Assembly: GCA_902791295.1 (NCBI GenBank) | Contig: CADAVI010000001.1 | Location: forward strand, 41,252 to 105,251 | DNA: 64,000 nucleotides | Source: an uncultured Bacteroidales bacterium | Lineage (GTDB): Bacteria; Bacteroidota; Bacteroidia; Bacteroidales; Bacteroidaceae | Direction: 5' to 3' | Shown: positions 1 through 64,000 of the stretch, in pieces | Layout: each line of letters opens with the position of its first letter | Position numbering within the stretch: position 1 is the first letter of the stretch | Position numbers and translations under genes: made by a program | Notes under the pieces: model-generated | Databases searched by the model: none | What the model was told of the DNA's origin: nothing | What the model saw: only the letters and a program-made list of their open reading frames with translations

Positions 1-165
1 GCAGAGGTAGGTGCGTAGGATGCGGAAGGCGGCTCGCAGTCCGAAGAGGTCGCTCTGAAACTGCACAAACTCGCGGTCCGTCTGGCGTGCCTTCTGGCCC
101 ATCCAGCGGGTGCGGTCACTCCTGCGGATGTTCAGCGGATTGTGATTTCTCTGTCCTCGTGTCAT
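1..165 (-). CDS. Phage-related protein of the 'structural protein P5' type, N-terminal part
   Basis: Translating the minus strand from the ATG at 165 gives 55 codons without a stop up to the window edge, so only the N terminus is present. The protein starts MTRGQRNHNPLNIRRSD and continues with REFVQF and GLRAAFRILRTYL. The RxxNPLNIR opening followed by an FVQF block is characteristic of short Bacteroidetes proteins often annotated as phage structural protein P5, some of which are thought to be related to muralytic enzymes; that assignment is from memory of the family, not from a search. There is no signal peptide. A Bacteroidetes -7 box lies about 170 bp upstream (334-341). The rest of the gene lies outside the window. 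Confidence 0.7.
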   Translation of the reverse strand, partial: MTRGQRNHNPLNIRRSDRTRWMGQKARQTDREFVQFQSDLFGLRAAFRILRTYLC

Positions 166-569
166 GGCGTTGGATGATGAATTGAATGATGGAACAAATG
201 ATTTCCACTACTTTCCAGATGTGCTGCTTCATGGTGTTGATAGTGTTTTGATGGTTTGTGATAATGGAGAGTTAAAGGGGTTATTAATAGGATTCAGGAG
301 GATGCATCCGGGCCTCTTTCCCTTTTTCCGCTACAAAGGTACGGCGACTCTCTGGCACGCAGATACGTTCGTGTGCGCTGGAGTGCACTGCCCATGAAAA
401 AATTTTCCGGCACACCGTGCACAGCCTTTCCCCAAGCCCCTGCCCCACCCAAAGGGAGCGCCCTATGGGGCTTTTAATCATATATGTACGCGCAACCAGT
501 GGCGCAATCATCAATTGTCAGTTCTCCATTCTCCATTACCATTCATCGTGTGCGTGCGCGCAACTAGTG
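166..569. other. Intergenic region without a supported gene
   Basis: Short open frames here have no recognisable product. The stretch holds a possible minus-strand -7 box (334-341), a fragment of the AATTGTCA repeat family around 510, and a short lead-in (GCGCAACCAGTGGCGCA near 490 and CAACTAGTGGCGCA near 561) to the phased palindrome array that follows. Confidence 0.5.
334..341 (-). promoter_or_regulatory. Possible Bacteroidetes -7 box for the P5-like gene
   Basis: The minus strand reads TACCTTTG, a match to TAnnTTTG. No TTTG is found at the -33 position (362-365), so this is a weak call. Confidence 0.3.
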
Positions 570-651
570 GCGCACCCTGCGCATCTTTTTTCGTGCACCC
601 TGCGCAATAATAAACGCGCACCCTGCACGATTGATGTCGTGCAGGGTGCGC
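570..651 (+). repeat. Phased 13-bp palindrome array, locus A (4 units, 23-bp pitch)
   Basis: Units at 570-582 (GCGCACCCTGCGC), 593-605 (GTGCACCCTGCGC), 616-628 (GCGCACCCTGCAC) and 639-651 (GTGCAGGGTGCGC) start exactly 23 bp apart and are separated by 10-bp AT-rich spacers. The third and fourth units are perfect reverse complements, so an RNA could form a 13-bp stem with a 10-nt loop. The array lies just past the 3' end of the DUF4252 gene. The same family recurs at 14448, 24762, 40161 and 53140. Confidence 0.9.
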
Positions 652-681
652 GCTAAAAGGGGCACAGGCGCGCCCGCCGTG

Positions 682-1125
682 TCAGTCCTCCCTGAAGAAC
701 TGGGGGAATCCGCCGTGGAAGTCGCCCTTCATGCTTATCACCGTGGCGTGAGGCTTCTGGTACACCACCAGCACCGCGCGCGTGGGGTCTTCCTTCGACT
801 GCAGCACACGCACCAGCTGGCCCTGCTTCACGGTGGCAAACACCTGCTCGAAGCCAGCGGCCTTCAACTGGCGCACCAGGCGGTTGCCCATCAGGCGGCC
901 CACCTTGTCGCCGCGCGAGATGAGCAGCGTCATCTCGTCAATACGTCTCAGCATGTCTTGCAGACCCGGCACAGAGACCTGGTCCAGCGGCAGCTCGTCC
1001 ATCATCTTGCGAGTCACCACAAGCGTGTTCACGTCGCCCAACTTCTTGTACTTCTGCAGCACACTCTCCTGGCCCTGCGCCGTGAGCGACAGCAGCAGCA
1101 TAGCCAGCATCAATAGTTTTTTCAT
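682..1125 (-). CDS. DUF4252 family exported protein
   Basis: The 147-residue protein starts with a signal peptide (MKKLLMLAMLLLSLTAQGQ) and is otherwise soluble, ending in HGGFPQFFRED. Its size, the exported N terminus and the central DEMTLLISRGDK segment fit DUF4252, a Bacteroidota family of unknown function. It is transcribed divergently from the COG0523 GTPase gene; the two -7 boxes lie about 70 bp apart in the shared region. The 3' end runs up to the palindrome array at 570-651. No function is proposed. Confidence 0.75.
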   Translation of the reverse strand: MKKLLMLAMLLLSLTAQGQESVLQKYKKLGDVNTLVVTRKMMDELPLDQVSVPGLQDMLRRIDEMTLLISRGDKVGRLMGNRLVRQLKAAGFEQVFATVKQGQLVRVLQSKEDPTRAVLVVYQKPHATVISMKGDFHGGFPQFFRED

Positions 1126-1145
1126 TTCGCTTACGATATTGCCTA

Positions 1146-1177
1146 CAAAGTTACAGCTAATTCATCGCAGCCACAAC
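1146..1177 (-). promoter_or_regulatory. Promoter of the DUF4252 gene
   Basis: The minus strand has TAACTTTG at 1146-1153 (-7) and GTTG at 1174-1177 at the right 20-bp distance for -33. The start codon follows about 20 bp downstream. Confidence 0.6.
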
Positions 1178-1216
1178 TTTTTCAATAAAAAGTGCTACAT
1201 TTTATAATAAAAGCGC

Positions 1217-1224
1217 TAACTTTG
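1217..1224 (+). promoter_or_regulatory. -7 box of the COG0523 GTPase gene
   Basis: TAACTTTG matches TAnnTTTG. Transcription would start near 1231, which rules against the ATG at 1233 and favours the ATG at 1272. Confidence 0.6.
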
Positions 1225-1271
1225 CCTTCCGAATGATTTCGGAAGAACAAGAAAAAAAACACACAAAGACT

Positions 1272-2594
1272 ATGGCATTCAAGGAAGTGCCTGTGCTATT
1301 GCTCACAGGCTATCTGGGCAGCGGCAAAACCACCCTGCTCAACCGCATACTCACCAACCGCCGCGGCATACGCTTTGCCGTCATTGTCAACGACATAGGC
1401 GAGGTGAACATCGACGCTGACCTCATTCAGCAGGGAGGCATCGTCGACCAGCAAGACGACTCGCTCGTCGCCCTGCAAAACGGATGCATCTGCTGCACAC
1501 TCAAGATGGACCTCGTCGAGCAGCTCACCGACCTCGTCAAGATGCAGCAGTTCGACTACATCGTCATCGAGGCCTCCGGCATCTGCGAGCCAGCCCCCAT
1601 CGCACAGACCATCTGCTCCATCCCCACGATGGAACCCAAATACTGGGCAGCAGGCGTGCCACGCCTCGACTGCATCGTCACCGTTGTTGACGCCCTGCGC
1701 ATGAAGGACGAATTCGGCTCGGGAGCCAACCTCCAGAAGAACAACATCGGAGAAGAAGACATCGAAAACCTCGTCATACAGCAAATCGAGTTCTGCAACA
1801 TCGTCCTCCTCAACAAGGCCGCCGAAGTGGAACCCGCCGAGCTGGACCGCATCAAGCAAATCATACGCGCCCTGCAGCCCAAAGCCGACATCATCGAGTG
1901 CAACTACGGCGACGTGGACTTCGACCGCATCCTCCACACCGGACTCTTCAACTTTGACAAAGTGGCCACCTCAGCCGCATGGCTCGAAGCCGTCGAAGGC
2001 GAAAACCCCACCGACGAAGACGACGAAGAAGAGGAAGAGCATCACCACCACCACGACCACGACGACGATGACGATGATGACGACGACCACGAGGACGAGC
2101 ACCACCACCACCATCACGACGATGACAATGATGACGACGACGAGCACGAAGAGCACCACGCCCACCACCATCACCATCATCACCACCACCACGACCACGA
2201 GCACGGCGAAGCCGAGGAATACGGCATCGGCACCTACGTGTACTACGCACGCCGCCCCATGAACCTCAGCATGTTCGACGACTTCGTGGCACGCCTCTGG
2301 CCCAAAAACATCATCCGCGCCAAAGGCATCTGCTACTTCAAAGGCGAAGAGCAAATCTGCTACCTCTTTGAGCAGGCAGGCAAGCAATTCTCGCTCAAGA
2401 ACTGCGGACAGTGGTACGCCACCATGCCCAAAGACCAGCTCGAGCGACTCCTCCAGGCCGAGCCCAAACTGCAGCGCGACTGGGACGAAGAGTACGGCGA
2501 CCGCATGCAGAAACTCGTCTTCATCGGCCAGCACATGGACCACGACATGAAGACCTTCCTCAAAGAGACGCTGGATGCCTGTCTCACCGTGTGA
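1272..2594 (+). CDS. COG0523 (CobW/YjiA/ZNG-type) metal-chaperone GTPase with His/Asp-rich insert
   Basis: This 440-residue protein is a G3E-family P-loop GTPase that in its family delivers or inserts metal ions, often zinc. Visible motifs are Walker A GYLGSGKTT (residues 13-21), NDIGEVNID, the metal-binding NGCICC motif, EASGICEP and a divergent guanine-recognition motif LLNKAAEV. Between the GTPase domain and the C-terminal CobW domain, residues about 256-315 (bases 2038-2215) are almost entirely His, Asp and Glu, with more than 25 His. Such tracts occur in zinc- and nickel-handling members, but this one is unusually long. The start at 1272 is chosen because the -7 box at 1217-1224 leaves no room for a leader before the ATG at 1233. 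The gene is monocistronic, with its own terminator. The metal is unknown. Confidence 0.9.
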   Translation: MAFKEVPVLLLTGYLGSGKTTLLNRILTNRRGIRFAVIVNDIGEVNIDADLIQQGGIVDQQDDSLVALQNGCICCTLKMDLVEQLTDLVKMQQFDYIVIEASGICEPAPIAQTICSIPTMEPKYWAAGVPRLDCIVTVVDALRMKDEFGSGANLQKNNIGEEDIENLVIQQIEFCNIVLLNKAAEVEPAELDRIKQIIRALQPKADIIECNYGDVDFDRILHTGLFNFDKVATSAAWLEAVEGENPTDEDDEEEEEHHHHHDHDDDDDDDDDHEDEHHHHHHDDDNDDDDEHEEHHAHHHHHHHHHHDHEHGEAEEYGIGTYVYYARRPMNLSMFDDFVARLWPKNIIRAKGICYFKGEEQICYLFEQAGKQFSLKNCGQWYATMPKDQLERLLQAEPKLQRDWDEEYGDRMQKLVFIGQHMDHDMKTFLKETLDACLTV

Positions 2595-2663
2595 ACCGCC
2601 ATCCAAACCACAACTTTTTGACAAATTAGAATAACTGAGAAAAATAAAAAGTTTTCCCTTTTG

Positions 2664-2703
2664 AAACGCTACGTGCTTGATTCACAGCCCGTAGCGTTTT
2701 TTT
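2664..2703 (+). terminator. Rho-independent terminator after the COG0523 gene
   Basis: AAACGCTAC (2664-2672) pairs with GTAGCGTTT (2691-2699), followed by a T run to 2703. Confidence 0.85.
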
Positions 2704-2759
2704 GTTCAACGAAAAGTTATCCAAAAGCGAAATTTTTTCAAAAAAAATCTCAACATTTC

Positions 2760-2791
2760 TTTGCTGAATTGGATAACAATACATATCTTTG
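2760..2791 (+). promoter_or_regulatory. Promoter of nrdD
   Basis: TTTG at 2760-2763 and TATCTTTG at 2784-2791 are 20 bp apart, a textbook Bacteroidetes promoter. Transcription would begin near 2798. Confidence 0.75.
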
Positions 2792-2797
2792 CAATCG

Positions 2798-3151
2798 GTT
2801 TACCAAACACCACATCTGATAGCTAATCAACGGCGGAACACCCCCAAAACGTGAGCCGCAAACAACCCACACCAGGCACCCCCACAGAGGGACGCCCGAC
2901 ATTTCCCAGCCTGCCAGCAAACAGGAGAACACAGAGAAGACCGAAAACACCGGCAGCAGGAAAGGAAGGCCACCGAAACAAGAAGGCCAACAGCCACAAC
3001 AAGCGCGGAACAAGCCCCTGGGAAGCCCCCGAAAGCCCAACCGCAAAAGCAAAAACAGCAACTAATTAAGACCATGCACGCGCAGAGCAGAAACCTCACG
3101 CACGTACATATATAAAAGTTAATAATACTACAACTAATAAAAAACACAACA
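2798..3151 (+). other. Long untranslated leader of nrdD
   Basis: About 350 nt separate the predicted transcription start from the nrdD ATG. The stretch is rich in A, C and G, with few T, and holds a 72-codon open frame from 2851 with no recognisable product. No NrdR box, B12 box or other known leader motif was recognised. It may carry post-transcriptional control. Confidence 0.4.
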
Positions 3152-5359
3152 ATGATTCAAACAGTAAGAAAGCGCGACGGCCGTATCGTAGGATACAACG
3201 AAGAGAAAATCAAGGCCGCAATCCGCAAAGCCATGTTCCAGACAGAGAAAGGTGAGGATGAAGCGCTCATCCAGAAAATCACAGACCACATCAGCATGAA
3301 AGGCCGTGAGCAGATGACCGTGGAGGAGATACAGGACATGGTGGAGTTGGAACTGATGAGCTCTCCACGCAAAGAAGTGGCAAAGAAGTACATCGCCTAC
3401 CGCGACCAGCGCTCCATCGCCCGCCGCTCAAAGACAAAAGCAATGTTCCTCGAAATCATCGAGGCCAAGAATACAGACATCACCCGCGAGAACGCGAACA
3501 TGAACGCCGACTCACCCGCCGGCATGATGATGAAATTCGCGAGTGAGAGCACCAAGCCCTTCGTGGACGACTACCTCCTCTCGCCAGCAGCGCGCGAGGC
3601 CGTGAAGGAAAACTACCTCCACATCCACGACAAGGACTACTACCCTACCAAGTCGCTCACCTGCGTGCAGCACCCCCTGGACCACATCCTGAACGAAGGC
3701 TTCATGGCCGGACACGGCGAGAGCCGCCCAGCCAAGCGCATCGAGACAGCCTCCGTCATCGCCTGCATCAGCATGGAGACCGCACAGAACGAGATGCACG
3801 GCGGACAAGCCATCCCAGCGTTCGACTTCTACATGGCGCCCTTCGTGCGCTCATCATACAAGGAAGAGCTGAAGTACATCGAGCAGATGACCGGACAAGA
3901 CCTCACCGAGCTCTATGACGCCCCCGTGGAAGACTACGTAGTGCGTCCGCTCGACGGACTGGCAGGCATCCTCCGCGCACGCCAGCACGCCATCAACCGC
4001 ACCGTGGGACGCGTGCACCAGGCCATGGAAGCGTTCATACACAACATGAACACCATCCACTCGCGCGGCGGCAACCAGGTGGTCTTCTCCAGCATCAACT
4101 ACGGAACCGACACCTCAGCCGAAGGACGCTGCGTGATTCGCGAGCTCCTCGAGAGCACCTATCGCGGCGTGGGCAATGGCGCCACAGCCATCTTCCCCAT
4201 CCAGATTTGGAAGAAGAAGAAGGGCGTCAGCTACCTGCCTGGCGATCCAAACTACGACCTTTACTGCCTGGCCTGCAAGGTGACAGCACGACGCTTCTTC
4301 CCCAACTTCGTCAACCTCGACGCCACCTTCAACCAGCACGAAAAGTGGGACATCAACGACCCCAAGCGCTACATGTACGAGATTGCAACCATGGGATGCC
4401 GCACACGCGTGTTTGAGAACCGCTTCGGCATGAAGACCTCCGTGGGACGCGGCAACCTCTCCTTCTCCACCATCAACATCGTGAAGCTCGCACTCGAGTG
4501 CCGCGAGATTGAGGACAAGGAAGCACGCATCAACGCATTCTTCGCCAAGCTCGACAACCTGCTCGAAGTGACCGCCAAGCAGCTCGACGACCGCTACCAG
4601 TTCCAGAAGACAGCCTACGTCAAGCAGTTCCAGCTGCTCATGTCAAAGCTCTGGCTCGGTTCCGAGAACCTGAAAGAGAACGACACCATCGAGTCAGTCA
4701 TCAACCAAGGCACCCTGGGCATCGGATTCATCGGTCTGGCCGAATGTCTCATCGCCCTCATCGGCAAGCACCACGGCGAGTCTGAAGAAGCTCAGCAGCT
4801 GGGCCTGAAGATTGTCACCTACATGCGCGACCGCGCCAACGAGTTCTCCGACCGCTATCAGCACAACTACTCCGTGCTGGCCACCCCCGCAGAGGGCTTG
4901 GCAGGACGCTTCACGCGAGGCGACCGCAAGAAGTTCGGCATCATCCCAGGCGTGACCGACAAGGACTACTACACCAACTCGAACCACGTGCCCGTGTACT
5001 ACCACTGCTCTCCACGCCACAAGGCCGAGATTGAAGGTCCATACCACGAGCTCACCCGCGGCGGCCACATCTTCTACGTGGAGATTGACGGCGACGCCAC
5101 CCACAACCCAGAGGCCATCATGAACATTGTGGACCTCATGGACAAGTACAACATCGGCTATGGCTCGGTGAACCACAACCGCAACCGCTGCATGCACTGC
5201 GGCTACGAGGACGCAACTGAAGGACTCGAGGTTTGCCCCAAGTGCGGCAGCACCGACATCGACACGCTGCAGCGCATCACAGGCTATCTCGTAGGCACCA
5301 CCGAACGCTGGAACAGCGGCAAGCTGGCCGAGCTGCGCGACCGCGTAGTGCACAAGTAA
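3152..5359 (+). CDS. nrdD: Anaerobic (class III) ribonucleoside-triphosphate reductase
   Basis: NrdD makes deoxynucleotides from ribonucleoside triphosphates without oxygen, using a glycyl radical. The 735-residue protein has an N-terminal ATP-cone (residues about 1-95, from IQTVRKRDGRIVGYNEEKI), the reductase barrel, a C-terminal zinc site of two CxxC pairs (CMHC and CPKC) and the glycyl-radical loop RITGYLVGTTERWNSGKLAE. The length is normal for the family. It needs the radical-SAM activase NrdG, often encoded directly downstream in related bacteria; here the next 490 bp hold a terminator and repeats and no nrdG. The gene therefore stands alone behind its own promoter and long leader. Confidence 0.97.
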   Translation: MIQTVRKRDGRIVGYNEEKIKAAIRKAMFQTEKGEDEALIQKITDHISMKGREQMTVEEIQDMVELELMSSPRKEVAKKYIAYRDQRSIARRSKTKAMFLEIIEAKNTDITRENANMNADSPAGMMMKFASESTKPFVDDYLLSPAAREAVKENYLHIHDKDYYPTKSLTCVQHPLDHILNEGFMAGHGESRPAKRIETASVIACISMETAQNEMHGGQAIPAFDFYMAPFVRSSYKEELKYIEQMTGQDLTELYDAPVEDYVVRPLDGLAGILRARQHAINRTVGRVHQAMEAFIHNMNTIHSRGGNQVVFSSINYGTDTSAEGRCVIRELLESTYRGVGNGATAIFPIQIWKKKKGVSYLPGDPNYDLYCLACKVTARRFFPNFVNLDATFNQHEKWDINDPKRYMYEIATMGCRTRVFENRFGMKTSVGRGNLSFSTINIVKLALECREIEDKEARINAFFAKLDNLLEVTAKQLDDRYQFQKTAYVKQFQLLMSKLWLGSENLKENDTIESVINQGTLGIGFIGLAECLIALIGKHHGESEEAQQLGLKIVTYMRDRANEFSDRYQHNYSVLATPAEGLAGRFTRGDRKKFGIIPGVTDKDYYTNSNHVPVYYHCSPRHKAEIEGPYHELTRGGHIFYVEIDGDATHNPEAIMNIVDLMDKYNIGYGSVNHNRNRCMHCGYEDATEGLEVCPKCGSTDIDTLQRITGYLVGTTERWNSGKLAELRDRVVHK

Positions 5360-5421
5360 GGCAACAAACACTTTCTTACATTTACATATTATTCATTATC
5401 ATTTACCCGAATAGCTTTTGT

Positions 5422-5459
5422 GGCGGCGCGTCCGTGAGGATTACGCCGCCTTTCTTTTT
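5422..5459 (+). terminator. Rho-independent terminator after nrdD
   Basis: GGCGGCG (5422-5428) pairs with CGCCGCC (5444-5450), followed by TTTCTTTTT. Confidence 0.85.
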
Positions 5460-5602
5460 GAAAAAGCGGAGGCGCAGCTCATGAAAGGCACGGAAAGGAT
5501 ACATGACGGGAAACCGCCCCCTTTCATCCCCCTGAAAGCGAGGGACCGAGGAGGCCAAGGAGCGCGCACCGAAACAGATACCCCAACAGCCACAGAAACA
5601 AA

Positions 5603-5634
5603 GTGCCCCACACCGGTTGACCGATGTGGGGCAC
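5603..5634. repeat. 32-bp near-perfect palindrome, copy 1
   Basis: GTGCCCCACA at the left end and TGTGGGGCAC at the right end flank CGGTTGACCG, itself a 4-bp stem around TG. Only one position pair fails to match. A second copy with the same core lies at 46390-46421. It could act as a bidirectional terminator, a protein site or a small mobile repeat. Confidence 0.85.
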
Positions 5635-5715
5635 TCCGACTATCCGATGCAGGGCACATCGGTTATTGAGGTATTGTGCTGATGCCGTTCCGACATCCAG
5701 TATCTGTCATAAGAA

Positions 5716-5840
5716 GCCACCCGAAGGGAGAAGAAACTGCATTTCTTAACGATATGAAACGCCACGCCGAAGAGAGAAGAAACCGCGCCCCTAACCGATA
5801 CAAGACACGGCTCCACAAGGAGAGGAAGCCGCATTCCGCA
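5716..5840 (+). repeat. Degenerate 45-50 bp direct repeats
   Basis: Blocks of the form GCCAC..CGAAG.GAGAAGAAAC.GC start at 5716 and 5761, with a weaker third copy near 5812. The function is unknown. The remaining sequence between nrdD and the reductase gene holds no supported gene. Confidence 0.5.
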
Positions 5841-5851
5841 GGAAGCAGAGC

Positions 5852-7138
5852 CTATCGCTTGTGGGTGAAGTAGCGCCACACGATGCGCGGGAAGGAGTGG
5901 AGCGAGGCGCGCTCAATCTGTGTCGTGTAGAAGTACTCGACGAAGCCAGGGTGCTTGGCCGCCAAGCGGAGGAACAGAGGCCTGACAAGCGGATGCATGA
6001 GCCAGTTCTGGTAGCGATTGGCCTTGCGCATGAGGTGATGCAGGTGTTCCACCCTGTCGAGATAGGTGCGGCGCAGTGTGTCAGACGAGAAGATGTGGCG
6101 CAGACGCACATGCTGGCCCACACGCTTGAGGCGCCCGTTGGCGCTGGTGAGCCAGTGGCTCTCGGCAGCAAACACACCGCTCTGCAGGGCATAGTAGAGC
6201 CCTTCGCCCGTGAGCGGCTCGACCAGTCCGGCAGCGTCGCCCGCAAAGAGGAGCCGCCACTGTTCCGACACAGGCTCAGGCATGCAGTTGCCGATGGGGA
6301 GCATCGCTCCGCGCACGTTCTGCTGGTCGGGGAAGTGCACACCCACATGAGAGAGGAACTCGCGGAAGGTGGCCTGCACATCGAAAGAGTGTCCGGACAG
6401 CCGGACCAGACCAAGGCAGACATTCTCGCCCTTGGAGAAAGCCCAAGCATAGGAGCCGGGCACTACACCGAAGTAGATGCGCACACCGGTGACATAGGGG
6501 CACTGCGCACGTGGCACCTCCGTCTCCAGGCAGAAGGCGTCACCGTTCTTCGCGCGGCGGAGCATCCATCCGTCGGGAGCCTGCTGCGCGGCACACTTCT
6601 CCACGAAGCTGTTGGCACCGTCGGCGGCAATCATGCGCCTGTATTCAATGGTGCGCCCCGAAGCTAGAGTCACCAGTCTCTTTCTGAAGTCAATGCCAGT
6701 CACCGCGTCACCCTCAATCAGACGTCCGCAACAGCGCTGGTCGCCCAGCTGCTCAAAGTGGCGAGCCATCCACTCGTCGAAGCGCACGCGGTCAATCAGC
6801 GTGATAGGCTCGCGTGGAGTCACCTCCACCACCTGCTCCAAGCCGCGGGTCTGATGCCCGTTCCAGAGCGAGAACTCCGTCTCGCGGCTCACCACACAGG
6901 CATCCAGGCACTCGCGGGCCACCTCGGGACCGAGCAGCGTCTCCAGCGTGTGTCGCGCCTTGGCGGTGAGCAGTCCGCCGCATAATTTATGACGTGGGTA
7001 TTCCTTGGCCTCCACCAGCAAGCAGCCGATGCCATAGTTGGTGCAAGCGATTGCAGCCGCTGTGCCAGCCGGACCACCGCCCACGATTAGTACGTCAGTA
7101 TACATAGAGGGTATTATAGATTGTAACGGTGTAGTCAT
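5852..7138 (-). CDS. FAD-dependent geranylgeranyl reductase-type oxidoreductase
   Basis: The 428-residue protein has an N-terminal dinucleotide-binding fold, DVLIVGGGPAGTAAA, a CGGLL motif after YPRHKL, and the second FAD motif FAGDAAGLVEPLTGEGL. This pattern is that of the geranylgeranyl reductase branch of the FAD-dependent monooxygenase-like superfamily (COG0644), which reduces isoprenoid double bonds or oxidises related substrates; the substrate here cannot be told. The annotated start at 7138 is followed by another ATG at 7105 (MYTDVLIVGGG), which fits the family start better. There is no signal peptide. It has its own promoter and is convergent with nrdD. Confidence 0.85.
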   Translation of the reverse strand: MTTPLQSIIPSMYTDVLIVGGGPAGTAAAIACTNYGIGCLLVEAKEYPRHKLCGGLLTAKARHTLETLLGPEVARECLDACVVSRETEFSLWNGHQTRGLEQVVEVTPREPITLIDRVRFDEWMARHFEQLGDQRCCGRLIEGDAVTGIDFRKRLVTLASGRTIEYRRMIAADGANSFVEKCAAQQAPDGWMLRRAKNGDAFCLETEVPRAQCPYVTGVRIYFGVVPGSYAWAFSKGENVCLGLVRLSGHSFDVQATFREFLSHVGVHFPDQQNVRGAMLPIGNCMPEPVSEQWRLLFAGDAAGLVEPLTGEGLYYALQSGVFAAESHWLTSANGRLKRVGQHVRLRHIFSSDTLRRTYLDRVEHLHHLMRKANRYQNWLMHPLVRPLFLRLAAKHPGFVEYFYTTQIERASLHSFPRIVWRYFTHKR

Positions 7139-7182
7139 GTATCAATGGTGCCCTAAATTGGCGTGTAAATAGTGTGTGCCCA

Positions 7183-7214
7183 CAAAAGTACAATGTTTTG
7201 GATATACTGCCAAA
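7183..7214 (-). promoter_or_regulatory. Promoter of the flavin reductase gene
   Basis: On the minus strand TTTG (7211-7214) and TACTTTTG (7183-7190) are exactly 20 bp apart. Transcription starts near 7176. Confidence 0.75.
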
Positions 7215-7489
7215 GCATTTCCATAAAAATTGTTGTACTTTTTACACTTATGTTCCGATAAGGGAAACTTACGTGCGCACACTGGTATGAAAATGCACAT
7301 TTTGCAGTCTCACGGCACACGCAGACACAGCAAGCTCCCCGTGGTTCCCTCACAGCATATTGCCCATGCGGTCTTCCGCCTGGGGCGCAGTGTGCCGCCA
7401 GCGTGCCAAATCAGCCCCTCACTCTGGCCTGCGCTCCCTGCAACGGAAAAAAAACACGCCAAACATACCGCTATCTCGAAGAAGTTCAC

Positions 7490-7497
7490 TACCTTTG
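7490..7497 (+). promoter_or_regulatory. -7 box of the thiamin operon
   Basis: TACCTTTG lies directly before the riboswitch, placing the start near 7504. No clear TTTG is found 20 bp upstream. Confidence 0.6.
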
Positions 7498-7511
7498 CAA
7501 CCGTAAAGAAA

Positions 7512-7597
7512 AACTCGGGGTGCTGAAGCCGCCGTGCCGACGCTGAGATGATACCCATAGAACCTGACGCGGATAATGCCGCCGCAGGGATGCAGTG
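7512..7597 (+). ncRNA. TPP riboswitch (THI element)
   Basis: The conserved blocks are all present in order: CTCGGGGTGCT, GCTGAGATGATACCC, GAACCTGACGCGGATAATGCC and GCCGCAGGGATG. The element begins about 8 nt after the predicted transcription start and lies some 250 nt before thiS. It binds thiamin pyrophosphate and should switch off the operon when the vitamin is plentiful. A terminator hairpin at 7721-7759 is the likely output. Confidence 0.95.
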
Positions 7598-7720
7598 ACC
7601 ACACACAACGGGCAACTGTTGTAACGCACACACCGCCGCCACATGGCCACAGGAGCCGGGCCACCACACCCGCCCCGCACCATCGGACGGACGTGCAGCG
7701 CCAACCGCCCGCAACGCCCC

Positions 7721-7759
7721 GAGTAGCAAGTGCCTGACAGCACCGGCTGCTCTTTTTTT
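7721..7759 (+). terminator. Terminator in the thiamin leader, likely riboswitch-controlled
   Basis: GAGTAGC pairs with GCTGCTC (one G-U pair), and inside it GTGC pairs with GCAC around a CTGACA loop. Seven T residues follow (7753-7759). It sits between the TPP aptamer and thiS, so it fits transcription attenuation. The 120 nt between aptamer and terminator would have to hold the antiterminator. Confidence 0.8.
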
Positions 7760-7845
7760 GTTTAAGCACGGAGCGAGTGGGCTTTCACTCCCCATTTCAC
7801 GAGATTCCACACGCTCCATTTCATGATAATATACAAGGTAAAGAT

Positions 7846-8043
7846 ATGAAACTACAAATCAACAACCAGGAGCGAGAGACCGCCGCACGCAACCTGCAGG
7901 AGCTGGCGGAAGAGCTGCAGCTGCCCGCCAAGGGCGTGGCCGTGGCTGTGAACAACGCCATGGTGATGCGTGCCAGCTGGGCGACGCACACCCTCAGCGA
8001 GAACGACCGCATCACCATCGTCAAGGCCGCCTGCGGAGGATAA
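7846..8043 (+). CDS. thiS: Thiamin sulfur-carrier protein ThiS
   Basis: The 65-residue ubiquitin-like protein starts MKLQINNQERE and ends in the required Gly-Gly tail (KAACGG), which is adenylated and converted to a thiocarboxylate that gives sulfur to the thiazole ring. The ATG at 7846 gives the normal length and the usual MKLxxN start; an upstream in-frame ATG at 7777 would add residues not found in ThiS. First gene of the operon, behind the riboswitch and terminator. Confidence 0.95.
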   Translation: MKLQINNQERETAARNLQELAEELQLPAKGVAVAVNNAMVMRASWATHTLSENDRITIVKAACGG

Positions 8044-8047
8044 GCCC

Positions 8048-8661
8048 ATGCTGCAGTTCATCTCACACTACACCGACCGCTACACCTACCTTGACTCCAT
8101 ACGCTTCGCCCTCGAAGGCGGATGCCGGTGGGTGCAGCTCCGCATGAAGGGAGCCACCGACGACGACGTGCGGCCCATCGCCCGCGAAGCCCTCAGCCTC
8201 TGCCGCCAGGCAGGAGCCACCTTCATCATCGACGACCGTGTGGCCCTCGTCAAGGAACTGGGAGCCGACGGCGTTCACCTGGGCAAGAACGACATGCCCA
8301 TCGCTGAGGCACGCCAGCTGCTCGGGCCCAACTGCATCATAGGCGGAACGGCCAACACGTTTGCCGACATCGTAGCGCACCACCGCGCCTCGGCCAACTA
8401 CATCGGCTGCGGGCCCTTCCGCTTCACCACCACGAAGGACAACCTCTCGCCCGTGCTCGGGCTGGACGGCTACCGCCACATTGTGGAGCAGATGCGCCAG
8501 GCCCGCATCGACCTTCCCATCGTCGCCATCGGGGGCATCACCGCCGGGGACATTCCGGCCATTCTCGGCACCGGCATCACCGGCATAGCCCTCAGCGGCG
8601 CCATCCTGCGCGCCAGCGACCCCGTCAAAGAAATGAAACGAATCATCAATATCACACAACC

Positions 8662-8665
<4 letters not shown>
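8048..8665 (+). CDS. thiE: Thiamin phosphate synthase
   Basis: ThiE joins the pyrimidine pyrophosphate (HMP-PP) and the thiazole carboxy phosphate to give thiamin phosphate. The 205-residue TIM-barrel protein shows VQLRMK, the IDDRVAL and [12 protein letters not shown] metal and diphosphate motifs, a [11 protein letters not shown] loop and the phosphate-binding VAIGGI motif. It starts 4 nt after the thiS stop, and its stop overlaps the thiG start (ATGA). It is the canonical copy; a second, divergent homologue lies at 13081. Confidence 0.95.
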
Positions 8666-11134
<2,469 letters not shown>

Positions 11135-11139
11135 GCCTT

Positions 11140-11943
11140 ATGGAACTGAGCAGCACACAGAAACGGCGCTACAACCGCCACCTCATCCTGGAGCGTTTCG
11201 GGCGTGAGGGGCAGACGCGCCTCTTGCAGTCGAAGGTGCTCATCGTGGGGGCTGGCGGACTGGGCTCGCCGGTGGCGCTCTACCTTGCTGCGGCGGGTGT
11301 GGGCACCCTCGGGCTGGTGGACGGCGACCAGGTGAGCCTGACGAACCTGCAACGGCAGGTCATCCACAGCACGCCCGACGTGGGACGTCCGAAGGTGGAC
11401 TCGGCGGAGGAGAAGCTCCGCGCCATCAACCCCGATGTGACCATCGTCAAGCATGAGGTGTATCTGAGCGAGGACAATGCGCTGGACATCATCCGTCCCT
11501 ACGACTTCGTGATAGACGGCACGGACAACTTCGCCACGAAGTACCTCGTGAACGACGCCTGCGTCATGCTCAGCAAGGCGTTCTGCATGGGCGGCATCAG
11601 CCGCTACTCCGGACAGGTGATGACGCACCTTCCGGGCACGGCGTGCTACCGCTGTCTGTTCCCCGAGCCGCCCGAGATAGCCGACGTGGAGACGTGCTCC
11701 ACGGTGGGTGTGCTGGGCAGCATTGCCGGCATGCTGGGCACGGTGCAGGCCACCGAGGCCATCAAGTGTCTGGCGGGTGTGGGCGAGCCGCTGTGCAACG
11801 CTCTGCTCACCTTCGACGCGCTGACCATGGACTGGCAGCGATTTGACTTTCCGAAGAACGAGGACTGCGCTCTGTGCGGAGCGCATCCCACCATCACGCG
11901 GCTGAAGGAGTATGCCTTCAAGCCGTGCAGCAAAAAGATATAA
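11140..11943 (+). CDS. thiF: ThiF/MoeB-type adenylyltransferase for ThiS
   Basis: An E1-like enzyme that activates the ThiS C terminus with ATP. The 267-residue protein shows the nucleotide-binding GAGGLGSPVALYLAAAGVG motif, the DGDQVSLTNLQRQ block, DGTDNF and two CxxC pairs (CYRC and CALC) for structural zinc. A GTG at 11131 overlapping the thiC stop would add three residues; the ATG at 11140, six nucleotides after the stop, is preferred. MoeB would look similar, but the position inside the thi operon argues for ThiF. Confidence 0.9.
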   Translation: MELSSTQKRRYNRHLILERFGREGQTRLLQSKVLIVGAGGLGSPVALYLAAAGVGTLGLVDGDQVSLTNLQRQVIHSTPDVGRPKVDSAEEKLRAINPDVTIVKHEVYLSEDNALDIIRPYDFVIDGTDNFATKYLVNDACVMLSKAFCMGGISRYSGQVMTHLPGTACYRCLFPEPPEIADVETCSTVGVLGSIAGMLGTVQATEAIKCLAGVGEPLCNALLTFDALTMDWQRFDFPKNEDCALCGAHPTITRLKEYAFKPCSKKI

Positions 11944-11947
11944 CGAT

Positions 11948-13084
11948 ATGTTTTCAGACGAATTAAAGAAAATCAGTTGGGAGGAGACCACGGAGCGCAT
12001 CGCCTCCATGACTGACACGGATGTGCGGCGTGCACTGGCCAAGGAGCACTGCGACGTGAACGACTTCATGGCGCTGCTCTCGCCTGCGGCTGAGCCGTAT
12101 CTGGAGACCATGGCGCGCCTCTCGCGCAAGTACACCGAGGAGCGTTTCGGCAAGACCATCTCCATGTTCATTCCGCTCTACATCACCAACTCGTGCTCCA
12201 ACTCGTGCGTCTATTGCGGCTTCCACCGCGAGAACCCCATGGCGCGCACCATCCTCACGCCCGAGCAGATTGAGGATGAGTATCGTGCCATCAAGCAGCT
12301 GGCTCCGTTCGAGAACATCCTGCTGGTGACGGGCGAGAACCCGGCCAAGGCGGGTGTGCCCTACCTGGCCAAGGCGATTGACATTGCGAAGAAGTACTTC
12401 TCGAACATCAAGATAGAGGTGATGCCCCTGTCGGCTGAGGACTACAGAGAGCTGACCCACCACGGCCTGAACGGTGTCATCTGCTTTCAGGAGACGTACA
12501 ACCGCGAGCACTACAACATCTACCACCCGCACGGCATGAAGAGCAAGTTCGAGTGGCGCTGCGACGGCTTTGACCGCATGGGCCAAGCGGGAGTCCACTC
12601 CATTGGCATGGGCGTGCTCATCGGCCTGGAGAAGGAGTGGCGCACGGACGTGACGATGATGGCGCACCACTTGCGCTACCTGCAGAAGCACTACTGGAAG
12701 ACGAAGTACTCGGTGAACTTCCCGAGGATGCGCCCTGCGCAGAATGAGGGCTTCCACCCCAACTGCTTCATGACGGACCGCGAGCTGGCTCAGGCCACCT
12801 TCGCCATGCGCATCTTCGACCACGACGTGGACATCTCATACTCAACGCGTGAGCCGGCATTCATCCGCGACCACATGTGCACGCTGGGCGTCACTACGAT
12901 GTCGGCCGAGAGCAAGGTGAACCCCGGCGGCTACCACACCTATCCGCAGGCGCTGGAGCAGTTTACCGTGAGCGACGAGCGCACCGCCAAGGTCATCAAC
13001 CAGCGCCTCAAGGAGCTGGGACGCGAGCCGGTGTGGAAGGACTGGGACGCTTCGTTCGACTTTTTTGGCAAGAGCGCCTCATGA
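11948..13084 (+). CDS. thiH: 2-iminoacetate (dehydroglycine) synthase
   Basis: ThiH cleaves tyrosine by radical SAM chemistry to give dehydroglycine for ThiG. The 378-residue protein has the cluster motif CSNSCVYC within FIPLYITNSCSNSCVYCGF and the NFPRMRPA block typical of ThiH. The ATG at 11948 (MFSDELKKISWEE) lies 4 nt after the thiF stop; an earlier in-frame ATG lies inside thiF and is not used. The presence of ThiH and absence of the oxidase ThiO fits an anaerobe. Confidence 0.96.
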   Translation: MFSDELKKISWEETTERIASMTDTDVRRALAKEHCDVNDFMALLSPAAEPYLETMARLSRKYTEERFGKTISMFIPLYITNSCSNSCVYCGFHRENPMARTILTPEQIEDEYRAIKQLAPFENILLVTGENPAKAGVPYLAKAIDIAKKYFSNIKIEVMPLSAEDYRELTHHGLNGVICFQETYNREHYNIYHPHGMKSKFEWRCDGFDRMGQAGVHSIGMGVLIGLEKEWRTDVTMMAHHLRYLQKHYWKTKYSVNFPRMRPAQNEGFHPNCFMTDRELAQATFAMRIFDHDVDISYSTREPAFIRDHMCTLGVTTMSAESKVNPGGYHTYPQALEQFTVSDERTAKVINQRLKELGREPVWKDWDASFDFFGKSAS

Positions 13085-13617
13085 CGATAGTCATCACACT
13101 GCCGCACTTCTTTGCCGGAGAGGCTGAGCGCATAGCCCAGCTGCTGCAGCGGGGCGACGTGGATGTGGTGCATCTGCGCAAGCCCGAGGCGGCGCGCCAG
13201 AAGATGGAGGCGCTCATCCGGGCCATTCCGGCGGACCTGCACGGGCGGCTGGTGGTGCACGACCACCACGAGCTGGCCATGGCCTACGCGCTGAGGGGCA
13301 TCCACCTGAACGGACGCCATCCCGAGGCCCCGGCGGGCTACGGAGGGCAGCTCAGCGTGTCGTGCCACTCGCTGGCAGAGCTGGCGGAGCGCAAGCGGGA
13401 GCCCTTTGCCTACCTGAGCCTCAGTCCCATCTTCGACAGCATCTCGAAGCAGGGATACCGCGCGGCCTTCACGGCCGAGGAGCTGGAGCGTGCCCGGCAG
13501 GAGGGCATCATAGACCGCCGCGTGATGGCGCTGGGCGGTGTGACATTCGATAAACTGGACGCCGTGCGCCAGATGGGCTTTGGCGGCGGCATGATATTGG
13601 GAGACGCATGGAGATAG
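13081..13617 (+). CDS. ThiE/TenI-like protein, second thiamin phosphate synthase homologue
   Basis: The 178-residue protein overlaps the thiH stop (ATGA) and the thiD start by 10 nt, so it belongs to the operon. It keeps the TIM-barrel pattern of ThiE: VVHLRKP, a RLVVHDHHELA stretch in place of the NDR metal motif, GIHLNGRH in place of HLGQxD, SLSPIFDS and VMALGGV. Loss of the Asp in the HLGQxD motif and its small size suggest that it is either a TenI-type aminase/isomerase or a divergent synthase. TenI aromatises the ThiG product in Bacillus, so a similar role here is an inference. Confidence 0.8.
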   Translation: MTIVITLPHFFAGEAERIAQLLQRGDVDVVHLRKPEAARQKMEALIRAIPADLHGRLVVHDHHELAMAYALRGIHLNGRHPEAPAGYGGQLSVSCHSLAELAERKREPFAYLSLSPIFDSISKQGYRAAFTAEELERARQEGIIDRRVMALGGVTFDKLDAVRQMGFGGGMILGDAWR

Positions 13618-14399
13618 TATTGACCATAGCAGGGAGCGACCCCTCGGCGGGGGCTGGTGTGCAGCAGGACCTGAAGACCATCACGGCGCAGGGCTGCTAC
13701 GCGGCCACGGTCATCACGTCGCTCACCTCGCAGAACACGATGGGGGTGCGCTCGGCCATGAGCGTGCCGGCGGAGGTGGTGGCCTCGCAGCTGGACGCGG
13801 TGCTGGACGACCTGCAGGTGGGTGCCATCAAGATAGGCATGTTGCCCGACACGGACGTGGCACGGGCAGTGGCGGAGCGCCTGCAGAACTACCTGAAGGA
13901 GCACGCTGTGCCAGTGGTGTATGACCCTGTGATGCTGTCCACCAGCGGCTATCACCTCATGCAGCCCGACGCCGTGGAGTACATCGCCACGCACCTTTTC
14001 CCCCTGTGCACACTCATCACCCCCAACCTGCCCGAGACGGAGTATCTCCTGCAGCGGCTGGGCGTGGAGCGCCCGCTGGAGAGCCTCGACCTGTCGGGCC
14101 GCCAGCTGGCGGAGCGCTACGGCACGGCCTTCCTGCTGAAGGGGGGACATGCCGACTCGGCAGTGATGACCGACCGCCTGTACCTGGCGGACGGAGCCAT
14201 CCACCGCTTTGAGGCGCGCAAGATAGAGAGCACCAACCTGCACGGCACGGGGTGCGCCCTGTCGTCGGCCATTGCCACGCAACTGGCGCTGGGGCACTCG
14301 CTGCCCGAAGCGGTGGAGACGGCCAAGCGGTTCCTCACCGAGGCCATTGCACGGGCGGCACATTTGGGCATCGGACACGGCAACGGTCCGGTGCAGTAA
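13608..14399 (+). CDS. thiD: Hydroxymethylpyrimidine/phosphomethylpyrimidine kinase
   Basis: ThiD phosphorylates HMP and HMP-P to HMP-PP, the substrate of ThiE. The 263-residue ribokinase-fold protein begins MEIVLTIAGSDPSAGAGVQQD and has KIGMLPD, VYDPVM, ITPNLPE, FLLKGGH and the catalytic anion-hole motif HGTGCALSSAIA. It is the last gene of the operon, and a strong terminator begins 9 nt after its stop. ThiL, ThiM and thiamin transport genes are not in the window. Confidence 0.97.
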   Translation: MEIVLTIAGSDPSAGAGVQQDLKTITAQGCYAATVITSLTSQNTMGVRSAMSVPAEVVASQLDAVLDDLQVGAIKIGMLPDTDVARAVAERLQNYLKEHAVPVVYDPVMLSTSGYHLMQPDAVEYIATHLFPLCTLITPNLPETEYLLQRLGVERPLESLDLSGRQLAERYGTAFLLKGGHADSAVMTDRLYLADGAIHRFEARKIESTNLHGTGCALSSAIATQLALGHSLPEAVETAKRFLTEAIARAAHLGIGHGNGPVQ

Positions 14400-14407
14400 T
14401 CCCACAG

Positions 14408-14437
14408 GGGGAGGCAGACTTTTGCCTCCCCTTTTTT
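14408..14437 (+). terminator. Terminator of the thiamin operon
   Basis: GGGGAGGC (14408-14415) pairs with GCCTCCCC (14424-14431), followed by six T. Its right half, TGCCTCCCCTTTTTTGCAAC, recurs before the palindrome arrays at 24762 and 53140. Confidence 0.9.
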
Positions 14438-14447
14438 GCAACTAGTG

Positions 14448-14529
14448 GCGCACCCTGCGCTACATTAATTGCGCACGGTGCACGATTATAATAGCGCAGG
14501 GTGCGCAATTAATGTCGTGCACGGTGCGC
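14448..14529 (+). repeat. Phased 13-bp palindrome array, locus B (4 units, 23-bp pitch)
   Basis: Units start at 14448 (GCGCACCCTGCGC), 14471 (GCGCACGGTGCAC), 14494 (GCGCAGGGTGCGC) and 14517 (GTGCACGGTGCGC), each exactly 23 bp after the last. Units one and three are perfect reverse complements. The array is preceded by ACTAGTG and lies directly behind the thiamin operon terminator. Confidence 0.9.
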
Positions 14530-14794
14530 ATGTAGAGGGGTGAACGGAGAGCAAAATGAGGAGGGCACGGAAAGCGCTTACACCTGCTGACGAATTTGCC
14601 CATGCCGCGTGCACAGAACGGCGCAGAGGGCGATGACGGCACGAGGCGACGTGCTGCAAGCAACTGAACGGAGTGAATGATAACGACTTACACGTTGCCA
14701 CTCAAGGTGCGTATTTTCTCGCCTTTCTCGTCATAATAGTGTGCTATCCGTACGATTTTAGCGTTCTTTTACTGCAGATTTGACAATATTTCCG

Positions 14795-14802
14795 TAATTT
14801 TG
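14795..14802 (+). promoter_or_regulatory. -7 box of the SusC-protease operon
   Basis: TAATTTTG matches TAnnTTTG and would start transcription near 14809, about 40 nt before the first possible susC start. No TTTG lies at the right distance upstream. Confidence 0.5.
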
Positions 14803-14849
14803 CAGGCTCAAACAACAAAACAGAGACGATTACACGAATAGCTGAGAGA

Positions 14850-17800
14850 ATGAGGAAAATACACACGATGAGCAAGCTGTCGAGCTTGCTCGCTATGACA
14901 TTTTTATGGCTGTGCAGCCCCGTGGCGGTGGCACAGCACACAACTGCAACCACACAGACAGCGGCCCAGCGCACCGTGGTGACGGGCCAGGTGAAGGACG
15001 AGCAGGGACAGCCTCTGCCCGGCGTGTGCGTGCTTGTGCCCGAGACGAAGCAGGGCGTGGTGACCGACCCCGATGGACGCTACACGCTCACGGCCGACCT
15101 CATGCCGGGGCGCACCATCGAGTACTCCTTCATGGGCTTCGCCACGCAGACCGTGGTGTATGGCCACCAGAAGAAACTGAACATCATCCTGAAGGAGAGC
15201 AACACCGAGCTGGACGCCGTGGTGGTGACAGCCCGCACCAACATCAACGAGATAGACATACGCGGCAAGGCCGGCGTGGTGGAGAGCATCGACATGAAGC
15301 GCGTGGAGGAGAAGCCCATGATAGACTTCGCCCTCTCGCTCCAGGGCCAAGTGCCCGGACTCATGGTGGTGAACACCGGCGAGCTGGGCTCACGCCCGCA
15401 AATACGCATACGCGGCAACTCATCCCTGCGCAAGGGCAACGCCACCAACGAGCCCCTCTACGTGCTGGACGGCAAGGTCATCAGCGCCGACGTGTTCTAC
15501 AACCTCAACCCCACCGACATCAAGAGCATCAAGGTGCTCAAGAATGCCGCCGCCTGCGCCCTCTACGGCGTGAAGGCCGCCAACGGCGTGCTGGAAATCT
15601 CCTCACAGCGCGGCTACGAGGGCGCACCCTCCATCAACTACTCCACCAACGTGGGCGTGACCACACGCGGACGCCGTGGCATTCGCATGATGAACTCGGC
15701 CGAGAAGCTGGAGCTGGAGCGCCTGCTGCAGAATCCCGAGACACCGGGCTACCGCTACAGCGCCGACTACTACAACAAGTACTACGCCAACGACCCGCAG
15801 CTGCCACAGCTCATCGCCGCCGGACAGGCCAAGCTCGACTCGCTCCGCCGCATCAACACCGACTGGTTTGACGAACTGCTGCGCAACAATGTCTATCACC
15901 GCCACTCGCTCAGCGTCAGAGGCGGCAACGGGCAGACCTCCTACTACATCTCGGGCAACTACGCCTATCAGGGCGGACGCATCCGTGGCAACAACAAGGA
16001 GCGCATGGGCATCAGGCTCAACCTGGACCAGCGGCTGGGCAAGATTGGATACCTCATGTTCAGCGTCGACGGAGCCTATGCGAAGACAAAGACTCCGAAC
16101 GGCACCAACAGCAACCCCACCTCCCTCATCTACGAGCTGAACCCCTACGAGCAGAAGCACGGCACACTGTGGTCCTATCCCGGACAGACCTACAACGACC
16201 TCATGCACCAGTTTGAGGCCGAGTCGAAAGACAAGAGCGCCGGAGCCAGCGCCAGCCTCACACTCACACCGCTGCCCGGACTGGACGTGGCAGCCGTGGT
16301 GGGCGTTGACTTCCTGCTGGGCGACGCCGCGCAGTTTACCCCCTCCACCGCCTACTCGGAGCAGCACAGCGGAGCCGCCGAGGAAGCACGGGGCATCTAC
16401 CAGAAAAGCAAGAACACCACGACCAACCTGACCGGCAACCTGCGCGTCACCTACAACCGCACCTTCGCCGAGAAGCACGACGTGACCGTGGGCGCCAACA
16501 TGGACTACTACCGCACCGACCTGGACAACCAGCTCATGCGCGGATACGGCGTCGGCACCATCAACTCGCCCGCCGCCATCAACCAGTCGCTCAGCGGCAC
16601 ACGCCAGCCCTATGTGAACGCCACACGAGACAAGATGGCGCAAGTGGGATACGGAGGCGTGCTGGGATACACCTACGACAGCACCTACGACCTCTACGCC
16701 ACCCTCAAGCTCGACGCCTCCTCCGTGCTGCCCAGCGACAAGCGATGGAACAAGGCATGGGCCGTGGGCATCGGATGGACACCCACACAATACGCCTTCC
16801 TGCAAGACAACAAGTGGCTGACCAACCTCAACCTCAAGGCCAGCTACGGACAGACCGCCAACCTCAACGGCGTGTCGGTGGCACAGACCGTGGCCAGCTT
16901 CGAATACGCCACCACCAGCTATGAGAGCACCAGGCCGCTCAACTTCATCACACTCTACAACAGCGACCTCGTGCCCGAGCAAAACCACTCCATCGACTAC
17001 GGCTTCTCCATCGAGCTGCTCAAGCGATTCACCATCGACATGAACTTCTACACACGCAAGACCAAGCAGGCTCTGCTTGATGTGCCCATCCCCACATCTA
17101 CCGGATTCAGCACACTCAAGCGCAACATCGGCGTGCTCCAGAACAAAGGCGTGGAAGTCAGCGTCAACGCCAAAGTCATCGACGGGTTCGACTGGCGATG
17201 CAGCATCGGCGCCACACTCGCCTACAACGAGAACAAGGTACTCGACCTCTACTACGCCGACCGCATCTACACCTACGAGGACGCTCTCGTGCCCGACTAT
17301 GAAATCGGCAAGTCATACGACATGCTCTACGGACCCAAGTCGCTCAGCATCGACCCGCTCACCGGATACCCCATGTTCCGCGGAGGCGACGGCGAAGAGA
17401 AATCGGCCACCAAGCCACTCACCAAGGACGACGTCATCGCACTCGGACACCTCACACCACCCTACACCGGCACCGTCAGCCTGAACTTCGGATACAAGTC
17501 CTTCGACTTCGACATGGACTTCTACTACGTGCACGGAGGCGTGCAGCGATACAGCTACACCTATGTGCGCAACAAGGACACCGCCAACAAGAACGCCGTC
17601 GGCGGACAGACCGGCAAGATGTGGTTCCGCCAGGGAGACGAGAACAAGACCTACTGGACACCCTTCTACACCTCAGCCACCGCCGAGGAGAACATAGCAC
17701 TCTACCCCAACTCCCGCACCGTGGGCAAGAGCGACTACCTCAAGCTCTCCATGGTGTCACTGCGATACCGAATCCCATCGGTCTGGACACAGAAGCACCT

Positions 17801-17945
17801 GCCCTGCGTGAAATACTGCACCGTGGGCCTGCAAGCCAGCAACCTCTACACCTGGACCTCCTACAACGAGAGCGACCCCGAAAGCGGACAGCTGGCCGGC
17901 ACCACACAGCCCGTCTTCACCTTCAACCTCAACGTGACATTCTAA
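14850..17945 (+). CDS. SusC-type TonB-dependent outer membrane transporter
   Basis: The 1031-residue protein has a signal peptide (an alternative start is the ATG at 14868), a CarboxypepD-regulatory-like domain (about residues 42-120, from VTGQVKDEQGQPLPGV), a plug domain with LDAVVVTA and QIRIRGNSSL, the SusC motif YVLDGK, and a long beta-barrel ending in an aromatic residue (FTFNLNVTF). It should pair with the SusD-like lipoprotein downstream to form a pedal-bin importer at the outer membrane. Gene neighbours are proteases and a haem-binding-type protein and not glycosidases, so the cargo may be peptide or protein-bound haem. No sigma/anti-sigma pair lies upstream. Confidence 0.93.
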   Translation: MRKIHTMSKLSSLLAMTFLWLCSPVAVAQHTTATTQTAAQRTVVTGQVKDEQGQPLPGVCVLVPETKQGVVTDPDGRYTLTADLMPGRTIEYSFMGFATQTVVYGHQKKLNIILKESNTELDAVVVTARTNINEIDIRGKAGVVESIDMKRVEEKPMIDFALSLQGQVPGLMVVNTGELGSRPQIRIRGNSSLRKGNATNEPLYVLDGKVISADVFYNLNPTDIKSIKVLKNAAACALYGVKAANGVLEISSQRGYEGAPSINYSTNVGVTTRGRRGIRMMNSAEKLELERLLQNPETPGYRYSADYYNKYYANDPQLPQLIAAGQAKLDSLRRINTDWFDELLRNNVYHRHSLSVRGGNGQTSYYISGNYAYQGGRIRGNNKERMGIRLNLDQRLGKIGYLMFSVDGAYAKTKTPNGTNSNPTSLIYELNPYEQKHGTLWSYPGQTYNDLMHQFEAESKDKSAGASASLTLTPLPGLDVAAVVGVDFLLGDAAQFTPSTAYSEQHSGAAEEARGIYQKSKNTTTNLTGNLRVTYNRTFAEKHDVTVGANMDYYRTDLDNQLMRGYGVGTINSPAAINQSLSGTRQPYVNATRDKMAQVGYGGVLGYTYDSTYDLYATLKLDASSVLPSDKRWNKAWAVGIGWTPTQYAFLQDNKWLTNLNLKASYGQTANLNGVSVAQTVASFEYATTSYESTRPLNFITLYNSDLVPEQNHSIDYGFSIELLKRFTIDMNFYTRKTKQALLDVPIPTSTGFSTLKRNIGVLQNKGVEVSVNAKVIDGFDWRCSIGATLAYNENKVLDLYYADRIYTYEDALVPDYEIGKSYDMLYGPKSLSIDPLTGYPMFRGGDGEEKSATKPLTKDDVIALGHLTPPYTGTVSLNFGYKSFDFDMDFYYVHGGVQRYSYTYVRNKDTANKNAVGGQTGKMWFRQGDENKTYWTPFYTSATAEENIALYPNSRTVGKSDYLKLSMVSLRYRIPSVWTQKHLPCVKYCTVGLQASNLYTWTSYNESDPESGQLAGTTQPVFTFNLNVTF

Positions 17946-18020
17946 GCAGCAAGAACTAGCAAGACGAGTCTGCCCGGAAAGACCAGCAAGACAATATATA
18001 ACAGCAACAAAACCACAAGC

Positions 18021-19409
18021 ATGACACTCAAACAACTATACCGCACCATCGCACTCACCCTGCCACTCACCTGGCTCGGCGCCTGCTCGGTGGATGTGCC
18101 ACCCCCAGACCTCTACAGCGACCCCGACGCCATCACCAACGTGGAAGCGGCGCGCTCGCTCCTCACCTCCTGCTACACCCTCTACCCACACTACGAGTAC
18201 GAGTTCTCCACCCTGGGCAATGACTTCTGCCTCACGTCACTCTCGGGCAAGGACATCAACCAGCAGAACCTCTACAACTGGCAGGACAAGGACATCAGCT
18301 CGCTGGCCACCGACATGTGGCTGGCCTACTACAACTGCATCGCCAACTGCGACGTGCTCATGGAGCGGCTCGACAAGGTGAAGACCGCCTCCACCAGCGC
18401 AGCCGACGCCAAGCGAGCCATCACCGCTGAGGTGAAGACCCTCAAGGCCCTGTGCTACTTCCAGCTCCTGCGCATCTACGCACCAGCCTACAGCCAAGGA
18501 GGCGAAGCCGACGGCATCGTGCTGAAGAACCGCGTCGGACTCGAGTTCCCCAAGCGCAGCAGCCTTGCGCAATGCGTGGACTACATCCGCACCCTCCTCA
18601 CCGAAGCAGCCGCCGTGGACAACGCCCCCAAGCGCAACGGATGGCTCTCGCAACAGGCAGCCCGCCAGCTGCTGGCACAGCTCAGCCTCTACACCGGACA
18701 GTATGACGAAGCACTCGCCCAAGCCAAGGAAGTGCTCAGCCACATGCCCGCCGGAGCCCTCAGCGCCAGCCAGTACCCACGCCTGTGGGACATCGCCACA
18801 TGGGAAGGACGCATCTTTGCATTCAACACCGCACAGACCTATTACAACTCCTTGGAGTACAGCGCCACCGAAGGCGACCTCTTCGCGCTAAACCCCGCCC
18901 TCCGCATGGAGAACACCGACGCACGACGCGCCACCAACGAGCTCGCCATGACGATGGCAGGCGAGGAGCGCACACTCCTGGGCAAGTACAACCTGCGCAA
19001 CAAGAAAGGACTCAGCACCGCCTATATCGACCAGATGCGCTACGCCGAGACCCTCTTCGTCGCCGCCGAGTGCGAGGCTCGCACCGGACACGAAGCCGAG
19101 GCACGGCAGCGCGTCAACACCTACCTCGAGGACATGGGCGCCACACCGCTGGGCGACAACCTCACAGGCACCGCCCTCGTGAAGGCTATCCTCAACGAGA
19201 AATGCCGCGAGCTGGCCGGCGAAGGACACAACTGGTTCGACCTGAAGCGCACCGGCACCACCCTGCCACGCCTCAAGCGCTGGGCCACAGCCATCGACAA
19301 GAACATCTCTGCGGACGACTACCGCTGGACCTTCCCCATCCCATCCTCCGAGTACAAGTACAACGAGAGCGTGACACAAAACCCCGGCTGGCCCCTCAAC
19401 CGGAACTGA
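18021..19409 (+). CDS. SusD/RagB-type surface lipoprotein
   Basis: The 462-residue protein has a lipoprotein signal peptide with LGAC, followed by SVDVPPPDLYSD. The central region has the helical SusD pattern (ITAEVKTLKALCYFQLLRIYA), and the C terminus has the usual LNEKCRELAGEGHNWFDLKRTGT block and ends with an NPGWPLN motif, close to the NPGY signature of the family. It caps the partner SusC barrel and binds the substrate. It follows susC by 75 bp, in the same operon. It is slightly short for the family. Confidence 0.92.
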   Translation: MTLKQLYRTIALTLPLTWLGACSVDVPPPDLYSDPDAITNVEAARSLLTSCYTLYPHYEYEFSTLGNDFCLTSLSGKDINQQNLYNWQDKDISSLATDMWLAYYNCIANCDVLMERLDKVKTASTSAADAKRAITAEVKTLKALCYFQLLRIYAPAYSQGGEADGIVLKNRVGLEFPKRSSLAQCVDYIRTLLTEAAAVDNAPKRNGWLSQQAARQLLAQLSLYTGQYDEALAQAKEVLSHMPAGALSASQYPRLWDIATWEGRIFAFNTAQTYYNSLEYSATEGDLFALNPALRMENTDARRATNELAMTMAGEERTLLGKYNLRNKKGLSTAYIDQMRYAETLFVAAECEARTGHEAEARQRVNTYLEDMGATPLGDNLTGTALVKAILNEKCRELAGEGHNWFDLKRTGTTLPRLKRWATAIDKNISADDYRWTFPIPSSEYKYNESVTQNPGWPLNRN

Positions 19410-19568
19410 CAACGGGCACGGGCAATAGCCAGCAACGGTGAGCCTCATAACGCGGCAACGGCAAGCCCAGCAGCACAGCAACGGCAAGCCATGCAGCATA
19501 AGAACGGGCAGCTCCATAACTCAACAAGACGAAACATTCATCTAAAATAAATCAAACTGTAATCAACA
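19410..19568 (+). repeat. Intergenic spacer with imperfect CAACGG-type repeats
   Basis: The 159-bp gap within the operon carries several close copies of CAACGG(C/G)AAG/CAACGGTGAG and CAGCACAGCAACGG-like strings, purine- and C-rich. No hairpin with a T run and no promoter was found, so transcription may continue. Confidence 0.35.
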
Positions 19569-20750
19569 ATGAAGAAGATTCTATTCGCCCTCATGGGCCT
19601 CTGCACGCTAGCATTCACAGCGTGCGACAGTGACGACGACAACAAGTCAGAGCTCAGCAACCGCTGGAGCATCGACGAAGTGACTCAAACGCTCTACGAC
19701 AGCGACACAGAGGGTGTCAGCGTGACCGTGCGCCTCGCCATGACCCCCAACAAAGACGTGGTGCTCGAGCCTGTCATCACCTATGGCAACGACGCGATGA
19801 ACAAGGTGTTCGAGACCGAGCAGTTCGTCACCATCCCTGCAGGCCAGAAGAGCACCACCTTCAAGGTGTGCGCCAATGGACTCGAGAGCATCCAGCAGAG
19901 CGGCTACATTTCCATCACCTTTAAGGAAGTGGCAGGCGTGAAGGCTGGCCAGGCTGCTTTCATATACGTCGCTCCGATGGGCGGCGAGGTGCAGACTCCC
20001 ACAGCCGAACAGCAGGAGATGATGGCCACATGGAAGGACAACGGCTTCGACGCGGAGAAGTACCTCGGCGTGCACAAAGTCTCCACCACCATCACCTTCA
20101 ACGATGACGACAAGGAGCTGTACTTCGGCGGACAGCAGAGCATGGAGTATAACGGATTTGTGACCATCAACGTGAGCCCCAACGCCACGGAAGACGACAT
20201 CTGCCTCGTGATGAGCGGCAACGCCCTCGGCATGCAGAGCTTCCTCTACAAGACCTTCAAGCTCAACACCGTGGAGGACGAGGACTACTGGCTGCAGAAC
20301 GTGCACAATACGGATCTGCTCAAGCAGGTCAACTACAACGCTGCCACAGAGACCTTCAACGTGGCGCTGGAGATTCACGTGAACCTGGACGGCAGCATCA
20401 TCTTCACCAAGCTGAACGAAGAGGACAAGGAGATTGTTGCCTTCGAGTATGACTACTCTGCATGGAACCGCCAGCAGACCTTCGACACCTTCCTCTTGGA
20501 CAATGGTGATGCTGGAGAGGAAGAGATTTCCATGGAAGAGGCTATCGAACAGGGCATCACACTCAATCCTGCCGCTTGCCTCGGCTACAGCGACATCTCC
20601 TACGACGCGTGGGACGGCGGCGTGACCTCGCTCTACGTCACTCCTGCGGGCAGCTGGAACAGCACAGGCCTCGACTTCGTGTTCCCATTCGACTTCTCAC
20701 TCGCCAGCGGCTACGAGAAGGTGAGTGTGCGCATCAGCATCGACGACTAA
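19569..20750 (+). CDS. Surface-exposed lipoprotein of the SusC/D-protease operon, DUF4929-like
   Basis: The 393-residue protein starts MKKILFALMGLCTLAFTAC with a lipobox ending at Cys19, followed by the acidic run DSDDDNKSE typical of surface-exported Bacteroidetes lipoproteins. Residues about 30-130 look like a beta-sandwich (VTVRLAMTPNKDVVLEP, FVTIPAGQKSTTFKV). The rest resembles DUF4929 proteins found beside SusC/D and M16 genes; this is recalled from gene neighbourhoods and not verified. It probably helps to capture substrate at the cell surface. Confidence 0.6.
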   Translation: MKKILFALMGLCTLAFTACDSDDDNKSELSNRWSIDEVTQTLYDSDTEGVSVTVRLAMTPNKDVVLEPVITYGNDAMNKVFETEQFVTIPAGQKSTTFKVCANGLESIQQSGYISITFKEVAGVKAGQAAFIYVAPMGGEVQTPTAEQQEMMATWKDNGFDAEKYLGVHKVSTTITFNDDDKELYFGGQQSMEYNGFVTINVSPNATEDDICLVMSGNALGMQSFLYKTFKLNTVEDEDYWLQNVHNTDLLKQVNYNAATETFNVALEIHVNLDGSIIFTKLNEEDKEIVAFEYDYSAWNRQQTFDTFLLDNGDAGEEEISMEEAIEQGITLNPAACLGYSDISYDAWDGGVTSLYVTPAGSWNSTGLDFVFPFDFSLASGYEKVSVRISIDD

Positions 20751-20809
20751 TCGGCTGAAGCTCACGAACACGTCACTATTCATTAACGCTATAATAAGGA
20801 AAAACTCAC

Positions 20810-23623
20810 ATGCTTCGTAAACTCGCCACGGCGCTCTTGGCCGTGACATTCTTACAGACAGCCTTTGCGCAACAGACAGCTCTCCCTCCCCACACGGTGG
20901 AGGGCTGCCTGCGCAATGGCATGCACTATATCGTGATGAACAACGACCTGCCCCGCCACACGGTGGAGGTCAGGCTCGTCATGGGCGTCGGCTCCTTGCA
21001 GGAGACGGACGACCAGCAGGGCGGCGCGCACTTCCTGGAGCACATGGTGTTCAAGGGTGTGAAGCCTTACCCCGACCGTGCGCTGGTGGACTATTTCGAG
21101 CGCCAGGGCATGAAGTACGGCCGCGACATCAACGCTTTCACAGGCTTTGACCGCACTATCTTTTGGTTCACCTTGCCCACCTTCTATGACGCCGAGCGCA
21201 TCATCGACACGACGTTTGTGGCGGTGCACCATATCTTGTCCGACCTCCTCTTCCGCGAGGAGCGTGTGCGCAAGGAGCGCGGCATCATCGTGGAGGAACT
21301 GCGCGGCTACAGCACGGGCGACCCTTTCTACAACTTGAAGATAGGCAATGGGCGCCATGTCAACCGCATGCCCTTGGGCGATGAGGACGACATCATGCGC
21401 ATTGATCGTCAGCGTCTGATGGACTTCTACCAGAGGTGGTACGCACCGCAGTTCGCCACCCTCGTGGTGGTGGGCGATGTGGATGCACCGCAGATGGCGC
21501 AGCGCATTGAGCAGCAGTTTGCCGACCTCGTGCCCCGCGGGGCGAAGCGCGCCGCTACGTGGCCGCTCTCCTACCCGAAGGGGGCGCAGATGATGACGGT
21601 GAGCGACTCGCTGGGCAGCGACTTGAAGCTGGACCTGATGGTGCCGCACCACTACGAGCTGAGCACCAATCTAAAGACCACCGTAGAGCAGCAGCGCGAC
21701 CGCATGCTGGAGCGTGTGGTGTCGAAGCGCCTGCGCCGTGCCCGCACCGAATGTATAGTAAGCAACCAGTGGTATCTGGCCGACAAGAGCCACTTTGCCC
21801 TGACCTTCAGCGCCAGGGAGAAGGACTCGCTCCTGTGCCGCCTGACAAGGGCTGCTGCCGAGGTGAACGACCTGGCTCGCCACGGGCTCACGGAGGGTGA
21901 GCTGAAGGAGGTGGCCGAGGAGTGCGCCAAGGGCCTCTTCTGCGACACGCTGAAGGCGGTGTCGAGCAAGTGGTGCGAGGACTTCATTGAGCGCGCCATC
22001 CTGGGCTCATGCCGCATCTACTCGGTGGCCGACGCTGAGGCGGTGAAGGCGGGCATCCGCCAGACCACTTCGCGACAGCTGCAGCTGCGTGCCAAGCGAC
22101 TGCTGACGGAGATGAAGCAGCACTTGCTGATGGCTTACAGCAACAACGCCTCGCAGCCGCTGACGAAGGAGGAGGTGCTCGAGGCGTGGGAGCGGGGCAA
22201 GAAAACTCCTGCCCTGCCGTATGTGGCGCCTGAGAAGGAGGAGCTGGAACCGCTGTTCATGGCGAGACAGGACTTCCGCGAGCATCCGCTGCCGACGGTG
22301 CTGGCCGAGACGCACGAGCCACAGGACAGCGCCGTGGCCTCGCGCCGCTACTACGGCGACCTGGGCCTGACGGAGGTGAACCTGCGCAACGGGGTGCGGC
22401 TCTTGCTGCGCCCTACCGACGACGAGGCCAGCCGCATTCAGCTGCTGGCCCTGGGCAAGGGTGGCACCTCGTCGCTGACGGACAATGACTACTACCAGCT
22501 GAAGGATGCGGTGGCCTACATGGACATGGGCGGCATCGACTCGGTGGATCCCGACACGCTGATTGACGTGACGGGCGACCGCAACGTGATGCTGAACGTG
22601 GGTCTGGACGACTCGTGGCACCAGCTCATGGCTACGGCCGACGCTGCCGACGCGCAGCTGCTGATGAATCTGGTGTATGAGAAGATGCACCACCCGCGCA
22701 AGGACTACGAGGACTTTGAGGACTCGCGCCAGAGCGAGCTGGAGAGCTGGGGACAGGAGACGGTGCTGGGGCGCATGATTCAGCGCGACCCCAACCGCCA
22801 GATCAGCAACAGCATCGACTCGGTGATGGGCAACATCGTGCTGCGCCGGCCTATGCAGCCCGCCGACCTCAAGGCGCTCTGCCTGGACAGCATGGACACG
22901 TACTACCGCCGCCTCTACACCAATCCGCAGGGGCTCACACTCATCCTGACGGGCCACTATGACCTGCCCACAGTGGAGCGTGCCGCCATTGGCACCTTTG
23001 CCCGTATGCAGGCGCCCGACTCGGTGCTGGCGGTGAACGACGAGCCTGTGCAGCCTGTGCGCTGCTTCGAGCGCCAGTTCCCCCACACGAACCCGACGCA
23101 GACGGTGTTCAACCACCTCTTTGCCGGCAACTACTACCCCTCGCTGCGCACCACGCTCATGTTCAAGCTGATGCGCGACCTCTTGCAGCAGCGCATGCTC
23201 AGCGTGCTGCGCGAGCGCGAAAACATTGTTTACTCGCCCTACTGCGACATGATCTATCACGGTCTGCCCCAGCGCACTTACTACTTCTGGCTCTGCTTTG
23301 CCGTGAAGAACGAGAACACGGCGCGGGCCGACGCTGCGCTGCGCGAGATTGTGAAAGACCTGCAGACGCACCCCGTGCCGGCCGTGGAGCTGGAGAAGCT
23401 GAAGCGCTCCTTCTGCGTGACGAAACGCCAGCAGTTGAGCGACGTGGCGCCCACAGAGTGGAGGGACTGCCTGGCCACGCTGCTGAAGAACGGCGAGGAG
23501 CTGGAGGACTTCGACCACTATGACGAGGTGCTGGGCAGCATCACGCCCGAGGAGGTGCAGAAGGCTTTCTGCGACTACATCGACATTGACAACCATATTG
23601 TACTGTATCAGAAACAGGAGTGA
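20810..23623 (+). CDS. M16 family zinc protease, exported
   Basis: The 937-residue protein has a signal peptide cut near AFAQQ and two tandem M16 halves. The first half carries the inverted zinc motif HFLEH (His74, Glu77, His78) in GGAHFLEHMVFKG and a distal Glu in the VEELRGY block about 80 residues on. The second half, from about residue 510, lacks the zinc motif, as usual for the non-catalytic half. Such pitrilysin-type enzymes degrade peptides. Place in the SusC/D operon suggests that it processes peptides brought into the periplasm. Confidence 0.92.
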   Translation: MLRKLATALLAVTFLQTAFAQQTALPPHTVEGCLRNGMHYIVMNNDLPRHTVEVRLVMGVGSLQETDDQQGGAHFLEHMVFKGVKPYPDRALVDYFERQGMKYGRDINAFTGFDRTIFWFTLPTFYDAERIIDTTFVAVHHILSDLLFREERVRKERGIIVEELRGYSTGDPFYNLKIGNGRHVNRMPLGDEDDIMRIDRQRLMDFYQRWYAPQFATLVVVGDVDAPQMAQRIEQQFADLVPRGAKRAATWPLSYPKGAQMMTVSDSLGSDLKLDLMVPHHYELSTNLKTTVEQQRDRMLERVVSKRLRRARTECIVSNQWYLADKSHFALTFSAREKDSLLCRLTRAAAEVNDLARHGLTEGELKEVAEECAKGLFCDTLKAVSSKWCEDFIERAILGSCRIYSVADAEAVKAGIRQTTSRQLQLRAKRLLTEMKQHLLMAYSNNASQPLTKEEVLEAWERGKKTPALPYVAPEKEELEPLFMARQDFREHPLPTVLAETHEPQDSAVASRRYYGDLGLTEVNLRNGVRLLLRPTDDEASRIQLLALGKGGTSSLTDNDYYQLKDAVAYMDMGGIDSVDPDTLIDVTGDRNVMLNVGLDDSWHQLMATADAADAQLLMNLVYEKMHHPRKDYEDFEDSRQSELESWGQETVLGRMIQRDPNRQISNSIDSVMGNIVLRRPMQPADLKALCLDSMDTYYRRLYTNPQGLTLILTGHYDLPTVERAAIGTFARMQAPDSVLAVNDEPVQPVRCFERQFPHTNPTQTVFNHLFAGNYYPSLRTTLMFKLMRDLLQQRMLSVLRERENIVYSPYCDMIYHGLPQRTYYFWLCFAVKNENTARADAALREIVKDLQTHPVPAVELEKLKRSFCVTKRQQLSDVAPTEWRDCLATLLKNGEELEDFDHYDEVLGSITPEEVQKAFCDYIDIDNHIVLYQKQE

Positions 23624-23665
23624 AGCCCCATCAACCTCCTTCACTCGTTTCATAAACATAACGCC

Positions 23666-24589
23666 ATGAACAAGAAACTCATCACTACCCTCGCCTGCCT
23701 CATGCTCGCCCTCTGCGGATGGGCACAGGCAGCCCCCGAGGCATACCGCCTGTACGGCAAGGACGGACAGCCCGTCGCCTATGCCGACATGGTGAAGGAC
23801 CTGGCCCAGCAAGACGCCGTCTTCGTGGGCGAGATGCACAACTGCCCCATCTGCCACTGGCTGGAGCGCCGCCTGCTGCAGTCGCTCCATCAGGCCTGCG
23901 CAGCTGAGGGCAGCGCCAAGAAGGGCAAGAAGGACGCGGCCCCCAAGGGACTGGCCGTGGGCATGGAGATGTTTGAGGCCGACGACCAGCTCGTCATCGA
24001 CGAGTACTTCGCCCAGCAAATCACCGCCGACCGCTTCGAGAGCGAGGCGCGATTCTGGCCCAACTACTCCACCGACTATGAGCCGCTGGTGGACTTTGCC
24101 TATGAGCACCGCCTGCCGCTGGTGGCCACCAACGTGCCGCGACGCTACGCCAACTCGGTGAAGAACCACGGCATCGCCTTTCTCGACTCGCTCAGCGACG
24201 AGGCCAAGCGCTACCTGCCGCCGCTGCCCATCCCCTACCAGGCCAACGAGCAGGCCACAGAGGCTTTCGGACTGATGGCCGCCATGGGCAAGGGCAAGAG
24301 CAGCAACCCGGAGTGGCTCTCGCAGTCGCAGGCACTGAAGGACGCCACCATGGCGTGGAACACCGCACAGTGGCTGAAGAAGGGCTACCAGATGGTGCAC
24401 TTCAACGGCAACTACCACACCGCCGCCGGCGAGGGCATCCTCACCTATCTGCGCCACTACGCGCCCAAGGCACGCTACAAGACCATCTACTCCGTGCGCC
24501 AGGAGGACATCACCGCGCTGGAGGAGGACTACCTCGGACAGGCCGATTACTACATCTGCGTGGCTGAGGACATGAGCACCAGCTACTGA
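23666..24589 (+). CDS. ChaN family (haem-binding uptake, Tiki-like) protein
   Basis: The 307-residue protein has a signal peptide (MNKKLITTLACLMLALCGWAQA) without a lipobox Cys at the cut site. VFVGEMHNCPICHWLERRLL and GLAVGMEMFEADDQ are typical of the ChaN/PF04187 family, whose Campylobacter member ChaN binds haem; the fold is shared with Tiki-type proteases. The C-terminal MVHFNGNYHT block carries the conserved His. An NCPICHW segment provides two Cys. It starts 42 bp after the M16 gene and is the last gene of the operon. Haem or metalloporphyrin handling is inferred. Confidence 0.8.
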   Translation: MNKKLITTLACLMLALCGWAQAAPEAYRLYGKDGQPVAYADMVKDLAQQDAVFVGEMHNCPICHWLERRLLQSLHQACAAEGSAKKGKKDAAPKGLAVGMEMFEADDQLVIDEYFAQQITADRFESEARFWPNYSTDYEPLVDFAYEHRLPLVATNVPRRYANSVKNHGIAFLDSLSDEAKRYLPPLPIPYQANEQATEAFGLMAAMGKGKSSNPEWLSQSQALKDATMAWNTAQWLKKGYQMVHFNGNYHTAAGEGILTYLRHYAPKARYKTIYSVRQEDITALEEDYLGQADYYICVAEDMSTSY

Positions 24590-24721
24590 GAAAAGCTCCT
24601 CGCAGCCTGCACCAAGAGTCTCCGCCCATCCGCACCCTGAAGGGAGGGGAAAGGCGAGGCAGGAATGGCGGCAAGGCTGAGGAGAAACATAGAGCACGCG
24701 TACATATTATATATAGTATAC

Positions 24722-24751
24722 GGGGAGGTATCGTTTTGCCTCCCCTTTTTT
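24722..24751 (+). terminator. Terminator of the SusC-protease operon
   Basis: GGGGAGG (24722-24728) pairs with CCTCCCC (24739-24745), followed by a T run. The right half and flank match those at 14424 and 53116. Confidence 0.8.
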
Positions 24752-24761
24752 GCAACTAGTG

Positions 24762-24866
24762 GCGCACCCTGCGCATCGTTTTTCGCGCACCCTGCACCAC
24801 TATTAATGCGCACGGTGCACGATTAATGTAGCGCAGGGTGCGCTATTTATATCGTGCACGGCACAT
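24762..24866 (+). repeat. Phased 13-bp palindrome array, locus C (5 units, 23-bp pitch)
   Basis: Units start at 24762 (GCGCACCCTGCGC), 24785 (GCGCACCCTGCAC), 24808 (GCGCACGGTGCAC), 24831 (GCGCAGGGTGCGC) and 24854 (a decayed GTGCACGGCACAT), each 23 bp apart. The array lies between the operon terminator and the cbiK promoter. Confidence 0.9.
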
Positions 24867-24950
24867 TATTATGCCCCTGCACCCTCACCTCTTGTGAGTA
24901 TTCTTGCTCCGCGAGTGAGTATTTTGAGGGTGAGCAGAGTACGAAAGTGC

Positions 24951-24979
24951 TTGTAATAGAAAGTAATTGCTTAACTTTG
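24951..24979 (+). promoter_or_regulatory. Promoter of the CbiK-type chelatase gene
   Basis: TAACTTTG at 24972-24979 is preceded by TTG at 24951-24953. The spacing of 18 bp is slightly short. Confidence 0.55.
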
Positions 24980-24986
24980 CAGCCGT

Positions 24987-25223
24987 TAGAGAAAAAGGAC
25001 ATAAGGGCAACAGGCCCCAGGCGAAGACCGCCACAGAGTGAAAGAAAACAGAGCGGACAGAGGAACCAAGAACGGCTCGCCTGACGAACCTCAACAGAGA
25101 GAAGAAGAGAGGGGCAGGCGGCATCACTGCCACCCCGCCCCAAAGACCCACCAAAGGCAGAGGATAACAATAGAGATTGAAGGATATTAAAGAATTAAAG
25201 ACAACTAAACAAAAAAACAGACA
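24987..25223 (+). other. Structured leader of the chelatase gene
   Basis: About 240 nt lie between the predicted start of transcription and the coding region. At 25109-25141 GGGGC and GCCCC close a long GC-rich hairpin (GGCGGCA with TGCCACC inside). It has no T run. The adenosylcobalamin riboswitch blocks were looked for and not found, so any regulatory role is open. Confidence 0.4.
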
Positions 25224-26117
25224 ATGAACAACATGAAGAAAATGACATTGATGCTTGCCCTGATGGTGGCAAGCGTGATGGGAATGAGCGCCAAGAACGC
25301 GCTGGTGGTGATTGCACACGGCTCACCCATGCCACAGTGGCGCAAGCCCGTGCTCGACGTAGAAAAGCTCCTGCAGAAGGAGATGGCCGACGTGAAGGGA
25401 TTCAGCTATATCCGCGTGGCCATGATGGAATTCACCGAGCCTACCATCGCATCGGTGGTGGAAGACTGCGAGAAGCAGGGCGTGGACACCATCTACGCCA
25501 TCCCCTTGTTCATGGCTCCCTCAGGCCACTCAGAGATGGACATCCCCAACATCCTCGGACATAAGTACGACGCCGACACACACGCCGAGCTGGTGGAAGA
25601 GAACACCAAGTTCGTCAACACCAAGCTCCCCATCATCGTAGGTCCCACGCTGAGCTACGACGACTTCCTGGAGAAGACCATGCTGAAGCGCGTGCAGGAG
25701 ATGTCGAAAGACGTGAAGGACGAGGCCGTGCTCTTTGTGGCACATGGCGACGACCAGTTCATCGGCTTCTGGAACCAGAAGATGGAGTCCATCAGCAGCT
25801 GCGTGAAAGAGGCTACCGGCATCAGCGTCACCGACTACAAGTTCGTGGCCATGGGCGCCAAGATGATTAGCGAGATGGTGCCAGCCATCGTGAAGATGAG
25901 CCAGCAGAAGCCACGCGTGCTCGTGCAGGGCGTTTACCTCACTTCATCAGCCAAGGAGATGGCCGAAGGCTTCGGCGTGGACGAAGTGCTCAAGGAAGCC
26001 CTCCCCAACAAGCAGACCGAAGTGGTGTTCAGCGCCAACGGCATCCTGCCTGCCTCCACCAACGAAGTGTGCGCATGGATTAAGACCCGCGCCACCGAAT
26101 GGCTGAACAGCAAATAA
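25224..26117 (+). CDS. CbiK-type sirohydrochlorin cobaltochelatase, exported form
   Basis: CbiK-type class II chelatases insert Co or Fe into tetrapyrroles. This 297-residue protein keeps the N-terminal VIAHGSPMPQW block with the first active-site His and a second His in LFVAHGDDQFIGFW, and has the length of CbiK plus a signal peptide (hydrophobic MTLMLALMVASVMGMSA after MNNMKK). An exported CbiK is known in Desulfovibrio (CbiK-P), where a haem transport role was suggested. No cobalamin genes are near; the neighbours are the ChaN and SusC/D genes. The next ATG (25233) is also possible as start. Periplasmic location is predicted only from the signal peptide. Confidence 0.82.
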   Translation: MNNMKKMTLMLALMVASVMGMSAKNALVVIAHGSPMPQWRKPVLDVEKLLQKEMADVKGFSYIRVAMMEFTEPTIASVVEDCEKQGVDTIYAIPLFMAPSGHSEMDIPNILGHKYDADTHAELVEENTKFVNTKLPIIVGPTLSYDDFLEKTMLKRVQEMSKDVKDEAVLFVAHGDDQFIGFWNQKMESISSCVKEATGISVTDYKFVAMGAKMISEMVPAIVKMSQQKPRVLVQGVYLTSSAKEMAEGFGVDEVLKEALPNKQTEVVFSANGILPASTNEVCAWIKTRATEWLNSK

Positions 26118-26132
26118 GACAAACGTAGAGGA

Positions 26133-26168
26133 GCATGGTGCCCGCACGGCACACGACGGGCACCATGC
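26133..26168. repeat. 12-bp perfect inverted repeat after the chelatase gene
   Basis: GCATGGTGCCCG (26133-26144) and CGGGCACCATGC (26157-26168) form a stem with a 12-nt loop. No T run follows, so it is either a weak terminator or an mRNA-stabilising hairpin. Confidence 0.6.
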
Positions 26169-26334
26169 ACCTGTGTAAAAGTATCATGTGAAAGCACAGA
26201 CACGAAATAGGCACACAAAAACACATCTAACACACACACTTTGACCCAGAATAAATGCACTTTGTCACAGTACACAAGCACAACTAACAACTTCATACAT
26301 AAATACTAATACACGATCAAAAGACACACGCCCG

Positions 26335-26415
26335 TCAGCCCTGCGTAACCATGAGCGCAGGGCTGAAACACTAAGCGGGGCAAGCGCTGAGAACAACTCT
26401 CAATGCTTGCCCCGC
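26335..26415. repeat. Two adjacent strong hairpins between converging operons
   Basis: TCAGCCCTGCG pairs with CGCAGGGCTGA (26335-26366), and GCGGGGCAAGC with GCTTGCCCCGC (26375-26415); the second has an inner stem TGAGA/TCTCA. They lie between the chelatase gene (plus) and the xylan operon (minus). They could end transcription from both sides, but lack clear T runs. Confidence 0.55.
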
Positions 26416-26448
26416 CTGCTGTATCTATGAGCCGGCATGGCCGAAGGA

Positions 26449-26560
26449 ACTGTATGAGCTAGCCTATCGGGGGAAACCAGAAAGACTAGAAACTCCTAGA
26501 ACAACTAGGAAACACCACAAAACTAGAAAGCTAGGAAACTATAAGCCTAGGAAGCAAGGC
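26449..26560. repeat. CTAG-rich intergenic spacer
   Basis: About seven CTAG tetranucleotides occur within roughly 100 bp, in strings such as AACTAGGAAA and ACTAGAAAGCTAGG. Similar spacers occur near 35313-35405 and 57370-57435. The rest of the 26169-26599 gap holds no supported gene. Confidence 0.6.
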
Positions 26561-26599
26561 GCCTGTGGGCCCGAAGGGGTGCACCCTACGCAAGAAGCG

Positions 26600-29047
26600 C
26601 TATCGCCCTGCTGGATCCACCTCGATGCGCTCCAGCACGATGCCGGGGTCGAGGGGCTGGAGGGTGAGGCGGTGCGAGCCTGCGGCAAGGGCTGGCAGCT
26701 GCAGGGGCTGACGGTTCTGGCGGGTGGTCTCCCACTCGAAGTTCTGGTCGTGCGCCATCTGCGTGACGAAGCGGCTGGCCTCGTTCACATTGAGTGTCTG
26801 CACCAGCTGTCCATCCAGAAGGACAGAGAGCCGCTGCCCGCGCCCATCGTTGAAGGGGAAGTTGGTGGCCAGCGTGAGGACCAGGCGTGCGCCCTCCTGA
26901 GGTTGCGCGATGCTGAAGTCGTAGCTGATGCTGGCTCCCTCGGTGCTCTTTGTGTAGGGCAAGAGGGCGATGGCGTCTTTCCACACGCCCATGTGGGGGA
27001 TGACCTGCCAGGTAGCTTCCTTCGCGTCGGCCTTCTGCACGAAGTCGGAGGCCTCGAGCACGGCCAGGCGCTCACGGGGCTGCGCCACAAAGGTCTTGCC
27101 CACGGTGGCCTCGGCAGAGTCGATGCGCGTGACGTTCGGCATGATGTTGCGTGGCGGATTGTTCCACGAGCGGTAGCCGATGTGTATCTCGTCCATCATG
27201 TGGTTCCACTTGCCACGTGCAATCTTATGGTTGTACTCGTCGCAGAGCTCAGCGTCGCGACGGAAGCAGAGCTCCGCCTTGTCGGCCCACTCGTTAGCGC
27301 GCAAGTCCTTCTGCGCAGCGTAGTAGTGGTTCATGGCCACAGCGTGGTAGAGGTTGTAGAGATTAGCGAACACACGCACGGGGTGATAGACGAGCTCGTT
27401 GTAGGTCTGGCGGTTGGGCACAGGGATGAGCTCACGCAGGATGGTGGCATCGCGTTCGAGCTTGTCGTATTCGTCCACTCGCTCCTGCCACTCTCCGGCG
27501 GCAAGGTTGAAGGTGCGCGTGTCGAGCTGTTCGGGTGTGCGGCGGTGCGCGTACTTGCACTGCAGATTGAGGATGCGCGCGGCCTCCTTGGCGCACTTGT
27601 CGCCAAACTGCTGGCGGCAGAAGCTCTCGGTGTAGTCCATCAGGTTGGCGGCGTTGAACTGTGCGGGGTTCCACGCCATGCGGAACCAGAAGTCGATGGG
27701 GAACTCCATAGGCTTCAGGTCGCCCACGTTGAGAATCCAGAGCTGATTGACGCCGTAGGTGTAGGTGAGCTGCAGCTGCTCCCACATACGCTGGATTTGT
27801 GTGACGTTCTGGAACTTGGAGTTGCGGGGCGCGCCCACATAGTCCACATGGTAGTACATGCCGTAGCCGCCGGGGTGACGGTGGGAGAAGGCGCCCGTGC
27901 CTCGGTTCCACTCCTGCTCGGGGAGGACGCGCACGTTGCCCCAGTTGTCGTCGCAGAGGAGGAGGATGACGTCGTCGGGCACTTGCATGCCTTTCTCGTA
28001 GTATTCCTGCACTTCCTTATAGAGGGCCCACACCTGTGGGGTCTCGCGGGCAGGACGGTTGGTGGCCTGTTCGATGAGCTTTCGCTGGTTGCCCACGATG
28101 CGCTCGAGAAGGGCCACGTCGGCATGGTCTCCCATGGCTTCGTCGCCGTCGCCGCGCATGCCGATGGTCACGACGTCGTCGGTGTGCTGCATACGCTCCA
28201 CGCCGGTTTTCCAGAAGCGGTCGAGAGTCTCTTGGTTCGTGTCGTAGTTCCAGGCTCCGTACTCGCGGCGGTGGCTGGTCCACTCCTTGTGGGCGCGGGC
28301 CATGGGCTCGTGGTGGGAGGTGCCCATGCAGATGCCCATGTCGTCGGCGGTCTGCATGTTGAGGGAATCGTCGGCATAGAAGGCGGCGTCCCACATGGCG
28401 GGCCACATGAAGTTGCCCTTGAGGCGGAGGACGAGCTCGAAGACACGGCTGTAGAACTCATGGTTGTAACTGCCGAAGTTTTCCTTCACCCAGCCTGTGA
28501 GGCAGGGGGCCTCGTCGTTGAGGAAGATGCCGCGGTAGCGCACGGCGGGCTCGCCGTCCGTGTAGGTGCCAGGCTTGATGTAGAGCTGGTCGTGGTGCTC
28601 GATGGGGGTGTCGGCCCAGTAGTACCAGGGGCTGACGCCTATCTGCTGTGAGAGTTCGTAGATGCCGTAGATGGTGCCTCGCTTGTCGCTGCCGGCAATG
28701 ATGAGCTGCTGGCCGTCGGTGGTGATGACGAACTTCTCGCGCTTGCCTTTCAGCTGACGGGCGATGTCGCGGTGGCGCTTGGCATACTTGTCGATGGCGG
28801 CGCTGCGGCCCAAGGTGCCGATGAGGATAGGCAGGTCTTGGCGTCCGGTTACTTGCTGGAGGTCGCGCTTGAGGTTGTCGGCGGCAAGGTGCACGCCTTT
28901 CCAGTCGTTGGGGTCGCAAAGGACTTCACCTTTCAGGTCGGTGAGGCACAGGGTGTGCGGCTCGGCCTGAAAGGTGACGAACTGTGCGGCGGCGCTGGCG
29001 GTCATTGTGATGAGGGCCAGCGCCATCGTGAGGAGTATCTGTTTCAT
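26600..29047 (-). CDS. GH115 xylan alpha-1,2-glucuronidase
   Basis: GH115 enzymes remove (4-O-methyl)glucuronic acid side chains from glucuronoxylan. The 815-residue protein has a signal peptide (MKQILLTMALALITMTASAA) and the conserved GH115 blocks: RGTIYGIYELSQQIGVSPWYYWAD, RYRGIFLNDEAP, MWPAMWDAAF, TIGMRGDGDEAM and LLCDDNWGNVR. The C-terminal part (about residues 700-815) is a beta-sandwich. It is the last gene of the xylan operon, 30 bp after xylB. It should act in the periplasm or outside the cell on glucuronoxylan fragments. Confidence 0.93.
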   Translation of the reverse strand: MKQILLTMALALITMTASAAAQFVTFQAEPHTLCLTDLKGEVLCDPNDWKGVHLAADNLKRDLQQVTGRQDLPILIGTLGRSAAIDKYAKRHRDIARQLKGKREKFVITTDGQQLIIAGSDKRGTIYGIYELSQQIGVSPWYYWADTPIEHHDQLYIKPGTYTDGEPAVRYRGIFLNDEAPCLTGWVKENFGSYNHEFYSRVFELVLRLKGNFMWPAMWDAAFYADDSLNMQTADDMGICMGTSHHEPMARAHKEWTSHRREYGAWNYDTNQETLDRFWKTGVERMQHTDDVVTIGMRGDGDEAMGDHADVALLERIVGNQRKLIEQATNRPARETPQVWALYKEVQEYYEKGMQVPDDVILLLCDDNWGNVRVLPEQEWNRGTGAFSHRHPGGYGMYYHVDYVGAPRNSKFQNVTQIQRMWEQLQLTYTYGVNQLWILNVGDLKPMEFPIDFWFRMAWNPAQFNAANLMDYTESFCRQQFGDKCAKEAARILNLQCKYAHRRTPEQLDTRTFNLAAGEWQERVDEYDKLERDATILRELIPVPNRQTYNELVYHPVRVFANLYNLYHAVAMNHYYAAQKDLRANEWADKAELCFRRDAELCDEYNHKIARGKWNHMMDEIHIGYRSWNNPPRNIMPNVTRIDSAEATVGKTFVAQPRERLAVLEASDFVQKADAKEATWQVIPHMGVWKDAIALLPYTKSTEGASISYDFSIAQPQEGARLVLTLATNFPFNDGRGQRLSVLLDGQLVQTLNVNEASRFVTQMAHDQNFEWETTRQNRQPLQLPALAAGSHRLTLQPLDPGIVLERIEVDPAGR

Positions 29048-29077
29048 GTGTATGGGGTTGGATGTGCGTGTTTGGGG

Positions 29078-30559
29078 TTATTTGCCCAGACGCTCCACCC
29101 AGAGCTTGTAGGCTGCCTTGTAGGGGGCGGCGTCGGCTTCGGGCTTGATGGTGCCTCGGTGCTTGAGGGTCTTGAAGGCGTCGTCGCTGTCCTTGTAGAT
29201 GCCGGCTCCGATGCCTGCTCCGTAGGCTGCTCCCACTGAGCCGTCGGTCTCGTAGAGCTCGATGGTGGCTCCGGTGACAGTGGCGAGGGTGCGGCAGAAG
29301 AGCGGGTTGAGGAACATATTGGCGTGTGCGGCCTTGATGGTCTGTATCTTCATGCCCATGCCTGCCATGACTTCCATGCCGTAGGCAAAGGAGAAGGCGA
29401 TGCCTTCGTGGGCGGCACGGATGAGGTGTGCCTTCTTGTGGATGTTGAAGTTGATGCCGTGAACGGATGCGCCGACGTTCTCGTTCTGGAGGACGCGCTC
29501 GGCTCCGTTGCCGAATGGGATGACTGAGAGTCCTTCGCAGCCCACGGGCACGGTTTCTGCCAGTTCGTTCATCTCTGGGTAGCTCATGCCTTCAGGCGCT
29601 ACGGTGCGGCGCATCCAGGCGTTGCAGATGCCGGTGCCATTGATGCAGAGGAGCACACCGAGACGGGTCTCGCCGTTTTCGCCGTGGTTGACGTGGGCGA
29701 AGGTGTTGACGCGTGAGAGCTTGTCGTAGTTGACTTCGCCGAGCACGCCGTACACGACGCCTGAGGTGCCGCCTGTGGCTGCTATCTCACCGGGCTTCAT
29801 GACGTTGAGCGAGAGGGCGTTGTTGGGCTGGTCGCCACCACGGTAAGCGATGGGTGTGCCTGCTGGGATGCCGAGCTCCTGAGCCACAGCGTCGCAGACG
29901 GTGCACTGCACGGAGAACGTGGGGACGATGTCGGCGATGATGCTGTCGGGGAAGCCGAAGTAGCTCATGATGTCCTTGCTCACCTCGCCGTTCTTGAAGT
30001 CCCAGAACATTCCCTCGGAGAGGCCGCTGACGGTGGTCTGCTTCTGTCCGCCCGAGAGGCGCATGGCGATGTAGTCGCCTGGGAGCATGATTTTGTCTAT
30101 CTTCTGGAAGAGCTCAGGCTCGTTGTCCTTCACCCAGGCGAGCTTGGCTGCGGTGAAGTTGCCGGGCGAGTTGAGCAGGTGCTGGAGGCACTTCTCGCCG
30201 CCGATGGCGTTGAAGGCTTCGTTGCCGTAGGGCACAGCGCGTCCGTCGCACCAGATGATGGAGGGGCGCAGGGGCTGTCCGTCCTTGTCCACGCACACAA
30301 GGCCGTGCATCTGGTAGGAGATGCCGATGGCTTTCACTTTGCTGAACGAGCCGCCTGCCTTCTCGGCGAGGCGTGCGGTGGCGCACTTGAGCTCGTCCCA
30401 CCACATGGAGGGTTCCTGCTCGGCCCATCCGGGCTGCTGCGCCACGATGGGGGCTTCGTTGTCGGGATACTGCGCACTGGCCACGGTCTGGCCTGTCTGT
30501 GCGTCTACCAGCGCCGCCTTGACTGACGACGTGCCTATGTCATAACCTAATAGTAACAT
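29078..30559 (-). CDS. xylB: Xylulokinase
   Basis: XylB phosphorylates D-xylulose to enter the pentose phosphate pathway. The 493-residue FGGY-family kinase begins MLLLGYDIGTSSVKAALVDA and shows QPGWAEQEP, the SYQMHGLVCVDKDGQ substrate block, GDYIAMRLSG, and the FGGY-type C-terminal ATP site (GAAYGAGIGAG). It is cytoplasmic. It sits in the xylan operon between GH43 and GH115, while xylose isomerase lies 20 kb away. Four 21-bp tandem repeats lie upstream. Confidence 0.93.
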   Translation of the reverse strand: MLLLGYDIGTSSVKAALVDAQTGQTVASAQYPDNEAPIVAQQPGWAEQEPSMWWDELKCATARLAEKAGGSFSKVKAIGISYQMHGLVCVDKDGQPLRPSIIWCDGRAVPYGNEAFNAIGGEKCLQHLLNSPGNFTAAKLAWVKDNEPELFQKIDKIMLPGDYIAMRLSGGQKQTTVSGLSEGMFWDFKNGEVSKDIMSYFGFPDSIIADIVPTFSVQCTVCDAVAQELGIPAGTPIAYRGGDQPNNALSLNVMKPGEIAATGGTSGVVYGVLGEVNYDKLSRVNTFAHVNHGENGETRLGVLLCINGTGICNAWMRRTVAPEGMSYPEMNELAETVPVGCEGLSVIPFGNGAERVLQNENVGASVHGINFNIHKKAHLIRAAHEGIAFSFAYGMEVMAGMGMKIQTIKAAHANMFLNPLFCRTLATVTGATIELYETDGSVGAAYGAGIGAGIYKDSDDAFKTLKHRGTIKPEADAAPYKAAYKLWVERLGK

Positions 30560-30868
30560 TTCTTTTATTCTTTTTATTTAGAGAAGCTCCTTCAGTCCAC
30601 TTGTCGAGGGTGAGGAAGACACCCTCAATCCCCCTGATGAGGGGGAAGGGAGTTAAATGGGGAGTTAAAGCGGGGCTTCTTCCCCCTCGACAGGGGAACC
30701 GATGGAGGCTTCTTCTCGTTGTTCGTAACTTATGAATAATTGTTCGCAAGTTATGAATAATTGTCCGTAAGTTTGGAATAATTGTTCACAACTTATGAAC
30801 GACTCCTGCTGCGCCTGCCTGTCCTCTTGCCTTGCGGCGCTGGGAGGGGCGGGCGTGTGGGGTTGCGA
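30560..30868 (-). other. Gap between GH43 and xylB
   Basis: The 309-bp gap holds no gene. It contains the 21-bp tandem repeats (30721-30804), a GGGGAGTTAAA pair of repeats near 30650-30670, and CCCCCTC/GAGGGGG-type inverted strings (30630-30695) that may form a hairpin. No TAnnTTTG box was found on the minus strand. Confidence 0.5.
30721..30804. repeat. Four tandem 21-bp repeats upstream of xylB
   Basis: Units begin at 30721, 30742, 30763 and 30784. The first begins GTTCGTAACTTATGAATAA; the others differ at a few positions (CGCAAGTT, CCGTAAGTTT, CACAACTT), and the last loses its AT-rich end. A 21-bp period is two helical turns, so bound proteins would line up on one face. They may be operators, for example for xylB expression, or recombination remnants. 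Confidence 0.85.
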
Positions 30869-31909
30869 CTACTTGTCCAGACCCTCGATGGTCTGAATGG
30901 TGCCGTCGGCGTTGTAGTGGAGCTCTGCCACCTTGAGGGAGCGGAGCCACGTCTTGTCGTTGGATGGCACGCAGTCGTGGTGGAAGAGGTACCACTTGCC
31001 CTTGAACTCGGCAATGGCGTGGTGTGTGGTCCAGCCCACCACGGGGGTGAGGATGACGCCCTGATAGGTGAAGGGGCCATAAGGATTGTCGCCCGTGGCG
31101 TAGCAGAGGAAGTGCGAGTCGCCGGTGGAGTATGAGAAGTAGTACTTGCCGTTGTACTTGTGCATCCACGATGCCTCGAAGAAGCGGTGAGGGTCGCTGG
31201 CCTTCAGGGGCTGGCCGTCCTTGTCGAGGATGACGACGCGGCGGGGAGCCTCGACGAACTGGAGCACGTCGCCGCTCATCTTGGCCACGAAGCTGGGCAG
31301 GGCGGGCATGTCGGGCTGGGCGAAGAGCTCGCCGCCGCGTGTGGGCTCAGAACCCATGTCCACGAGTCCGTTGTCGTCGCCATGCTTGCCGTGCACAGGC
31401 TCAAAGCCAGGGGCGAAAGGCTGTGCCCACTGGAGCTGTCCGCCCCACAGGCCGCCGAAATATACGTAGATTTGTCCGTCGTCGTCCTTGAAGGCGCAGG
31501 GGTCGATGGAGAACGAGCCACGGATGGGCTGGGGCTGTGGCTTGAAGGGGCCCTCAGGCTTGTCGGACACGGCCACGCCCAGACGGAACACGCCGTCATA
31601 GCCCTTGGCCGAGAAGATGTAGTAGTACTTGCCGTCCTTCTCCACCACGTCGCTGTCCCACAACTGCTTCTCGGCCCATGGCACATCATTCACGTCGAAG
31701 ATGACGCCGTGGTCGGTAGCCGTGCCGTTCTCCAGATCGGTGAACGAGAGCGCGTGATAGTCCTTCATCTGGAAGTGGCCGCCGTCGTCGTCCTCTTCCG
31801 CACCTGCCTCCCAGTCGTGAGAGGGGTAAATGAACAGTTTGCCGTCAAACACATGAGCCGCGGGGTCGGCCATGTAATCCTGTGGATAAAGATATTTCTT
31901 TCCTTCCAT
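30869..31909 (-). CDS. GH43 beta-xylosidase/arabinofuranosidase, cytoplasmic
   Basis: The 346-residue five-bladed beta-propeller enzyme has the three expected acidic residues: Asp15 (MADPAAHVF, base), Asp136 (SFSIDPCAF, pKa modulator) and Glu245 (FFEASWMH, acid). There is no signal peptide, so it should hydrolyse imported xylo-oligosaccharides inside the cell. It matches the size and gene context of the XynB exoxylanase of the Prevotella bryantii xyn operon, in which a symporter, a GH10 and a GH43 are adjacent. It lies third in the minus-strand operon. Confidence 0.9.
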   Translation of the reverse strand: MEGKKYLYPQDYMADPAAHVFDGKLFIYPSHDWEAGAEEDDDGGHFQMKDYHALSFTDLENGTATDHGVIFDVNDVPWAEKQLWDSDVVEKDGKYYYIFSAKGYDGVFRLGVAVSDKPEGPFKPQPQPIRGSFSIDPCAFKDDDGQIYVYFGGLWGGQLQWAQPFAPGFEPVHGKHGDDNGLVDMGSEPTRGGELFAQPDMPALPSFVAKMSGDVLQFVEAPRRVVILDKDGQPLKASDPHRFFEASWMHKYNGKYYFSYSTGDSHFLCYATGDNPYGPFTYQGVILTPVVGWTTHHAIAEFKGKWYLFHHDCVPSNDKTWLRSLKVAELHYNADGTIQTIEGLDK

Positions 31910-32158
31910 AATGATTATATTGGTTTTATGATGGTTAGTTTTGATAGGCGACGATGACGGAACGTGCGCGCCAATGGGGATTTAGCGCTGGGAGCAAGGC
32001 GCCTGGGCTTTCGCCCGAAGAGGACTTTGGCGACTGATGGCAAGCAACCAACAGATATGTCCCTAATGCCAATAGCTGTTTACGCATATACACTCGGATT
32101 TCCGTTCCTTCAGTCTTTCACACGGTCCACACCACTCGGTGCAGCCGCTTGCCCCTCA

Positions 32159-33328
32159 TCACCACCAGCTGGTGAGGCGGAGGAGCTTGTCCACGGTGGA
32201 CTTGGGCTTGCTCTCGCGGTCGAAGAGGGTGGCATACTCGGTGCGCCCCTTCACAGGCCAGTCGTTGCGCCAGGAGTTGGCATCGTTGAAGCACCAGAAG
32301 TTGACACGAAGCACGTCGTCCTTGTGGCGCATGAGCATCTTGAAGAAGTCCACCCAGAACTCGTCGGCCTTCTCCTGCTGCTCGGCAGGCAGACCATAGG
32401 TGTAGGGGTCCAGCTCCGGACGGTACTTGAAGTTAGTCGACACCTCGGCGCCCTCCATCTCGTAGGGGTTGGGCAGCACCGAGAGGTCAAGCTCCGTGAA
32501 CTGTGCCGGAATGCCCAGCTTGGCAATCTCCTGAATGGAGCGCTCGTAGAGCTTCACATAGTCCTCGGCACCCAGGAAGAGGTGTCCCTGCATGCCGATG
32601 GCATGGATGGGGAGTCCCTGCTTGATGAGCGGACGGAAGAAGTCGATGACGCCCTTCAGCTTCTCGGGCTTGTACATGGAATAGTCGTTGTAGTAGAGCT
32701 CGATGGTGGAGTCGGCCTCGTGGGCATACTGGAAGGCGAGCGGAATGAACTCCTCGCCCAGTATCTCGTAGAACTTGGAGTGGCGCAGGGTGCCGTCGTC
32801 CTCAAAGGCTTCGTTCACCACGTCCCACGCCTCCACCTTGCCGCGGAAGTGGTTGAGGATGGCGAAGATGTGGTCGTGCATGCGCTGCTTGAGCACCTCG
32901 GCGCTCACCTGGTTGCCCTCCTTGTCCACAAAGAACCAAGGGGCGCACTGTGAGTGCCAAATGAGGCAGTGGCCCACCACGTGCTGACCGTTAGCCAGCG
33001 CCTTCTCCACCAGCTCGTCGGCCAGCGTGAAGTCATACACCTCTTCCTCGGGATGGATGACCTCGCACTTCATGCAGTTCTCGGGCACCACCCAGCCAAA
33101 GTGCTTGGCGATGATGGGATAGTCGGCCGTCTGGTCCAGGCTGCTGGCGCCAGAGTAGGTCACGCCTGCCTTCTTCTCCAGCTCGGCCTTCACCTCCCAC
33201 TGGTTCACACTCACGCCCATGCGGAAATAGTCGGCATAAGCCTCCTGCAAGGAGCAGTTGTTGCGGCAGCAGCTTGCGCTCAAGAGGGACACAAGCGCCA
33301 CGGTAGTAACAATAATGCTTTTCTTCAT
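32159..33328 (-). CDS. GH10 endo-1,4-beta-xylanase
   Basis: The 389-residue protein has a signal peptide with a Cys-rich end (LLSASCCRNNC), so it may be a lipoprotein. The GH10 catalytic residues are Glu173 in WDVVNEAFED (acid/base) and Glu279 in FTELDLS (nucleophile), with the supporting motifs HCLIWHSQ and NDYSMY. It cuts the xylan backbone or larger xylo-oligosaccharides. It lies between the symporter and GH43 genes. A 250-bp gap (31910-32158) separates it from GH43; the gap holds a GGGC-TTTC-GCCC hairpin near 32005 but no clear promoter. Confidence 0.95.
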   Translation of the reverse strand: MKKSIIVTTVALVSLLSASCCRNNCSLQEAYADYFRMGVSVNQWEVKAELEKKAGVTYSGASSLDQTADYPIIAKHFGWVVPENCMKCEVIHPEEEVYDFTLADELVEKALANGQHVVGHCLIWHSQCAPWFFVDKEGNQVSAEVLKQRMHDHIFAILNHFRGKVEAWDVVNEAFEDDGTLRHSKFYEILGEEFIPLAFQYAHEADSTIELYYNDYSMYKPEKLKGVIDFFRPLIKQGLPIHAIGMQGHLFLGAEDYVKLYERSIQEIAKLGIPAQFTELDLSVLPNPYEMEGAEVSTNFKYRPELDPYTYGLPAEQQEKADEFWVDFFKMLMRHKDDVLRVNFWCFNDANSWRNDWPVKGRTEYATLFDRESKPKSTVDKLLRLTSWW

Positions 33329-33501
33329 TGCGTAGATGTAAGTACTTTTCTATATGGATATTTGTGTTGTTGCTCTGTCAGAATACGGGGCGCCGCCCTC
33401 GGGAGAGCGGGCCATGCGCTGCAGTCAACGCGGCTGTGGCGCGGAGGAGCGGCACCCCCACCCTGCGGATGGGAGCACCGCCGCTGCGCTATGGGGTGGG
33501 C

Positions 33502-34911
33502 TTACGCCTTGTGGCGCGCCTCAATCTCGCGGTTCATCTCGTCCAGACGCTCGTCGGTGAGAGGATAGCGGTATATCAGGAATCCTACGATAATGAGCAG
33601 GATGGCTGGAATGATGCAGGTGAACCAAAGGATGGCGTTCTGCGCAATCTCGGAATAGTTAGCCAGCTTGGTGTAGTAGGCATTGACCGGAGCGCTGATG
33701 AACGACGCCAGGAACACCACCACAAACACGCTCAGCACGAGCTGCAAGCTCTTGTTGGCACGGAACTCGGCAAACATCTCGCCGTAGGTGACTGGCTTCT
33801 CGGGCGTGGTGGCGATTCTCTCCTTGCAGCCTGTGAAGCAGAACAGCAGGAGCACGAAGCCTACCAGCGCAAAGATGCCCGTGACAGCGAACCATGCGTT
33901 GGGGGCAATGGGCAGAGCTGACTCCTCGCTGGCCAAGTCGAAGCCAATGAGACCCATCACCAGCGGCGTGATCCAGCCGGCAATGGAGAAGCCTGCCTTG
34001 AAGGCGACGCCAGCCAGTGCGTTGACCGTAGCGGCGGGGCGGTTGCCCGTGCGGTACTCGGCCTCGGTGATGACCTCTGGCACCAGCGCCCACATCAGGG
34101 AGCCCACCAGCAGACCCACACCGGTCATGACCTTAGCCACCTGCACGATGGTGTTGCAGTCGGCCACGTCGAAGAACTTGCCGATGACATACAGCGCCAC
34201 AAAGCCCACGAAACCGATGGTGAGCAGCAGGTAGTAGAGACCCTTCTTGCCCAGCAGCGACTTCAGCGCGGGCAGCGAGGGCAGGATGACGAATGCAGGG
34301 ATGGTACCAATGGCCATGAACGTGGCTTGGTTCCAGTCGATGGCCGTGTGCACCACGATGGCAAGTCCGATGGGGAAGCCTGCCTGCACCACAATCTGGC
34401 CAATGTTGGCACACACCATACGGGTGGAGGTGAGCTTCAGCACCTCGTCGTTGTCGCGCGTCATGCTCGCCATGATAGAGCCGTAAGGGATGTTGACCAC
34501 AGAATAGATCATGCTGAGCACGGTGTAGCTCACCGTCGCATAGATAATCTTCGCCGTCATGTCCCACTCAGCAGCCTGAGGGAGCATGAGCAAGCACGCT
34601 GCCACCGTGAGCGGAATGCCGCCATAGAGCAGATAGGCACGATACTTGCCCAGCTTCGGATTGCGGTTGTCAATATAACGGCCCACCACAGGACTCCAGA
34701 AGCAGTCGATGAGACGCACGGAGAGAATGAGTCCGCTCACAAAAGCCGGACTAATCTTTAACACGGTGGTGAGGTAAAGCATCAAGTAGCATGCTACCGT
34801 CTGGAAAATAAGGTTCTGGGCCAAGTCGCCAGAACCGTAGCCGATGCGCTGAAGCCAGCTCAGCTTGTAGAAGCCGTTGGCCTCTTGTGGTTGTGTAGTT
34901 TTTTCTGACAT
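33502..34911 (-). CDS. Pentoside/xyloside:cation symporter (GPH family)
   Basis: The 469-residue membrane protein has about 12 hydrophobic segments and belongs to the glycoside-pentoside-hexuronide:cation symporter family of the MFS. Visible are the N-terminal LSWLQRIGYGSGDLAQN block, RLIDCFWSPVVGRYIDNRNP, and the long C-terminal helices ending in RYPLTDERLDEMNREIEARH. It is the equivalent of XynD of Prevotella bryantii and should bring xylo-oligosaccharides across the inner membrane. It is the first gene of the xylan operon and follows the only -7 box found for it. Confidence 0.9.
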   Translation of the reverse strand: MSEKTTQPQEANGFYKLSWLQRIGYGSGDLAQNLIFQTVACYLMLYLTTVLKISPAFVSGLILSVRLIDCFWSPVVGRYIDNRNPKLGKYRAYLLYGGIPLTVAACLLMLPQAAEWDMTAKIIYATVSYTVLSMIYSVVNIPYGSIMASMTRDNDEVLKLTSTRMVCANIGQIVVQAGFPIGLAIVVHTAIDWNQATFMAIGTIPAFVILPSLPALKSLLGKKGLYYLLLTIGFVGFVALYVIGKFFDVADCNTIVQVAKVMTGVGLLVGSLMWALVPEVITEAEYRTGNRPAATVNALAGVAFKAGFSIAGWITPLVMGLIGFDLASEESALPIAPNAWFAVTGIFALVGFVLLLFCFTGCKERIATTPEKPVTYGEMFAEFRANKSLQLVLSVFVVVFLASFISAPVNAYYTKLANYSEIAQNAILWFTCIIPAILLIIVGFLIYRYPLTDERLDEMNREIEARHKA

Positions 34912-34969
34912 TTTGGAAAGTTAGGTTTTGGATGCCTCCCCATAGGGAAGGCGTTGATAATCTTGACTG

Positions 34970-34977
34970 CAAAGGTA
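34970..34977 (-). promoter_or_regulatory. -7 box of the xylan operon
   Basis: The minus strand reads TACCTTTG, about 60 bp before the symporter start. No TTTG is found at -33, which would fit a promoter needing an activator; XynR-type hybrid two-component regulators control such operons in Prevotella. Confidence 0.55.
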
Positions 34978-35441
34978 TAGATTTCGCACCCGCGCCACTT
35001 GCGCGAATGTAACAAAGACTTACAAGAAGGAAACAACGAGCCCGCAACACCCCCGCACAAGGGCCTTCTGAAGGATGAAATGAAGCCTTTGGGCTGGATT
35101 GAATGCAGCCCGCACGCATCATACAAGGCTTATCGCAAATAGGATAAAATGCAGCCCGCACACATTATATGAAGCAGCCCGCCTAAGCCTTTTCCCCCGA
35201 TGAAATCGGCGAAAAAGATTCTGCGGGCCTGCATCAAGGGGAGTATCGCCTGGCAAGCCACACAAAGTGAGGCGCTTCCTGACAAGGCTTCTATCCTCTC
35301 TAACCCTTCTAGTCTATTTAGCGCGGCTGGTACCTTCAAGCCAAGCCTGCCTTCTTAGTAAAAACTAGTCCTCTAGTTCACTTAGTTTATCTAGTCATCC
35401 TTGTTTATCTAGCGCGGCTGGTTCCCCTACCCTTTCAGCCC
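34978..35441. other. Intergenic region between the xylan operon and rep
   Basis: No gene is supported. It has short direct repeats (AATGCAGCCCGCAC at about 35099 and 35149; TAGCGCGGCTGGT at about 35317 and 35410) and a CTAG-rich part (35313-35405) with five CTAG sites. Confidence 0.5.
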
Positions 35442-37106
35442 TCACAGCCGCTCGAGGAAGTACACGCCCACCTTGCGGTCGAACGCCTCTTCCAGCTTGT
35501 CGAGGAGGACGCTGCCGAAGTAGTGTGTGAAGCTCTCGTGAAAGGCGCGGGTGGGCACGGCAATCGTCACCATGTCGGCCTCCACCTGATAGAGTCCAAT
35601 CTCGGGCAGCCAGTTCTCAATGCCCTGCATGTCGGCAAGGCTCTCCTTGGCCTCGATGAAGCGGCGGCGGTCCTCATCGGTATAGAGCTGCGTGAGCGTG
35701 CCCTTGCCCACAGTCTTGCCACCCGCTGCGGAGCCTGCCTGAGCGCCTTGTGCCCCATAGACACCTGTGCCGTTGCCGCTGCCTGCCTGAGCGCTGCCCT
35801 CGGCACCGCTGTCAGCACCAGCACTGGCGCCGTTCTGTGCTCCAGCGCCGCGCGCCTTGATGTCGTTGGCCATCTGCTCCTCCATCTGGCGCTCCTTGTC
35901 GGCAATGCGCGTGTGGAGGAAGTCGGTGAAGCAGCGGTTGCAGTAGGAGCGCTTGTTGTCCTTAATCTGCACCTTCTTGGCATCGATGAGCTCCTTCAGC
36001 TCGTCCATCTTGCGGGTGAAGGGCTCGCGGTCGTCGGGCGTGAGGGAGGTGATGATGCGCCGCACCTGTGCCGGCGACTGGTCGAAGTCCTGCTGCAAGC
36101 GGTGCTCTATCTCGATGGTCTCGCGCTGCGAGGTCTTGTCTTGCTTGATGTCCTGTCCCACGTCGGAGAGGTGGAACTCGAAGTGAATCTGGTCGGGGTT
36201 CTTCTGGCGCTTCGAGGTCTTGTAGATGGGGGTGTACTCGAAGTAGAAGTCGCTGATGTTGCTCTCGGCCATCTCCTTGAGCGTCGTCTCGGAAGGACGC
36301 AGCACGCGCTTGACGAAGTCGCAGTAGTGGGGGTACTGGATGACGCGCTCCTTGGTCTTGGCGTCCACCTCGTTGTCGTTGAACCCGATGTCGTGGCGGA
36401 ACTTCCAGTAGTCGATGGTCAGGCCACCCTGCATATACTTGAAGTTGGACAGGTAGAGGTAGATGCGCTTGGGGAACTTCTCGGAAATCATCAGCGCGGT
36501 GTCGTCGATGAAGTCGTAGATGCGTCCGTCGTTGGGGAAGAGCACGTTGACCACCTCCTTGCTCATGATGACGGTGAACACGGGCGAGCGGTTCTTGTAC
36601 TTGTAGGTCTGCCGCCCCGTCTGCGGATCGATGACGATGTCCACATTCTCGGAACCGATGTCGAAGAACGACTTGCGTATCATGATGTCGGTGCCGTCGT
36701 CCTTCTTGGCAGGCACCCACACTTTGGCGTCGGCGATGGTGCAGACGGCCTTGAATGCCTGGTTATAGTGCGGCGTGTCCACACCCAGCTCCTTGAGGTG
36801 GATGTCGAAGGCCAGGTCGCCGTCGCGCAGGTAGTCCTTCTTCACACCCTCGTTGTCGAAGATGCTCAGCTGGATGGGCTTCGGGCGGAACTGTCCGTCG
36901 CGCATTCCCTTGATGGCGCCACGCAGCTTGCGCAGCACGGCAATCACCACGTTCTGCTGGAAGGCGGTGGCCTCGTAGCCGTTCACAGCCAGCGCCAAGG
37001 GCTGGTAGAGCAGGTTGTCCTTCGTGAGGATGATGTCCTCCCGCTTCTGCTTCTTTGTCTTTCGGGCGGCAGGCTTCCCTGCCCCACCCTGTTCGTTGTT
37101 TGCCAT
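35442..37106 (-). CDS. RepB/Rep_3-family replication initiator
   Basis: The 554-residue protein looks like an iteron-binding initiator of the Rep_3/RepB superfamily. After a basic N terminus (KPAARKTKKQKRED) come two winged-helix-like regions (about residues 30-200 and 210-330), with LYLSNFKYMQGGLTIDYWKFRHDIGF as the typical helix-turn-helix block of the second. A YCNRC pair lies near residue 388, an Ala/Gly-rich linker at about 425-470, and a conserved C-terminal part (YFGSVLLDKLEEAFDRKV). It would melt the origin and load the helicase. Its upstream region carries two iteron families. Long initiators of this type are encoded on the second chromosome of several Prevotella species. Confidence 0.88.
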   Translation of the reverse strand: MANNEQGGAGKPAARKTKKQKREDIILTKDNLLYQPLALAVNGYEATAFQQNVVIAVLRKLRGAIKGMRDGQFRPKPIQLSIFDNEGVKKDYLRDGDLAFDIHLKELGVDTPHYNQAFKAVCTIADAKVWVPAKKDDGTDIMIRKSFFDIGSENVDIVIDPQTGRQTYKYKNRSPVFTVIMSKEVVNVLFPNDGRIYDFIDDTALMISEKFPKRIYLYLSNFKYMQGGLTIDYWKFRHDIGFNDNEVDAKTKERVIQYPHYCDFVKRVLRPSETTLKEMAESNISDFYFEYTPIYKTSKRQKNPDQIHFEFHLSDVGQDIKQDKTSQRETIEIEHRLQQDFDQSPAQVRRIITSLTPDDREPFTRKMDELKELIDAKKVQIKDNKRSYCNRCFTDFLHTRIADKERQMEEQMANDIKARGAGAQNGASAGADSGAEGSAQAGSGNGTGVYGAQGAQAGSAAGGKTVGKGTLTQLYTDEDRRRFIEAKESLADMQGIENWLPEIGLYQVEADMVTIAVPTRAFHESFTHYFGSVLLDKLEEAFDRKVGVYFLERL

Positions 37107-37179
37107 ATAATATATATATGTATGGAAATTATTCTTATGTATGTATAGGTCCTTTTCTTGATGAATAGACGATGATGCT

Positions 37180-37317
37180 CTTGAAGCACGCTCAGTAGTA
37201 CCCTTGACAGATGCTCGTTAGCAACCTTGTAGCACGCTCAGCAATACCCTTGACGGATGCTCGTTAGCAACCTTGAAGTATATCCAGAGATACCCTTGAT
37301 GCTATGTCGGCCACATT
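37180..37317 (+). repeat. Six 23-bp direct repeats (CTTGA family) next to rep
   Basis: CTTGA or CTTGT starts at 37180, 37203, 37226, 37249, 37272 and 37295, exactly 23 bp apart. Units alternate between two types: one contains AGCACGCTCAG and ends TACC, the other contains GATGCTCGTTAGCAAC, so a 46-bp super-repeat is visible. The last two are decayed. They lie 70-210 bp upstream of the rep start and may serve in autoregulation or as a second binding region. Confidence 0.85.
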
Positions 37318-37392
37318 CCTGACGCTCCTGCACGCTCCTCTTTGTTCCTCTGTGGCACGCTGCCTTGCTCGAGTTCCGGGGCATCGGGCATG

Positions 37393-37810
37393 TAACTAAT
37401 CTGTCCGACAGCGCTCCTCTCTTATTTCGCGCCCGCAGTAACTAATTTGTCCGACGGTGCGTCATTCTTCCCTCGCAGTCATGTAACTAACTTGTCCGAC
37501 GACGCTCTGTCCCTTCTCCTGCACCGCAGTAACCAATCCGTCCGACGAGTTTCCATCTGTCGTAGTTCACCGCAGTAACTAACTTGTCCGACGAGTGTTC
37601 ATCCTTCCTTCGCCACCCATGTAACTAATCCGTCCGACGAGTGCGCCTTCTCACTAACTTGTCCGATGGCGCTAACTAATCTGTCCCACGAACGTGCTGA
37701 ATGTCACTCTTTTGTCCGATGAAAGGCACTAAGTTGTCCGACAACTGTAACCAATCTGTCCTACGAACACTCACTATCCTGTCCGACGAATGTCACTAAC
37801 TTGTCCGATG
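37393..37810 (+). repeat. Thirteen 18-bp iterons (consensus TAACTAATCTGTCCGACG)
   Basis: Copies start at 37393, 37439, 37484, 37530, 37576 and 37622 (45-46 bp apart), then 37651, 37673, 37704, 37726, 37748, 37771 and 37793 (mostly 22-23 bp apart). The core TGTCC is unchanged in nearly all; the left half varies between TAACTAA, TAACCAA and TCACTAA. All point the same way. A partial copy lies at about 37961-37974 and an inverted copy (CATCGGACAAATTAGTAA) at 38021-38038. This is the layout of a plasmid iteron origin. Confidence 0.93.
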
Positions 37811-38229
37811 ACTCACCCTTATTCCTATTGTCTTTCAGCACGTTACGATTTGCCATATATATACATCCTTTTCTAATACTATTCAAACTAACATATCGAA
37901 TCGAATGTTTTTCTGAGTGAAAAGAACTGGATGTAGGGGGTAAAACGGCTAAGTTCCTGTGGTTTTGTCCGATATCAGCCCTACCCTTTCGGGTCATTTC
38001 GGGGGTGTCGGCAAGAATTTCATCGGACAAATTAGTAAGAACGTATCGCTTCGCACGTATTTGTACAGTTGTTTCGGGTGCAAATGTCATGGCGAGGGTC
38101 CTCTTTCGTTCGTTTTGCTTAGGTTTCGGCGCTTTTCCGGCTGACTCGCGGGGCTTGTGAGGCTTTGCTCTTCGTGGTCAGGGCGCTTTGTTCGCCGTCT
38201 CTTGCCCGTTCAGCCTTGCTGCGTGAGGA

Positions 38230-38577
38230 TTAGTATGCCTTCTCTGCGCGCGACTTGATTTCGTCGTAGTGCTTGTTGAGGAACTCCTGCACGGCATCAT
38301 AGACGATGTCCTCCAGTGTAGTCTTCTCGCCGATGATGCTCTTCCAGTTCTTGATTTCGTTCAGACGCAGGGTGGTCATGCGGTCGAAATGGATGCACTT
38401 CTGGTCGGGGCGCTCCTTCTTGCGGTCGAACACCTTCACCTCTTTCTTCTTGGGGTGCTCCTCGATGGGTGCGAGGGTTTCGAGGATGGACGGCGTGTTG
38501 GCACGCTGTGCCTCGATGCGCTCGTCAAACTCCTGCATGGACTTGCCCAGGTCGATGGTCTTTCTTTTTACTGCCAT
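38230..38577 (-). CDS. Small ParB-like partition protein
   Basis: The 115-residue basic protein has a disordered N terminus rich in charged residues and a C-terminal helical part (RMTTLRLNEIKNWKSIIGEKTTLEDIVYDAVQEFLNKHYDEI) that resembles the ribbon-helix-helix or DUF3408-type ends of Bacteroides plasmid and transposon proteins. It follows parA on the same strand by 225 bp. Small proteins encoded behind ParA usually are centromere-binding partners, which is the basis of the call. No ParB nuclease-like domain is present. Confidence 0.6.
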   Translation of the reverse strand: MAVKRKTIDLGKSMQEFDERIEAQRANTPSILETLAPIEEHPKKKEVKVFDRKKERPDQKCIHFDRMTTLRLNEIKNWKSIIGEKTTLEDIVYDAVQEFLNKHYDEIKSRAEKAY

Positions 38578-38801
38578 AGCTCTTGTTTCCTAGTTTTACA
38601 GTTTTCTATATTTATATCTTCCGATAATCTTAGTTTCCTACGTTGCTGAGGTTCAGCGTGATGTTGTTTTCAGGCAGTGGAACTGCTGCTCGTTGAGGTG
38701 CGGTTTGCCTCTCCCTTAGACTGTAGTAATTCGTTCTTGATGCCTGTGTGCCACGGCCTTTTTCCGCGTAGCCCCACTCCGTCATTCTGCTTTCGCCTGT
38801 T

Positions 38802-39578
38802 CTACTTCTTGGCGGTGGAGCGGCGCTTGATGCCGGTGATTTCGCGTGCCAGCTGCATGTAGTCTTCGGCTCCGATGGCGGTGGGGTTGTAGTCGAAGAT
38901 GGTCATGTGTTCGGCAGGTGTCTTCGAGAGGTCGGTGTTGCGCCGTATGCGTGCGTTGAACACTTGTCCGGGATACTTCTGCTGCATCTGTGCTGCCGCC
39001 ATCTTGTGCAGTCCCAGGCGTCCGTCGAAACGGGTGAGGAGGTAGCCCTCGATTTCCAGTTCGGGGTTGATGAATTCCTTCACTTCGTGGAACTTGTCGG
39101 TAATCATCTTCATGCCCTGGAGCGAATAGACCTCGCAGTCGATGGGCACGAGGATGGAGTCGCTGGCCGACATGGCGTTGATGTTCAGAATTCCTCCGTT
39201 GGGCGGGCAGTCCAGCAGCACGTAGTCGTAGAGTTCGGCGTAGGGCTGGATAATGCGCTTGAGGATTTCCTCTTTGCGGAGGCGGTTGACGAGCTGTTCG
39301 CCCACGTTCTCCAGCTGGATGCTGGCGGGCACAAAGTCAAAGCCTTCCTTGTATTCGTAGATGGGCAGTTCGGCAGGTTCTTTCGCCGTGAGGGCGTCAA
39401 AGATGGTTTCGCCGTCGCCCACTTCAAAGTTGAGCGTGTAGGTGGTGTTGCACTGGAAGTCGAGGTCCACGAGCAGCACTTTCTTCTTCAGCAGGTGCAG
39501 GGCAGCGCCCAGATTGATGGCTGTTGTGGTCTTTCCCACACCTCCCTTGAAGTTCAATATTGCTATAGTCTTTGCCAT
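38802..39578 (-). CDS. parA: ParA-family partition ATPase
   Basis: The 258-residue protein starts MAKTIAILNFKGGVGKTTTA with the deviant Walker A motif KGGVGKTT (residues 11-18), then Walker A' VLLVDLDFQCNTT and Walker B YVLLDCPP, and the C-terminal RRSTAKK. There is no N-terminal helix-turn-helix, so it is of the small ParA (type Ib) or Soj kind. With the downstream small partner and the Rep gene it forms a complete partition and replication module. A -7 box TATATTTG lies 32 bp upstream (39610-39617). Confidence 0.92.
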   Translation of the reverse strand: MAKTIAILNFKGGVGKTTTAINLGAALHLLKKKVLLVDLDFQCNTTYTLNFEVGDGETIFDALTAKEPAELPIYEYKEGFDFVPASIQLENVGEQLVNRLRKEEILKRIIQPYAELYDYVLLDCPPNGGILNINAMSASDSILVPIDCEVYSLQGMKMITDKFHEVKEFINPELEIEGYLLTRFDGRLGLHKMAAAQMQQKYPGQVFNARIRRNTDLSKTPAEHMTIFDYNPTAIGAEDYMQLAREITGIKRRSTAKK

Positions 39579-39609
39579 TTTGATGGATACGTTTGTTGAT
39601 TTTTCGATG

Positions 39610-39617
39610 CAAATATA
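39610..39617 (-). promoter_or_regulatory. -7 box of parA
   Basis: The minus strand reads TATATTTG, matching TAnnTTTG. A start near 39603 would leave a leader of about 25 nt. Confidence 0.55.
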
Positions 39618-39729
39618 TCGATATTCAACTTACGAGCGGCATTTTTCTGCTAAAAAATACACTTGCGCGCGTGCTTTTTTCACTTTTCGCGACGATTTCA
39701 CCGCTTTTTCCGGGTTTATATGTTCTCAG

Positions 39730-40005
39730 TTTTATAGAAAAATAGTTTTCTTTGTTTCGATGGAATCATGAAAACTATAAAACTATAAAAATAGAAAGGA
39801 AGAATGCAAGTAAACAAGAAAGACGTAAATAATGTTTGCAAGAAAGCATGTTAGCATGGTTGCTATCTTTATAGGTTTATAGTTGGTGTTCCTATGTTGC
39901 TATGATTATAGTTTTATAGTTTGCTATGAAGATAGCTTTATTGGAAACATAGAAGATAGGACTAGGTTTATAGGATGATAGGTTTATAGTTTTATGGGTT
40001 TATAG
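39730..40005. repeat. TTTATAG repeats upstream of parA, possible centromere
   Basis: TTTATAG(T/G) or its complement occurs about ten times: 39775-39790 (two CTATAAAA in tandem), 39868, 39876, 39905 (ATTATAG), 39913, 39967, 39983, 39991 (TTTATGG) and 39999. Neighbouring copies are 8 bp apart or a multiple. Both orientations occur. Small ParB proteins often bind arrays of 7-8 bp sites upstream of parA. Similar but looser TAG-rich spacers occur elsewhere in the window, so this is only a candidate. Confidence 0.5.
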
Positions 40006-40160
40006 GAAGTGTGGAGAGGGGAAGGGAAGGGGGTGTGTTTGAGGGGAAACCTCAAACCGCATGGAGGCGTGGGGGGTGGGGGTGGATGGTTGTGCCTTGT
40101 GTGCGTGTGTTGAGATGTGCGGAGGGGGGCTTTTCATGTGTGGGTTGCGGGTACTATAGT
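40006..40160. other. G-rich intergenic stretch
   Basis: A strongly G-biased stretch on the plus strand (runs such as GGGGAAGGGAAGGGGG and GGGGGGTGGGGGTGG) without a gene. It could form G-quadruplex structures on that strand. Confidence 0.4.
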
Positions 40161-40242
40161 GCGCACCGTGCGCATCATTAATTGTGCAGGGTGCACGATT
40201 ATTATTGCGCAGGGTGCGCGATAAATGTAGCGTAGGGCGCGC
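40161..40242 (+). repeat. Phased 13-bp palindrome array, locus D (4 units, 23-bp pitch)
   Basis: Units start at 40161 (GCGCACCGTGCGC), 40184 (GTGCAGGGTGCAC), 40207 (GCGCAGGGTGCGC) and 40230 (GCGTAGGGCGCGC, decayed), 23 bp apart. Unlike loci B, C and E it lacks the ACTAGTGG lead. Confidence 0.9.
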
Positions 40243-40363
40243 GTTTTTTGGGGGTCAGAGCGAGGGTGAATGGCGGTGGAGGGTGAAGGGTGGTGGAAGG
40301 GGTGGGGATGAAAAAAATTGTGGATATTGTGTGGGAAGTGTAGGTGGTGTAAAAAAAAATGTG

Positions 40364-40371
40364 TAGTTTTG
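40364..40371 (+). promoter_or_regulatory. Possible -7 box of the pncC gene
   Basis: TAGTTTTG matches TAnnTTTG and lies about 50 bp before the ATG. No -33 TTTG was found. Confidence 0.4.
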
Positions 40372-40421
40372 TGGGCAGAAAGAGATGTGTGTGCCTGTTG
40401 TTGGGCAATTGTAAGATATAA

Positions 40422-40892
40422 ATGACTGGAAAGATGATGAAAGAAGTGAAATCATTCAGGACAGTGGCTACGGCGGAGTCGTGCACGGGCGGTCGCATTG
40501 CGGCGGCTATCACGGCGAAGAGCGGGGCGAGCCGGTATTTCATGGGTGGGCTTGTGGCCTATCAGGATGAGGTGAAGGAGCGCATGCTGGGTGTGCCTCA
40601 CGAGATGATTGAGCAGTACGGGGTGGTGTCGCGCCAGGTGGCGGAGCAGATGGTGCGGGGTGCGTGCCGGCTGTTCGGCACGGAGTGTGCGATGGCATCC
40701 ACGGGCTATGCGGAGGCGTGGGAGGGTCATCAGGTGGAAATCTGGGTGGCTTGGGGTACGGAGTCGGAGGTGCATTCGATGTGCTTGCGCGAGGACTTCG
40801 GACGTGTGAAGAATGTGGAGGTGGCCACGAAGTATGTGCTGGATAAGTATATGGAGTTTTGCGAAGCGCTGGATAAGGAGCGGAGAAGATAA
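40422..40892 (+). CDS. pncC: CinA C-terminal domain protein, NMN amidohydrolase type
   Basis: The 156-residue protein is a stand-alone CinA_C domain, which in the family deamidates nicotinamide mononucleotide to nicotinic acid mononucleotide in NAD recycling. It shows VATAESCTGGRIAAAIT, YFMGGLVAYQDEVKERMLGVP, YGVVSRQVAEQM and a STGYAEAWEG stretch where most members have STGIAGP, so the substrate loop is altered. The MoCF_biosynth domain of full CinA is absent. An in-frame ATG at 40437 is an alternative start. Confidence 0.85.
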   Translation: MTGKMMKEVKSFRTVATAESCTGGRIAAAITAKSGASRYFMGGLVAYQDEVKERMLGVPHEMIEQYGVVSRQVAEQMVRGACRLFGTECAMASTGYAEAWEGHQVEIWVAWGTESEVHSMCLREDFGRVKNVEVATKYVLDKYMEFCEALDKERRR

Positions 40893-41060
40893 GAGAGGAT
40901 AGGGAAAGGACTGGAGTGGAAAGTGAAACAGGGCGGAAGAGGAGAGAGGGATAGAACCGGCGAGGGGAAGGAAATGGGACTGGCGAGGTAGGGGCAATTG
41001 GCTGGAGAGGGTGTATCGTCCAGCGGAAAGTGGATGTAGAGGAAACAGAGAAAGACAATG

Positions 41061-41085
41061 AAAGGCAGGGATGACCTGCCTTTTT
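41061..41085 (+). terminator. Rho-independent terminator after pncC
   Basis: AAAGGCAGG (41061-41069) pairs with CCTGCCTTT (41075-41083) around a short loop, followed by T. Confidence 0.8.
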
Positions 41086-41110
41086 GTGTTGTAGATGATG
41101 GTGTGTTGTG

Positions 41111-41247
41111 TGTGGGTATGCCTCCATCCTTAGTGTAAAGGAGGTGATGCGTGTAGCTTTATTTCTTTATCAGTGTACGGTGTGGGTGCTTCTGTCCTTA
41201 GTGTAGGGGAGGTAATGCGTGCATCTCATTTCTCCATTAGTGTACGG
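41111..41247. repeat. Two tandem repeats of about 68 bp
   Basis: Units 41111-41180 and 41181-41247 both run from TGTGGGT through CCTTAGTGTA and GAGGT(G/A)ATGCGTG to AGTGTACGG. They lie at the 3' end of the patatin gene; the rest of the 40893-41259 gap is otherwise empty apart from the terminator. Confidence 0.75.
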
Positions 41248-41259
41248 TGTGGGGTGCAC

Positions 41260-42108
41260 TTACGCTTCGAGGAAGGCTTTGACGGTGCTGAGCATGGCAA
41301 GGCCTTTTTCTTGTCCGTGTGCGTAGATGGCGCGTAGCTTGTCTTCGTTGAGTTCGATGCGTCCGATGTCGAGGGGATGGTCGGGGTAGATGACGAGGGT
41401 GTTGCCGGCTTGGGCGGATGCCTCGACGTGGCGCAGCTGGGAGTTGTAGAGCTCGTGGCGGCGGGCCATGAGTTGTGCCACTTTGGGGTGGCGGGGATGG
41501 AAGAGGCGGAAGAGGGGGATGAGTTTGGCAGGCTGCTTCTGGTAGCCTCGCGGGCGGGTGAGGATGACGATGTTGCGCTCGTAGCCCTCGTCCTGGAAGT
41601 GCTTCAGGGGGATGCAGTCGGAGAGTCCGCCGTCCAGCAGCAGCTGTCCGTCGATGCAGACGGGGCGTGAGGCGATGGGCATGGAGCCGGTGGCTCGGAA
41701 CCACTCGAGGGTGTGGTCTTCCACGTGGGAGATGCGGTGATAGACGGGCTGTCCGGTCACGATGTCGGTGCACACCACCTGAAATTCGGCCGGATCGGCG
41801 GCGAAGGTGTCGGTGTCGAAGCGGTCCAGCTGCAGGGGCATGGTGTGGTAGGCAAATTGGGCGTTGACGAAGTTGCCCGTGGTGAGGAAGGAGCGCAGTC
41901 CCATGTATCGGGGGTCGTTCTTGAAGCGGATGTTGTAGCGCAGTCCGCGGCCGGGCTGGTGCGACTTGAAGTTGCATCCAAACAGGGCGCTGCCCGACAC
42001 GCTCATGATGCCGTCCACGCGGATGCCGTTCTGCAGCATCACGTCGAGAAAGCCTTCGGAGAAGAGGGCGCGCATGCCGCCTCCCTCCATGACCAGTCCT
42101 TTTTTCAT
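41260..42108 (-). CDS. Patatin-like phospholipase (YjjU-type) with altered nucleophile motif
   Basis: The 282-residue protein begins MKKGLVMEGGGMRALFSEGFLD, giving the oxyanion-hole Gly-rich motif, and has the catalytic Asp in LLLDGGLSDCIPL. The usual GxSxG around the nucleophile reads SVSGS (GIMSVSGSALFG), which keeps the Ser but replaces the flanking Gly residues. It has no signal peptide, so it should be a cytoplasmic acyl hydrolase; DUF6363 or a similar C-terminal tail follows. It has its own -7 box and diverges from the next gene. Activity is plausible but the changed motif leaves doubt. Confidence 0.85.
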   Translation of the reverse strand: MKKGLVMEGGGMRALFSEGFLDVMLQNGIRVDGIMSVSGSALFGCNFKSHQPGRGLRYNIRFKNDPRYMGLRSFLTTGNFVNAQFAYHTMPLQLDRFDTDTFAADPAEFQVVCTDIVTGQPVYHRISHVEDHTLEWFRATGSMPIASRPVCIDGQLLLDGGLSDCIPLKHFQDEGYERNIVILTRPRGYQKQPAKLIPLFRLFHPRHPKVAQLMARRHELYNSQLRHVEASAQAGNTLVIYPDHPLDIGRIELNEDKLRAIYAHGQEKGLAMLSTVKAFLEA

Positions 42109-42140
42109 GTTGCCTTCAGGTTTTTAGGTGTATTTGCCGC

Positions 42141-42148
42141 CAAAGTTA
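42141..42148 (-). promoter_or_regulatory. -7 box of the patatin gene
   Basis: The minus strand reads TAACTTTG, about 32 bp before the patatin ATG. Confidence 0.55.
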
Positions 42149-42202
42149 CGGCTTTTTATAAAAAAGTACACGCGCAGGGCCGGCTTTTTCTGCAAGAATG
42201 GC

Positions 42203-42210
42203 TAACTTTG
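42203..42210 (+). promoter_or_regulatory. -7 box of the GH2-like/esterase-patatin pair
   Basis: TAACTTTG lies 19 bp before the ATG at 42229, giving a very short leader. Confidence 0.55.
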
Positions 42211-42228
42211 TAGCATCAATCAGAGCAA

Positions 42229-43344
42229 ATGAAGAAGTACGGATGGATATGGAGCCTTGTGCTCGTGTGGTGCCTGTGTGCGCTGCCCGCTGTGGGCCAG
42301 AAGAAGGCCGGCCGTGCCCCCCAGGGCGTGGTGGAGCTGACGCGTGTGCGGCTCACGCCCGATGTGCCCATGAATGAGGTGCGCATCGAGGCCACTGTGC
42401 GTGTGCCCAAGGCTGGCAAGTACACCCTCACGTGCACTCGCTCGTGCTATGCCGACGAAGACCCCGATGCCGCCATACTCGAGGTGCCGCTGCGCCTGCG
42501 GAAGGGCGAGAACGAGGTGTCGGCGCTCATCGACATGGGCGAGAATCCGCACCAGTGGAGCGAGTTCCACCCCGACCTCTACCGCCTCCATCTGCGCATC
42601 GAGGGCAAGAAAGGGGTGGGGGAGACGGATGAGACCCTCTTCCTGCGCCAGTGGGAGGAGGACGACTATGCCCCTGCCTCTCTGCATGGCATGCAGTGGA
42701 CGCTCAACGGCCTTGCCGTGCTGCTGCGTCCCCTCTCAGCCAGTTATCTGCCCGAGGGAACCCCTGCAGCCGATGCCCCCTCCAGCGCGTGGCTCCGCTT
42801 CTTCCGCGAGGCACAGGCAAAGGGCTTCAACCATTGGCACCCCTCGCCCCAGAGCGTGACGCCCGCCCTGCTCGCAGCCGCCGACACCGTGGGCTTCTAC
42901 CTGCACATTGACGAGCCCGACACCCTGGAGCGCTATGCCCGTCACCCCTCTGTGATGCCCTATGCGCCCCATGCCGACACGCTGCTCGTCATGGCGCCCC
43001 TCAGTCTCGACGCCGAGGTGGGGCGCATCTATCTGGCCGATGACACCATCCAGGGCGACATCCTGCTCTACAACTTCACTGAGGACGACCACCGTCAGCC
43101 CGTCAGCTGGCAACTGCAGAGTGTCAGCACCGATGGCGAGCCCGACGGACACTTCGCCACGCAGGGCGAGGAAGACTATGTGGACGCCTTCCAGGGAGAA
43201 GTCACCCGCGTGGCCACCCTCCGTGTGCCCCTCAGCGGCATACAGGCCCCGCACCGACTGCTCCTCACGCTCAGCACCCAGGGCGCCACACGCCAGCGCT
43301 TCATCGACGTGCGTCCGCCCCGTGCCCCGGCGCAGAAGCCCTGA
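42229..43344 (+). CDS. Exported protein resembling a shortened GH2 enzyme
   Basis: The 371-residue protein has a signal peptide (WSLVLVWCLCALPAVGQ). Residues about 35-145 look like a beta-sandwich. Residues about 150-250 resemble the start of a GH2-type barrel: NGLAVLLRP, a REAQAKGFNHWHPSPQ stretch like GHNHVRxHS, ADTVGFYLHIDEP like ADELGLYVxxE, and RYARHPSVMPY like RxxNHPSVxxW. After this the sequence goes straight to another sandwich domain, without the NE and nucleophile motifs of GH2. It thus seems a non-catalytic derivative, perhaps a binding protein. It is 62 bp upstream of the esterase-patatin gene. The assignment is a pattern reading. Confidence 0.55.
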   Translation: MKKYGWIWSLVLVWCLCALPAVGQKKAGRAPQGVVELTRVRLTPDVPMNEVRIEATVRVPKAGKYTLTCTRSCYADEDPDAAILEVPLRLRKGENEVSALIDMGENPHQWSEFHPDLYRLHLRIEGKKGVGETDETLFLRQWEEDDYAPASLHGMQWTLNGLAVLLRPLSASYLPEGTPAADAPSSAWLRFFREAQAKGFNHWHPSPQSVTPALLAAADTVGFYLHIDEPDTLERYARHPSVMPYAPHADTLLVMAPLSLDAEVGRIYLADDTIQGDILLYNFTEDDHRQPVSWQLQSVSTDGEPDGHFATQGEEDYVDAFQGEVTRVATLRVPLSGIQAPHRLLLTLSTQGATRQRFIDVRPPRAPAQKP

Positions 43345-43406
43345 GCCGCTCATTTCGCAAGCATATCTAACTTAACAATCGCATAACCGCACAACCATTT
43401 TCCAAG

Positions 43407-46175
43407 ATGAAACGAACAATTCTCATCCTTGGGCTCAGCATGCTCTGCGTGCTCCTCTCTGCCCAAGACCCCAACCTCAAGATGCCTCGCTTCTTTGCCG
43501 ACGGCATGGTCATGCAGCGCGACGCCAAAGTGCCCGTTTGGGGCACGGGCACACCCCGCCGGTGGGTCACGGTGCGCATGGCCGGCAAAAAGTCCACCGT
43601 CCGCGTCAAGAAGGATGGCACCTGGCGCGCCACCCTCAAGAAGCTCAAGCCCGGCGGGCCCTACACCCTCGAAGTCAAGGAGAGCAAGCTCTTCAAGCGC
43701 ATAGACCAGCGCCACGTGGACAACGTGCTCGTGGGCGATGTCTTCCTCTGCTCGGGACAGTCTAACATGGAGCTCCCCATCCGCCGCTGCATGGACGTGG
43801 TGGCCGACGAGGTGAAGGACTATGCCAACGACAACATCCGCTACCTCAAGCTGCCCCACCAGTTCAACTACGTGCGTCCCAACACCGACGTGCAGGTGCT
43901 CCCCTGGCAGAACATCACACCGCAGAACTGCGCCGAGGTGAGCGGCATCTGCTACTTTATGGCGCGCGAGCTGCAGCAGCGCACTGGCGTGCCCGTGGGC
44001 ATCATCAACTCGGCCGTGGGCGGCACGCAGGTGCAGGCATGGATGCCGCACGACGTGCTGGCCCAGTTCCCCGGCTACGACAAGGAACTGGCCAAGGCCA
44101 AGTATCATCAGGAGAACTGGGTGGACTCCGTCCGCCGGGCCGAGAACCGTGCCGGCTTCGAGTGGGAGCGCCGCATGATGGACACCGACACCATCTGCAA
44201 CCGCTGGCGCGCTGAAGGCTACGACTTCTCCACGTGGGGCACCGTCGATATGTTCTCCAACTGGAGCCATGGCAAGAACGGCTCCTACTGGTTTCACACC
44301 AGCATCGACCTGCCCGCCGAGCTGGCTGGACAGAAAGCCGTGCTCCGCTTTGGCGCCATGAAAGACGCCGACACCATCTTCGTCAACACACACTATGTGG
44401 GCAACACCACCTACGAGTATCCTCCCCGTGTCTATACCGTCAAGGAAGGCATTCTCCGCGCTGGCCGCAACGACATCGTCGTGCACCTCATGTCCCAGAG
44501 CGGCATGGGCAACTTCACCCAGGGCAAGCTCTATCAGCTCGAGGTGGGCGACCGTGTCTTCCCCATCGCTCCCCAGCTCCACATGGCCGTGGGCAGCACC
44601 ATGCCGCGCAAGCCCGCCTCCACCTACTTCGTCGATACACCCACAGGGCTCTACAACGCCATGATTGCCCCCCTGCGCGACTTCCCCGTCAAGGGCATGC
44701 TCTGGTATCAGGGCGAGTCCAACCTGGGCAACACCGACACCTACGCCGAGATGCTCGAGGCTATGGTGGGCGCATGGCGCAAGCAGTGGAAGAGCGACTT
44801 CCCCGTGGTCATCATGCAGCTGCCCGGCTACATGCGCCACTCCGGACACTCCATCGAGAGCGGATGGACCCGCATCCGCGAGCAGCAGTACCAGGCCGCC
44901 CAGAACATCAGCGGAGCCAGCCTCGCACCCACGCTCGACACAGGCGAGTTCAACGACATACACCCACAGGACAAGCTCACCGCCGGACAACGCGCCGCAC
45001 AGCAGATGCTGCGCCTGGCCTACGGCGACACGGGCGCTGCCTCCGACGTGCCCATGCCACTCAGCGCACAGGCACGCGGCAACCAGCTGCACCTTCTCTT
45101 CAAGCAGGTGGGCTCCGGACTCGTCAAGCGCACCATCCCCGCAGCCGCTGGCTCTGCCGACGAACAGCGCGGCGACACGCTCAACCACTTCGCCCTCCTC
45201 GTTGATGGCAAGTACGTGACCGTGCCAGCCCGCATCACCGGCACCAGCACCGTCACCCTCACCATGCCCGACACCCTCGTCAACGCACCCTATACCACCG
45301 TGCGCTACGGCTGGGACGACTATCCACACCCGCAGCTCTTCACCCGCGAGGGCGTGCCCGCTCCGCAGTTCCAGTTCGACGTCACGCTCCCTGCCGGACA
45401 GAGCGCCGACACACAGCGTCCCAAAGTAGGGCTCGTCCTTGGAGGCGGAGGCGCTAAGGGCGCAGCCACCGTGGGCGTGCTCAAGGCCATCGAAGAGTCG
45501 GGCGTGCCCGTCGACATGATTGTAGGCACCAGCATCGGCTCCATCGTGGGCGGACTCTACGCCGTAGGGCTCCGCAGCGCCCAGCTCGACTCCATGTTCC
45601 GTGCCCAGTCGTGGGTGGACCTCTTCAAAGGCTCCGTCATGGGCGACAGCATCGTGCACACGCTCCGCCGCATGGCGGGCAACTGCACCGTCACCGACTT
45701 CGACCAGCTGCCGCTGCCCTTCCGCTGCGTGGCCGTGGACATCAAGAAACTGCGCGAGGTGGTGCTCAGCAGCGGCGACCTCGCCACAGCCATGCGCGCC
45801 AGCATGGCCATCCCCGTTGTCTTCAAGCCCGTGCAGCTGGACGGCATGACCCTCGTGGACGGAGGCGTGCTCAACAATCTCCCCGTCGATGTGGCGCAAG
45901 CCATGGGAGCCGACCGCATCATCGCCGTGGACCTCGCCGTGAACAAGCACGACGACTATGACTCCTCCTCGATCCTCTCCCTGCTGCGTCCCGACCTGAA
46001 GAAGTACAACAAGAACGTCAAGGCGGCTGATGTGTACATCAACCCCAACCTGAAAGGCTACGGCGCTCAAGACTTCGTCTCCAGCAAGATACGCGAGATG
46101 ATTGCGCTGGGCGAACAGGCTGGCCACGCTTCACTGAAGAAGCTCAAGAAACTCAAGAAAGAGGTGGAGAAGTAG
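43407..46175 (+). CDS. Fusion of sialate O-acetylesterase (SGNH) and patatin phospholipase
   Basis: The 922-residue exported protein (signal peptide ending LLSAQ) joins two hydrolases. Residues about 25-640 form an SASA-type esterase: CSGQSNM with Ser119, GIINSAVGGT, WYQGESN and the DIHP motif with Asp517 and His519. From residue 671 a patatin domain begins: GLVLGGGGAKGAATVGVL, nucleophile Ser709 in GTSIGS and Asp818 in DGGVLNN. The C terminus is Lys-rich (KKLKKLKKEVEK). All catalytic residues of both domains are present, so both may act, one on acetylated sugars and one on lipids. There is no stop or frame change at the junction (about base 45415). Confidence 0.9.
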   Translation: MKRTILILGLSMLCVLLSAQDPNLKMPRFFADGMVMQRDAKVPVWGTGTPRRWVTVRMAGKKSTVRVKKDGTWRATLKKLKPGGPYTLEVKESKLFKRIDQRHVDNVLVGDVFLCSGQSNMELPIRRCMDVVADEVKDYANDNIRYLKLPHQFNYVRPNTDVQVLPWQNITPQNCAEVSGICYFMARELQQRTGVPVGIINSAVGGTQVQAWMPHDVLAQFPGYDKELAKAKYHQENWVDSVRRAENRAGFEWERRMMDTDTICNRWRAEGYDFSTWGTVDMFSNWSHGKNGSYWFHTSIDLPAELAGQKAVLRFGAMKDADTIFVNTHYVGNTTYEYPPRVYTVKEGILRAGRNDIVVHLMSQSGMGNFTQGKLYQLEVGDRVFPIAPQLHMAVGSTMPRKPASTYFVDTPTGLYNAMIAPLRDFPVKGMLWYQGESNLGNTDTYAEMLEAMVGAWRKQWKSDFPVVIMQLPGYMRHSGHSIESGWTRIREQQYQAAQNISGASLAPTLDTGEFNDIHPQDKLTAGQRAAQQMLRLAYGDTGAASDVPMPLSAQARGNQLHLLFKQVGSGLVKRTIPAAAGSADEQRGDTLNHFALLVDGKYVTVPARITGTSTVTLTMPDTLVNAPYTTVRYGWDDYPHPQLFTREGVPAPQFQFDVTLPAGQSADTQRPKVGLVLGGGGAKGAATVGVLKAIEESGVPVDMIVGTSIGSIVGGLYAVGLRSAQLDSMFRAQSWVDLFKGSVMGDSIVHTLRRMAGNCTVTDFDQLPLPFRCVAVDIKKLREVVLSSGDLATAMRASMAIPVVFKPVQLDGMTLVDGGVLNNLPVDVAQAMGADRIIAVDLAVNKHDDYDSSSILSLLRPDLKKYNKNVKAADVYINPNLKGYGAQDFVSSKIREMIALGEQAGHASLKKLKKLKKEVEK

Positions 46176-46210
46176 AAACTCCTTTTGCTTTATCGACTAC
46201 AATCAGAATC

Positions 46211-46295
46211 ATCTGCGTCATCTGCGGAATCGCCGCAACGGGGTCTGTTTATTATCAATATGCTCCTTCGTGGCGATTCCGCAGATGACGCAGAT
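46211..46295. repeat. 24-bp perfect inverted repeat with 37-bp loop
   Basis: The arms at 46211-46234 and 46272-46295 are exact reverse complements; the left arm begins ATCTGCGTCATCTGCGG. It may end transcription from both sides. The CAGATGACGCAGAT core also occurs near 53611. Confidence 0.85.
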
Positions 46296-46389
46296 TTTAC
46301 GGATAAACAGATGAGCGTCCATCTTGTGCAATCATTGTGAAAGGAAAGAATCGAGCAGTTGCGACTGCTGAAATCCTCATAAATAAGAA

Positions 46390-46421
46390 GTGCCCCACAG
46401 CGGTTGACCGTTGTGGGGCAC
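46390..46421. repeat. 32-bp near-perfect palindrome, copy 2
   Basis: Same element as 5603-5634: GTGCCCCACA, then CGGTTGACCG, then TGTGGGGCAC; here the middle pair is G-T, so an RNA would pair fully. The stem extends by three more base pairs on each side (46387-46424), and ATTTTATT follows. Confidence 0.85.
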
Positions 46422-46491
46422 TTCATTTTATTGATATGGGGCTCATCGTTTCATCGTTGCAGAGCACTTCATTTTGTCGTTGTGAGGCGCA

Positions 46492-50544
<4,053 letters not shown>

Positions 50545-50665
50545 TCAGGTTTCATAACCTTTCACTTTTGTTGCTTGTGGCTGTTTTTGCCCTGTTGATG
50601 GGCGGTTTCGGGAGCAGGGCGGGCCCGTTTTCCTTCTCATGCTGCGTGTGTTTCCCGCTTCCCCC

Positions 50666-50707
50666 AAAAAGATAGCCCCCGTCTCCTAGCCGATAGGAAA
50701 CGGGGGC
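50666..50707 (-). terminator. Rho-independent terminator of xylA
   Basis: On the minus strand GCCCCCG..TCCTA pairs with TAGGA.ACGGGGGC (50675-50707), followed by CTATCTTTTT. Confidence 0.85.
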
Positions 50708-50774
50708 AGCCTTATTAACCTTGTAAACTAATACTTATGTGCAATTAATGCTTATGATAATTTTGTCGAATTGC

Positions 50775-52088
50775 TTAAGCGTACATTGCAACGATAGCCT
50801 CGTAGAGCTCCTGCTTGCCAGAAGTCTGCTTTGGCTCGCCTACTTTCTTGCCATACTCGTAAGCCTGCTCGAGGGTGAGCTTGCCGTCTTCGAAGTCCTT
50901 GCCGATGCCGTTGTCGAATGAAGCGTAGCGAGCAGCCTTCATAGCCTTGTATGGAGACTCTTCGAGGAGCTTAGCAGCTGACTCGAGTGCGCGTGCCATA
51001 GCGTCCATGCCTGCGATGTGTGCGATGAAGATGTCTTCGAGGTCGGTAGAGTTACGGCGAGTCTTAGCGTCGAAGTTCGTGCCGCCTGTGCCGAGACCGC
51101 CGCCACGGATGATTTCCATCCAAGCCTGAACGAGCTCGTACTGGTCGATTGGGAACTGGTCGGTATCCCAGCCGTTCTGGTAGTCACCACGGTTGGCGTC
51201 GATAGAGCCGAGCATGCCGTTGTCCACTGCCACTGCGAGTTCGTGCTCGAAGGTGTGGCCGGCGAGAGTAGCGTGGTTCACCTCGATGTTCACCTTGAAG
51301 TCCTTGTCGAGGTTGTGTGCCTTGAGGAAGCCGATGACTGTCTCAGTGTCAACGTCATACTGGTGCTTAGATGGCTCCATTGGCTTAGGCTCGATGAGGA
51401 ATGTGCCCTTGAAGCCCTTTGCGCGAGCGTAGTCGCGTGCCATAGTGAGCATAGTGGCCATGTGCTCCTTCTCGCGCTTCTGGTCGGTGTTGAGGAGGCT
51501 CATGTAGCCTTCGCGTCCGCCCCAGAACACGTAGTTCTCTGCGCCGAGCTTGATGCCTGCGTCGATAGCGTTCTTGATCTGCACGATAGCGCGAGCTACG
51601 ACGTCGAAGTCAGGGTTGGTAGAAGCACCGTTCATGTAGCGGCCGTTGCCGAACACGTTGGCAGTTGACCACAGGAGCTTGATGCCAGTTTCCTTCATCT
51701 TCACAGCGAGGTAGTCTGTGATAGCCTTGAGGTTTGCCTCGTACTCTTCCACTGATGCGCCTTCAGACACGAGGTCCACGTCGTGGAAGCAGAAGTATGG
51801 GATGCCGAGCTTCTGCATGATTTCGAAACCAGCGTCAGCTTTCTGTTTTGCGATTTCTACAGCGTCAGCGCCGTTGTTCCAAGGGAACTTCTTGGTGCCG
51901 CCACCGAACTGGTCGCCGCCTTCAGCGCAGAGGGTGTGCCACCATGCCATAGCGAAGCGGAGCCAGTCCTTCATAGGCTTGCCCATGATGACCTTCTCTG
52001 GGTCATAGTAGTGGAAAGCCATTGGGTTCTTGCTGTCCTTGCCTTCAAACTTGATTTTGCCAATCTCTGGAAAAAACTCTTTAGCCAT
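50775..52088 (-). CDS. xylA: Xylose isomerase
   Basis: XylA converts D-xylose to D-xylulose for XylB. The 437-residue class II enzyme begins MAKEFFPEIGKIKFEG and shows the catalytic His region YFCFHDVDLVSEG, NYVFWGGREGY, and the metal-binding LIEPKPMEPSKHQYD block. The start at 52088 gives the normal N terminus; an upstream in-frame ATG at 52151 lies within the promoter and is rejected. The gene has its own promoter and terminator, and is 20 kb away from xylB. Codon choice is less GC-rich at third positions than that of neighbours (many GCT, GGT and GTT on the coding strand), as expected for a highly expressed gene. Confidence 0.97.
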   Translation of the reverse strand: MAKEFFPEIGKIKFEGKDSKNPMAFHYYDPEKVIMGKPMKDWLRFAMAWWHTLCAEGGDQFGGGTKKFPWNNGADAVEIAKQKADAGFEIMQKLGIPYFCFHDVDLVSEGASVEEYEANLKAITDYLAVKMKETGIKLLWSTANVFGNGRYMNGASTNPDFDVVARAIVQIKNAIDAGIKLGAENYVFWGGREGYMSLLNTDQKREKEHMATMLTMARDYARAKGFKGTFLIEPKPMEPSKHQYDVDTETVIGFLKAHNLDKDFKVNIEVNHATLAGHTFEHELAVAVDNGMLGSIDANRGDYQNGWDTDQFPIDQYELVQAWMEIIRGGGLGTGGTNFDAKTRRNSTDLEDIFIAHIAGMDAMARALESAAKLLEESPYKAMKAARYASFDNGIGKDFEDGKLTLEQAYEYGKKVGEPKQTSGKQELYEAIVAMYA

Positions 52089-52148
52089 AAGTTGTAATGT
52101 TTTAGATGTTATACGTTTTGTTTGTTCTTTTCTGGGTGATTTCGGGTG

Positions 52149-52156
52149 CAAAGTTA
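52149..52156 (-). promoter_or_regulatory. -7 box of xylA
   Basis: The minus strand reads TAACTTTG; transcription would start near 52142, leaving a leader of about 54 nt to the ATG at 52088. Confidence 0.6.
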
Positions 52157-52302
52157 ATCGCTTCGGGGTTTCCTCACTTCTCTTTTTGTTACAAAGCCTT
52201 GCTATTTTGTTACAAATGCCATGTTACATGCGTGTGTTTCATGGTTGACAGCCCGCATGCTACTGTCTGGCACTCAGAAAGATGGGGTGGGGCAGGGCGG
52301 TG

Positions 52303-53025
52303 TCAGTTGTTCACCTCGTTGGTGAGGGTGAGGGAGAGGACGGTGCCCGTGGCGTGCATCTGCGCGAAGAGGCGGACGAAGTCGGTTCGGTCCTGGCAGC
52401 GCACCATGAAGTTGACGATGGTGGTGCCCTGCGTGTAGTCGTAGCGGTAGAATTCGTCGGAGATGTGCACGTGGTGCTCCTCGAAGAGCTGCCGGTAGGG
52501 TGTCACGTCCTGCAGGATGCCGTCTACTTTGAGCCGCACGATTTTCAGTTCGCGGCCCTTGAAGTAGTGCTTTTCGGCCAGTTCCAGCAGGATGAGCACG
52601 GCGATGATGAGCAGGCTGCCCGCTGTGGCCACGATGTACATGCCAGCGCCCACGGCCAGACCGATGGAGGCAGTCATCCACATGCCGGCGGCGGTGGTGA
52701 GTCCACGCACAGAGCCTTTCATCTGTATGATAGCGCCCGCACCCAGGAAACCAATGCCCGAGATGACCTGTGCGGCAATGCGTCCGGGGTCACCGTTCTT
52801 CAGTCCCAGATACTCCTGCGGGATGTAGATGGACACGAGCATGGCGAGCGTGGCACCCATAGAGATGAGGGCAAAGGTGCGCATGCCGGCAATCTGTCCT
52901 TTCTGCCGGCGCTCGAGGCCCACCATGGAGCCGAGCACCATGCTGAGCACCAGTTTGAAGAGGGAGGAGCCGATGGTCACGTTGTCGTCGGCGATGATGT
53001 GCTGAAATGTGTCAAAGAGTTCCAT
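52303..53025 (-). CDS. MgtC/SapB family membrane protein
   Basis: The 240-residue protein has an N-terminal membrane domain of about four or five helices with the MgtC signatures SMVGLERRQKGQIAGMRT and GIGFLGAGAIIQ, and a soluble C-terminal ACT-like domain of about 85 residues. MgtC proteins are linked to magnesium limitation and intracellular survival in pathogens; in other bacteria the role is unclear. The start at 53025 (MELFDTFQHI) is preferred over 53085, because the -7 box at 53061-53068 lies between them. Confidence 0.9.
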   Translation of the reverse strand: MELFDTFQHIIADDNVTIGSSLFKLVLSMVLGSMVGLERRQKGQIAGMRTFALISMGATLAMLVSIYIPQEYLGLKNGDPGRIAAQVISGIGFLGAGAIIQMKGSVRGLTTAAGMWMTASIGLAVGAGMYIVATAGSLLIIAVLILLELAEKHYFKGRELKIVRLKVDGILQDVTPYRQLFEEHHVHISDEFYRYDYTQGTTIVNFMVRCQDRTDFVRLFAQMHATGTVLSLTLTNEVNN

Positions 53026-53060
53026 GTGCGGATAGGCTTTGCGGGTGAGTAAAGATAAGG

Positions 53061-53068
53061 CAAAGATA
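53061..53068 (-). promoter_or_regulatory. -7 box of the mgtC gene
   Basis: The minus strand reads TATCTTTG, placing the transcript start near 53054 and the ATG at 53025. Confidence 0.6.
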
Positions 53069-53139
53069 GTGATTCCCCGCGACATGGCATCACGCCCGCT
53101 CTGTTTTTTTCATCTGCCTCCCCTTTTTTGCAACTAGTG

Positions 53140-53221
53140 GCGCGCCCTGCGCTACATTAATTGCGCACGGTGCACGATTATAATAGCGCAGGGTGCGCGA
53201 TAAACGTTGCGCACGGTGCGC
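53140..53221 (+). repeat. Phased 13-bp palindrome array, locus E (4 units, 23-bp pitch)
   Basis: Units start at 53140 (GCGCGCCCTGCGC), 53163 (GCGCACGGTGCAC), 53186 (GCGCAGGGTGCGC) and 53209 (GCGCACGGTGCGC), 23 bp apart. It is preceded by TGCCTCCCCTTTTTTGCAAC, as at loci B and C, but here the left half of the terminator hairpin is missing, so this flank travels with the array. A closing CACTAGCGG mirrors the ACTAGTGG lead. Confidence 0.9.
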
Positions 53222-53310
53222 CACTAGCGGGGTTCACGAGGAACTACGAAAACGGCTTCGGCGTAGCGTGAACAGCGATGGTCTTTTCTGTGAACATGCC
53301 CCCTTGGGGC

Positions 53311-53640
53311 GATGAAACAGATTGAGCAGATTAATTGTGGACTCACCCTCTCCGCCGTGCCAAAGGCACCATCAGTTCAATCAGTCATCATCAGATAAAT
53401 CTGCTCAATCCGCTTCATCATCGCGAAGCGGTATGTTTGATATAAACAAGTTCCTTCGGAACGATGAAACAGATTGAGCTGATTGAACAGATTTATTATT
53501 AGCCCAGCCTCTCCGCCGTGCCAAAGGCACCATTAGTTCAATCATTCATAATCTGCTTCATCATCGCGAAGGGGTTTGTTCTATATCAACAAGTTCCTGC
53601 GGAACGATTAAACAGATGACGCAGATGGAGCAGATTGTGT
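53311..53640. repeat. Tandem 150-bp repeats with internal inverted arms
   Basis: GAT(G/T)AAACAG starts at 53311, 53463 and 53606, so two full units (152 and 143 bp) and a partial third are present. Within unit one, 53311-53332 is almost the reverse complement of 53398-53419. Each unit also carries a small GTGCC-AAA-GGCAC hairpin. No open frame is supported in 53222-53798. Confidence 0.8.
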
Positions 53641-53798
53641 TTCATTGCCTCGCGTCGTCCGCAGCCACGCAACTGGATGAAACGAAAAAGAGGGCGAAGA
53701 CCATGTTCATGACATAGTCCTCGCCCTCTATCCTTGCTACGGCTTCCGCACACAGCGCAAGCCTAATTCTCAATTGTCAATTATAATTAACCACCAGT

Positions 53799-54356
53799 TC
53801 ACTCGCCAAACGTCACCGTCACGCTCGTCGGCAGGTCGGCAGGCACGCCTTTCCGCAGTCCGGGGCGCCAGCGCGGCATGCCCGTCACGATGTTGAACGC
53901 CGCCGTGTCCAGCGTGGTGCCGCCCGACTTCGTCACCTCGGCTCCGTAGATGTTGCCCTTCGTGTCCACACGGAAGCTCACCTCCACGCTGCCCTTGCCA
54001 GTCACGCCCGAGTGCAGGAGCTTCTTCTTCAGGTAGGCCTTCATGAAGATTTCGCCGCCAGGGAACGAGGGCTCAGCCTCGCCCTGCGCCTTCTGCGCCT
54101 TCACTTCCTCAGCCTTCGCCACGCTGTCGGCCACAGCGCCTATCTGGGCGGCAGCCGTGTTGCGAGCGCCAAAACTGCGCATCTGCGCCTCCTTCATGCG
54201 GTCGACGGCCGACTCCTGCGCCTGCTCCACCTGAGCGGGTGAGTTCTGTACCTTCTCTGTCTGCTTGTTGTTCACCTGCGCCTGTGTGCCGAGGGCGAAC
54301 AGGGCGAATGCTATCGCCCCTAGTATCTTCTTCGTTTTCATTGTTCTTGTGCTCAT
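53799..54356 (-). CDS. Exported TonB C-terminal-domain protein
   Basis: The 185-residue protein has a signal peptide (ILGAIAFALFALGTQAQ, with the Met at 54341 a likelier start than 54356), an Ala/Glu/Gln-rich helical middle, and a TonB-like C-terminal domain (residues about 95-185): GVTGKGSVEVSFRVDTKGNIYG, FNIVTGMPRWRPGLRKG and VTVTF. Unlike true TonB it seems to be cleaved rather than anchored and lacks a Pro-rich spacer, so it may not transduce energy. It has a promoter and is divergent from the metallopeptidase gene. Confidence 0.8.
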   Translation of the reverse strand: MSTRTMKTKKILGAIAFALFALGTQAQVNNKQTEKVQNSPAQVEQAQESAVDRMKEAQMRSFGARNTAAAQIGAVADSVAKAEEVKAQKAQGEAEPSFPGGEIFMKAYLKKKLLHSGVTGKGSVEVSFRVDTKGNIYGAEVTKSGGTTLDTAAFNIVTGMPRWRPGLRKGVPADLPTSVTVTFGE

Positions 54357-54433
54357 GAAATGGTTACTGTTTGTTTCTGCCTAATGTGACCGTCCGCTGG
54401 GCGAAAGGTTTAACACCTCGGGCAAATCCGCTG

Positions 54434-54465
54434 CAAAGTTAGCAAGTTTCGCTAATTTGGGCAAT
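54434..54465 (-). promoter_or_regulatory. Promoter of the TonB-domain gene
   Basis: The minus strand has TAACTTTG at 54434-54441 and ATTG at 54462-54465, 20 bp apart. Confidence 0.55.
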
Positions 54466-54489
54466 TACAGCGCCTTTTTATTGGCAAAT

Positions 54490-54522
54490 TTTGTGTGAAA
54501 AGAAAAATAAGCCCTATCTTTG
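54490..54522 (+). promoter_or_regulatory. Promoter of the metallopeptidase gene
   Basis: TTTG at 54490-54493 and TATCTTTG at 54515-54522 are 21 bp apart, a full Bacteroidetes promoter, 37 bp before the ATG. Confidence 0.75.
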
Positions 54523-54559
54523 CACATAGAAACCCCTATAGAATAATAAAGATTCGCGC

Positions 54560-55459
54560 ATGAGACTGGATGGACGAAGAGAAAGCACCAATGTGGACGA
54601 CCGCCGCGGACGTGGCGGAGGTTTCCGGCTGGGCGGCAAAGGCGGCCTGGGCATCGGTGCAGCCATCATCATCGGTCTGCTCACTTACTTCATGACGGGC
54701 GACCTCGGCACAGCCTTTCAGGCAGCCAGCCAGGGCACCGACCTCACAGAGATGGTCAGCGGACAGGCTGCGGGTCAGCAGGACGCCGCCTACGAGCCCA
54801 CCCCCGAGGAGAAGGAAATGGAATCCTTCGCCCGCAAAGTGCTGGCCAGCACCGAAGACGTGTGGACCGCCGAGTTTGAGCGCATGGGCAAGACCTACGA
54901 GCCCCCCACGCTCGTCTTCTTCAGCGGAGCCGTCCAGTCGGGCTGCGGAGGCGCCTCGGCTAGTGCCGGACCCTTCTACTGCTCGGCCGACCAGTGCGTG
55001 TACATCGACCTCTCCTTCTTCAGCAGCATGCGCCAACAGCTCGGAGCCGACGGCGACTTCGCCTATGCCTACGTCATCGCCCACGAGGTGGGACACCATG
55101 TGCAGAACCTGCTGGGCACCCTCGGCAAGGCACACGCACAGATGGCACAGATGAGCCAGACCGACGCCAACCGCGTGAGCGTGCAGATAGAACTGCAGGC
55201 CGACTGCTTCGCTGGCGTGTGGGCCCATCACGAGCAGGCCATGTACGGCTCGCTGGAGGAAGGCGACCTGCAGGAAGCCATCAGCACCGCCGAGGTCATC
55301 GGCGACGACTACCTGCAGAAGAAAGGGCAGGGATACGTCGTGCCCGAAACCTTCAACCACGGCACCAGCCACCAGCGCATCAAGTGGTTCAAGCGTGGCT
55401 GGAACGCAGGTAAAGTGTCGGCAGGCAACACCTTTGCCGTGCCTTATGACGAACTATAA
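54560..55459 (+). CDS. YpfJ-type neutral zinc metallopeptidase
   Basis: The 299-residue protein begins with a charged segment (RLDGRRESTNVDDRRGRGGG), then one membrane helix at about residues 29-46 (GIGAAIIIGLLTYFM), and a peptidase domain of the PF04228 family. The zinc motif is HEVGHH (His175, Glu176, His179), with a likely third ligand in IELQADCFAGVWAH. Upstream Cys residues in FFSGAVQSGCGGASASAGPFYC fit the family, where they form a disulfide. The active site should lie in the periplasm. Substrates are unknown. Confidence 0.92.
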   Translation: MRLDGRRESTNVDDRRGRGGGFRLGGKGGLGIGAAIIIGLLTYFMTGDLGTAFQAASQGTDLTEMVSGQAAGQQDAAYEPTPEEKEMESFARKVLASTEDVWTAEFERMGKTYEPPTLVFFSGAVQSGCGGASASAGPFYCSADQCVYIDLSFFSSMRQQLGADGDFAYAYVIAHEVGHHVQNLLGTLGKAHAQMAQMSQTDANRVSVQIELQADCFAGVWAHHEQAMYGSLEEGDLQEAISTAEVIGDDYLQKKGQGYVVPETFNHGTSHQRIKWFKRGWNAGKVSAGNTFAVPYDEL

Positions 55460-55497
55460 CAAGTCATCTTTTACATAACTAATCCTCTCATCAAACA

Positions 55498-56289
55498 ATG
55501 GAAACAAATTCATTAAGCATCGAAAAAGTCTTCTCGGCTGCTTGGAACCGTTTCGGTAAAAACGGACTCGGCCTCTGTGTCACTTACCTCTGCATCGCCA
55601 TCGGCGTGGTCGTTGTAGCGCTCATTGTAGGTCTCTTCACCGGACTGGGCGCCATCATGTCGCTGGTGACTTTCTTGGCAACTCATAGCAACGACTTCGG
55701 AGCCCTCGTCAGCACGTTAGGCAGTGCCTTCCTCAGCATCTTCGTCATATTCTTCGTTGCTGCCCTCTTCGGAACACTCTGCGAGACAGCCATGATGAAC
55801 CTCAGCCTCGGACTGTTTAGAGGACGCTTCAAGGGCTGCACTTTCGCAGCATCCAGCCTGCCCGCATCGCTCTACTTCAAGGTCATCGTGCTTGACATCA
55901 TCGTTGGCTTCCTCTGCTCCGTGTCCGTCTTTCTGTTCATCGTGCCTGTATTCTTCGTGGCGCCACGCCTCATGCTGGCATCACGCTATCTGGTGGACCA
56001 CCCCGAAGCAGGCATCTTTGAGAGCATCGGAGAATGCTGGAAGCTGGGCCAGGGCAACACCCTCATGCTGTTTGTCCTCCTCGTCATCGAGGTGGTGTGC
56101 GGATGGCTCCTCGGCAACATCCCCCTCATCGGCTCTGTCGTCAACGCCGCCTTCTTCCTGCTGGTCAATACTGCTGCCTACCTCCAGCTGAAAGGTGAGC
56201 TGGTAGAAAGCGCCGAAGCACCTAAGGCCGACGAACCCGCAGCCGACACTAAGCTCGAAGCCAGCGGATACTCCAAGAACGAGCGCTAA
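55498..56289 (+). CDS. Multi-pass membrane protein (DUF975/GltP-like type, function unknown)
   Basis: The 263-residue protein has five or six hydrophobic segments, a soluble amphipathic N terminus (SIEKVFSAAWNRFGKNGLGL) and a charged C-terminal tail (ESAEAPKADEPAADTKLEASG). The start and the layout, with a helix followed by repeated VxVFFVAPRLM and FESIGECWKL blocks, resemble DUF975-type integral membrane proteins. It is 38 bp behind the metallopeptidase and probably co-transcribed. No transport or enzyme motif is visible. Confidence 0.75.
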   Translation: METNSLSIEKVFSAAWNRFGKNGLGLCVTYLCIAIGVVVVALIVGLFTGLGAIMSLVTFLATHSNDFGALVSTLGSAFLSIFVIFFVAALFGTLCETAMMNLSLGLFRGRFKGCTFAASSLPASLYFKVIVLDIIVGFLCSVSVFLFIVPVFFVAPRLMLASRYLVDHPEAGIFESIGECWKLGQGNTLMLFVLLVIEVVCGWLLGNIPLIGSVVNAAFFLLVNTAAYLQLKGELVESAEAPKADEPAADTKLEASGYSKNER

Positions 56290-56308
56290 ACACACATACA
56301 ACGGACCG

Positions 56309-56345
56309 TGGCACGCCCCCGGCAGCAAAGCCCAGGGCGTGCCAC
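56309..56345. repeat. Hairpin between the membrane protein gene and metF
   Basis: GTGGCACGCCC (56309-56319) pairs with GGGCGTGCCAC (56335-56345). A second GC-rich hairpin, GCGGC..GCCGC, follows at about 56364-56387. Neither has a T run. Confidence 0.6.
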
Positions 56346-56423
56346 GGCACGGATTCCACATTCAGCGGCACGCCGGCGGCTGCCGCTTGAAACGCGACAA
56401 GAAAAGAAACCTAACGCATACAG

Positions 56424-57377
56424 ATGACAGTATCAGAACTCATCAATAAGACTGACCGGACAGCCTTCTCCTTCGAAGTGCTGCCGCCACTGAAAGGAAC
56501 AGGCACAGACACCCTGTTCCGTACCATTGACACCCTCAAGGATTTCAACCCCGAGTACATCAATATCACCACCCACCGCAGCGAGTACGTCTACGTGGAG
56601 CAGCCCGACGGCACCTACACGCGCCAATTTATGCGCCGCCGCCCCGGCACCGTAGCCGTCGCCAGCGCCATCATGCAGAAGTACGGCATCAAGGTGGTGC
56701 CCCACGTTGTCGTGAGCGGCATGAGCCGCGAGGACATCGAGTACATGCTCCTCGACCTCCAGTTCCTCGGCATACGCGACCTCCTCGTGCTGCGTGGCGA
56801 CAAAGCTAAGGACGAGGCACGCTTCACACCCGTCAAGGACGGCTACAGTCACGCCACAGACCTCATCGAGCAGGTCAACCAGTTCAACGGCGGACACTTC
56901 ATCGACGGCACACCCATCAAGAACCCCGGAGCACCCTTCTCCTACGGCGTGGCAGCCTATCCCGAAAAGCACGAGGAAGCGCCTAACATGGAGTTCGACC
57001 TCCAGGTGCTCAAGAAGAAGCAAGACCTCGGCGCCGACTACGCCGTGACACAGATCTTCTACGACAACCAGAAGTACTTCGACTTTGTGGACCAAGCCCG
57101 CAAGGCAGGCATCCACATCCCCATCATACCCGGCATCAAGCCCATGGCCAAGCTCAGCCAGTTCACCGTGCTGCCCAAGACCTTCCACCTCGACCTGCCC
57201 GAAGAGCTCTCCAAGGCAGTAGAGGCCTGCAAGACCGACGCGGAAGTGCGCCAAGTGGGCATCGAGTGGGGCATACAGCAATGCCGCGAACTCATCAGCC
57301 ACGGAGTGCCCAGCCTCCACTTCTACTCCATCGGAGCCGCTGACAGCATCCGCGAGATAGCGAAAGAGATATACTAG
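56424..57377 (+). CDS. metF: Methylenetetrahydrofolate reductase
   Basis: MetF reduces 5,10-methylene- to 5-methyl-tetrahydrofolate with FAD and NAD(P)H, for methionine synthesis. The 317-residue TIM-barrel protein shows TAFSFEVLPPLKG near the N terminus with the catalytic Glu, NITTHRSEY, RDLLVLRGD, AAYPEKHEEAP, ADYAVTQIFYDNQKY and IIPGIKPM. The length is normal. No SAM or cobalamin riboswitch is seen upstream. It heads the run metF-holB-ricT-gldH. Confidence 0.95.
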   Translation: MTVSELINKTDRTAFSFEVLPPLKGTGTDTLFRTIDTLKDFNPEYINITTHRSEYVYVEQPDGTYTRQFMRRRPGTVAVASAIMQKYGIKVVPHVVVSGMSREDIEYMLLDLQFLGIRDLLVLRGDKAKDEARFTPVKDGYSHATDLIEQVNQFNGGHFIDGTPIKNPGAPFSYGVAAYPEKHEEAPNMEFDLQVLKKKQDLGADYAVTQIFYDNQKYFDFVDQARKAGIHIPIIPGIKPMAKLSQFTVLPKTFHLDLPEELSKAVEACKTDAEVRQVGIEWGIQQCRELISHGVPSLHFYSIGAADSIREIAKEIY

Positions 57378-57440
57378 AAAAATAGAAGAACTAGCTAGAC
57401 TAGAGAGACTAGTCAAACTAGAAAAGCTAGTCCAACTCAA
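57370..57440. repeat. CTAG-rich spacer between metF and holB
   Basis: Seven CTAG sites lie within about 65 bp, the first overlapping the metF stop codon. The strings AACTAGCTAGAC and GAGACTAGTCAAAC are typical of this spacer family. Confidence 0.7.
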
Positions 57441-57454
57441 TCAACCGCCCAGCA

Positions 57455-58546
57455 ATGACCTTCGACCAAATCATAGCACAGCAAACCGTGAAGCAGCGCC
57501 TCCTCGACGAACTCAGTCAGGGACGCGTGCCCCATGCTCTCATGCTCTGCGGGCCCGAAGGATGCGGCGCCCTGCCCATAGCCGTGGCATACGCGCAGCG
57601 ACTCCTGGGCGACGGGCCTATGGCCGAGAAGCTGCAGCACCCCGACCTCCACTTCGTCTTCCCCATCTACAAGAAGAACAGCGGCAAGGACTCCTACTGC
57701 GACGACTTCCTGAAGGAATGGCGCGAACAGCTCAATAACCGCCCCTACTTCGGCATGAGCGAGTGGATGGACACCATCGGCGCCGACAACCAGCAGCTGC
57801 TCATCTACGCCAACGAGAGCAGCGCCATCCTCCGCAAGCTCAGCCTCAAGTCGAGCCAGGGCGGATACAAGGTTATGGTCATCTGGCTGCCCGAACGCAT
57901 GAACGCCGAGTGTGCCAACAAGCTGCTCAAGCTCCTCGAGGAGCCCCCTGCGCTCACCGTCTTCCTGCTGGTGAGCGAGCAGCCCGACAAGGTGCTGCAG
58001 ACCATACGCAGCCGCACACAGATGGTGCAGGTGCCGCGACTCAGCGACGACGACGTGGAGCAGGCGCTCGTGGAGCGCTACAGCGTGCTCCCCGCCGAGG
58101 CCAAGCGCATCGCACGCTCCTGCATGGGCAACATGGCCAAGGCCCTGCGCATCATCACCAGCGACGCCGAGGGAGAGTTCTTCTTCGAGCTCTTCGTGGA
58201 AATCATGCGCCTCACCTACACCCGCCGCGTGAAGGAGATGAAGCAGTGGGCCGACCGCGTGGCAAGCATGGGACGCGAGCGTATCAAGGCCTTCCTCGAA
58301 TACTGCCAGAAGATGGTCAGGGAGAACTTCATCTACAACTTCGGACGCCACGACGAGCTCAACTATATGAGCACCGCCGAGGCGCAGTTCGCTGTCAAGT
58401 TTGCCCCCTTCATCAACGAGCGCAACGTCATCGGCATCATGGAGGAGCTTTCGTTGGCACAGCGCGACATCGCGCAGAACACAAGCGCCCGCATCGTCTT
58501 CTTCGACTTTGCCCTCAAGATGACGGTGCTCATCAAGAACAGATAA
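57455..58546 (+). CDS. holB: DNA polymerase III delta-prime subunit
   Basis: The delta-prime protein is the rigid part of the clamp loader. The 363-residue protein begins MTFDQIIAQQTVKQRLLDE and has RVPHALMLCGPEGCGALPIA in place of a Walker A motif, without the Lys, as in non-ATP-binding delta-prime subunits. Further signs are KVMVIWLPERMNAECANKLLKLLEEPP (the SRC-like region) and TIRSRTQMVQVP. Its place ahead of ricT and gldH is conserved in Bacteroidetes. Confidence 0.92.
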   Translation: MTFDQIIAQQTVKQRLLDELSQGRVPHALMLCGPEGCGALPIAVAYAQRLLGDGPMAEKLQHPDLHFVFPIYKKNSGKDSYCDDFLKEWREQLNNRPYFGMSEWMDTIGADNQQLLIYANESSAILRKLSLKSSQGGYKVMVIWLPERMNAECANKLLKLLEEPPALTVFLLVSEQPDKVLQTIRSRTQMVQVPRLSDDDVEQALVERYSVLPAEAKRIARSCMGNMAKALRIITSDAEGEFFFELFVEIMRLTYTRRVKEMKQWADRVASMGRERIKAFLEYCQKMVRENFIYNFGRHDELNYMSTAEAQFAVKFAPFINERNVIGIMEELSLAQRDIAQNTSARIVFFDFALKMTVLIKNR

Positions 58547-58568
58547 AGACAACTATATATATAAGAAT

Positions 58569-59894
58569 ATGACAGAATTCAAATGTGGCAACTGCACCGG
58601 CGGTATCTGCGCCAAAGGATGCAGCCGACATGCCGACAAACTGAACACATACGACTGGATGGCTGACCTGCCCGACAACGCCGATGCCTGCGACATGGTG
58701 GAGGTGCAGTTTAAGCCACCCCGCAAAGGATACTTCCTCAACGTCAACAAGCTGCCCCTTGAGAAGGGCGACGTGGTGGCGGTGGAGGCAAACCCCGGAC
58801 ACGATGTGGGCACCGTCACCATGACGGGCCGCCTGGTGCCCCTGCAGCTCAAGAAGGCTAACCTCAAGCCGGGCACAGAGCTGAAGAAGGTGTACCGCAA
58901 GGTGCGACAGACCGACATCGACAAGTTTAACGAGGCGAAGGCCCGTGAGCACGAGACCATGATTGAGAGCCGCCAGATAGCCCTTCGCCTTGGCCTGCAG
59001 ATGAAGATAGGCGACGTGGAGTACCAAGGCGACGGCAACAAGGCCATCTTCTACTACATCGCCGACGAGCGCGTGGACTTCCGCCAGCTCATCAAGGTGC
59101 TGGCCGACCGCTTCAAGGTGCGCATCGAGATGAAGCAGATTGGTGCGCGCCAGGAGGCAGGGCGCATTGGAGGCCTCGGTCCCTGTGGACGCGAGCTGTG
59201 CTGCGCCACTTGGCTGACGGGCTTTGTCAGCGTGGGCACTGCCGCCGCGCGCTTCCAGGACCTCTCGCTCAATCCGCAGAAGCTGGCGGGCCAGTGTGCC
59301 AAGCTCAAGTGCTGCATGAACTACGAGGTGGACCAGTATGTGGAGTCGCTCCGACGCCTGCCCTCACGCGAAATCACGCTGCAGACGCAGGATGCCGAGT
59401 ACTTCTTCTTCAAGGCCGACATCTTGGCGCACCGCATCACTTACTCTACTGACAAGAAGTTCCTGGCCAACGAGCAGACCATCTCGGCGCGCCGCGCTTT
59501 CGAGGTGATGCAGATGAACAAGAACGGACAGAAGCCTGCTTCGCTGGCCGAGGAGAGCCACGAGCCAGAGCCTGTATCGAACGACCTGATTGAGCAGGAG
59601 AGCATCAACCGCTTTGACTCCCGCAACAAGAAGGGCGGCAAGAAGAACGGCAAGAAGAGACATGCCAGCGGCAACGAGAACGCTCACGGTGGCGGTAACA
59701 ATGGTGCCAACGAGAAGGCGGGCGAGAACAACCGCCGAGGCGGCAATGGCAACGCCCGTGGAAACAATAACGGTGGCGGGCGCAACCGTGGCAACCGTCC
59801 TAACGGCGGCAATGGAGCCAACGGTGGCAACGCTAACGGCAAGAACCATTCTGGCGCCAGCAACTCAGACAACTCCGGCAATTCCGGCAACTAA
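58569..59894 (+). CDS. ricT: RicT/YaaT-like PSP1 domain protein
   Basis: The 441-residue protein starts with a Cys-rich segment (CGNCTGGICAKGC), followed by the PSP1 domain (about residues 40-290). It shows RIGGLGPCGRELCCATWL and KLAGQCAKLKCCMNYE, the Cys motifs typical of RicT, which in Bacillus forms an iron-sulfur complex with RicA and RicF that tunes RNase Y. The last 90 residues are a low-complexity Gly/Asn/Arg-rich tail not found in the Bacillus protein, fitting RNA binding or condensation. It is 22 nt after holB. Confidence 0.92.
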   Translation: MTEFKCGNCTGGICAKGCSRHADKLNTYDWMADLPDNADACDMVEVQFKPPRKGYFLNVNKLPLEKGDVVAVEANPGHDVGTVTMTGRLVPLQLKKANLKPGTELKKVYRKVRQTDIDKFNEAKAREHETMIESRQIALRLGLQMKIGDVEYQGDGNKAIFYYIADERVDFRQLIKVLADRFKVRIEMKQIGARQEAGRIGGLGPCGRELCCATWLTGFVSVGTAAARFQDLSLNPQKLAGQCAKLKCCMNYEVDQYVESLRRLPSREITLQTQDAEYFFFKADILAHRITYSTDKKFLANEQTISARRAFEVMQMNKNGQKPASLAEESHEPEPVSNDLIEQESINRFDSRNKKGGKKNGKKRHASGNENAHGGGNNGANEKAGENNRRGGNGNARGNNNGGGRNRGNRPNGGNGANGGNANGKNHSGASNSDNSGNSGN

Positions 59895-59906
59895 GCATAA
59901 CTCTAG

Positions 59907-60374
59907 ATGATACGCCACATCCGCATTCTTGCCCTTATCCTGTGCATGGCAGGGGCGCTGGCGGGTTGCCGCGGCAACCTTCTCCACAGCGCTTATCAGG
60001 CTATGCCCGATGCACAGTGGGACGGTCAGGAGCCGCTCCTCTTCTCCCTGCCCGTGGTGGACGAGCCGTGTGAGGGCAGTCTCACGGTGAACGTACGCAC
60101 TCGCAACCGTTTCGCCTACAAGCAGGTGGTGGTGCATGTCGAGGTGTACTGTGACGAGAAGTGTGTGGAAGACCGCTTGCTGACGATGACGATGCATCAC
60201 CCCGACCAGGAGCTGATGCCCGACCTCCTCTATGAGGACAATTACTCAGACCCCGTGCCCTTGCGGCTGGAGCCGGGCAAGCAATACAGGCTGCGCCTCT
60301 CTCACCGCATGCGGCTCAACCCGCTCGACCATGTCGCCTTTGTGGGATACGACCTGCAGGAAGATGAGAGATAG
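59907..60374 (+). CDS. gldH: GldH-type lipoprotein
   Basis: The 155-residue protein has a lipoprotein signal with LAGC (Cys21) and a beta-rich body: AYQAMPDAQWDGQEPLLFSLPV, NVRTRNRFAYKQVVVHVEVY and RMRLNPLDHVAFVGYDL. Size, sequence pattern and place after holB and ricT fit the GldH family, needed for gliding in Flavobacterium but kept in non-gliding Bacteroidales, where its role is unknown. It starts 12 nt after ricT. Confidence 0.85.
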   Translation: MIRHIRILALILCMAGALAGCRGNLLHSAYQAMPDAQWDGQEPLLFSLPVVDEPCEGSLTVNVRTRNRFAYKQVVVHVEVYCDEKCVEDRLLTMTMHHPDQELMPDLLYEDNYSDPVPLRLEPGKQYRLRLSHRMRLNPLDHVAFVGYDLQEDER

Positions 60375-60456
60375 GCGATAGGGGCTATAGATACAATGGA
60401 GGCTATAGAAACAATAGAAAACAATAGATAATAGATAACAGAGTAATATAACGCTT

Positions 60457-61296
60457 ATGGCAGACCTTATCTTGACAAGCCCGCAGAATCCACGCATCAA
60501 GACGCTTTTGCAGTTGGAGCAGAAGTCGTCGGAGCGCCGGCGTGCCGGACTGTTCGTGGTGGAGGGGCAGCGCGAGCTGCACCATTGCCTTGTCTCCGGT
60601 CTGGGGGTGGAGAGCGTGTTCTGGTGCCGCGAGCTGGTGCCGGCCGACTTCGAGACGGCGGTGCTGGCCGAGGTGGAGCGGGCGGCAGGGCGCACAGGCG
60701 TGCCTTTCCGCAGCGTGGAGGTGAGCCGGGGCGTGTATGAGAAGATAGCCTATCGTGGCAGCACCGAGGGTGTGGTGGCGGTAGTGCGCGAGCGCCGTCT
60801 GACGCTGGCCGACCTGCCCGTGAAGGAGCATCCCCTCATTGTGGTGCTGGAGCGTGTGGAGAAGCCGGGCAATTTGGGCGCCATCTTGCGCAGCGCCGAC
60901 GCGGCCCATGCCGATGCCGTGGTGGTGTGCGACTCGCTGACGGACCTCTACAATCCGAATCTCATCCGCAGTTCCATCGGTGCCATCTTCACGGTGCCGT
61001 GTGTGGCGTGCAGCACGGAGGAGTGCATCGCCTATCTCAAGGCGCATGGCATCCGCATCCTGACGGCGCAGCTGCAGGACTCGCACCTCTACTACGACAC
61101 AGACATGACCTGTGGAACGGCTATCGTGATGGGCACGGAGTCGACGGGCCTGACGGACACGTGGCGCCGTGTAGCTGATGCCCACATCCGCATCCCGATG
61201 CTGGGACAGCTCGACTCGCTCAACGTGAGCGTCAGCACGGCCATCCTGCTGTTCGAGGCGGTGAGACAACGTAGAGAATTGATAATTGACAATTGA
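60457..61296 (+). CDS. SpoU/TrmH-family RNA 2'-O-methyltransferase
   Basis: The 279-residue protein has an N-terminal substrate-binding domain (LTSPQNPRIKTLLQLEQKSSERR, LFVVEGQRELHHCL) and a C-terminal SPOUT knot with VVLERVEKPGNLGAILRSADA, GTAIVMGTESTGL and the cofactor loop IPMLGQLDSLNVSVSTAILLFE. It should methylate ribose in rRNA or tRNA. The last codons (RELIIDN) and the stop come from the AATTGATAATTGAC repeat that follows, so the C terminus has been remade by the repeat. Confidence 0.9.
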   Translation: MADLILTSPQNPRIKTLLQLEQKSSERRRAGLFVVEGQRELHHCLVSGLGVESVFWCRELVPADFETAVLAEVERAAGRTGVPFRSVEVSRGVYEKIAYRGSTEGVVAVVRERRLTLADLPVKEHPLIVVLERVEKPGNLGAILRSADAAHADAVVVCDSLTDLYNPNLIRSSIGAIFTVPCVACSTEECIAYLKAHGIRILTAQLQDSHLYYDTDMTCGTAIVMGTESTGLTDTWRRVADAHIRIPMLGQLDSLNVSVSTAILLFEAVRQRRELIIDN

Positions 61297-61369
61297 CAAT
61301 TACCATGTGGCTCGTTTGTTCGTTGGCTTGCATCGCGTCAGCCTAATTATCAATTGTCAATTATCAATT
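61277..61369. repeat. 26-bp inverted repeat of the AATTGTCAATT family
   Basis: The arms at 61277-61302 and 61344-61369 are reverse complements with one mismatch and flank 41 bp of unrelated sequence. The right arm extends as tandem TATCAATTATCAATTA to 61376. Related half copies occur near 510 and 53763. The left arm supplies the stop codon of the methyltransferase gene. Confidence 0.8.
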
Positions 61370-61417
61370 ATCAATTAACGAAAACAATCATCTAACCCTA
61401 TAAAGACCTTAAACATT

Positions 61418-63869
61418 ATGCGACACATCCTTTCAGTTCTGCTGCTGCTTGTGGCACTGACCACGCAGGGGCAACGCGCGTATCACATCAAGCATTTTGG
61501 TGAGACGGATGAACTCAGAGTGCGTGGCGAAGTGAGCATTGCTCAGGTGAATGGCTTCATCTTCGTGGGCACTTCCGAGGGCTTGCGTGCCTTCGATGGC
61601 AAGCATGCGTCTCTCTACCGTGTGCCCGACAACGATCGCGCAGGCGGCTTCTACGGCATGATCACGGGCGTGGTGCAGTCGGCCGATGGTGTCATCTGGG
61701 CGGGCACTCACCGTGGCTTCTACACGTTCGACATTGAGCACGAGCGGCTGGTGCCCTACAGGGTGGAGGGCTTGCCGGAGAATCCGTCGGTGAGCCACAT
61801 GAAGTTTGATGCCTACAACCGCCTGTGGGTGGTGGTGAACGGCAAGCCTTACCGGATAGACCCCGAGCGTCGGCGCGCCTACTGCATCGACGAGAATCTC
61901 TCGCGGGTGCGTTACCTCATGCTGTCGAGAGAGGGCACAGTGTGGATGGGCGATGTGGAGGGTCTGCTCTACCGCTACGACGAGCCGAACAACCGTGTGC
62001 GAGCCTACACTGTGAAGCCTGAGGGTGCGAAGGAGTTCCGCAAGATTGCGGCCATCACGGAGATGCAGGACGGTTCGCTGGCTGTCACGTCCGAGACGGA
62101 TGGCGTGTGCCTCTTCTCGGTGAAGGACTTCTCGTCGCGCCTGCTGTTCGACAAGGATGAGGGCAAGCCACTGCTGGCCCACACGGCCATCACGCCCGAT
62201 GGCACCAACCTGTGGGTGGGCACGGAGCGCGGCATTGTCATCTGCAACGTGAAGACGGGCGCGCTCAGCGCTCTGCGCCAGTCGGACACGGCGTTCCACA
62301 CGCTGACGGACAATGCGGTCTATACGCTTTTCCTCGACCAGGAGATGGGCGTGTGGGCTGGCACATACTTTGGCGGCCTGCACCGCATCAGCCTGCTGCC
62401 GAGCAACTTCACCATCTCTCTGCCTGAGGTAGAGGGCGTGGATGTGGTGCGCGAGATGGTGCAGGACAGCCAGGGGCGCATCTGGGTAGGCACCGAGGAT
62501 GGCGGGCTGTATGAGTTTGACGAGGAGACGCTCCGCCTCCGTCCTGTCAAGGTGGACTGGGGCTCGGAGCCTGAGCCGTACAATGTGCAGTCGCTCCTGT
62601 TGGTGGACGACGAGCTGTGGCTCTCCACCGCCACGAGTGGCATATACATGCTGAACCTGGAGAAGATGCGCTTGCGCCAGCGCCACGTGGACAAACCCCA
62701 CGTCGCAGGGCGTGCAGCTGAACCCCATCAGCATGTGCCGCCAGAATGGCGACATCTTCGTGTCCACGTCCAGCGGCGTGTTCCAGTATTATCCCAAGAC
62801 GAACGACTTCCGTCTCCTGCCCGATCTCTCGGGCATGTATGTGCACCACCTGCTGGCCGACCGCGACAGCACGGTGTGGATGTGCACCTACAACAATGGC
62901 TTGTGGAAGATGTCGAAGAAGAACGGGAAGTGGGTGCCCCACAAGACACCCTTCGAGTATCAATGCGTGACGTCCTTCTTCCAGGACTCGCGCGGTGTGT
63001 ACTGGGTGGGCAACGACCGTCACGGCCTGATGGGCTATGACGACGAGATGGGCATCACGCTGCCTATCGACCTGATGCCGCTCACGAGGCAGGATGCGCT
63101 GGACCCCACCGCTGTGCCGAAGGACCAGGGCCTGTGCGTAACGAACATCATCGAGGACTCTTACAATCGGCTGTGGATCAACACGTTCAATGGCATCTAC
63201 ACATACAATCCGGAATATGGTCTGGTGGCCCACTTCACGATGGACAACGGTTTGCCATCGCCCTACTTCAACCAGAGCTCGGGCCTGCTCACACAGAAGG
63301 GCCTGGTGCTGCTGGGCAGCTACAAGGGGCTGGTGTCGGTGGATCCGGGCCTTTTCCGCGCGTTCCGCGACAAGCTGCGCCCCTTCCTGCTTCATCTCTA
63401 CGTGAACGGCGAGCACATCATGCCGAACGACGGCTCGGGCATCTTGCAGCGCACGCTCTTCCTGCAGAAGGAGATTCGCCTGCGCGCCGACCAGAGCACG
63501 TTCACCATCTTTGTGGCGGCGCCGACGTTCCAGAACGAGGCAGTGGTGTGGTTCCGCTACCGCATGAACCCCAACGAGCGCTGGACGCTGACGAGCGACA
63601 TGGCGGCCATACAGATGCACAACCTGGCCTCGGGCACCTATCATGTGGAGGTGCAGGCATCGTACGACCGCGACAAGTGGGATGGTGAGACCACTACGCT
63701 CACCATTGTGGTGGAGCAGCCAGTCTATCTCAGCTTCTGGGCTATCGTGGGCTATGTGTGTCTCATCATTCTGGGTGTCATCCTGGGCATGTGGATAGTC
63801 CGCCGCGCTCACTTGCGCAGGCGCAGCCAGAGTACGAAGGCGATGGAGGCGAAAAAGAACCAGCTGTAG
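61418..63869 (+). pseudogene. Broken hybrid two-component sensor (Reg_prop repeats and Y_Y_Y domain)
   Basis: The N-terminal part has a signal peptide (LSVLLLLVALTTQGQ) and beta-propeller repeats of two-component regulator type (VIWAGTHRGFYTFD, RIWVGTEDGGLYEFD). Near 62693-62699 the frame shifts: the run AAACCCC has one base too many, and reading D-N-P-T-S-Q-G across it restores the frame. The second part (frame from 62712) continues with more repeats, a Y_Y_Y domain (TYHVEVQASYDRDKWDGE) and one membrane helix (FWAIVGYVCLIILGVILGMWIV), then stops after KAMEAKKNQL. The histidine kinase, receiver and AraC domains expected next are missing. It is either a pseudogene or a sequencing error plus a truncation. 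Confidence 0.8.
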
Positions 63870-64000
63870 GAATGATAGGTCTGCCGACAGCGGATAGTAT
63901 ATAATATCCTTAATTCCGCAACACTATAGTTTAACATTATTTATAAGTGCCTGAGCAACAAAAAGTTGCCCAGGATTTTGCCATGTCAGAATTTTCACTT
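63870..64000. other. AT-rich sequence after the sensor break
   Basis: No coding continuation of the sensor is visible in any frame. The stretch has a CCTGAGCAAC/GTTGCCCAGG imperfect hairpin (63951-63975) around AAAAA. It could be the left end of an inserted element or plain intergenic DNA; the window ends before this can be settled. Confidence 0.4.

What the first reader, a model, noticed from the sequence alone, without database searches (positions are those of the whole stretch)
35442..39578. Complete Rep-iteron-ParA module among core genes: possible chromid origin
A RepB-family initiator, about 900 bp of iterons, ParA and a small partner protein lie together, as in a low-copy plasmid. Yet within 35 kb on either side are single-copy core genes (nrdD, the full thiamin pathway, metF, holB, ricT, xylA). 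This would fit the origin of a secondary chromosome, known in several Prevotella species, better than a dispensable plasmid. An integrated plasmid is the alternative, but no integrase or attachment site is seen.
Basis: partly seen in the sequence, partly recalled or inferred. Interest (0 to 1): 0.8.

Follow-up and report, generated by a model that had tools for sequence, protein, structure and literature searches.

The report
Replication origin of a second circle
The sequence holds the replication and partition genes of what looks like a separate circular DNA molecule of a little over 105,000 bases in an uncultured gut bacterium, a molecule that also carries core genes (one for a DNA polymerase subunit) which related species keep on their main chromosome.

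Summary
The module is real: a Rep protein (35442-37106), 13 direct iterons (37393-37811) plus one inverted copy (38020-38038), a 115-aa partner and a ParA, all under purifying selection; six of eight close relatives keep iterons beside rep, a seventh on another contig. It most likely is the origin of a separate circular replicon. Long rep-bearing contigs look circularly permuted: genes near the two ends of the window's 105-kb contig lie together in Rep-bearing G518 and Rep-less G360 and G295; the end genes of a 135-kb contig (G462) are near neighbours in two other Rep-bearing assemblies; two contigs of G308 close to about 206 kb. These contigs share genes with each other but, at 55% identity or more, none with sampled chromosomal stretches, and carry holB (one copy per genome), metF, ricT and, in some, nrdD. 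In Rep-less G360 the ricT-to-cinA genes are one chromosomal block. Against a textbook chromid: GC about 4 points above the chromosome, no skew turn, gene content unlike the Prevotella nigrescens 568-kb replicon. The window's contig is mis-binned and belongs to a genus that contains Candidatus Minthosoma. Rep has a C-terminal domain resembling DnaA domain I (below significance). Which way the block moved is unresolved.

The parts
35442..37106 (-). Rep initiator, 554 aa: Rep_3-like N-terminal/central part, helical stretch and linker, C-terminal DnaA-domain-I-like domain (residues about 475-551, DNA 35454-35684)
   Evidence: dN/dS 0.08-0.18 against four relatives
37107..37160 (.). A+T-rich stretch just upstream of rep (candidate melting region/promoter; inferred)
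   Evidence: sequence; similar TATACATATATATTATAT before rep in L022
37180..37299 (.). second repeat family, 5 copies of about 23 bp, between iterons and rep
37393..37811 (+). 13 direct iterons, consensus TAACTAAYYTGTCCGACGA (at most 4 mismatches)
   Evidence: conserved in relatives
38020..38038 (-). single inverted iteron TTACTAATTTGTCCGATGA near the partner gene; candidate autoregulation or copy-control site (inferred)
38230..38577 (-). 115-aa partner of ParA, helical C-terminal half; weak ribbon-helix-helix resemblance (no Foldseek hit below E 3.9)
   Evidence: dN/dS 0.05-0.10 against two relatives
38802..39578 (-). ParA ATPase, 258 aa
   Evidence: 88-97% identical in 7 of 45 genomes of genus g38, all of which carry the close Rep; dN/dS 0.02-0.05 against three relatives
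26600..34911 (-). xylan genes beside rep: xylB, GH10, MFS transporter (Pfam), and two genes that I recall as GH115 (26600-29047) and GH43-like (30869-31909), not tested
   Evidence: beside rep in L020-L023 and L026, in part in L027
3152..5359 (+). nrdD on the same contig
   Evidence: same contig as rep in G308 and G518, other contigs in G255, G202 and G385, not found in G462
40422..42108 (.). cinA (+) and patatin-like gene (-); cinA is one edge of the block that is chromosomal in Rep-less G360
50775..52151 (-). xylA (also on G462:C22; not found on the G308 contigs)
56424..59894 (+). metF, holB, ricT
60457..64000 (+). trmH-like gene and two-component regulator at the contig's right end, which appears to join the contig's left end

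Best explanation
The module is the replication origin and partition locus of a separate circular secondary replicon (about 106 kb here, about 135 and 206 kb in two relatives). Rep binds the direct iterons, melts the A+T-rich stretch beside its own gene and, through its DnaA-domain-I-like C-terminus, helps bring in the DnaB helicase; the inverted iteron may serve autoregulation or copy control; ParA and the 115-aa partner segregate the circle. Because the circle holds the only copy found of holB, plus metF and ricT, its loss should be lethal, so it works like a chromid. In Rep-less relatives its conserved genes lie on the chromosome (one block in G360), so the circle probably arose when a plasmid replicon and that block were excised together. 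Shown by computation: module, conservation, circular permutation by synteny, one holB per genome. Inferred: melting, helicase recruitment, autoregulation, essentiality, direction of the move.
For: Circular permutation: the trmH-like gene near the right end of C1 and the first two genes of its left end lie 3.7 kb apart on G518:C71, on the same strand (11.2-12.0 kb; 4.3-7.5 kb), and trmH, the regulator and the left-end gene follow each other with one extra gene between in Rep-less G360 and G295. End genes of G462:C22 are near neighbours in G308:C7 (two genes between) and, with one G462 gene missing, adjacent in C1. G308 C28 and C7 share an exact 87-bp dovetail, and their other junction is a 163-bp repeat between iterons and rep. 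Confinement: of reciprocal best hits at 55% or more between G308 and G462 samples, C28 to C22 26, C7 to C22 29 (all left of 92.3 kb), control to control 16, mixed 0 (19 G308 and 35 G462 control stretches). HolB: one match in each of 8 close-Rep genomes, on the rep contig in G308 and G462. Close Rep in 8 of 45 g38 genomes; close ParA in 7 of these 8 and in no other of the 45. dN/dS 0.02-0.18. C-terminal domain: best Foldseek hits are DnaA domain I 4tps (E 0.010) and 2wp0 (0.11); DciA is also listed.
Against: No contig has overlapping ends of its own; closure rests on synteny and one dovetail. The C1 junction is confirmed in G518 only among nine other genomes: in G462 the two parts are on one contig but about 47 kb apart, in G308 on C28 and C7, in G537 only one left-end gene is beside trmH, in G255, G202, G385 and G347 they are on different contigs, and G528 has no left-end hit. 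Strand-corrected 4-fold GC skew shows no turn (C1 left 0.051, right 0.055; G462 left -0.007, right 0.041; control sd 0.11). GC differs from the chromosome by 3.7-4.1 points. In six of eight close-Rep genomes holB is on another contig than rep. G308:C7 continues from the iterons through the repeat into chromosome-like DNA (GC 0.488), a misjoin or a real integration. DnaA-I and RHH matches are below significance.
Confidence: 0.8

Rival explanations
1. The module is an old plasmid replicon integrated in the main chromosome and kept there; the flanking core genes are simply chromosomal.
For: The ricT-to-cinA genes form a chromosomal block in Rep-less G360 (306-kb contig) and lie among other genes on G282:C25. 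G308:C7 runs from iterons through a repeat into chromosome-like DNA. No skew turn.
Against: C1, G462:C22 and the G308 pair end where the order is continuous in relatives, at different points. Of the called genes in the first 100 kb of G360:C1, those with a hit of 45% or more on the rep contigs all lie at 44.6-79.7 kb. Rep, partner, ParA and iterons are all conserved, which a silent insertion would not need.
Confidence: 0.12
2. A dispensable megaplasmid that carries extra copies of housekeeping genes.
For: Plasmid-type Rep and ParA; the relative pE2-28 (205 kb, typed non-mobilizable, though with genes I recall as conjugation-type) has the same kind of module; no tRNA gene in 454,700 bases of rep contigs; GC differs from the chromosome.
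Against: One holB in each of 8 close-Rep genomes; the rep contigs share a conserved gene set over species.
Confidence: 0.07
3. Assembly or binning artefact: the contig is a chimera.
For: C1 is in the wrong bin.
Against: The same module and neighbours occur in separate assemblies, among them roe deer rumen and horse faeces by their titles. C1 is close to g38 genomes at each place tested: left end 83-88% DNA, NrdD 97%, Rep and ParA, HolB 91%.
Confidence: 0.01

Closest known systems
Prevotella nigrescens FDAARGOS_1486 567,798-bp replicon (NZ_CP082843.1) and the second chromosomes of oral Prevotella such as P. intermedia (PMC4755523)
   Same: Circular secondary replicon of a Bacteroidales host with a related initiator and many core genes; lowest E-value of the 37 plasmid records found (2e-15, 22% identity over 60% of Rep). 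PMC4755523 (abstract and passages) reports a Rep_3 protein and essential genes on the second chromosome.
   Different: Gene content is not shared beyond the control rate. The Rep there is 388 aa and lacks the C-terminal domain. PMC4755523 reports no plasmid-maintenance genes and no iteron-like repeats near rep in P. intermedia; here both are present.
Prevotella sp. E2-28 plasmid pE2-28 (NZ_CP091789.1, 205 kb)
   Same: Same kind of layout: small ORF, ParA, 22-bp iterons with a similar core (GTTACTAATTTGTGGCGA against GTAACTAATTTGTCCGACGA), Rep
   Different: 21% identity in Rep, 388 aa without the C-terminal domain; no core-gene block in the 21 kb read
Bacteroides plasmids such as pBF9343
   Same: Rep about 23-24% identical
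   Different: Rep 385 aa without the C-terminal domain; 36.6-kb plasmid typed conjugative

Membership tests
Chromid (three criteria as stated in PMC12456017) | plasmid-type replication and partition system | tested here: met
   Rep, iterons, ParA, partner
Chromid | core genes that sit on the chromosome in other species | tested here: met
   holB, metF, ricT, cinA on the rep contigs and in the chromosomal block of G360
Chromid | GC within 1% of the chromosome (Chromid-Finder setting) | tested here: not met
   C22 0.534 against control mean 0.497 (33 stretches); C28 0.5315 against 0.491 (19 stretches)
Chromid | similar genome signature (dinucleotide distance) | tested here: met
   C22 chunks 20.7-33.5 against control mean 27.2, sd 8.7; C28 28.3-44.0 against 31.4, sd 9.5; but one G308:C7 chunk (59.7) exceeds the control maximum of 51.0
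Chromid | separate replicon | tested here: met
   circular permutation by synteny and one dovetail, not by closed reads
Chromid | cannot be lost | not testable with these tools
   one holB per genome only suggests it
Rep_3 initiator family | Rep3_C profile match | tested here: inconclusive
   9 of 9 members match Rep3_C, best E 2.2e-5; window copy 17.7 bits against cut-off 21.1
Rep_3 initiator family | two winged-helix domains | tested here: inconclusive
   model mean pLDDT 50, N-terminal half unreliable
DnaA domain I (C-terminal domain of this Rep) | fold and sequence of DnaA domain I | tested here: inconclusive
   Foldseek 4tps E 0.010, prob 1.00; DnaA_N in 2 of 6 members, best E 0.026; no DnaA among PDB sequence hits
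ParA partition ATPase | ParA/MinD-type P-loop ATPase beside a small partner | tested here: met
   AAA_31 2.6e-50; partner conserved beside it, its RHH fold unproven
Prevotella second chromosome | shared gene content with the P. nigrescens replicon | tested here: not met
   3/62, 3/86, 1/65, 1/29, 0/25 genes against 12/195 and 15/250 in controls at 35% identity or more

The most novel reading that the evidence does not exclude
A core-gene replicon caught near its birth: a plasmid origin took a contiguous chromosomal block (ricT-holB-metF to cinA, about 35 kb in G360) with it and closed as a separate circle. The rep module is kept in nine species-level genomes (circularity argued for three), the circle growing to 106-206 kb and rearranging inside its own bounds, while sister species hold the block on the chromosome, or have taken it back. 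Its initiator joins a plasmid Rep to a DnaA-like helicase-recruiting domain.
Probability: 0.4. Interest if true: 0.75.

Novelty: new variant of a known kind. Interest (0 to 1): 0.6.

Why it matters
How secondary chromosomes arise (plasmid capture of core genes or splitting of a chromosome) is argued mostly from large, old chromids (recalled). Here one genus has species with the block on the chromosome and species with it on a plasmid-type circle, so the step can be compared directly. In Prevotella intermedia the origin of the second chromosome was left unknown (PMC4755523, passages); a complete Rep-iteron-ParA module in a related lineage gives a model to test. A plasmid-type Rep with a DnaA-domain-I-like tail would also suggest how such circles tap the host's helicase.

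Tried and rejected
Rejected: small mobile plasmid (core genes linked over tens of kb); chimera inside the contig. Led nowhere: shared gene content with the P. nigrescens replicon; skew turn; tRNA and Rfam in the window, none found; symmetric inversion around rep, judged by eye, gave no clear pattern; chromosomal excision scar: G308:C11 matches the left flank of the G360 block but continues into other genes, so no scar was shown. The tree of metF, holB, ricT and one more gene puts the three Rep-bearing rows plus G347 (no Rep hit) apart from the other Rep-less rows with weak support only (36 and 40). The tRNA script counted heading lines; recounted by hand from its list: 7 tRNAs in 1,021,400 control bases (1 in G308, 6 in G462), 0 in 454,700 bases of rep contigs and 0 in G308:C7. 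In one search, before all of C7 was fetched, 8 hits linked control stretches with G462:C22; 7 were C7 itself and 1 (G308:C10) was no longer reciprocal-best once C7 was complete. The output was cut, so parts of G222, G295 and G347 were not seen there. Gene calls on fetched DNA come from a home-made ORF caller; gene names in the flanks of G282, G269, G360 and G308:C7 are by eye.
Full report
Observation. ParA is a clear ParA-type ATPase. The Rep has no confident Pfam or NCBIfam name, but nine of nine aligned relatives match Rep3_C weakly. The iterons are 13 direct copies over about 420 bp plus one inverted copy; elsewhere in the MAG the pattern gives one hit. The named core genes are present, thiG being untested at a laxer cut-off.

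Which organism. The window is the right-hand 64 kb of contig C1 (105,251 bp) of a 145-contig MAG. NrdD of C1 is 97% and 95% identical to G255 and G518 (genus 'g38') but 76-79% to the genomes of the MAG's own genus g1 that gave a full-length match, and the MAG holds a second NrdD on C62 with a fragment on C29 and a second HolB on C6. So C1 is mis-binned.

Distribution. Close Rep (79% or more over the main stretch) is in 8 of 45 held g38 genomes, 42-44% in 2, 25-29% in 8, none in 27 at 1e-8. Of 139 g1 genomes searched, G000 included, the next best match is 48%. Close ParA (88-97%) is in 7 of 45, all with close Rep; a more distant ParA (36-55%) is widespread, 42 of 45 genomes having some match at 1e-40. 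Rep, partner and ParA lie together in six of the eight close loci; in G308 parA, partner and iterons are on another contig than rep, and L024 is cut off. Iterons, an inverted copy and the order are kept in L020-L023, L025 and L026, and on G308:C7. dN/dS is 0.08-0.18 for Rep (four pairs), 0.05-0.10 for the partner (two), 0.02-0.05 for ParA (three).

Circle. Stretches of the long rep contigs were joined and compared. The genes at the two ends of G462:C22 (134,809 bp) are near neighbours in G308:C7 (27838 and 32489, two genes between) and, with one G462 gene missing, adjacent in C1 (2587 and 4078); the same two are neighbours in Rep-less G360. C1 begins and ends inside a run that in G360 and G295 reads trmH, regulator, one 514- or 485-aa gene absent from C1, left-end gene. 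At DNA level trmH and the two left-end genes fall on G518:C71 in matching orientation, 3.7 kb apart; the other eight genomes do not confirm this or are uninformative, as listed under evidence against. The last 93 bp of C1 are a dispersed repeat that in several genomes lies near contig ends, which may explain the break. In G308, C28 and C7 overlap by exactly 87 bp at one pair of ends, in agreement with the G462 order; at the other, an inserted element with ATACATATA on both sides (by eye) separates iterons (C7) from rep (C28), and C7 then runs into chromosome-like DNA. That join is either an assembly error at the element or a real recombination into the chromosome. The closed unit would be about 206 kb.

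Confinement and core genes. Between sampled G308 and G462 proteins no reciprocal hit of 55% or more links C28, C7 or C22 with a control stretch, against 55 among them and 16 between controls. HolB has one match in each of 8 close-Rep genomes; it shares a contig with rep in G308 and G462 (and in C1), and lies on another contig in the other six, whose rep contigs are 4.9-55.3 kb long. NrdD shares a contig with rep in C1, G308 and G518, lies on other contigs in G255, G202 and G385, and was not found in G462; G528 and G537 were not searched for it. Rep contigs hold no tRNA; the control rate would predict about three, so this is weak.

Chromosomal counterpart. In Rep-less G360 the genes from ricT to cinA lie at 44.6-79.7 kb of a 306-kb contig. 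The left flank matches control contigs G308:C18 and C11 well, the right flank only by two weak matches (56% and 47%). Within the 100 kb read, no called gene outside the block has a hit of 45% or more on the C1, G462:C22, G308:C28 or C7 proteins. In G418 the block is split by other genes. G282 and G269 show it in an order close to that of the circle, next to other genes that look chromosomal by eye. I infer that the block and a plasmid replicon became a circle; the reverse, return to the chromosome in several lineages, is not excluded.

Initiator. The model of Rep is poor except for residues about 475-551 and part of the helical stretch; the best structural matches are DnaA domain I (4tps, 2wp0), with the DciA helicase loader also among the top 14 and unrelated proteins between them. 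Pfam DnaA_N is found in 2 of 6 members below significance and PDB sequences give no DnaA. A profile of the domain finds it in six divergent g1 Reps (E 1.3e-9 to 8e-6 in a set of 33 sequences) but not in the 385-388-aa Reps of pBF9343, pE2-28 and P. nigrescens, nor clearly in the 25-29% Reps of g38. The role in helicase recruitment is inferred from DnaA.

Against. No skew turn, GC 3.7-4.1 points above controls (6.4 for C7 left of 93 kb), no shared gene content with the P. nigrescens replicon, no closed read. I therefore call it a core-gene secondary replicon that works like a chromid, and do not file it as a chromid in the strict sense.

Literature seen. PMC4755523: abstract and passages. PMC12456017: abstract and passages. 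Searches for Prevotella with chromid or chromosome II terms, 'schism hypothesis' with 'chromid' and 'Minthosoma' were seen as listings only; by title and start of abstract none describes this replicon.

Noticed in passing
G000 contigs C1, C62, C29, C6: The MAG carries two NrdD and two HolB types: contig C1 is mis-binned from another genus.
   Followed up: yes
L103-L111 (G418:C8, G360:C12, G450:C27, G175:C55, G239:C17 and others): A second, divergent Rep type (25-29%), with a ParA of 41-45% on the same contig in G360, G418, G239 and G450, in four genomes (G360, G175, G239, G418) about 5.5-8.3 kb from a ribonucleotide-reductase-like ORF of about 700 aa; G385 and G528 hold both Rep types.
   Followed up: partly
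window 14466-14511, 40160-40243, 53159-53221: Palindromic 23-bp repeats of the GCGCACGGTGCGC type scattered between genes of the contig.
   Followed up: no
L092 (G308:C28 end) and L191 (G308:C7 about 93 kb): A MITE-like element of roughly 290 bp between iterons and rep in G308, with chromosome-like DNA beyond its second, partial copy: possible integration of the whole circle, or a misjoin.
   Followed up: partly
window 37180-37299: Five copies of a second 23-bp repeat between iterons and rep, not seen by eye in L020-L023.
   Followed up: no
window 37836-37910: A TTCGATTCGAT-type motif and a short ATATATGGCA..CGTAAC..CTGA stretch between the inverted and the direct iterons, seen by eye in several relatives too.
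   Followed up: no
window 63908-64000 (last 93 bp): A dispersed repeat found in G347, G462, G308 and others, often close to contig ends.
   Followed up: partly
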